In this document: in pieces, positions 1 to 21,094 of the stretch
How the letters are laid out: each line of letters begins with the position of its first letter
How positions within the stretch are numbered: position 1 is the stretch's first letter
Virus record (IMG/VR): IMGVR_UViG_3300031977_001017
Span: 1-21,094 of that record
Reading direction: 5' to 3' (one strand)
Length of the DNA stretch: 21,094 nt
Origin: a virus
Notes under the pieces: model-generated
Databases searched by the model: none
Seen by the model: only the letters and a program-made list of their open reading frames with translations
What the model was told of the DNA's origin: nothing
Made by a program: the position numbers and the translations under genes

Positions 1-11
1 GGAGATTATTA

Positions 12-227
12 ATGAGACAAGTTCCAAATCGCAGACCGTGCATCACAACAAACGTAGGCGCAGGGATGGCAGTGACCGTTAGCTTTTGCCCTCAGACAGG
101 GGATGCCATAGAGGTGTTTATGAGCCAGCGTGGCAAGGCCAGCGATAACGAACTGACTGAGGCCATGTATAATCTGGGCGTTACTGCATCCAAGCTGATG
201 CAGGGCGAGTTCGAGGAGGCGGTCTAA
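12..227 (+). CDS. Small protein with TSCPD-like pattern, first gene of the lysis cassette
   Basis: This encodes 71 residues. The start is supported by GGAG at bases 1-4, eight bases ahead of the ATG. An RRPC segment near residue 7 is followed by a V-G-x-G-M-A-V-T-V strand, a G-D-A-I-E-V-F strand and a helix. This resembles the TSCPD domain found at the C-terminus of some ribonucleotide reductases and as free small proteins in phages; the match is by eye and tentative. The stop overlaps the endolysin start as TAATG, so the two are translationally coupled. That places the gene in the lysis transcript although nothing in it suggests a lytic role. It could equally be a generic small phage protein of unknown function. 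The promoter lies left of the window. Confidence 0.72.
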   Translation: MRQVPNRRPCITTNVGAGMAVTVSFCPQTGDAIEVFMSQRGKASDNELTEAMYNLGVTASKLMQGEFEEAV

Positions 228-676
228 TGGATGACAGCGTAGACAAGCTGATAAAGCAACTGAAGAAGCACGAGGGTAGTATCAAGGTGAAGGGCAAGCA
301 CGTTCCCTACCGTGACCACCTCGGCTACAGCACTATTGGCTATGGCAGGTTGATTGACCTTGATATGGGCGGTGGTCTGGCTGACCATGAGGCAGAGTAT
401 CTTCTGATGAATGACTTGGACACCTATATGACAGCCGCCAAGACATACGACTGGTATGCTGGCCTGAACGATGCTCGGAAGGCAGTCATCGTGAATATGC
501 TCTTTAATATGGGGCAGACCAACTTCAACAAATTTCTGAAGATGAAGCAGGCGCTCGATGTGGGTGATTACGCCGAGGCCGCAAAGCAGATGCTCGATAG
601 CAAATGGGCAAAGCAGGTAAAAGGCCGGAGTGAAGAGCTGGCGAAACAGATGGAGACAGGCCAATGGCAACCATAA
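227..676 (+). CDS. Endolysin, T4-type lysozyme (glycoside hydrolase 24)
   Basis: This muramidase should cut the glycan strands of host peptidoglycan during lysis. The 149 residues match the T4 lysozyme family in length. A catalytic triad is visible: E16 in KKHEGS, D30 in YRDHLGYSTIGYG and T36 in the same motif. The D-to-T spacing equals that of T4 D20-T26, and the GYSTIGYG signature is typical. The C-terminal part has the N-M-x-F-N-M-G helix and the AAKQMLDSKWAKQV segment that usually carry the W-x-x-Q-V motif. There is no signal peptide or N-terminal membrane anchor, so export would depend on a holin; the neighbours fit this. The start overlaps the previous stop (TAATG), and its end overlaps the next gene by 13 bases. 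Confidence 0.93.
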   Translation: MDDSVDKLIKQLKKHEGSIKVKGKHVPYRDHLGYSTIGYGRLIDLDMGGGLADHEAEYLLMNDLDTYMTAAKTYDWYAGLNDARKAVIVNMLFNMGQTNFNKFLKMKQALDVGDYAEAAKQMLDSKWAKQVKGRSEELAKQMETGQWQP

Positions 677-864
677 TGGATGAATACAAGGTGATGCCCC
701 GACTAGCATTTTTGGCAATGATAATTATGGCCTACAGGGTGACTGATTGGTATATGTACGACTTGGACATTGCCAGCCGGACAGTCGAAGCCAGTGGCTT
801 CTGTAGCGTTGTTATTGGGGCTTTGACAGGTAGCTTCGCCATCTGGTTAGGAAAAGAGAAATGA
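664..864 (+). CDS. Small two-TM membrane protein, holin-like
   Basis: This encodes 66 residues with two hydrophobic segments, about 12-30 (broken by R25) and 44-63, and a charged GKEK tail. The first start is chosen because GGAG at 652-655 lies eight bases upstream. An alternative in-frame ATG at 676 forms a TAATG overlap with the endolysin stop. The size, the two TM helices and the position between endolysin and a 3TM-type holin suggest a second holin, a pinholin or a holin antagonist. Similar short proteins with a PRL...RVT-W-x-M core next to lysis genes are familiar from marine phages, but no function is established from the sequence. The end overlaps the next gene as ATGA. Confidence 0.78.
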   Translation: MATIMDEYKVMPRLAFLAMIIMAYRVTDWYMYDLDIASRTVEASGFCSVVIGALTGSFAIWLGKEK

Positions 865-1235
865 TACAAGCACTAATACCCGCAGTGAGCGGGATACTAG
901 ATAAATTCATCCCCGATGCGGACACCAAGAACAAGCTGGCGCATGACCTAGCTACAATGGCTGATAAACACGCACAGGAGCTTGCTCTGGCGCAGTTAGA
1001 GGTTCTCAAGGCAGATGCTAAGGGAAACTGGTTTCAGGCAAGCTGGCGGCCTCTAATCGGCTGGATATCCGGCCTCAGTCTCGGCATCAATTATATGGTC
1101 GCGCCCATCGCGGCTGGGTTCGGTGTAACTATCCCGCAGGCAGATATGTCTGTGATGATGCCGCTGATGTTCGGGATGCTCGGTATCGGCGGGATGCGCT
1201 CCTATGACAAGATGAAGAAAACGGACAGCAAATAA
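861..1235 (+). CDS. Holin of the GTA/3TM type
   Basis: This encodes 124 residues. The N-terminal helix (residues 1-20, IPAVSGILDKFIPD) is followed by a charged helical stretch (21-56). Then come GNWFQASWRPLIGW and hydrophobic segments at about 64-90 and 96-113. The W-x-x-S-W-R-P-L-x-G-W motif ahead of the membrane segments is characteristic of the Holin_3TM family, which is common in gene transfer agents and phages of alphaproteobacteria and other proteobacteria. Its expected role is timed permeabilisation of the inner membrane so that the leaderless endolysin can escape. It starts within the preceding stop (ATGA) and ends at a TAATG junction with a miniprotein gene, so the five lysis genes appear to be translated from one message. 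Confidence 0.85.
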   Translation: MIQALIPAVSGILDKFIPDADTKNKLAHDLATMADKHAQELALAQLEVLKADAKGNWFQASWRPLIGWISGLSLGINYMVAPIAAGFGVTIPQADMSVMMPLMFGMLGIGGMRSYDKMKKTDSK

Positions 1236-1333
1236 TGCCGGAATGGATGCAATACTGGCTGGTGGCTATGGTCACGATAAACACCACCGTGAACCTGATA
1301 GTGTTCTTTGTTGGCAGAAAGTTTAAGCCATAA
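1235..1333 (+). CDS. Single-TM miniprotein (32 aa) at the end of the lysis cassette
   Basis: This short frame begins in a TAATG overlap with the holin stop and ends in TAA. It encodes 32 residues: MPEWMQYW, a hydrophobic core LVAMVTINTTVNLIVFFVG, and a basic end RKFKP. The acidic N-terminus, one membrane span and a positive C-terminus look like a small integral membrane protein. The coupling geometry is the same as elsewhere in this cassette, which argues for real translation. A holin modulator or accessory lysis peptide is the obvious guess, but this rests only on position and hydrophobicity. Confidence 0.6.
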   Translation: MPEWMQYWLVAMVTINTTVNLIVFFVGRKFKP

Positions 1334-1336
1334 CAG

Positions 1337-1364
1337 AAAACCCCCCAAGCCGAAGCTCAGGGGG
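1337..1364 (-). terminator. Strong intrinsic terminator with UUCG tetraloop, minus strand
   Basis: Read on the minus strand, CCCCCTGAGC, TTCG and GCTTGGGGGG form a 10-bp stem with two G-U pairs, closed as C(UUCG)G. TTTTCTG follows. Stem arms are 1355-1364 and 1341-1350, with the loop at 1351-1354. On the plus strand the two wobble positions become mismatches and no U-run follows. The signal therefore primarily stops leftward transcription, ending the accessory unit, and probably protects the lysis genes from antisense reading. Confidence 0.88.
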
Positions 1365-1386
1365 CAGTCAGGGAGGAAAAGGAATG

Positions 1387-1563
1387 TCAGCAGAAAGGAG
1401 TGAAACTCTGACAGTCCTCTCTCCTTTGTACAAAAGATAGCGCCGCATTGCAAGAAGCGAAGCACATCACTTGCACCAATTTTCTGCCTTCAAATATTTG
1501 CACCAGCCAATCACCGCTTTTAGGGCGTTGCTTTATTTTGTGCTTGTAACGTGTCAGCCACAT
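1387..1563 (-). CDS. Unrecognised 58-aa protein, last gene of the accessory unit
   Basis: This minus-strand frame starts at ATG 1563-1561 and ends with TGA at 1387-1389. An ideal AGGAGG ribosome site lies five bases ahead of the ATG and overlaps the TAG of the HNH gene, so reinitiation is likely. The protein starts MWLTRYKHKIKQRPKSGDW, then LVQIFEGRKLVQVM, and has four cysteines (34, 38, 51, 58). The N-terminal half is basic and tryptophan-containing; a short beta-rich DNA- or RNA-binding protein is conceivable. I do not recognise a family. The stop lies 23 bases ahead of the terminator hairpin, as expected for the last gene of a transcript. The alternative is non-coding trailer sequence, but the ribosome site and placement argue against that. 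Confidence 0.66.
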   Translation of the reverse strand: MWLTRYKHKIKQRPKSGDWLVQIFEGRKLVQVMCFASCNAALSFVQRREDCQSFTPFC

Positions 1564-1572
1564 TTATGCCTC

Positions 1573-2466
1573 CTATGATAAAGTTCCGCACAGAGATAGC
1601 TTCTCATAAAACTGGTCGCCGTAAAAGTCTTCTGGCATCTGGTTGTGTTTCGATATATTTTCCTTCGCAGGAATTACTCGCAGATTCCACGGCACATGAA
1701 GACCGCATACTGTCTCACCGTTGCGCGGATAATAATGGTCAACGTGATACTTGTCACCAGTCCGGCGCGTCCTCTTCGCCGCTTCTTCATAAAAAGGGGC
1801 GAAGACTTGCGGGTCAATACCCTTCAGCGTTGATTGCCTCAAGTGCTTGCGGCGCAGTTGTGTCTTAAGTTTGCGTTGTTCTCTGTGTTCAATGTCCTCT
1901 GCCCAGCGTTGGCGCAGACGCTGTCGTGCGTGTTCCCGCCTGCCATCCCTTTTTTCTTGAGGAATGTCTAAATAATAACGCTGGTAATGGTCACGGTGAA
2001 AATTGGGATTTTCTTCTATACATTTATCCCGCCACGCCTTAAGACGTTCAGCACCGCCTCGCTTGTGGTAGTATTCGTAATGAGATTGCAAAACTTTCTC
2101 ATGGTTTTCACGCTTCCACCGCTTGTTAAATTCTTTGTGACAGATAACGCAATGACCGTATGGCAAAAACCTCTCTGCTAGATGACCGTTTGGGCATGGC
2201 TTGCCATTAAAATAAAACCGCTGTTTAGCCTTCTCGGCTTCTTGCCTAGTCATTATCTTACGACCCATTTCAGCCTCTAGCTTCTCGACATATTTCTGTC
2301 TTTGCTTCTTCAGCTTCTCTGGCGAGGACTTAAGACGGTTGCACTCTATGCAGACCCCCGAACCGCCAACATAACGAGGTGAGATATGCCCGTTCTTGCA
2401 CGGCTTGCCCGTAAAATACCGAGGCAAGCCTTTGTCTCTGGCTTCAGCCTTAGTAATGATTTCCAT
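1573..2466 (-). CDS. HNH endonuclease with two N-terminal zinc-binding modules
   Basis: This is a probable free-standing phage HNH nuclease of 297 residues. The start at 2466 is chosen over an upstream in-frame ATG because GGGAGATAGACATG supplies a ribosome site. Two similar modules occur: C23-x3-H27-x11-C39-x2-C42 and C91-x3-H95-x10-C106-x2-C109, each opening with an Arg- and aromatic-rich GKPC-x-NGH motif, likely zinc-binding. A long basic helical region (about 110-225) follows. The C-terminal HNH core shows H241-x-D243-H244, the WNL motif (N261), and N270 with H274. Such proteins cut DNA near their own insertion site (homing) or assist packaging; this one is far from the terminase and inside an accessory unit, so homing or mobile-gene behaviour is the likelier reading. 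The ribosome site and first five codons lie inside the preceding gene. Confidence 0.88.
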
Positions 2467-2659
2467 GTCTATCTCCCTTCCTCCGTGTCTCATACTGCCT
2501 GCGCCATACCAGCTTGTCATAGGCTCTCAGCGTTTCCCTGCTGATGGGTATCTTTTTGTCATCAGCATATTGGAACTGCTCGTTGAGCTGTTCGATGAGG
2601 GAATCAATCTCCCCCACCGAAAAGCGTACATCAAATCGTTTCCAGCAGATAGGCTTCAT
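2450..2659 (-). CDS. Unrecognised 69-aa basic protein
   Basis: The start at 2659 forms a TAATG overlap with the stop of the preceding 52-residue gene; an upstream ATG at 2710 is in frame but would run deep into that gene. Visible features are a [17 protein letters not shown] helix, [19 protein letters not shown], and a basic end [18 protein letters not shown]. This is helical and charged, compatible with a small nucleic-acid-binding or regulatory protein. No family is recognised. The tail overlaps the HNH start by 17 bases, which links the expression of the two. Confidence 0.7.
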
Positions 2660-2817
2660 TATGACGCATCCTTTAGCATGGCCTGATAATGGCGCAAGTC
2701 TCTTTTCCACTCGCGCTTGCTTCTTTGCGTCATGGTGCTACCAAACATACCGAGGTAGTTTTTGATGTAATAAATTTTGCTGTTTATTTCGGCGATGGTG
2801 ATGTTTTTCTTCTGCAT
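2659..2817 (-). CDS. Unrecognised 52-aa protein
   Basis: The start at 2817 is set by GGGAGATAGATATG, almost the same leader as that of the HNH gene; the frame extends 12 codons upstream without a convincing ribosome site. The protein (MQKKNITIAEINSKIYYIKN..., ending RDLRHYQAMLKDAS) is predominantly helical with a basic TQRSKREWKRDLRHY stretch, which could bind nucleic acid or form a coiled-coil dimer. Its stop is shared with the next start (TAATG). No family is recognised. Codon-level coupling and the repeated leader make it likely to be expressed. Confidence 0.72.
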   Translation of the reverse strand: MQKKNITIAEINSKIYYIKNYLGMFGSTMTQRSKREWKRDLRHYQAMLKDAS

Positions 2818-2843
2818 ATCTATCTCCCTTCTGGGCGGGGCTG

Positions 2844-3092
2844 TTAAGCCCACACCCTTTCCTCTGCAAATGAACGTGCCTCATTGTAGCGGCGCTGGTG
2901 GTGGTAGCTAGAAACATCCGCCCAAACCAGTGAGCCATCCTTGCGCTTCCGCTCGACCTGAACCTCAACGCATTTGTTAGGAATTTTTACAACGCGATAT
3001 TTGTTTTCGACTCCGATAAATTCGCAGATATCGCAACCTTCTCTACCCCAATATGTTACGTTGCGGTCATCTCTGATAATTGAAACTGTCAT
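2844..3092 (-). CDS. Unrecognised 82-aa protein, first gene of the promoter-driven unit
   Basis: This encodes 82 residues with AAAGGAG six bases ahead of the ATG, and it is the first gene after the 3134-3162 promoter. It has a beta-rich start (MTVSIIRDDRNVTYWGREGC), a C20-x2-C23 pair, a VQVERKRKDGSLVWADVSSY strand-turn-strand segment and an Arg-rich helical end (HHQRRYNEARSFAEERVW). Four aromatic-rich strands and a C-terminal helix suggest a compact alpha/beta fold. I recognise no family. Being promoter-proximal, it should be the most strongly expressed protein of the unit, so it is the best candidate for the effector of whatever the unit does. Confidence 0.78.
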   Translation of the reverse strand: MTVSIIRDDRNVTYWGREGCDICEFIGVENKYRVVKIPNKCVEVQVERKRKDGSLVWADVSSYHHQRRYNEARSFAEERVWA

Positions 3093-3133
3093 TTTTCACT
3101 CCTTTGACTGCGGGGACACCCCCTATATTATTA

Positions 3134-3162
3134 ACTATAGGCTAATGATATATAGATGTCAA
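3134..3162 (-). promoter_or_regulatory. Near-consensus sigma-70 promoter for the accessory unit
   Basis: On the minus strand, TTGACA (3162-3157), a 17-bp AT-rich spacer and TATAGT (3139-3134) form a textbook housekeeping promoter. Transcription should start near 3127-3128, giving a leader of roughly 35 nt with a GGGG/CCCC mini-hairpin (3112-3122) near its 5' end. It lies in the only longer intergenic gap of the leftward genes (3093-3191) and fires toward the 82-, 52-, 69-, 297- and 58-residue genes. Confidence 0.87.
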
Positions 3163-3191
3163 ACCCTAAATGTAAAATAATTGCTAATTTT

Positions 3192-3635
3192 TTATGGGAA
3201 TATTCTGGACAGTATAGCCACAGCCACTATCAGGAACACTGACACCCCTGCTGTGATAGCCGTCCATGTGATGATTTCTTCCTGACGTTTGCGGCGTTCT
3301 TCTTCTTCTATCTGCCGCTGTTTTCTGATTTGACCCTCTAGCCGAATCAGGTCGTTCCAAGCCTGCGGGTTGATAGCCAGCATCTCCAGACGGAGCTGTT
3401 CTCTCTGCTGTTTGATGGTACGCATGGCAGACCAGCTCTCCAGAGCTTCCTCTTCCACGCTCTTGCCGAAACGCCTGCTCTTGGCTTTGTTGTGGGCTTT
3501 CTCGATATCATGGCAAGCACCCATCCAGCGGGACAGGTCGCCTGCCATTGATTCGATTTCTCTGCCTGCCGCAAACCCCTTTCTCAGAAGCCCAAAAGCG
3601 GTAGTGGCTAGGGCTATGGTGGCGGGGTCTATCAT
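3192..3635 (-). CDS. Tail-anchored helical membrane protein, unknown function
   Basis: This encodes 147 residues. A mildly hydrophobic, alanine-rich start (MIDPATIALATTAFGLLRKGFAAG) is followed by about 95 residues of charged helix likely to form a coiled coil, including an EEEERRKRQEE run. One strong C-terminal membrane segment spans about 121-143. GAGG five bases upstream supports the start. It is the last gene of the virion operon before the accessory promoter, directly after a 73-residue membrane protein. Proteins of this architecture are common near fibre and lysis genes of marine phages. A lysis or envelope-disruption role (spanin-like) is possible, but an inner-membrane spanin normally has its TM at the N-terminus, so I leave the function open. 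Confidence 0.8.
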   Translation of the reverse strand: MIDPATIALATTAFGLLRKGFAAGREIESMAGDLSRWMGACHDIEKAHNKAKSRRFGKSVEEEALESWSAMRTIKQQREQLRLEMLAINPQAWNDLIRLEGQIRKQRQIEEEERRKRQEEIITWTAITAGVSVFLIVAVAILSRIFP

Positions 3636-3642
3636 AGCGGCC

Positions 3643-3864
3643 TCACTTGGACATGAGCTTGTCTATTTTGTCCTCGATGCGGTGCAGATGCTCCATCATG
3701 CGGTTCATGTCATCCCGCAGTTCCATCTTGGTAGCGTAGTCCTCACGGGTCTTGTTCAGCAGTATCTGTATGCGCTTCTGCTCGGCGTGGCTCTCTTTCA
3801 AGAACCAGCCGCCAGCAATCACTATCAGGCCGATGAGGCTATCTATCAGACTGCCCATCTCCAT
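3643..3864 (-). CDS. Small N-terminal-TM coiled-coil protein (73 aa), possible inner-membrane spanin-type
   Basis: The start at 3864 overlaps the end of the previous gene by codon spacing (TAAGATG) and has GAG seven bases upstream. The protein has a membrane segment at about 5-22 (SLIDSLIGLIVIAGGWFL) and then 50 charged heptad-like residues ending HRIEDKIDKLMSK. This architecture (short N-terminus, one TM, coiled coil) is shared with inner-membrane spanins and with many unassigned phage membrane proteins. No lipoprotein partner was found, so a spanin label would be speculative. An upstream in-frame ATG at 3939 would give 98 residues but lies well inside the previous gene. Confidence 0.76.
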   Translation of the reverse strand: MEMGSLIDSLIGLIVIAGGWFLKESHAEQKRIQILLNKTREDYATKMELRDDMNRMMEHLHRIEDKIDKLMSK

Positions 3865-3865
3865 C

Positions 3866-4417
3866 TTACAGCTCGTCAGGCCAGTCGTTGATAGGTGCGT
3901 TGCCAGTAGGCACGTTATCAGCATCAACAGGCGCATCATGCAGGGCTAGGAAGGCCGCATGGTCAGCCGCACCATCTATAGCCGCTTCGATGGCGTTGGA
4001 TGCAGTGCGTACAGCCGCCCGATAGGTGGTCACATCTGCTGGCACAGTGTAGTCAGCCACCTCTGCCGCCTTTACCACCATCCAGTCTGTCTTTGCTAGT
4101 AAAGTGCCAGCACGTTCCTTTGTGATAGCCTTCCAGACGCTTTTCAGCCCCTTGGTGACAAGCTGGCTTCCGTCAATGTCCAGAATAGGGTTGCCATCAA
4201 TGTCCACCTCATTAACGTCATCGAGAGCTTTTGGGGTGTTAGCATCCCACCAGAAGCGGTTGTCTGGATTTGGCGCGGGGTCGGCCTCAAAGGTAAGTCC
4301 GATTGTGGTCTTATAAGCATCTGACCAGATACCCCAGTTTGCTGGGTGCTGTATGCCATCGTTGTCTGTCCAGCCTCTGCCAAGGCGGATAGTTTTATTT
4401 GCGTATTTCCATGCCAT
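3866..4417 (-). CDS. Tail-fibre assembly / chaperone-type protein
   Basis: This encodes 183 residues immediately downstream of the large fibre gene and starts after an AGGAGATAGATATG ribosome site. The N-terminal half is aromatic and strand-rich (GWTDNDGIQHPANWGIW) with W-x-N-x-P-type loops. The C-terminal half has LLAKTDWMVVKAAE, VPADVTTYRAAVRTASN and AFLALHD, matching the pattern T-D-W ... V-P ... Y-R-x-x-V-R of phage tail-fibre assembly chaperone (APC/DUF4376-type) domains. It probably helps fold or trimerise the upstream fibre; alternatively the N-terminal half may remain as a fibre-tip component. The assignment rests on motif resemblance and on position. Confidence 0.72.
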   Translation of the reverse strand: MAWKYANKTIRLGRGWTDNDGIQHPANWGIWSDAYKTTIGLTFEADPAPNPDNRFWWDANTPKALDDVNEVDIDGNPILDIDGSQLVTKGLKSVWKAITKERAGTLLAKTDWMVVKAAEVADYTVPADVTTYRAAVRTASNAIEAAIDGAADHAAFLALHDAPVDADNVPTGNAPINDWPDEL

Positions 4418-4426
4418 ATCTATCTC

Positions 4427-6886
4427 CTATCTGGCGTTGGCTGATTTAAATGGTGCTTCTGCTACTGCATAAAAGATGTAAACTATACCAGAGTCATTTG
4501 CCGCCCCATGATTCGACCTTAATTTAAACCCGTTTGAAAGAAAGTCTGCCTCAAGATAACCCGATGTTGAATCCTCTTGGAAAGTACCATTTGGAAACAA
4601 ATTTGCATCAACGACATTTACTGGGTTTCTTTTTGAATCAATTATAATCCAACTTGAACCAATAGCGTCAGTTCTTTTCACCATCAAAAAGGCTGGCCTA
4701 AACCCACAATGCACAAAGACCCCGTCTACGTCTCCATCCCCCGTGTAACTGCCTATCTTGCTGTAGCCATCAACCGAATGGAAACAGTAGGCTATTTGTG
4801 CTGTACTAAAATTTCCAGAAGTAAAGACAGAGCCCATAGTAAAGACAGAAGATGTTGGGGCAGTGTCATCCCAAAGGATGTTACTGTCTATTGAGCCACC
4901 AAGTTCATTCAGAAGTATATAATCTGTTTCAGCGTCAGAGGCGATGCCGCTGTGGTACACAAACCAATTAGATGTAGAAACAGTAGTGTTTCTTGCTTTT
5001 ACAATTATCATCTCTGGCGGAGATGACAGCCCATGCCCCACTGTTTTACTGCCAGTTGCCTCTAAATCAAAACTAACAATACTAAACCCTGCTGTTTGAT
5101 TTGCGCTGACTGTGCTGTCAAGGTCTCCATTTGTATTGCTGACGCCAGTGCCGTTAGCCAGCCAGTTCCATGCGACATTTGTAACCCCAGAGCCATTCAA
5201 AATATCTGTGCCAGTTGTTGAATTAAGTGTAAACCCGTCAGCATCAAAGCTGGCTATATTATGATTAGCGGTATAATAACCTTCAGCTTCAGTGGAACTT
5301 GAGTAAAGACCAGCAGACCCCGTTCCTCTAACAGAGTCCTGTAGTAAATGGTGATAAGCTTGATTCCGTGATTTTACCCATATCAAATCGGGCTGAAAAT
5401 TTACACCCGTTATTGAGCGAGGGTAGGTGGCATCGCCTGTCCACAACACAGTATTGAAATACTCGTCTGGCGCAGTGATGGTAGCGGCTGGCAATGATGA
5501 GGTTTTTAAGCAAAGGAAGCCCGAAGGTGGCGCATAGTAGAAGTCACCCACGCCATTAGAATCCGTGTTGCCTTGAGGGGTAGCCACGCCAGCAAAGGAA
5601 CTGTCCTGACCGAAGTTGGCAGTGCTGGTATATCCAGATACATTGCTGAACCCCATTTTATATAGCTTGTCAGCATCTATAGATGTTCCACCAGTTCCCG
5701 CCGCAGGGTCGGCAGAGTTTTCCCAAGTTCCGTTTTTAGCCCAATATGCTTTAGCATTATCAAAATCAAGGGCAATGCTAATAATATCACCTGTTGTATA
5801 AGTAGAAAGTGTGTCTATGCTGGCATTATTATTGTAAAGTTGCCCACTAACAAGCCAACCCCAAGAACCAGCAGTAGACCCAGCGTATGCGGCTGTGCTA
5901 TTTATATCAAAGTTATCATGACCAAATCCAATAAAGCCATTTGTTCCTTGATTGGCATATACTTCGTAATACCATTTGCCAGAAGAATGTTGCTGGGTGG
6001 CAACTGCTGAACGCCAAGCAGAAGCATTGCCTAGTGCGGCTTTTAGATTCCCCTCACTAAATGTTGTTACAGAATTTGAATATAAACTTTGAATTGGATT
6101 TAACGTAGCAAAGTTGCCACCATTATAAGCCCCATCAAGCACGACATCTGTAGCCACTAAATTGCTGACAGTAAAATCGTTGTTGTTGCCGCTAGTATCA
6201 TCTCCAATGGCAGAGCTATCTGAGAAATCTAGAAAGAAGCCGTTTGTCCCAAAGGTTAATCCAGAAACATCTTTAGGCTTCCATAGTGTGTCGGAATATT
6301 CGCCAAAACTGGTAGGGTCTAACTGCTGTCCGTCTATGAAGCAAGCATTAGCAATATAGCCATCATAATAATTCCCTACACTATACGCCCTTGTGCCAAT
6401 AGTGTGCAAAACAGCATCGTTCACAGCCAACGTAGAACCTGACGATAATGTGCTTCTGTTATCAGCAGAAAAAGATGTCACCTCATCACCATTGACATAT
6501 AAGCGCATCCTGTTTGCGGTAGTGGCATCAGTCGTGTCCACCGCCAAAACAACATGATACCAAGCAGAACAGTCTCTGTATAAAGCGTTGGTCGTAAGGT
6601 TGCGGTTGGTGGTGTTCGCGTCTCTCCAAAACACATCCAACTTGTCTGCGCTAAATCTAAACAAAAACCTGTCTGTGGTGGTAGTGCCAGCGGCAAAAAT
6701 GGTTGGATATATTGCGCCTATATTGCCACGCTTTACCCAAGCAGAAAAAGTCCACACATCCTGATTGCCAGCAGATGAGGGAGTAAGGGACAGATATGGG
6801 CTGTCAGCGTCCTCAAAGCGCAGGGATTGGCCTTCCTCTGCGGCGGATACGGGTATATTACCCGCGATATTCAGTAAGCTGGTCAT
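4427..6886 (-). CDS. Large tail fibre / receptor-binding protein with LamG, SPRY and triplicated C-terminal modules
   Basis: This encodes 819 residues. The N-terminal part (about 20-215) reads as a concanavalin-like LamG domain (SLRFEDADSPYLSLTP, WTFSAWVKRG, MRLYVNGDEV). About 280-440 resembles SPRY (SGKWYYEVYA, GFIGFGHDN, ISIALDFDNAKAYWAKNG). From about 497 there are three related modules beginning near 497, 622 and 729, each with a P-x-hydrophobic-VK(S/A/R)-R/T-N/D strand followed by an aromatic-rich strand; this resembles the phage fibre domain DUF7483. LamG and SPRY domains typically bind glycans or proteins, so this is the likely host-recognition protein. AAGG lies upstream of the start. 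Base composition is visibly AT-rich (bases 6061-6120 hold 18 G/C of 60) compared with the capsid gene, consistent with modular exchange. Confidence 0.86.
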   Translation of the reverse strand: MTSLLNIAGNIPVSAAEEGQSLRFEDADSPYLSLTPSSAGNQDVWTFSAWVKRGNIGAIYPTIFAAGTTTTDRFLFRFSADKLDVFWRDANTTNRNLTTNALYRDCSAWYHVVLAVDTTDATTANRMRLYVNGDEVTSFSADNRSTLSSGSTLAVNDAVLHTIGTRAYSVGNYYDGYIANACFIDGQQLDPTSFGEYSDTLWKPKDVSGLTFGTNGFFLDFSDSSAIGDDTSGNNNDFTVSNLVATDVVLDGAYNGGNFATLNPIQSLYSNSVTTFSEGNLKAALGNASAWRSAVATQQHSSGKWYYEVYANQGTNGFIGFGHDNFDINSTAAYAGSTAGSWGWLVSGQLYNNNASIDTLSTYTTGDIISIALDFDNAKAYWAKNGTWENSADPAAGTGGTSIDADKLYKMGFSNVSGYTSTANFGQDSSFAGVATPQGNTDSNGVGDFYYAPPSGFLCLKTSSLPAATITAPDEYFNTVLWTGDATYPRSITGVNFQPDLIWVKSRNQAYHHLLQDSVRGTGSAGLYSSSTEAEGYYTANHNIASFDADGFTLNSTTGTDILNGSGVTNVAWNWLANGTGVSNTNGDLDSTVSANQTAGFSIVSFDLEATGSKTVGHGLSSPPEMIIVKARNTTVSTSNWFVYHSGIASDAETDYILLNELGGSIDSNILWDDTAPTSSVFTMGSVFTSGNFSTAQIAYCFHSVDGYSKIGSYTGDGDVDGVFVHCGFRPAFLMVKRTDAIGSSWIIIDSKRNPVNVVDANLFPNGTFQEDSTSGYLEADFLSNGFKLRSNHGAANDSGIVYIFYAVAEAPFKSANAR

Positions 6887-6895
6887 GCTACAACC

Positions 6896-7534
6896 TTATG
6901 ATACGTTCAGTGAGCGTCCGATTTCGTACAGATTTGTGCCATCGCTGTAGAATACCAGAATATCCTTCGCGGAGGCGGTGGTGGTCAGTGTCGGGGCTGT
7001 GCCGCCTGTAAACTTGAACACGGCGTTCCAAGACATTGTCCGGCTACCAGTGGTATCCTGAATAATCATCAGCAAGTAAACAGCGCCATCCACCAGATTA
7101 GTCGGAGCCGCCATAGTGCGGTTATCTGCAATGGTAACAGATGTCACCTGATTGGCGCTGGCATCCCATGAGATTGTCGCGCCGTCTGTCAGGGTGGTGG
7201 CATCAAAGTTCTGCGTCTTTGTGAACTCCTGAGCCTTCTCAAGCCCAGCAATGGTCACGTCAGCATCTGGCGCAGTCAGGACACGGGTGGTTGCGGTGGT
7301 CACGCTACCAGCGTCAAAGCGAATCTGCTTGGTATCGTCTGCTGGGTCAGAGATAGCGAATGTATCCTGAATGGCAGATGTGCCAGCGTTCATGTCGGCT
7401 AGGTGTGCCATCATCTCACGCAGGGCGTTGTTGATGTCTGACGGCACCATTATATTCTCGCCAAGCGCTATGCTGTCTAAGTCCGTGTTATTGCTGGCGG
7501 TAGCATCATATTCGGATATTTTTGTCTTTGCCAT
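6896..7534 (-). CDS. Tail-fibre or head-fibre-like structural protein
   Basis: This encodes 212 residues behind an AGGAGAATAACATG ribosome site. The start MAKTKISEYDATASNNTDLDS is the common fibre-type N-terminus, followed by a helix (NNALREMMAHLADM) and a beta-rich, threonine-heavy body with repeated GA-x-ISWDAS and TVTIADN strands. The end (DILVFYSDGTNLYEIGRSLNVS) contains the S-D-G-T-N-x-Y-E-I pattern often seen at the ends of phage fibre proteins. It is placed between the internal virion proteins and the large fibre, so it may connect the fibre to the tail or be a separate short fibre. The exact virion location is inferred. Confidence 0.75.
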   Translation of the reverse strand: MAKTKISEYDATASNNTDLDSIALGENIMVPSDINNALREMMAHLADMNAGTSAIQDTFAISDPADDTKQIRFDAGSVTTATTRVLTAPDADVTIAGLEKAQEFTKTQNFDATTLTDGATISWDASANQVTSVTIADNRTMAAPTNLVDGAVYLLMIIQDTTGSRTMSWNAVFKFTGGTAPTLTTTASAKDILVFYSDGTNLYEIGRSLNVS

Positions 7535-7535
7535 G

Positions 7536-9116
7536 TTATTCTCCTAGCAGGGTCGCGCCCTGCTCTGTTATAGCATATTTTAGACCCTGTGGGTTAGTGT
7601 ATATCTCCTGAACGGGAACTGTGCCTGCTTGAGCCTCTGGGAACACTGTGTCGCCCAACAATCCCATAAATTGACTGCCAACATTAGGCGCTTGCGCCGC
7701 AACTGTTGGGGCTAATGAACGCAACAATCTAGCCGGAACTTGCGCCGCACCTCTGCCTAGCTTTGGGTAATCGTATAACGTGGAAGCCGCTATATTGCCC
7801 ACAAGACCCAGCGCTTTTCTTGGGGTGGTAGCTGTCATTATATCGCCCACAGCAAGCCTGCCTGCTGTGCCGCTGTCTGGCACAGTTTGACCCAAAATGC
7901 TTCTTGCTTCTCTGGCTCTGATAACCTCTGGGGATGTCCTCGCCCTGCCCTTAGTTTCTTCTGTTACCAGCGCTCCCGGAGTAAACTCTCCACCTGTACT
8001 TGCCCTTCTGTTAGACAACTTAACAAGCGGCCTCATGTTCCTGTACGCTTTGTTTGCGGCTTGCAAATCAGGAAGGTCTGGGTTTTGTTTGGCGAATGAA
8101 TCTCGCAATTCTGCTTGAATATCCGCCATCACTCTAGCTTGTCTACGTTGCCCAGAGTTTCTGAACGAACGTATCGCGCCGGACATTTCGCTTTCAGATT
8201 CCTTAAACAATTCACCTGTCATAGAGCCGTTTCTTTTATACGAGGTGTAAACATCAGCCAGCTCTTTGCTAAATTCTTCTGCATCTTTAGGGCTAAATCT
8301 ACCATCGTCTACAGCCTTCTGGATGATGGATTTAATCTTACCATCGACAGCGGCAGGGTTAAATTTAGCTTTCGGCACTACAGCCGCATAAGCCTCACCG
8401 ATTGCGTCCTCAGCAAAATCAATCGCTGTCTCGCCAGTAAACCCTTCCGGCACTTTAATCCCTAAAGGCTTTAGCGCCTCGTCTATGGTTTCACGCACAA
8501 ACATCTGCTGAGGTCTGCGCCGTGCTTCCTGTATAGATTCTTGCAAAAATGGGGTGGATATCTTCTGCTCTATAGAGCCAATCTTGCCCCCGTATGCCTG
8601 CCCCATTGTCAGGGGATAGCCTCTGGAGAGCATAGACTTTGCGCCCTCTTGCAGAACAGGCATTATTTTCTGCCCTGCCGCCGCCGTAACTCCGCCCAAA
8701 GGCGCTCCTATAGCCGCGCCAGCCAGACGGCCTCCAGCGCTTTCTCCTGTGCCAGCTCCATAAATTGCCCCCTCAGCCGCACCAGCAATTCCAGCGCGTT
8801 TTACGGCCTCTCTTCCAACAGCCGTGCCAATAGCTCTCGAAGCACCAACTCCGCCAGTGAGCATTGAGCCTAATATTTCAGCGCCATAAGCCGCTATTGG
8901 GGCGGTTTCTCTAAAGTTTTCTATGTCGCCCCTAACTTCCTTGACTATTTCAGAATACGGCTTGTCACCAAAAGCAGACCGGACAGCCGCCTCCATCTCG
9001 TCACTAAAACCAAGCGTTAAGCCCTGCCCAGCGGCTCTCGCAATATCAACATAAATGTCAAATTGAGACTTGCCCGTTGCGGCTTCATATTTTCTGGTTT
9101 TTGGAAGCGTAGCCAT
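7536..9116 (-). CDS. Putative internal virion / DNA-ejection protein with glycine zipper
   Basis: This encodes 526 residues. Residues 77-150 are dense in glycine and alanine with G-x3-G spacing (GAEILGSMLTGGVGASRAIG, GGRLAGAAIGAPLGG), a glycine-zipper stretch able to enter membranes. The rest is helical and charged, with a basic segment around residues 195-215 (ARRRPQQMFVRETIDEAL). The start overlaps the stop of the previous gene (TAATG). Size, glycine zipper and position between the tail hub and fibres resemble P22 gp16/gp20-type or T7-type internal proteins that form a channel during DNA delivery. Sequence alone cannot fix which one; the tail length and the three-gene set support an ejection role. 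Confidence 0.68.
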   Translation of the reverse strand: MATLPKTRKYEAATGKSQFDIYVDIARAAGQGLTLGFSDEMEAAVRSAFGDKPYSEIVKEVRGDIENFRETAPIAAYGAEILGSMLTGGVGASRAIGTAVGREAVKRAGIAGAAEGAIYGAGTGESAGGRLAGAAIGAPLGGVTAAAGQKIMPVLQEGAKSMLSRGYPLTMGQAYGGKIGSIEQKISTPFLQESIQEARRRPQQMFVRETIDEALKPLGIKVPEGFTGETAIDFAEDAIGEAYAAVVPKAKFNPAAVDGKIKSIIQKAVDDGRFSPKDAEEFSKELADVYTSYKRNGSMTGELFKESESEMSGAIRSFRNSGQRRQARVMADIQAELRDSFAKQNPDLPDLQAANKAYRNMRPLVKLSNRRASTGGEFTPGALVTEETKGRARTSPEVIRAREARSILGQTVPDSGTAGRLAVGDIMTATTPRKALGLVGNIAASTLYDYPKLGRGAAQVPARLLRSLAPTVAAQAPNVGSQFMGLLGDTVFPEAQAGTVPVQEIYTNPQGLKYAITEQGATLLGE

Positions 9117-10372
9117 TACATCATTTCCTTAGTCAGAATATCAAATTCACCAGTTATGCCGTTATAGAAAACATCGCCCTCTTTAATCGCACCGCTATCC
9201 ACCAGCTCAGTAAGCTCATCGTCAGTTGTGGCTCTCTTATAAACCTGACCTAGTTTTTCATCAGCAAATTTGCCAAAACCAAAGTCATCTCCGCGCTCTT
9301 TGACATAATCATCAAACAAGTCTAGGCGCTCTCGGTTATAATCCATAACCTGCTTCTGCATTGTCGCAATAACCAAGTTAGCCTCTGGAGAGTTTGACAT
9401 TTTTACAGTTGCGCTTGCAAAGAAGTCCATATCTCTGTCAGATGAAGCACCTGCACCCACAACCCTCATTCTGGGCGTTAAGAACGATGCGATACTGTTT
9501 ATGACCTCTAAATTGCTTAGGTTTTGAAGCTCCTCATCACCAAGAATATTTGCTTCTCTAGCCAACTGCTTTAGGGGTAGCATAGCAGACTGTAATCTGC
9601 CAGTTTCAGTGCCGGAGGCCAGCAGGTCAATCGCCTGCTGTAAGCGAACACCAAGTTCCCTGTCAGTATTTACCTGCTTCATCATATCTTTGCGAGTAGC
9701 CAAAGCCGCCTTGTAAGCCTCTTTCTTTTGCTCATCACCACCCATGAAAACAGTGCTTGGTTTCATCAGCATTTCTTGAACTTTTTTCTTGCCCTCTGGG
9801 GTGGTCGGGTCAATACCAGCAAGCGCCAGCTTTTTCTCAAAGTCTGATTTCTGTGACAACTTTGCCATAGCAATGCGGTCAGCCAAGTCGGCTCTCTTTT
9901 GCTCCTGATACGCCTTCATGCCAGCACTGAACATAGCGCCCAAGCCCTGACCAGTGGTGATAGGCTTATCCTGATAGCCTGACAGTTGCAAGCCAGTTGC
10001 GGCGGCTTCTGACAGCCCAGCAAATGCGGGCGTGCCAACTGCCGGAGTTAGCCTATCCATCAGGCTTGGCGGTGCTTTCGGAGCTTCCGGCTTCTGTGCG
10101 CCCAGACCCATCTTTGCGGCTAGGTCGCGCTGTAGGCTGGTCATGCCCCCGCCTGCTGGCAGGGCTGATATGTCTCTGATACCGCGCAGGCCAATCTCAG
10201 GCATGGGCGGGCGCTTCCGCACTATCGGAGTGCCTCTACGAGCAGTAGGCAGGCCACCTGTTATGGATGCGCTAGGACGAGCGCCTGCTGGTATGCTCCC
10301 ACGCAAGAGCTGGTTAAACAGTGCAGTGCCTGCCGCACCGCCACCACGAAATGTTGGTATGCCATTAGACAT
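9116..10372 (-). CDS. Putative internal virion protein, second of three
   Basis: This encodes 418 residues. It has a glycine-rich basic start (MSNGIPTFRGGGAAGTALFN), a proline/arginine-rich linker (about 40-80) and a helical, Lys/Met-rich centre (KADLADRI...KKEAYKAALATRKDMMKQV). The end is acidic and beta-like, with DSGAIKEGDVFYNGITGEF, a short motif in which a protein product is introduced by G-D-x-F-Y. It shares TAATG junctions with both neighbours, so the three ejection-type proteins are made in linked amounts. No domain is recognised; the virion role comes from genomic position and composition. Confidence 0.66.
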   Translation of the reverse strand: MSNGIPTFRGGGAAGTALFNQLLRGSIPAGARPSASITGGLPTARRGTPIVRKRPPMPEIGLRGIRDISALPAGGGMTSLQRDLAAKMGLGAQKPEAPKAPPSLMDRLTPAVGTPAFAGLSEAAATGLQLSGYQDKPITTGQGLGAMFSAGMKAYQEQKRADLADRIAMAKLSQKSDFEKKLALAGIDPTTPEGKKKVQEMLMKPSTVFMGGDEQKKEAYKAALATRKDMMKQVNTDRELGVRLQQAIDLLASGTETGRLQSAMLPLKQLAREANILGDEELQNLSNLEVINSIASFLTPRMRVVGAGASSDRDMDFFASATVKMSNSPEANLVIATMQKQVMDYNRERLDLFDDYVKERGDDFGFGKFADEKLGQVYKRATTDDELTELVDSGAIKEGDVFYNGITGEFDILTKEMM

Positions 10373-11124
10373 TAAGCAAACCCTCCTAATAAACCGCCAG
10401 CAAGCATATATAATGGATTTTGACTGCCCATCATGCTACCAGCTTGTGCGCCTGCCAGACCGCCGGAGAGGAAGCCCAGAGCAGGGTTACGATACTGAGG
10501 GGTCATAGTTCTGCCGCCCAATGCACCAGAACCGCCCTGAACCATTGTGAGATAATCAGCCAGCTTCTGTGCAGGCCGTGCCTCTTCAAACTGGAAGCGC
10601 TCGATATCTGCCGCCAGTTCTGCCTGTTCCTGAGCCTCTCTAGCCGCACCAACCTGAGCCAGTGTCTGCAAGTCAGCAAAGCCGAACTCTCTCGCCGCTG
10701 GAGCTTGCTGGATAGCCGCTTGCTGTGCCTGATATACCAGAGGCGCTACAGCTTCTGCTACGGCCTTCTGTGCGTAGCCTGAGCCGTATCTGCCAGTGCT
10801 TTGAGCGCCCTGCATGGCCTTCTGAATGGTGGGCTGTAAAGCCTGCTGGAAAAGCGGATTAGTGCCTGTCAGGTTCTGCATTACCGCCTGCTGTACGGCT
10901 GGTATCAGGGGTGAGCCAGCGGCGGCGGCTGAACGGTAGCCGGACAGTGCCATCTGTGTCTCAGGGCTGAAACCAACTACAGTGCTTCCCGGATAATACT
11001 GAGGCCGAGCAGACTGGTACAAGTCCTTTGCCTCTTGCATCCCGTATTCCAGAAATGGCTGTGCAAATGCACTTGGCGCAGTTGTCTGCGTGATAGTTCT
11101 CTGTGAGCCGCCGCCTTTACTCAT
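10372..11124 (-). CDS. Putative internal virion / DNA-transfer protein with hydrophobic glycine-rich C-terminus
   Basis: This encodes 250 residues. The N-terminal motif Q-P-F-L-E-Y-G-x2-E-A, then PQYYPGSTVVGFSPET, is recurrent in structural proteins of short-tailed phages placed between tail hub and fibres. The middle is glutamine/alanine-rich helix (VQQAVMQNL, KAVAEAVAPLVYQAQQAAIQ, then REAQEQAELAADIERFQFEE), probably coiled coil. Residues 213-250 are hydrophobic and glycine-rich (ALGFLSGGLAGAQAGSMMG, LYMLAGGLLGGF), suited to membrane insertion. A role as a small ejection protein comparable to P22 gp7 is plausible (inference from order and composition). Confidence 0.7.
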   Translation of the reverse strand: MSKGGGSQRTITQTTAPSAFAQPFLEYGMQEAKDLYQSARPQYYPGSTVVGFSPETQMALSGYRSAAAAGSPLIPAVQQAVMQNLTGTNPLFQQALQPTIQKAMQGAQSTGRYGSGYAQKAVAEAVAPLVYQAQQAAIQQAPAAREFGFADLQTLAQVGAAREAQEQAELAADIERFQFEEARPAQKLADYLTMVQGGSGALGGRTMTPQYRNPALGFLSGGLAGAQAGSMMGSQNPLYMLAGGLLGGFA

Positions 11125-11125
11125 T

Positions 11126-11521
11126 TTACAAATCCTTTACCAGTACGGTTGCTGTGGGCTTGTATTCTCGTAGCTGTCTTTCCCAGCCCTTTCGCCCGAT
11201 TATTTCCATTGAATCGCAACCAAGCTCTCTAGCCCAATCGCATATTTTCTTCTCAGCCTCTATAAGCTCTTCCATGTCACCGCCAGCTAACCATATCCGG
11301 CAGGTAGCTCTTTGCGGGTAGTCAACTATCTCACATACTATAGCAGATTTTTCCAAAGGAAAAAATGCCGCTTGCTTATTCGTTACAGCCTGCCACACAT
11401 CCTGTAGCGTATGACTATGCCCTGCGTACTCCAGCGCCGCTACTATGTAGTCAGCGCACCTCTCAAATTCATCAGCCGATGATGAGATATGCAAAGTCTG
11501 CATCGTGTCCCTGATTGTCAT
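11126..11521 (-). CDS. GNAT-like phage protein of unknown role
   Basis: With ATG 11521 as start this encodes 131 residues; a TTG at 11527 and an ATG at 11503 (with AGGG five bases upstream) are alternatives. Family features recognised are HTLQDVWQAV, FPLEKSAIVCEIVDYP, CRIWLAGGDMEELIEAEKKI, then WARELGCDSMEIIGRKGWER and TATVLVKDL. This arrangement (beta strand, acidic helix after WLAGGD, and G-C-x-x-hydrophobic strand with GRKGW) matches small GNAT-fold proteins often found among phage tail genes. I see no clear acetyl-CoA pyrophosphate loop (Q/R-x2-G-x-G/A), so enzymatic activity is doubtful and a structural or modifying role is open. Its start overlaps the preceding gene by 50 bases. Confidence 0.72.
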   Translation of the reverse strand: MTIRDTMQTLHISSSADEFERCADYIVAALEYAGHSHTLQDVWQAVTNKQAAFFPLEKSAIVCEIVDYPQRATCRIWLAGGDMEELIEAEKKICDWARELGCDSMEIIGRKGWERQLREYKPTATVLVKDL

Positions 11522-11795
11522 GTCCAATCACCATAGTTCCATTTGTGCTTGTATCTTTTACATACGGATTGTGGTGGTAAGGGCTATGCCCGACACCGCA
11601 CCAAAAGACTAAGCTCTCCACATTATAGCGAGGTTCGCTAATGGTTGTTTCTGTCTGGTTCTTAGGCAGGGTAACATAGCCGACACTGTTTAGCCCACCG
11701 TCTATCGTTCTGTTCAATATTTCAGCTATCTCCCGTGTGGTGGCTGTAACGGGGTTTAGTATTCTGAAATTTGTCTGCCGCTGTGAAATAGTCAT
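11472..11795 (-). CDS. Small beta-rich tail-associated protein
   Basis: This encodes 107 residues. The start QTNFRILNPVTATTREIAEI, a helix with an NRTIDGGLN turn, then V-G-Y-V-T-L strands and SEPRYNVESLVFWCGV form a pattern repeatedly found in small phage structural proteins placed after the tail hub. Its end (KDTSTNGTMVIGHDNQGH, FAYLIIG) resembles the G-x-h-T-I-x-H-x-N...R-F-x-Y-x-I-I-G ending of those proteins. The start overlaps the hub stop (ATGA), and its 3' end is overlapped by the next gene. The biochemical role is unknown; a tail or collar component is the most economical reading. Confidence 0.75.
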   Translation of the reverse strand: MTISQRQTNFRILNPVTATTREIAEILNRTIDGGLNSVGYVTLPKNQTETTISEPRYNVESLVFWCGVGHSPYHHNPYVKDTSTNGTMVIGHDNQGHDADFAYLIIG

Positions 11796-13249
11796 CTGCG
11801 CCCAACCTCTGCGGCCTCTATGTCGAAGCCCTGAGCAAACTCAAAGGACGTATCAAACTCAAACTTGAAACGGTGATACCTGCCATCCGCCCTGAACTCA
11901 GCATAGCCATTGTTGCCAGCAGAAACCGATGATGTGAAAGTCGGGGCGGGGTTGCCAACCAAAGCATTGCGAGTACCCACATAGCAGAAGTTATCAACGC
12001 CCTCATAGTACGGGTAAACACGGGTCACAACTGAGTGTTTGCCTAAGTGTATGTTCATTTCGCCTGTTACAATCTCCGGCACTAAGGATGAGCCAGTGAA
12101 CGAGTAAAGTTTGTCACTAATCGCCGCACCGAAGAAGAACTGACCGCCACGCAGTGAAGGGCTATCAAGCTGGATAGACAGGGCATCAACTGTAGCCGCC
12201 AAGCTGTCCAAATCGTCAACCGTATAGCTGGAGCTAAATAACGGGGCAACAAAGTCAGTGGCTATCCTCGCCAATGACCAGCGGTTCAGGCTGTAGTTGT
12301 AAATCAGCAATGTATCCGGTTGGCCTGTTGCGCTTGCCTGTGATGGGTATGACCAGACAGCAATCTGGTTTAACGGGTCAACGCTGGCAGATACCCTGTT
12401 CTGATGGGCGCTGTTAAAGTCGTTCTCGAAAAACTTGTCTATCTTCTCGTTGCCAATCGGGGTGGCCTTCTGCCCATCAAACAGATGGAAGCCGTTGTCA
12501 GCTAAGAAGAATGTCAGGTGTCCATAGTTACACACAGACCCAGCCAGTCTACAGCCGCGAACACTCTCCACCTTGTCGAACTGAAACACCAGAGGCAGGC
12601 CAGTATAGGTGGCGCGGAAGATAGCTCTCTCGCACAGAATGGTCGCATATTCACCGCCAACTAGGCCAGTAATCTGCCCTGCGTCCGGCAAGTCCTGAAA
12701 GTCTGACTGGTCAACGCCGGATGTCCAGCTAGTGTAATCACCAAACGCTGACCACCTCACCCGCATAGGCTTCCGGCCTGAGCCTTCGTCAATGTTGGCA
12801 GTCCATACGAAGTCCCGCACCACGGCAATGAAATCTGCTTTAGGAGCGCCTGCGACATCCGCCCAAATTGTCGATGCGTTTACATCCCAATATTGCAGTT
12901 CTTCATCAACACCGCCTGCCGCTATGGCTATGTCACCAAACTGCACAAACCGCCAGCGCTCCGCCCCGACAAGATTATATCCGCCGGACTTGCTCTTATC
13001 GTCCAGATTGCTTGTGCCTGTGTTGAAGGTGTATAGCTTGCCAGCGTCACCAGCAAATAAAGTCACATCGCCGTTATTGTCCTTAACAGAAAAAATGCCG
13101 CGAATCCTGTCATCTGCCGCATTGCTGATGGCTACGGTATTTTTCATAGCCCGATAACCACCAGCCGCAGGAATCACGTTGGTGGCTGTAATCAAGCCCG
13201 GGTTCATGTGTTCTGACTGGTCAGGTAGCCATTCTCCAAAAGGTATCAT
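11792..13249 (-). CDS. Tail hub / packaged-DNA stabilisation-type protein (P22 gp10-like)
   Basis: This encodes 485 residues from the ATG at 13249, chosen because it forms ATGA with the previous stop; an upstream frame of 24 codons is rejected. The protein is beta-rich with blade-like repeats, for example RGIFSVKDNNGDVTLFAGDA, KLYTFN, DIAIAAGG, ELQYWDV, then DFVWTANIDEG. It resembles the beta-propeller tail hub proteins of short-tailed phages that close the portal after packaging. The segment G-Q-I-T-G-L-V-G-G-E-Y-A-T-I-L-C-E and FRATYTG is the type of core repeat seen in such proteins. Gene order (adaptor, then this) parallels P22 gp4-gp10. The assignment is by fold impression and order, not by close identity. 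Confidence 0.72.
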   Translation of the reverse strand: MIPFGEWLPDQSEHMNPGLITATNVIPAAGGYRAMKNTVAISNAADDRIRGIFSVKDNNGDVTLFAGDAGKLYTFNTGTSNLDDKSKSGGYNLVGAERWRFVQFGDIAIAAGGVDEELQYWDVNASTIWADVAGAPKADFIAVVRDFVWTANIDEGSGRKPMRVRWSAFGDYTSWTSGVDQSDFQDLPDAGQITGLVGGEYATILCERAIFRATYTGLPLVFQFDKVESVRGCRLAGSVCNYGHLTFFLADNGFHLFDGQKATPIGNEKIDKFFENDFNSAHQNRVSASVDPLNQIAVWSYPSQASATGQPDTLLIYNYSLNRWSLARIATDFVAPLFSSSYTVDDLDSLAATVDALSIQLDSPSLRGGQFFFGAAISDKLYSFTGSSLVPEIVTGEMNIHLGKHSVVTRVYPYYEGVDNFCYVGTRNALVGNPAPTFTSSVSAGNNGYAEFRADGRYHRFKFEFDTSFEFAQGFDIEAAEVGRR

Positions 13250-13875
13250 ACGTTCACCCATGTTTCTGTGCCAACTGTCGGCACTGTCCAGACTTCTGTT
13301 CCCAATGCAACATCTGTCCAAGTCTCTGTGCCCTGTGGCACAAATGTCCAGTCATCACCAATCACTCTCGCGGCGGCTGTCGGGGTCATAGTCATCTGCG
13401 CCGTGCCACCTGTCACAAACGTGCCTGAGAAGGCGCTGGAGTGCGTTACAGCTATCTGCGGTGTGGCACTAGCGGCATAGGTAGCCTCTGCGCCTGACGA
13501 GGCTGTAACCGCCGCAGAAACGGCTGATTCAACCTGCCTGTATATTGTTGGCGTGGCTGTCGCTGTGTTAGCGATATTTACCAGCGCCTCAAACGGCTTC
13601 ACCTTAGCAAAGACAGCGGTGACTGTATTAACAGCCGTCACAGATGCCGCAATCTCCATAATCTTGCCGGATGCAGATGTAGCGGTAACTGCAACCGACA
13701 CAGAGGCTTGCGCTTGATGTAGCTTATCGACTGTCAGGGATGCAGACGCAGTTAAAGCCGCGCTCACTGCTGAGGCGGCTTCGTGCATTACGAGGCTGTC
13801 TAGGTTATCTACCGTGCCATAGGCATCTAAACTATCGACTGTACCCCAAGCATCTAACTGGTCTACCTTCGCCAT
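13246..13875 (-). CDS. Low-complexity structural protein with terminal repeats
   Basis: This encodes 209 residues, dominated by Ala, Ser, Thr and Val. The N-terminus holds three copies of a 9-residue unit of type L-D-A/S-W/Y-G-T-V-D (residues 7-28). The C-terminus holds three copies of a 10-residue unit with G-T-E-x-W and a valine (residues 182-209). The middle is alternating small and hydrophobic residues (SAVSAALTASASLTV, QASVSVAVTATSASG), consistent with beta strands or a fibrous fold. Position between a minor tail-like protein and the tail hub suggests a tail appendage or an adhesive element. No family is recognised. The stop overlaps the hub start (ATGA). Confidence 0.75.
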   Translation of the reverse strand: MAKVDQLDAWGTVDSLDAYGTVDNLDSLVMHEAASAVSAALTASASLTVDKLHQAQASVSVAVTATSASGKIMEIAASVTAVNTVTAVFAKVKPFEALVNIANTATATPTIYRQVESAVSAAVTASSGAEATYAASATPQIAVTHSSAFSGTFVTGGTAQMTMTPTAAARVIGDDWTFVPQGTETWTDVALGTEVWTVPTVGTETWVNV

Positions 13876-13886
13876 TATCTAGCCCT

Positions 13887-14273
13887 TTAAGCGGCTGTGA
13901 TGTCCATATCGCCTGTAGCAATACGCAGAATATCGCCAGTCGCAACTGTCTTGCTTGCAGTCAGTGCGCCGTGAATAAGCAGATTGCCGCCTGTGCTTGC
14001 GTCAAACAAACCAAAGTGGCTGACAGTACCCCATGAGCCAGTGGCGGCTGGGAAGTCTACGTTCCCGCTGTTGCTTGCTGTGCCGCCGGATGCCGCACCA
14101 AATGCAATGCTCTGACGGGCATAGCCTGAGCCGGAAAGCTCTGTGCCGGAGTTATCATCGTTGAAAGAACCTGTAGACAGGCCGACATATACGGTTGTTG
14201 GCATGGTGTAAGCACCAGTGCCTAAGATGTGGTCGAGAATTTCGTTCTCTAAGTAATCGCTCATTGCAGACAT
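13887..14273 (-). CDS. Minor tail / Gp80-like structural protein
   Basis: This encodes 128 residues with GGAGAGATA ahead of the start. The family pattern is clear: SDYLENEILDHILGT, then YTMPTTVYVGLSTG, G-T-E-L-S-G-S-G-Y-A-R-Q, NSGNVDFPAATGSWGTVSHF, G-L-F-D-A-S-T-G-G-N-L-L and GALTASKTVATGDILRIATG. Proteins with this N-terminus and the S-W-G-T-V-T/S-h-F-G-L-F-D motif are frequent in tailed phages and are annotated as tail fibre or Gp80-like proteins. It is likely a virion component attached near the connector; its exact location is unproven. ATG 14264 is an alternative start. Confidence 0.8.
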   Translation of the reverse strand: MSAMSDYLENEILDHILGTGAYTMPTTVYVGLSTGSFNDDNSGTELSGSGYARQSIAFGAASGGTASNSGNVDFPAATGSWGTVSHFGLFDASTGGNLLIHGALTASKTVATGDILRIATGDMDITAA

Positions 14274-14275
14274 AG

Positions 14276-14917
14276 TTATCTCTCCGCTACTGCATTTGCC
14301 TGTGAGTAGGCTGATTTAATGGTCAGAGAACCTGTGCCGTAATGGCTTCTCTGTTCATCCACCTTTATCTCTTCAAGGATGCGGGTGAACTTCTGGTCGT
14401 ACTGTGCGGCTCTCGCCTCATCCAGCAGATACGCATACCCCTCAGCCAGCGCCCCATACAAATACAAATCGGGGCTTCTGATAAACAGGGTGGGGGTGGT
14501 TATGTTGCTAATGTTTGGCAATGAGCCGATGTAAACAATCTCAGAAACATAAGCAGAATCAGGAATAGGACGAAGCTTCATTTCCAGCCCGACAATGCTG
14601 TAGCCTTCCGGCATACCCTGCCCGTTTGAGGAATACATACTATCCAGCGCTGAGGGGCTGTAATAGCTCAGAACCCGTGTCGGTGAGGCGTTTATCTTTA
14701 CCTCGCGCACTTCACGGAAATCGTTGGGAAGCAGAATATACTCATCGCCAGCAGTCAGTGTAGCCTGAGAGCGCTTTTCCTGTTCGCGTGTCTCCAGCTC
14801 ACGGCTCATGCGTGATTCAGCCATTGTGATAAAGTCAGGTATCTGACTGGTTAAATCAGACCGTGCCATAAAGTTGGCAACCGCTGTCTGCAATTCTGCG
14901 TAATTCCCAATGCTCAT
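14276..14917 (-). CDS. Head-tail adaptor (connector) protein
   Basis: This encodes 213 residues. The start MSIGNYAELQTAVANFM is a typical N-terminal helix, followed by DFITMAESRMSRELETRE and a beta-rich middle (EYILLPNDFREVREVKIN, GYSIVGLEMKLRPIP). The C-terminal SPDLYLYGALAEGYAYLLDE plus a long helix is the hallmark of the P22 gp4/SU10-type adaptor family. It should bind the portal ring beneath the capsid and form the platform for the tail hub encoded downstream. It overlaps the previous gene as ATGA and lacks a strong ribosome site, so it probably relies on coupled translation. Confidence 0.85.
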   Translation of the reverse strand: MSIGNYAELQTAVANFMARSDLTSQIPDFITMAESRMSRELETREQEKRSQATLTAGDEYILLPNDFREVREVKINASPTRVLSYYSPSALDSMYSSNGQGMPEGYSIVGLEMKLRPIPDSAYVSEIVYIGSLPNISNITTPTLFIRSPDLYLYGALAEGYAYLLDEARAAQYDQKFTRILEEIKVDEQRSHYGTGSLTIKSAYSQANAVAER

Positions 14918-15234
14918 AAGTGACCGCCGCCTGTTCTAAACACTCTGTTTTCGTTGCTGTTCAGCCACTGCTTCCAAGCCTTCGGATTATCAGCAGGCTT
15001 GCCGAACTTCTGCACCAGCTCATTATACAGCACATTCGGTATTTCCGCCACATGAGCCATGTGCTTCTGTGTGCCTGTTAGTTGCCCATAGCGCCAATCG
15101 TCTGCCATGTGCTTATTAATCTTTAACAGATTGTCGAATGTCTGGCTCTGCTCGATAACAGTATCGCCGTAGCGCCCCTGCTTCATTTTTATCTGAGTGC
15201 CAGTAATCGGGTCTGTCTTAATAATTCTGTCCAT
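14914..15234 (-). CDS. Small conserved virion-region protein, unknown function
   Basis: This encodes 106 residues with AGGGGGTACTATG at the start. Visible parts are DPITGTQIKMKQGRYGDTVI, QTFDNLLKINKHMADDW, THKMAHVAEIPN-like KHMAHVAEIPNVLYNELVQK, and the end AWKQWLNSNENRVFRTGGG. The I-P-x-x-h-x-x-x-L and the final W-x-x-W-L-N-...-R-V-F-R-T/S-G pattern recur in small phage proteins located just after the capsid gene. The role could be a head-completion or decoration factor. The gene is separated from the capsid gene by a strong hairpin, so its level may differ from that of the capsid protein. Confidence 0.78.
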   Translation of the reverse strand: MDRIIKTDPITGTQIKMKQGRYGDTVIEQSQTFDNLLKINKHMADDWRYGQLTGTQKHMAHVAEIPNVLYNELVQKFGKPADNPKAWKQWLNSNENRVFRTGGGHL

Positions 15235-15251
15235 AGTACCCCCTGAAAGGT

Positions 15252-15277
15252 GAGAAGGGCAGTCGCCTGCCCCTCTC
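15252..15277 (-). promoter_or_regulatory. Perfect 11-bp hairpin with GNRA loop after the capsid gene
   Basis: On the minus strand, GAGAGGGGCAG, GCGA and CTGCCCTTCTC form an 11-bp stem (one G-U pair) capped by a GNRA tetraloop, 14 bases after the capsid stop codon. It is followed by ACCTTTCAGG with no real U-run, so it is unlikely to be a full terminator. More likely it slows RNA decay, is an RNase III site or partially attenuates transcription below the highly expressed capsid gene. Confidence 0.75.
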
Positions 15278-15291
15278 TACTGTTTCAATGC

Positions 15292-16239
15292 TTACGAACC
15301 GTTCAGGTCGTAAATTACAGCGTGTGCCTTTGGTGCTTGCACCTTCAATGACCACTCAGTAATCAACTGCATCTTTTCTGCGTCACCTGTTGCGGCAATG
15401 TCCTTCTCAGCGAAGTTACGGCCTTTCAGGGTGCATAGTGATGCGAAGTCTGGGTCAATCAGGAACATCCGGTCATTGCCCATGAAGCGTGATGGAGCAA
15501 CGTCCAGTGTGCCGAAGTCTGTCAGGTAGACAGAGGTTGAGCCAACGTAGGTCGTTGCCTTCGCCTGTGTCATGTTGACATCGTTGCTTACCAGATTGCC
15601 AGTGGCTGACAGGTCTGAGAAGTTAGCGCGGTTTTGTGCGCTACCAACAAGCATCTTTGGTGAACCACCGTCTGTCCATGCGTCTTGCATCCCATCTTCG
15701 ATAAGAGCAAGTGTCAGCGCACGGTCAGTACCGCCAGTGATGGTGTCTGTGCCATCGCCAGTTGCGAATGAACCACCAGCACCAACTGAGCCGTTTGTCA
15801 TCCAGCAAGTCAGTGATGCTGACTTACGAGGGTCTGAACCGTCACGGGCTACGTCTGTGTCACCGATTGACTTTTCGATGTCACGGCGCAGTTCCAGAGA
15901 CTTCAGAACGCGCTGGTATGCCATTTCACGGTCACGGCCTGCTTTGTCCACGGCTTCCAGTGTGCCGGAAACTGCTACGTCTTTGACTGAAATCTGGTGG
16001 TAGTTACCAAAACGTGCAGTCGCTGTTGGAGTTGCAAATGTAGCATTTGCCCCTTCATTGACGTAGTTGGTTGCGGAAGCCGCCGCCAGTTCTTGTACCT
16101 GCCATTCAGTGAAGATACCATTTGAGGTTTCTTTCTTCAGGGCAGAAAAGATTGGTGTTTCATCTGGGTCGATGCGGTAGATTACATCGGCCAAATCTTC
16201 GCGTTCGCCAACGGCGGTTTGCGTGGTATGTGTAGCCAT
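15292..16239 (-). CDS. Major capsid protein, SU10/DUF5309-like
   Basis: This encodes 315 residues with AGAAGGAAC seven bases ahead of the ATG. The N-terminal pattern GEREDLADVIYRIDPDETPI, followed by F-S-A-L-K-K-E and T-E-W-Q-V-Q-E-L, fits the HK97-like capsid proteins of the SU10 (DUF5309) group. A small-residue beta region (ATARFGNYHQISVKDVAVSG) and a long spine helix (REMAYQRVLKSLELRRDIEK) follow. The C-terminal half carries strands such as VYLTDFGTLDVAPSRFM and MQLITEWSLKVQAPKAHAVI. Placement directly after the scaffold gene confirms the call. GC is high (35 G/C in bases 15901-15960), as often seen in highly expressed phage genes. Confidence 0.92.
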   Translation of the reverse strand: MATHTTQTAVGEREDLADVIYRIDPDETPIFSALKKETSNGIFTEWQVQELAAASATNYVNEGANATFATPTATARFGNYHQISVKDVAVSGTLEAVDKAGRDREMAYQRVLKSLELRRDIEKSIGDTDVARDGSDPRKSASLTCWMTNGSVGAGGSFATGDGTDTITGGTDRALTLALIEDGMQDAWTDGGSPKMLVGSAQNRANFSDLSATGNLVSNDVNMTQAKATTYVGSTSVYLTDFGTLDVAPSRFMGNDRMFLIDPDFASLCTLKGRNFAEKDIAATGDAEKMQLITEWSLKVQAPKAHAVIYDLNGS

Positions 16240-16260
16240 TTTTTAAGTTCCTTCTATTAG

Positions 16261-17280
16261 CTAGTTACCCATTAAGTAATTGACAGCCGCATCTACAGAA
16301 CGCTCATTATTGAGCCTTTGCAGAGACTGCCGTCTTTGACGACTTGCGACTTGAGCCTTTGTCTTAGGTTGTCCAGCTTTAGCCATCTTCGGAGCTTTGC
16401 TTGCCTTCTTCTTCGCGGCGGGTTTCTTCGACTGAAGATTGTCCCATTGCCACGCCTTATAAAGCAGTTCGATAGCCCGTGCATCAGATGCGTTGGCTAT
16501 CTCCTGTGGCGAAAATCCTACACTCTGTTGAGCGTATTTGATGACTTGTTCGCGCTCACTTGTGCGAATATCCTCATCACGCCACTGAGGGATGCGGTTA
16601 AGCATTTCTTCCCTCTGTGCGGCAAGATGCTTCTGCATCTGTACCTGTTGCTCCTGAGCCTGCTGTTGAGCGATTGCCTGTCTCTCTGCTTCCACCTGCC
16701 GAGCTTGTTCTTTTTGCTGGTCAAGTTTTGTCTTATACAGGAACAACTCCTCAGCCGAATACTCTTTTGCTAAAGCATCCCAGTCAGGTTCGGCCTCGCC
16801 GAGTATCTGCTGGTTATACTGAGACAACTGTTCAAGTTGCTGTGCGTAGGCATCCCTCATCTGAGCAACCTGTTGCGCTTCAGCTTCAAACGCCTTCCGT
16901 TGTTCAGCGAGTTCTTGACTGCGCTTTGTGAAAACTTGCTGTCGAGAATAACCCTTCTGGAGTTCTTCGAGGGTGACCTGCATTTCTTCGCCGTCAATGG
17001 CTACTGTGTAGACAGGTTCTTCTTCAAACTCTTCAGAACTATCATCTTCATCAAGTTCTTCGACTTCATCAGCATCATCCTCATATTCATCGAGCGAGGG
17101 TTCTTCTTCAAGAGTATCCTCTTCGATGACTTCGGCCTCTGCCTCCATCGGTTGAGCGGTATCTTCTACCTGCTCTAGCCGCCCTTCGCTTTCCGTGTCC
17201 TTAACGGGTGGAGTTGCTAATAGGCTGTTCATTGCTTCGTTAATTGATAAATTTCCAGTCTCTTGCGAGGTATTGGACAT
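16261..17280 (-). CDS. Capsid scaffolding protein
   Basis: This encodes 339 residues with the usual three-part design. The N-terminus is strongly acidic (about 47-88, with runs of Glu and Asp). A conserved D-G-E-E-x-Q-V-T-L-E-E-L-x-K-G-Y-S-R-Q-x-V-F-T-K-R motif (about 96-120) follows. A glutamine/glutamate-rich coiled coil runs to about 240, and a lysine-rich end spans about 285-322 (KKPAAKKKASKAPKMAKAG). Such proteins line the procapsid and contact the capsid protein through the basic end. Position immediately upstream of the capsid gene is standard. No protease domain is evident, so it is probably expelled rather than a protease fusion. Confidence 0.9.
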   Translation of the reverse strand: MSNTSQETGNLSINEAMNSLLATPPVKDTESEGRLEQVEDTAQPMEAEAEVIEEDTLEEEPSLDEYEDDADEVEELDEDDSSEEFEEEPVYTVAIDGEEMQVTLEELQKGYSRQQVFTKRSQELAEQRKAFEAEAQQVAQMRDAYAQQLEQLSQYNQQILGEAEPDWDALAKEYSAEELFLYKTKLDQQKEQARQVEAERQAIAQQQAQEQQVQMQKHLAAQREEMLNRIPQWRDEDIRTSEREQVIKYAQQSVGFSPQEIANASDARAIELLYKAWQWDNLQSKKPAAKKKASKAPKMAKAGQPKTKAQVASRQRRQSLQRLNNERSVDAAVNYLMGN

Positions 17281-17286
17281 AACTAA

Positions 17287-17571
17287 CTACCTTTTCTCAA
17301 ATTTTATGCGGTTTTGCAACTCATCTAGTTGCGCTTTCGCCAGTTTGCCATCCGTGACCACCCCTTCGAGATATCCTCTGAGGGCTGACAAGTTCTGACA
17401 TAACATATACAACCGTTCACGATTCTGTGAATCTTCCACAGAACTCGCCTTCCACGCCTGTATAAAGTCTGTCTCAAGTTGGCTAAATGCCTCCTGTAAT
17501 AATTCATTTCGTAACAACGCCGCCGCTTTCTCGCCGCGCTCCATACTTTCCCTGACTTTGCCTTCGTTCAT
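17287..17571 (-). CDS. Small helical protein of the head gene block
   Basis: This encodes 94 residues, nearly all helical. The motifs ERGEKAAALLRNELLQEAF, then LETDFIQAWKAS and RERLYMLCQNLSALRGYLEG with VVTDGKLAKAQLDEL recur in small phage proteins between portal and scaffold genes. The V-x-D-G-K-L-A ending is recognisable, and the function is not established. The start is in ATGA overlap with the previous stop. It could be a head-assembly factor; a terminase small subunit is possible but would normally sit beside the large subunit, which is not here. Confidence 0.8.
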   Translation of the reverse strand: MNEGKVRESMERGEKAAALLRNELLQEAFSQLETDFIQAWKASSVEDSQNRERLYMLCQNLSALRGYLEGVVTDGKLAKAQLDELQNRIKFEKR

Positions 17572-18437
17572 ATCAATGCGTATCCTGAAACATCATACGG
17601 GTCTTGGTAAAAGCTGACATCTGTTGGCTGTCTAAACCCTACATTCATCGCGCCAAACTGTGTTGGGTCGTACCCAGCCAGTAATCCGCCATAAATAGTT
17701 GGCGCTACATCCAACAAGCCCTGCCGTAAAAAGCGGCCTTGCTGTGGATAGTAACCACCAGCCGGATAGCGGTAGCCCTGCTCAATCATAGACACCTCTG
17801 GCTCAGGCTCTACTGCCGCAACTGTTGTTGCTTCCGGCGCTATGTAACCGCCATCATCCCCGCCAGTGTCCATAAAAGGCACAGGCTCATTGGCTGGATT
17901 ATCGGGGTCAATGCGCTCAACAACACTGCCAGCGCCATACTGTCCTGTCTTTGGGTTGATTGTGGCAACGACCTGACCAATCTTGTTGTATTGCGGTATG
18001 TAGCCCTTCTCCAAACCTTTCATCAACTGACGAGAAGCGTTCTGACCTATAAAACTAAATGCTTTTGCTATTGGGTGTTGCTTGAATGATTGCTTTGCCA
18101 AGTCTGAAAAACTGTACTGTCCGCCCAGCAAACCTTCCAAGCTGAAAGGAGTGGCAAAATCATACACCCCACCTCTGCTGGCTAAGTCAGAAAAAGTACC
18201 AAAACCCATGTTTTGTATTTGTTGTGGCCTGTCCATATATTGCTGTCTTACATTAGAAACAGCCTGTCTTATCTGTTGCTCTGCTTCCCCACCACCATAA
18301 AGGTCAGCACCGGAGAAAGACTCTCCGCTCGACATCTGCCCAAGACTGCCGCTTGAGCCTACGTCCGATGTAGTGCTACCAGCAACGTCACCAGAAACGC
18401 CGGATATAGGAGCGCCTTCATAATCCTGTCTACCCAT
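17568..18437 (-). CDS. Unrecognised glycine/tyrosine-rich protein, virion region
   Basis: This encodes 289 residues. It has a Ser/Gly-rich N-terminus (GAPISGVSGDVAGSTTSDVG), a helical part (AEQQIRQAVSNVRQQYMDRP), a central GGQYSFSDLAKQSF and KGLEKGYIPQYNKIGQVVAT region, and a Gly/Pro/Tyr-rich end (YPAGGYYPQQGRFLRQGLLD). The low-complexity ends and aromatic content suggest a structural, partly disordered protein. No family is recognised. The location between portal and scaffold suggests a head or connector-associated role or a packaged protein. AGAGGGTAAAGAG precedes the ATG. Confidence 0.75.
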   Translation of the reverse strand: MGRQDYEGAPISGVSGDVAGSTTSDVGSSGSLGQMSSGESFSGADLYGGGEAEQQIRQAVSNVRQQYMDRPQQIQNMGFGTFSDLASRGGVYDFATPFSLEGLLGGQYSFSDLAKQSFKQHPIAKAFSFIGQNASRQLMKGLEKGYIPQYNKIGQVVATINPKTGQYGAGSVVERIDPDNPANEPVPFMDTGGDDGGYIAPEATTVAAVEPEPEVSMIEQGYRYPAGGYYPQQGRFLRQGLLDVAPTIYGGLLAGYDPTQFGAMNVGFRQPTDVSFYQDPYDVSGYALI

Positions 18438-18441
18438 CTCT

Positions 18442-20454
18442 TTACCCTCTCGGTAGGTTGGTTGATATCTCTGCGTCAGTGTAAGCCTTGAGCTGTCTCA
18501 GCTCCGCCTCTGCCGCTAATTCCTGTCTGCGAAGCTCTAGCTCCATCTGCATCTTTTCGCGCTCCAGCTCGATTTCCATCATCATCCGCTCACGCTTCAG
18601 AGCAATCTCGGCCTGCAACTCTGCCTGCGCTGTCTGGTCTTGCTGTGGCGGCTGTTGTGCCATCTGCTGTTCCATCATAGCAATTTGCTCTGGGCTATTA
18701 AAGAACTGGTCAGCGTCCTTAAACCCGCCAATCTCTGCAATACTACGCAGGGTGTTCACATACTGCGACATAGTAACCACTGGATTGCCAGCACCCAACT
18801 GCATCAGGATTTGCTCTTGCTTACTAGCAATCTGCGTAAGGAACGCAATCTTTTGCTCGTCATCAGCCGTACCCAAGCCAACCTGAACCACAACATCAAA
18901 CTCGCTGTGCCACTCTCTAGGGTCAATCGGCACAAAGTTGTTACGAAGGCGAATAATGCGCGGTTTCTGGTCATACTTAGTCACCAAATGTAGGATGCCT
19001 CGGAACAAGTCCTTAACACCAGTTTCAGCCATAGTCCGTGCATAGCTCTCCAGCTTTACCTGAGCGCCGCGAACTGTCGCGCTGATAGCTGAGGCTGTAG
19101 TGCTTTGAAGGGCGTTAGCATCCAGACCTTGTGAAGCCTTGCTCATGCCTGTGCGCTGTTCTTTCAGGTTGTCGATGTAGTCCATTAGAGGCCGGACTTC
19201 ACCGCCTACAGGTGTGCCAGTAATAGGCTGAACCATGCCAGCTTGGCGCATTCTGATGATTCCTCCGGCTGTCCCATCTAAGACGTCATCAATATTTACC
19301 TGCCCCTCGACAATGCCCATGCGTGGCAGGGTGCTTGTATATACGCTGTCCAGATACTGCCGGAGCAGGGTAGACTTGATAACCTGCAAATCCTCGGTCA
19401 TGTCATAGATGGAACGCCCTATCAGGCGGTGCGGCATCATAATAGGGGTGACTACGGCAAATGGCACATGGTCAAATGGCTCATTGTGCAGTATCTCATC
19501 CGCACCCTCACCAATCGCACAAATCCGGCGAAGCTCTGCAATGCCATCGCCGTCATAATCCACCTTCATCACGCACTCGTAATAGATGACCTCCGCCAGT
19601 GCAGGGTCAGCCGCCTCGATGCCTGTATTGGCCTCTAAGTCTTGGAAGCGGTTGGAGCGCTCCTCATCGACATCAAGGCTATAAGAACCTGCGTACTTCT
19701 CGACAACATCCTTGTCGTAGCCCATAGCCACTAGGTCAGATACAGTCATCACAGTGCGGTGGGCAACAAAGTGGGCATCTTCTAATGAGGTTGCGCGGCG
19801 GTTTACCAAGAACTCTTCCGGCGGTACGTTCTCAATCTTAATCTTGCCCTTGCTTTCCTTGACCCGAACCTTGAGGCTGTAGGTCATGTCCATTGGCATC
19901 ATATCGCCAGTCATCTCGTCCTGAGCGTAGCTCTCGGCCTGCTCTTCGATAACGCCGACAACCTCGGTGTCAGGATTGCTAAGAAGGGCGGCAAGCTCAG
20001 TCTCGTTCAGGTTTTCGTATTCTTCTTCCCGAACATCCTCTTGCTCGTCCCAGTAATACTTGACCACGCCCAGCCGGAACATCAGCGCATCCTTGAACCA
20101 GTTGTATAATATCTTGTACCCCTGATTGTCATGGTTGATGACGTAGTTCACATAGTCGGAAATCTGCTCTGCACGTTCTGAATCTTCGGCAGTTCTGGCA
20201 TTAAAGCGCACATACTTGTCATTGGCTGTGAATACCCGCATGAGGTTGGGCATGATAGCCTCAATGGTGTCTGACACCTCGGTGCTGACAACTTGGGAGC
20301 GCCCCTCGACTTCATTGCCCATAGGTTCGCCAAGATAGAAATCCATAGCGCGAATACGCTCCTGACTGAACTCTTGGTCAAAGTGGTTCAGGCTGTCGCG
20401 TATCTCAGACGATACAATGCTATTAAGCTGATACTCGTCCATTTGCTCTGGCAT
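18442..20454 (-). CDS. Portal protein (P22/SU10-type)
   Basis: This encodes 670 residues with AAGGAAAGAAAA before ATG 20454; an upstream extension of 25 codons is rejected. Conserved portal features are QERIRAMDFYLGEPMGNE, GRSQVVSTEVSDTIEAIMPN, NKYVRF-like YVRFNAR, LYNWFKDALMFRLGVVKYYW, and an E-F-L-V-N-R-R-A-T-S core typical of the phage P22/podoviral group. The C-terminal 90 residues are a Gln/Glu/Met-rich coiled coil (about 575-660), corresponding to the barrel helix of P22-like portals. It forms the dodecameric DNA gate and nucleates capsid assembly. Its start is overlapped by the previous small gene. Confidence 0.92.
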   Translation of the reverse strand: MPEQMDEYQLNSIVSSEIRDSLNHFDQEFSQERIRAMDFYLGEPMGNEVEGRSQVVSTEVSDTIEAIMPNLMRVFTANDKYVRFNARTAEDSERAEQISDYVNYVINHDNQGYKILYNWFKDALMFRLGVVKYYWDEQEDVREEEYENLNETELAALLSNPDTEVVGVIEEQAESYAQDEMTGDMMPMDMTYSLKVRVKESKGKIKIENVPPEEFLVNRRATSLEDAHFVAHRTVMTVSDLVAMGYDKDVVEKYAGSYSLDVDEERSNRFQDLEANTGIEAADPALAEVIYYECVMKVDYDGDGIAELRRICAIGEGADEILHNEPFDHVPFAVVTPIMMPHRLIGRSIYDMTEDLQVIKSTLLRQYLDSVYTSTLPRMGIVEGQVNIDDVLDGTAGGIIRMRQAGMVQPITGTPVGGEVRPLMDYIDNLKEQRTGMSKASQGLDANALQSTTASAISATVRGAQVKLESYARTMAETGVKDLFRGILHLVTKYDQKPRIIRLRNNFVPIDPREWHSEFDVVVQVGLGTADDEQKIAFLTQIASKQEQILMQLGAGNPVVTMSQYVNTLRSIAEIGGFKDADQFFNSPEQIAMMEQQMAQQPPQQDQTAQAELQAEIALKRERMMMEIELEREKMQMELELRRQELAAEAELRQLKAYTDAEISTNLPRG

Positions 20455-20620
20455 TTTTCTTTCCTTTTGGCTTTGCCTTCTTGCCGTGCAGGCATTTAGC
20501 CTGTGCGTCACACATCTTGCGGGAGACACAACCGGAGCATCTCTCGTATGTTTCTACCACCTCTTCTACCTGCTTTACACGGGGCAGGCGTGGCCTTCTC
20601 ATTACCCGAACTACTTGCAT
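20423..20620 (-). CDS. Small four-cysteine protein with basic tail (65 aa)
   Basis: This encodes 65 residues. A basic Arg/Pro-rich start (MRRPRLPRVKQ) is followed by E-T-Y-E-R and cysteines C28, C31, C37 and C43 (C-x2-C-x5-C-x5-C), with A-Q three and four residues before the last Cys. A lysine-rich tail follows. The start makes a TGATG junction with the previous gene, and the end overlaps the portal start by 32 bases. The same cysteine spacing is present in the gene at 20808-20993, so the two are probably paralogues. A zinc-binding, nucleic-acid-associated role is likely from the basic tail; no function is known to me. Confidence 0.72.
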   Translation of the reverse strand: MQVVRVMRRPRLPRVKQVEEVVETYERCSGCVSRKMCDAQAKCLHGKKAKPKGKKNARANGRVSA

Positions 20621-20811
20621 CAGTCTGTGGAGTAGCTTCCTGTCATCCCGTTGTAAACCTTCTTGGCACGTTTTGGGCGCGGCTTAGGAGTAGGGATATT
20701 TGGGGTCATGTCAGCGTTATACATACCCTTGTTAATCGCCATTTCGTTACGCATACCCATGCCCGGACGGGGCGCAGGTGTTCCGATATTTACCTTTTTG
20801 CCGTAGTTCAT
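20620..20811 (-). CDS. Unrecognised 63-aa proline/lysine-rich protein
   Basis: This encodes 63 residues between two cysteine-motif genes, with ATGA and TGATG junctions. Sequence features are KKVNIGTPAPRPGMGMRNEM, TPNIPTPKPRPKRAKKVY and a short polar end. It is probably disordered, basic and proline-rich. No domain is recognised. The coupling suggests it is co-made with the flanking zinc-type proteins; a linker or nucleic-acid-binding peptide is imaginable but unsupported. Confidence 0.66.
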   Translation of the reverse strand: MNYGKKVNIGTPAPRPGMGMRNEMAINKGMYNADMTPNIPTPKPRPKRAKKVYNGMTGSYSTD

Positions 20812-20993
20812 TTCTTAGCCGCCTTTTTCTTGCCAGTTTTAATCTTGCCAGTCATGCCAATACCATTGCTTGTAATAACGGGATGCGGTACAGGCTCTGG
20901 TAATGTAACAGATACGCCGTCCTTTTTATAGGCTATACAGCGCTTTTGCGCTCCGCACCGATGCGGATAGGGGCAGTTATCACATAGGGTCAT
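20808..20993 (-). CDS. Small four-cysteine protein (61 aa), paralogue of the 65-aa gene
   Basis: This encodes 61 residues beginning MTLCDNCPYPHRCGAQKRC. The four cysteines (4, 7, 13, 19) have the same spacing as in the gene at 20423-20620, again with A-Q between the third and fourth Cys. The end is Lys-rich (KIKTGKKKAAKK). A proline-rich linker (LPEPVPHPV) joins the two parts. The fold is probably a small zinc knuckle with a basic tail, which could contact DNA or RNA. The start overlaps the previous stop as ATGA. Confidence 0.75.
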   Translation of the reverse strand: MTLCDNCPYPHRCGAQKRCIAYKKDGVSVTLPEPVPHPVITSNGIGMTGKIKTGKKKAAKK

Positions 20994-21094
20994 GTCTTTT
21001 TCCTTTTCTTCTTTGCTTTTCTTGCAACGTCTAGGGCTATGGCTGTGGCCTGTTTCCGGCTCTTGCCAGCCTTCATTTCCGCCGCGATGTTCTT
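20990..21094 (-). CDS. Partial small basic protein, cut by the window edge
   Basis: Only the last 34 residues are visible: KNIAAEMKAGKSRKQATAIA, then LDVARKAKKKRKKT. The A-G-K-x-R-K-Q-A-x-A-I-A-L motif with a Lys-rich tail is common at the ends of small phage proteins near packaging and head genes. The start lies beyond position 21094. The stop is in ATGA overlap with the next gene. Function is unassigned. Confidence 0.7.
   Translation of the reverse strand, partial: KNIAAEMKAGKSRKQATAIALDVARKAKKKRKKT

Follow-up and report, generated by a model that had tools for sequence, protein, structure and literature searches.

A linker hairpin with a stop codon in its loop marks the probable exchange of single-gene cassettes in marine phages

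What kind of genetic unit is formed by five small minus-strand genes that lie with a promoter sequence and a UUCG terminator at the end of a phage late operon? The window analysed here is a virus record of 21,094 bp (IMGVR_UViG_3300031977_001017) at its full length, and it also appears among the compared loci as L002. A preliminary description of this DNA had read the five genes as one self-contained accessory block with its own promoter and terminator, in the manner of a phage moron. Morons, in the available part of the source text, are genes with their own promoter that are inserted between genes contiguous in relatives (PMC3029335). The five genes, the promoter and the terminator are all in place (Table 1). 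The unit they form is real but mosaic, with separately moving parts and a terminator that is not its own.

Table 1. Features of the accessory locus and its borders, in positions of the window
Feature	Position	Strand	Description
147-aa gene	3192..3635	-	last core late gene ahead of the accessory locus; C72C1 and IMG/VR relatives have homologs at this position
Promoter TTGACA-17-TATAGT	3134..3162	-	best of 30 promoter-like matches (window 1-20000), 11/12
5' hairpin of leader (GGGG....CCCC)	3112..3123	-	ahead of Shine-Dalgarno; fold -9.5 kcal/mol, z -1.6
82-aa cassette gene	2844..3092	-	ORF; without known family
Linker	2815..2857	-	hairpin with the TAA of the 82-aa gene in its loop, then Shine-Dalgarno, then ATG of the 52-aa gene
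52-aa gene	2659..2817	-	ATG at 2817; 64 aa if GTG at 2853 is used; without known family
69-aa gene	2450..2659	-	without known family; found in many block-bearing relatives
HNH insertion site	approx. 1577-2498		
297-aa gene	1573..2466	-	315 aa from an earlier ATG; endonuclease VII-like HNH
58-aa core gene	1387..1563	-	kept without cargo in C72C1, L017, L018, L020
UUCG terminator	1340..1365	-	stem-loop, 11 pairs, 7 G-C, UUCG loop, T-rich tail

The closest named phage to the window is C72C1 (OQ984150; the record states no host), whose portal is 88.8% identical. Its gene order runs holin, 32-aa gene, terminator, a 55-aa homolog of the 58-aa gene and a 148-aa homolog of the 147-aa gene, with zero genes between the last two. 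L017, L018 and L020 resemble C72C1 in having the 147-aa gene directly next to the 58-aa gene, and in other relatives varying genes fill the space between the two. The synteny check suggested in the preliminary description thus finds the block missing between the same two genes in C72C1, L017, L018 and L020, which is the presence or absence that a moron displays. Judged by gene order, the region is an accessory locus of cassette type, hypervariable and placed where the late operon ends.

The right to a terminator of its own was not borne out. The UUCG stem-loop has the most G-C pairs among 23 terminator-like matches in the window, and C72C1 and near relatives have a hairpin of that type after their homolog of the 58-aa gene; more distant relatives, e.g. 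L047, have other ones. Because C72C1 keeps both the terminator and the 58-aa gene without cargo, as L017, L018 and L020 keep the 58-aa gene, the two are core elements that close the late operon, and the 58-aa gene is not a member of the unit. The terminator trails this core gene in cargo-less relatives and is not one carried by a moron. The segment from the 58-aa gene to the terminator was also examined as a possible conserved RNA or pseudoknot: all Rfam matches were far below gathering scores, and its fold has a z of -2.6, with 5 of 200 shuffles equally good.

The genes between these borders do not travel as a single block either, as the 82-aa, 52-aa, 69-aa and HNH genes come and go separately among relatives. 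A homolog of the 52-aa gene is present in L014/L113 (75%), and the final codons of the 69-aa gene vary where another gene has inserted behind it. The assignment of the fifth gene to the HNH nucleases holds, with the 297-aa protein matching PHROG endonuclease VII (phrog_1035) at 3e-19; Pfam gave no usable match. A PDB sequence search with this protein returned just two matches, to ribosomal protein L28 with E 0.86-0.87, and these were rejected. The insertion site of the gene was followed through 14 distinct junctions between the 69-aa and 58-aa genes. It is empty in six (L004, L007, L009, L012, L111, L112), holds this HNH gene in three (the window, L014 and L109) and in two (L008, L110) holds another gene resembling the C-terminal HNH part (48-53%), for which no Pfam HNH match was obtained in L110. 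Two junctions carry a GIY-YIG gene, identified by Pfam in L011, where it has an I-TevI DNA-binding domain, and by its matching start in L005; the last (L028) carries a different protein. Different nuclease-type genes thus share one site that is empty in other relatives (6/14 junctions), as with free-standing homing endonucleases, and the HNH gene is probably a separate, homing-type insertion.

At the other end of the locus, the promoter sequence has to be judged against chance. Shuffled sequence gave a mean of 21.8 promoter-like matches of any grade compared with 30 in window positions 1-20000, and the window has a single site of 11/12 grade, where 20 Markov controls averaged 0.45. Taken alone, the promoter match is within chance. 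What makes it convincing is that relatives conserve the same leader. All 15 aligned leaders (that of the window and 14 taken from IMG/VR contigs) share TTBACA and TAYAKT with a 17-nt spacer between them; three of them (L141, L144, L154) were retrieved by a leader pattern and the remaining ones via protein searches. Four leaders were folded, and each has a hairpin, with sequences that all differ and z from -0.5 to -2.7. The first genes behind the leaders are of nine different kinds: the 82-aa gene, genes of 109, 125 and 81 aa, a homolog of the 52-aa gene, a GIY-YIG nuclease, a small gene (69-81 aa, MAKIT...), a 163-aa gene and a 78-aa gene. In L004, L106/L107 and L109 this leader is missing and the block opens with the 69-aa gene behind a different TTGACA site; in L111, a scan of the 230 nt that follow the 147-aa gene gave neither the leader nor a promoter match. 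L006 has a 101-aa gene on the opposite strand, with a promoter-like site of its own, between the 147-aa gene and the leader, which makes simple late read-through less likely there. No feature seen in the window would stop late transcription from running into the block. Pairing across the leader -10 by a covarying inverted repeat was also considered but is not claimed, since in one alignment frame it is present in some leaders and fails in others. No Rfam entry matched at the leader or at the linker described below, and G003 has a second leader-type site located elsewhere.

As 14 other contigs share this leader with the window, the promoter sequence probably belongs to the cargo, and the two together are moron-like. 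What stands of the moron proposal is therefore the accessory position and a conserved promoter-leader followed by changing genes; the terminator and the 58-aa gene, being core, drop out of it. Like the morons in the available part of PMC3029335, the block consists of genes, with a putative promoter of their own, between neighbours that are contiguous in relatives. It differs from them in that the locus has several interchangeable genes and uses the terminator of the resident operon, and in that one of its junctions is a linker common to many other phages.

This linker, with a stop codon in the loop of its hairpin, and the cassette exchange that it marks are the main result of the analysis. The window hairpin, which is G+C-rich, folds at -18.1 kcal/mol with a z of -2.8, and the linker is about 26 bp long or more. 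Its sequence, GGGCTTAACAGCCCCGCCCAGAAGGGAGATAGATATG, recurs in relatives with other genes at one or both sides. The window has one exact linker, and the remaining junctions of the block do not use it. The 18-nt linker core was found in at least 119 stretches in IMG/VR. With the outer stem left free, the pattern GGCTTAACAGCC-N(2-20)-AAGGGAG was found in 116 IMG/VR stretches, and a control pattern with one base changed, turning the TAA of the loop into TGA, was found in none.

Deduplication of the pattern matches by an 80-100 nt window left 84 unique contexts, of which 78 remained after collapse at 90% identity. The TAA of the linker closes a frame that is open for at least 40 codons in 77 of the 84 contexts and lies inside the loop of the folded hairpin in 81; in 83, AAGGGAG has an ATG no more than 16 nt behind it. 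Among the 96 contexts of a first set, the longest upstream open frame was that of the stop codon in 88. The twelve core letters of the linker are fixed by the search pattern; outside the searched letters, the right arm is CCGCC in 71/84 contexts and the left arm GGCGG in 61/84. Conservation fades past roughly -9 and +17, with the Shine-Dalgarno as the exception. These loci were retrieved by the linker motif, so that the counts hold for linker sites and do not extend to phage genomes in general. Among 11,535 ORF ends in the retrieved loci, which are linker-enriched by selection, 56 have a perfect stem around the stop (at least five G-C pairs), compared with 42 of 34,605 codons inside ORFs and 24 of 22,778 downstream positions. 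Variants with a different stem and a TAG stop in the loop occur in L112 and L047, and a dedicated TAG-loop pattern was found in 12 stretches.

The genes on the two sides of the linker change from site to site. The 12-nt core has 126 unique contexts, whose 109 upstream and 116 downstream proteins were grouped into 84 families, 18 of which occur on both sides. The 100 complete junctions comprise 88 distinct family pairs, so that the same short sequence stands between different gene pairs, as would be the case for a conserved mosaic boundary sequence. At least two partners were seen for 20 of 42 upstream and 18 of 53 downstream families, and six triads have A-B in one phage and A-C-B in others. 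In two pairwise comparisons, cassettes are gained or lost exactly between linkers. L172 has one cassette more than L298, the two flanking alignments overlapping by 27 bp in L298, and L171 carries a between-linker stretch that is absent from L245, where the flanking overlap is 42 bp. In these two comparisons the crossovers fall inside the linker, although recombination is seen here through its products and not as an event. L185 matches L298 up to the same linker and L172 across both its linkers. Other pairs, L233/L171 and L245/L156, align in several pieces, and L167 and L159 gave no match.

How widely is the linker spread? Portals were compared in 22 linker-bearing records, many of which are fragments: two belong to PF04860, six to PF12236 (T7-type) and five match that of the window, with nine lacking an assignment. 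The window-type portals are those of G014, G017, G018, G026 and G029 (62-73% identity), and in G014, G026 and G029 the P22 portal family was matched below the cut-off only. G011, one of the records with a T7-type portal, carries the 82-aa cassette of the window (2825-3105) at 84.6% DNA identity over 293 nt. The gene opens an operon in G011 and is followed by a serine recombinase (PF00239); a 64-aa ORF divergent from the operon is read, from its sequence, as a putative Arc-type repressor. Early expression of the cargo is probable, and the place of the 82-aa gene at the head of an operon divergent from this putative repressor ORF fits it. Together, these comparisons suggest that single genes are traded like interchangeable cassettes by phages with unrelated portals. 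With two exact patterns, the linker was absent from the genomes of 84,980 species, and in 50,697 named phage records no match was found over most of its length.

Enzymes that could carry out such trade are present in some of these phages. The annotation of C72C1 includes a Sak-like annealing protein, and Sak homologs were found in G001, G002 and G005, where exact linkers are present, and also in G003 and G006. When the C72C1 Sak was compared with nine of the 22 linker-bearing records, a weak match was obtained in G010 alone (27%). The Erf family is represented in 7 of the 22 records and RecT in none. The resolvase family PF00239 is found in three, two of which, G011 and G019, are apparent near-duplicates, and a serine-recombinase-like family (family 13) follows the linker in four contexts.

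The explanation favoured here, and held to be likely, is linker-mediated homologous exchange of single-gene cassettes among marine phages, with the conserved leader and its sigma-70-type promoter sequence fronting the locus. The linker would offer some 26-40 bp of homology in fixed register, and a phage annealing recombinase, of Sak or Erf type in part of these phages, would swap a single gene; since the register is fixed, the swap would do no damage to the stop codon, ribosome site or start. Insulating or stabilising each cistron is probably a further role of the hairpin, and the HNH gene would have come separately, probably by homing. Against this explanation, an annealing protein was found in a minority of the 22 records. 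An RNA role might also be the main reason why the linker is kept, recombination at it then being a side effect. A broader proposition, that marine phages with unrelated virions share one pool of single-gene cassettes and that the window locus is a docking site behind an early promoter, is given an even chance. Each cassette of such a pool would have its own ribosome site and a standard hairpin holding its stop, and any gene could therefore be exchanged in register between any two phages. That annealing proteins occur in only part of the records would also suit a different account, in which the linker is a selected RNA element for termination and re-start or for mRNA stabilisation, and the shuffling is ordinary illegitimate mosaicism that looks cleaner as every such gene needs the element. 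The stability of the window hairpin, the stop in the loop in 81/84 contexts and the other-stem, TAG-in-loop variants in L112 and L047 agree with it. However, the stem is conserved in sequence beyond the needs of structure alone (CCGCC right arm in 71/84), a same-stem TGA version is absent (0 vs 116), and two clean cassette gains or losses start and stop inside the linker. This account is regarded as rather unlikely.

Exchange by a dedicated site-specific recombinase acting on the hairpin would be a third way to obtain such a pattern. In integrons, a promoter is followed by interchangeable single-gene cassettes with a hairpin-forming attC site after each gene, on which integrases act, so that hairpin DNA sites are indeed used in such a way. 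The locus resembles them in its promoter, interchangeable single-gene cassettes and hairpin, the GCTTAAC of the linker resembles RYYYAAC, and the family 13 proteins that follow the linker in four contexts would be candidate enzymes. Unlike attC, the linker carries the ribosome site of the next gene, and its GTTRRRY partner is not above background: it was found 28-140 nt downstream in 8/122 contexts compared with 7.1% in controls, which rules out the linker as an attC site. Considering also that PF00239 occurs in three linker-bearing records only, two of them near-duplicates, an integron-like recombinase is very improbable. The block might, more simply, be a plain part of the late operon, made up of late-expressed hypothetical genes and a homing nuclease, with TTGACA-TATAGT incidental. 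Only 99 nt lie between it and the 147-aa gene, the late operon of cargo-less relatives ends at the terminator, L111 lacks both leader and promoter match in the stretch scanned, and the 11/12 match by itself is within chance. The constant 17-nt spacing of the leader in the window and 14 others and the opposite-strand gene between operon and leader in L006 speak against such a plain late arrangement, which is considered improbable.

Conserved boundary sequences have been described in lambdoid phages. For mosaic junctions in general, short conserved boundary sequences have been proposed in the part of the source at hand (PMC3029335), and the likeness to the linker is that short homologies at module borders would serve as recombination points. 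The linker differs in being one specific element, which places a stop codon in the loop of a hairpin and has the Shine-Dalgarno in register, at the scale of single genes, and in being found in records with three portal types. Single-gene-resolution mosaicism of phages is an old question; a boundary element common to three portal types, together with visible cassette gain and loss, makes the alternative directly testable. Another repeated element at gene starts is the SAS/ESAS of cluster K mycobacteriophages, a 13-bp GGGATAGGAGCCC with an upstream inverted repeat in about half of cases, according to the sections available (PMC3203893). It is described there within a single phage cluster, and an association with an upstream stop codon, a feature of the linker, is unmentioned in those sections. 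The linker was rejected as a SAS/ESAS, as its sequences differ from the 13-bp element. In the literature outside subscription journals and preprints, as far as its texts were available, no published linker/cassette system of this kind was matched. The linker can serve as a sequence tag for finding accessory genes of marine phages, and its cassettes would be a natural place in which to seek anti-defence genes.

It is possible, as a guess from position only, that the cargo of the window acts on the host or its defences. The preliminary description was right that the four small proteins have no recognisable family: for the 82-, 52-, 69- and 58-aa proteins, searches of Pfam, PHROGs, NCBIfam and PADLOC gave no family above a curated cut-off or with a convincing E-value, nor did known defence or anti-defence families yield anything usable. 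For the 52-aa and 69-aa proteins the comparison was by sequence alone. The fold search took in the 58-aa and 82-aa models and gave zero PDB matches at E <= 0.001. Three strands and a helix, in the order beta-beta-beta-alpha, are predicted for the 58-aa protein (pLDDT 78); the model of the 82-aa protein has five strands and one helix (pLDDT 77).

The promoter of the accessory-locus leader (its promoter plus 5' hairpin) carries a possible inverted repeat spanning the -10 region, in the window (3134-3162, minus strand) and in the leaders of alignment A5. In this alignment the arms vary among relatives (CTATAT/ATATAG, CCTGTAT/ATACAGG and CCTATT/AATAGG). Since the left arm lies outside the transcript from the leader promoter, both an operator and an RNA structure of a read-through transcript are possible. 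A second leader-type promoter was found in the IMG/VR record G003, with a terminase-like ORF nearby as judged by eye; this second copy suggests more than one docking site in such phages.

Features in the window and in related IMG/VR stretches
Feature	Location	Strand	Remark
~300-aa protein	L106 2529-3596		sits in the insertion site flanked by the 69-aa gene and the 58-aa gene
98-aa gene	window 3643-3939	-	PHROG lipoprotein family phrog_462, 1.5e-6
Leader-type promoter, second copy	L153 348-371 (G003)		upstream of 201-aa gene
101-aa gene	L006 4042-4347	-	between 147-aa gene and leader, opposite orientation

The ~300-aa protein of L106 contains DNWSLTG and DGQNRL stretches, and its comparison with Pfam gave nothing above the cut-off; L047 encodes a similar protein. 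By eye, the 101-aa gene of L006 looks like family 17 of the linker-joined single-gene cassettes. The window 98-aa gene, near which lie convergent lysozyme and holin genes, is perhaps a spanin-like lysis component.

The closest named phage, C72C1 (OQ984150), has a single 82% match to window 1000-1446, taking in the lysis genes and the 58-aa gene 3' end. This 3' end and the stretch before the terminator (window 1325-1470, minus strand) are conserved with C72C1 at the DNA level. Folding of the same segment beats most shuffles (z -2.6), and crossing pairings AAAGGAG/CTCCTTT and TGTCAG/CTGACA appear possible there by eye.

Follow-up and report, generated by a model that had tools for sequence, protein, structure and literature searches.

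Two small basic four-cysteine proteins encoded upstream of the portal gene in phages with SU10-type head genes

Overlapping small genes upstream of the portal gene

The window analyzed here is a 21,094-nt (21-kb) virus record, a phage fragment that encodes a portal protein and a major capsid protein of the SU10 type. Read along the minus strand, the genes are a small basic one truncated at the window end, gene A, a middle gene, gene B, and the portal gene (ATG at 20454; Table 1). The junctions along this run overlap by 4, 4, 1, and 32 nt, the first being the stop of the cut gene with the start of A and the last the portal start with B. No terminator-like site was found on the coding strand between the small genes and the portal gene, and all four small proteins are basic, with isoelectric points of 9.8 to 10.7 (9.8 for A and 10.6 for B; for the cut gene, a relative's protein was used). 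The arrangement bears out an earlier note on this DNA, which had described a coupled mini-operon of four basic proteins leading into the portal gene, with A and B flanking a proline- and lysine-rich gene; the ORFs lie on the minus strand at the positions in Table 1.

Table 1. Features of the small-gene run and the portal gene in the window
Feature	Position	Strand	Description
Small basic gene, 3' part, cut by the window end	20990..21094	-	46 aa in a relative (L046)
Gene A	20808..20993	-	Basic protein of 61 aa with a T41-x2-G44 motif and a Lys-rich tail; four-Cys motif spans residues 4-19; core gene in the phage group
Cys stretch of A, CDNCPYPHRCGAQKRC	20937..20984	-	Cx2Cx5Cx5C; four Cys and spacing kept in relatives
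Middle gene	20620..20811	-	63-aa Pro/Lys-rich protein; variable center; C-terminal G-x-[YF]-[AST] motif
Gene B	20423..20620	-	Very basic protein of 65 aa with N-terminal RVMRRP and a Lys-rich tail; four-Cys motif spans residues 28-43; confined to one portal clade
Cys stretch of B, CSGCVSRKMCDAQAKC	20492..20539	-	Cx2Cx5Cx5C
AAGGA, Shine-Dalgarno-like site of the portal gene	20462..20466	-	Within the codons of the Lys-rich tail of B
Portal gene, SU10 type	18442..20454	-	Pfam PF23899, E 6e-205; PHROG 1216

The window A protein begins MTLCDNCPYPHRCGAQKRCIAYKK and the window B protein contains YERCSGCVSRKMCDAQAKCLHGKK, and both carry the identical C-x2-C-x5-C-x5-C spacing that had been reported for them. 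Among the 88 ATG-started ORFs of at least 40 aa in the window, only these two show it. Shuffling predicts 0.19 occurrences of the corresponding DNA pattern per window, both strands counted, and 1 of 100 shuffles contained two; the probability that four randomly placed cysteines would fall into exactly this spacing is 8.8e-5 for A and 7.4e-5 for B.

Lysine-rich tails, also part of the earlier description, are present in both proteins, but part of the B tail coincides with the ribosome-binding site of the portal gene: the AAGGA core lies 7 nt before the portal ATG, inside lysine codons of B. Of 48 distinct upstreams, 46 have a Shine-Dalgarno-like core ahead of the portal start, a raw count in purine-rich DNA. 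Moreover, synonymous change (pS) is 0.23 in the B tail versus 0.50 in the B Cys stretch. Because of the embedded core and the reduced pS, the B tail is probably in part a coding consequence of translation signals. In the middle gene, the terminal glycine codon is GGA or GGG in 31 of 39 tails, versus 9 of 37 glycine codons in the window portal gene. Lysine-rich tails in gene runs of this kind should thus be interpreted with caution, as they partly mirror embedded ribosome-binding sites.

Two further features of the surroundings may be recorded here. The loci L218 to L222 lack the middle gene; there, B begins within the C-terminal coding region of A, in another frame, with an overlap of ~68 nt. 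At the other end of the window (1573-2520, minus strand), a 315-aa protein with several cysteine pairs has the look of an HNH or endonuclease VII-like enzyme, with no confident match in Pfam.

Conservation of gene A and clade restriction of gene B

Loci for comparison were chosen by their portal protein, not by the motif, and the upstream DNA was then examined. Each portal scan comprised the best 80 matches, the second being queried with a distant portal; relatives whose portal is less than ~65% identical are represented by five annotated phages only. Gene A with all four cysteines was present in 69 of 69 portal-anchored loci with at least 640 nt of upstream DNA (among the best 80 matches) and in 63 of 63 distinct upstreams of the second scan (again among the best 80), two sets that overlap, many contigs recurring in both. 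It was likewise present in all 68 distinct loci with 2.4 kb of upstream DNA, where nine other small basic gene types between terminase and portal each occur in 6 to 37 of the 68. Gene A is a core gene of this phage group, then, and its small basic neighbors come and go. Where the portal start could be placed, A-bearing loci have A 186 to 614 nt before it.

The four cysteines of A are invariant in both portal-picked sets (best 80 matches each), and the single exception to the spacing is one contig (L120/L226) that reads Cx2Cx6Cx5C, with a second gap of x6 rather than x5. Conservation at other positions was read from sub-alignments, in which M1, C4, C7, C13, C19, T41, and G44 are invariant among 30 A sequences and R9, C28, C31, V32, K35, C37, C43, and G46 among 19 B sequences. 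The Ala-Gln pair before the last cysteine, which the earlier note had counted as part of the motif, is variable in the alignment of relatives. Both TGT and TGC are used at every cysteine codon, in a count made on motif-picked genes that indicates codon freedom, not invariance. Unconserved cysteines or a disrupted frame, which the same note had named as evidence against its reading, were encountered nowhere in the relatives save in the short contig L155, where A has an early stop just 3' of an intact Cys stretch. The in-frame stop in this gene (L155, 2501 onward) arises through a small cluster of base changes and could reflect faulty assembly.

The pooled dN/dS values of A and B are 0.33 and 0.34, respectively, and pN/pS is at its minimum in the Cys stretch (0.28) and ~0.5 in the tails. 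Purifying selection of this kind argues that both genes encode real proteins, moderately constrained overall and most strongly so at the Cys stretch. A stretch of the portal gene gives a dN/dS of 0.105, a third of these values, and in this A and B differ from a tightly constrained structural subunit.

Gene B has a narrower distribution. It was found in 35 of the 69 portal-anchored loci with at least 640 nt upstream and in 37 of the 63 distinct upstreams of the second scan (each among the best 80 matches), and in 38 of the 68 distinct loci with 2.4 kb upstream. In a portal tree with four distant outgroups, the 49 rows with B and the 41 without it form two sister clades, with support of 87 and 90. 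B with its four cysteines is restricted to one of these clades and was therefore gained or lost once, the single change on the portal tree being either a gain in one stem or a loss in the other. In the sister clade, which lacks the B motif, the place of B is taken in several loci by a protein of the form MMVRRPxVGRIRR...KEVCDN...GAKKNG, which overlaps the portal start, opens with an RRP segment, closes with a KKNG tail, and keeps one cysteine. Its similarity to the B profile was matched by 1 of 100 column shuffles, and the likeness is suggestive of a B protein minus the knuckle.

Relationship of A and B to each other and to known proteins

The earlier note had proposed that A and B are the products of a local duplication. 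An alignment of window A with window B spans 21 residues, 8 of them identical, and the cysteines make up half of these 8; the probability given by hhalign for the two profiles is 10.6%; similarity outside the fixed Cys columns has a permutation p of 0.14 for all A against all B; and no DNA-level repeat between the two genes was found. The genes also have separate histories, A being present in all sampled relatives and B in one clade, and because of this clade pattern a recent local duplication is contradicted. What stands of the earlier interpretation is a coupled mini-operon with tiny basic four-Cys proteins whose cysteines are invariant in relatives; the local duplication is not supported. 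An older event, in which B came from duplication of the A knuckle or both came from an older copy and then diverged, is possible but on balance somewhat doubtful. The identical Cys spacing and the adjacency of A and B speak for it, as do the C-[ILMV]-x-G that follows the last cysteine both in B and in the A subtypes with C-x-x-G at this point (p = 0.05 for these subtypes versus B) and the single gene of L120, which reads RCLHGK, as B does. Against it stand, besides the profile probability, the permutation result, and the lack of DNA similarity already given, the N-terminal scaffold that B has of its own.

Searches of Pfam, PHROG, and PDB sequences with A and B gave chance-level matches only, and in Pfam neither the zinc-knuckle family nor the SPASM, Cas4, and WhiB-type families matched window A, window B, or 28 relatives of A. 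Among 50,697 annotated phages, significant matches were confined to C72C1 (OQ984150), the sole annotated carrier of both A and B. A scan of bacterial and archaeal genomes produced chance matches and no cellular homolog; two cellular-genome loci were rejected as homologs, the match lying in an antisense or unrelated frame. Five annotated portal relatives (41-45% identity) have no A- or B-like gene in the right frame, and literature on the motif spacing, phage C72C1, and the neighboring DUFs contained nothing useful. A and B are so far undescribed, and neither Pfam, PHROGs, nor the PDB offers a homolog whose function or structure is known. AlphaFold gave no confident fold (mean pLDDT ~63, pTM 0.21; one row, a public phage record, was left out of the input alignment), and in A only a hairpin stretch around residues 38-47 reaches pLDDT values in the 70s, so that a metal geometry is unsupported.

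Of known metal sites, the CCHC zinc knuckle of the retroviral nucleocapsid type shares with A and B a very short four-ligand stretch, a C-x2-C start, and a basic context. However, A and B have cysteine in place of histidine, 5/5 in place of 4/4 spacing, and no match in Pfam, so that the earlier designation as zinc-knuckle genes is not sustained in its strict sense (Cx2Cx4Hx4C): the relatives, too, read C-x2-C-x5-C-x5-C. One A subtype, the GHP type, reads C-N-N-C-G-H-P in the alignment, which we take to recall a zinc-knuckle turn. Most A members read CxxCP[YF]xxxC, resembling the CxxCPx4C part of Fe-S sites in SPASM, Cas4/AddB, and WhiB proteins. In contrast to those 4Fe-4S proteins, A and B have all four cysteines within 16 residues, the last preceded by x5, so that the fourth lies five residues on rather than three or far away, and they are tiny, have neither a catalytic nor a helix-turn-helix domain, and have no Pfam match. 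By spacing, then, A and B belong neither to the CCHC knuckles nor to the Fe-S signatures considered, and A members recall both.

The head genes have a clearer counterpart. The window shares with Kuravirus SU10 the order and families of the portal, scaffold, and capsid genes (SU10_portal, scaffold, SU10_MCP), but in SU10 no gene is annotated in the terminase-portal interval. Since no such gene is annotated there in SU10 or was seen in the right frame in the five portal relatives, the function of A is not general to SU10-type portals. In C72C1, whose portal is 89% identical to that of the window, A (WJE88103.1, hypothetical) and B occur in the same order; the reading frame of B is present but not annotated as a separate CDS, and genes of this size easily escape annotation. 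A group I intron interrupts the C72C1 major capsid gene after residue 107 (9157-9410, minus strand; Rfam RF00028, match 9210-9450, E 6e-21), and the resulting parts appear in the record as two genes, each called 'major head protein'; the window capsid gene, in contrast, is intact, and no Rfam match was found in the window.

Candidate functions of A and B

The reading we favor, tentatively and at a little short of an even chance, is that A is made late, binds metal, and serves as a basic accessory protein in head assembly or DNA packaging, with B as its clade-specific companion. In this marine phage group, A would be a small core component of the module for head assembly or packaging, and we propose that it is made late, together with the portal, because it would be translated from the portal message through overlapping stops and starts. 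Its four cysteines would hold one metal ion, with zinc likelier than an Fe-S cluster, and thereby fold a short N-terminal knuckle, and the T-x2-G hairpin and Lys-rich tail may make contact with nucleic acid or with a partner, for example the portal, the terminase, or the packaged genome. In B, which like A probably binds metal, an Arg/Pro-rich head precedes the Cys stretch and a Lys-rich tail follows it; the role of B is probably that of a companion. If A does act at the portal or on the packaged DNA, it would represent a factor for packaging or assembly to which the model SU10 system has no known counterpart; of the small genes followed in the terminase-portal interval, none is retained as consistently. 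A bolder version, in which A founds a family of obligate portal or packaging metal-knuckle proteins, universal in the group, with the knuckle a separable module, we consider unlikely; its modular part appeals to the B scaffold, which would carry the four-Cys insert in one clade and lack it in part of the sister clade.

Other readings differ in the metal, the target, or the role of the peptides. Both zinc and Fe-S clusters use all-Cys sites, so that sequence alone cannot separate them. An Fe-S cluster in A and B, serving redox sensing or regulation, would draw on the CxxCP[YF]xxxC of most A members, but the fourth ligand of SPASM, Cas4/AddB, and WhiB is at a different or distant position, Pfam gave no match, and the residue after the second cysteine varies (P, G, or A in A; V in B). 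Such a cluster seems improbable to us. Much the same low probability attaches to the proposal that A and B act on the host, binding host nucleic acid or inhibiting a host or defense factor, and merely lie beside the portal gene. The interval is indeed crowded with variable small basic genes, of the sort of place where accessory genes collect, and the rates of A and B exceed that of the portal; yet A is present in every sampled relative, versus 6-37 of 68 loci for the accessory genes, and is always directly linked to the portal. Finally, the small ORFs could serve chiefly as translational leaders, adjusting the dose of portal protein by way of their overlapping starts and stops, the peptides being of little importance. 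The four overlaps, the portal Shine-Dalgarno-like core in the preceding tail, the low pS of the B tail, and the glycine codon bias of the middle gene are all what such leaders would give. A leader needs no cysteines, however, and because these are kept in every sampled relative with TGT and TGC used freely, and purifying selection is concentrated on the Cys stretch, a protein function is demanded; we regard this last explanation as very unlikely.

The terminase-portal interval is itself changeable. In relatives, L053, L083, and L116 among them, it holds a varying set of tiny Lys-rich proteins, some DUF5872-, DUF5824-, or DUF6321-like and others of unnamed families such as GLYANI and GVSGYN; a function was found for none of these proteins. 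The gene directly upstream of A also varies between relatives; in L049 (2855-4456) its 533-aa product matches PF18760, a polyvalent-protein ADP-ribosyltransferase domain, weakly and at a score under the curated cut-off.
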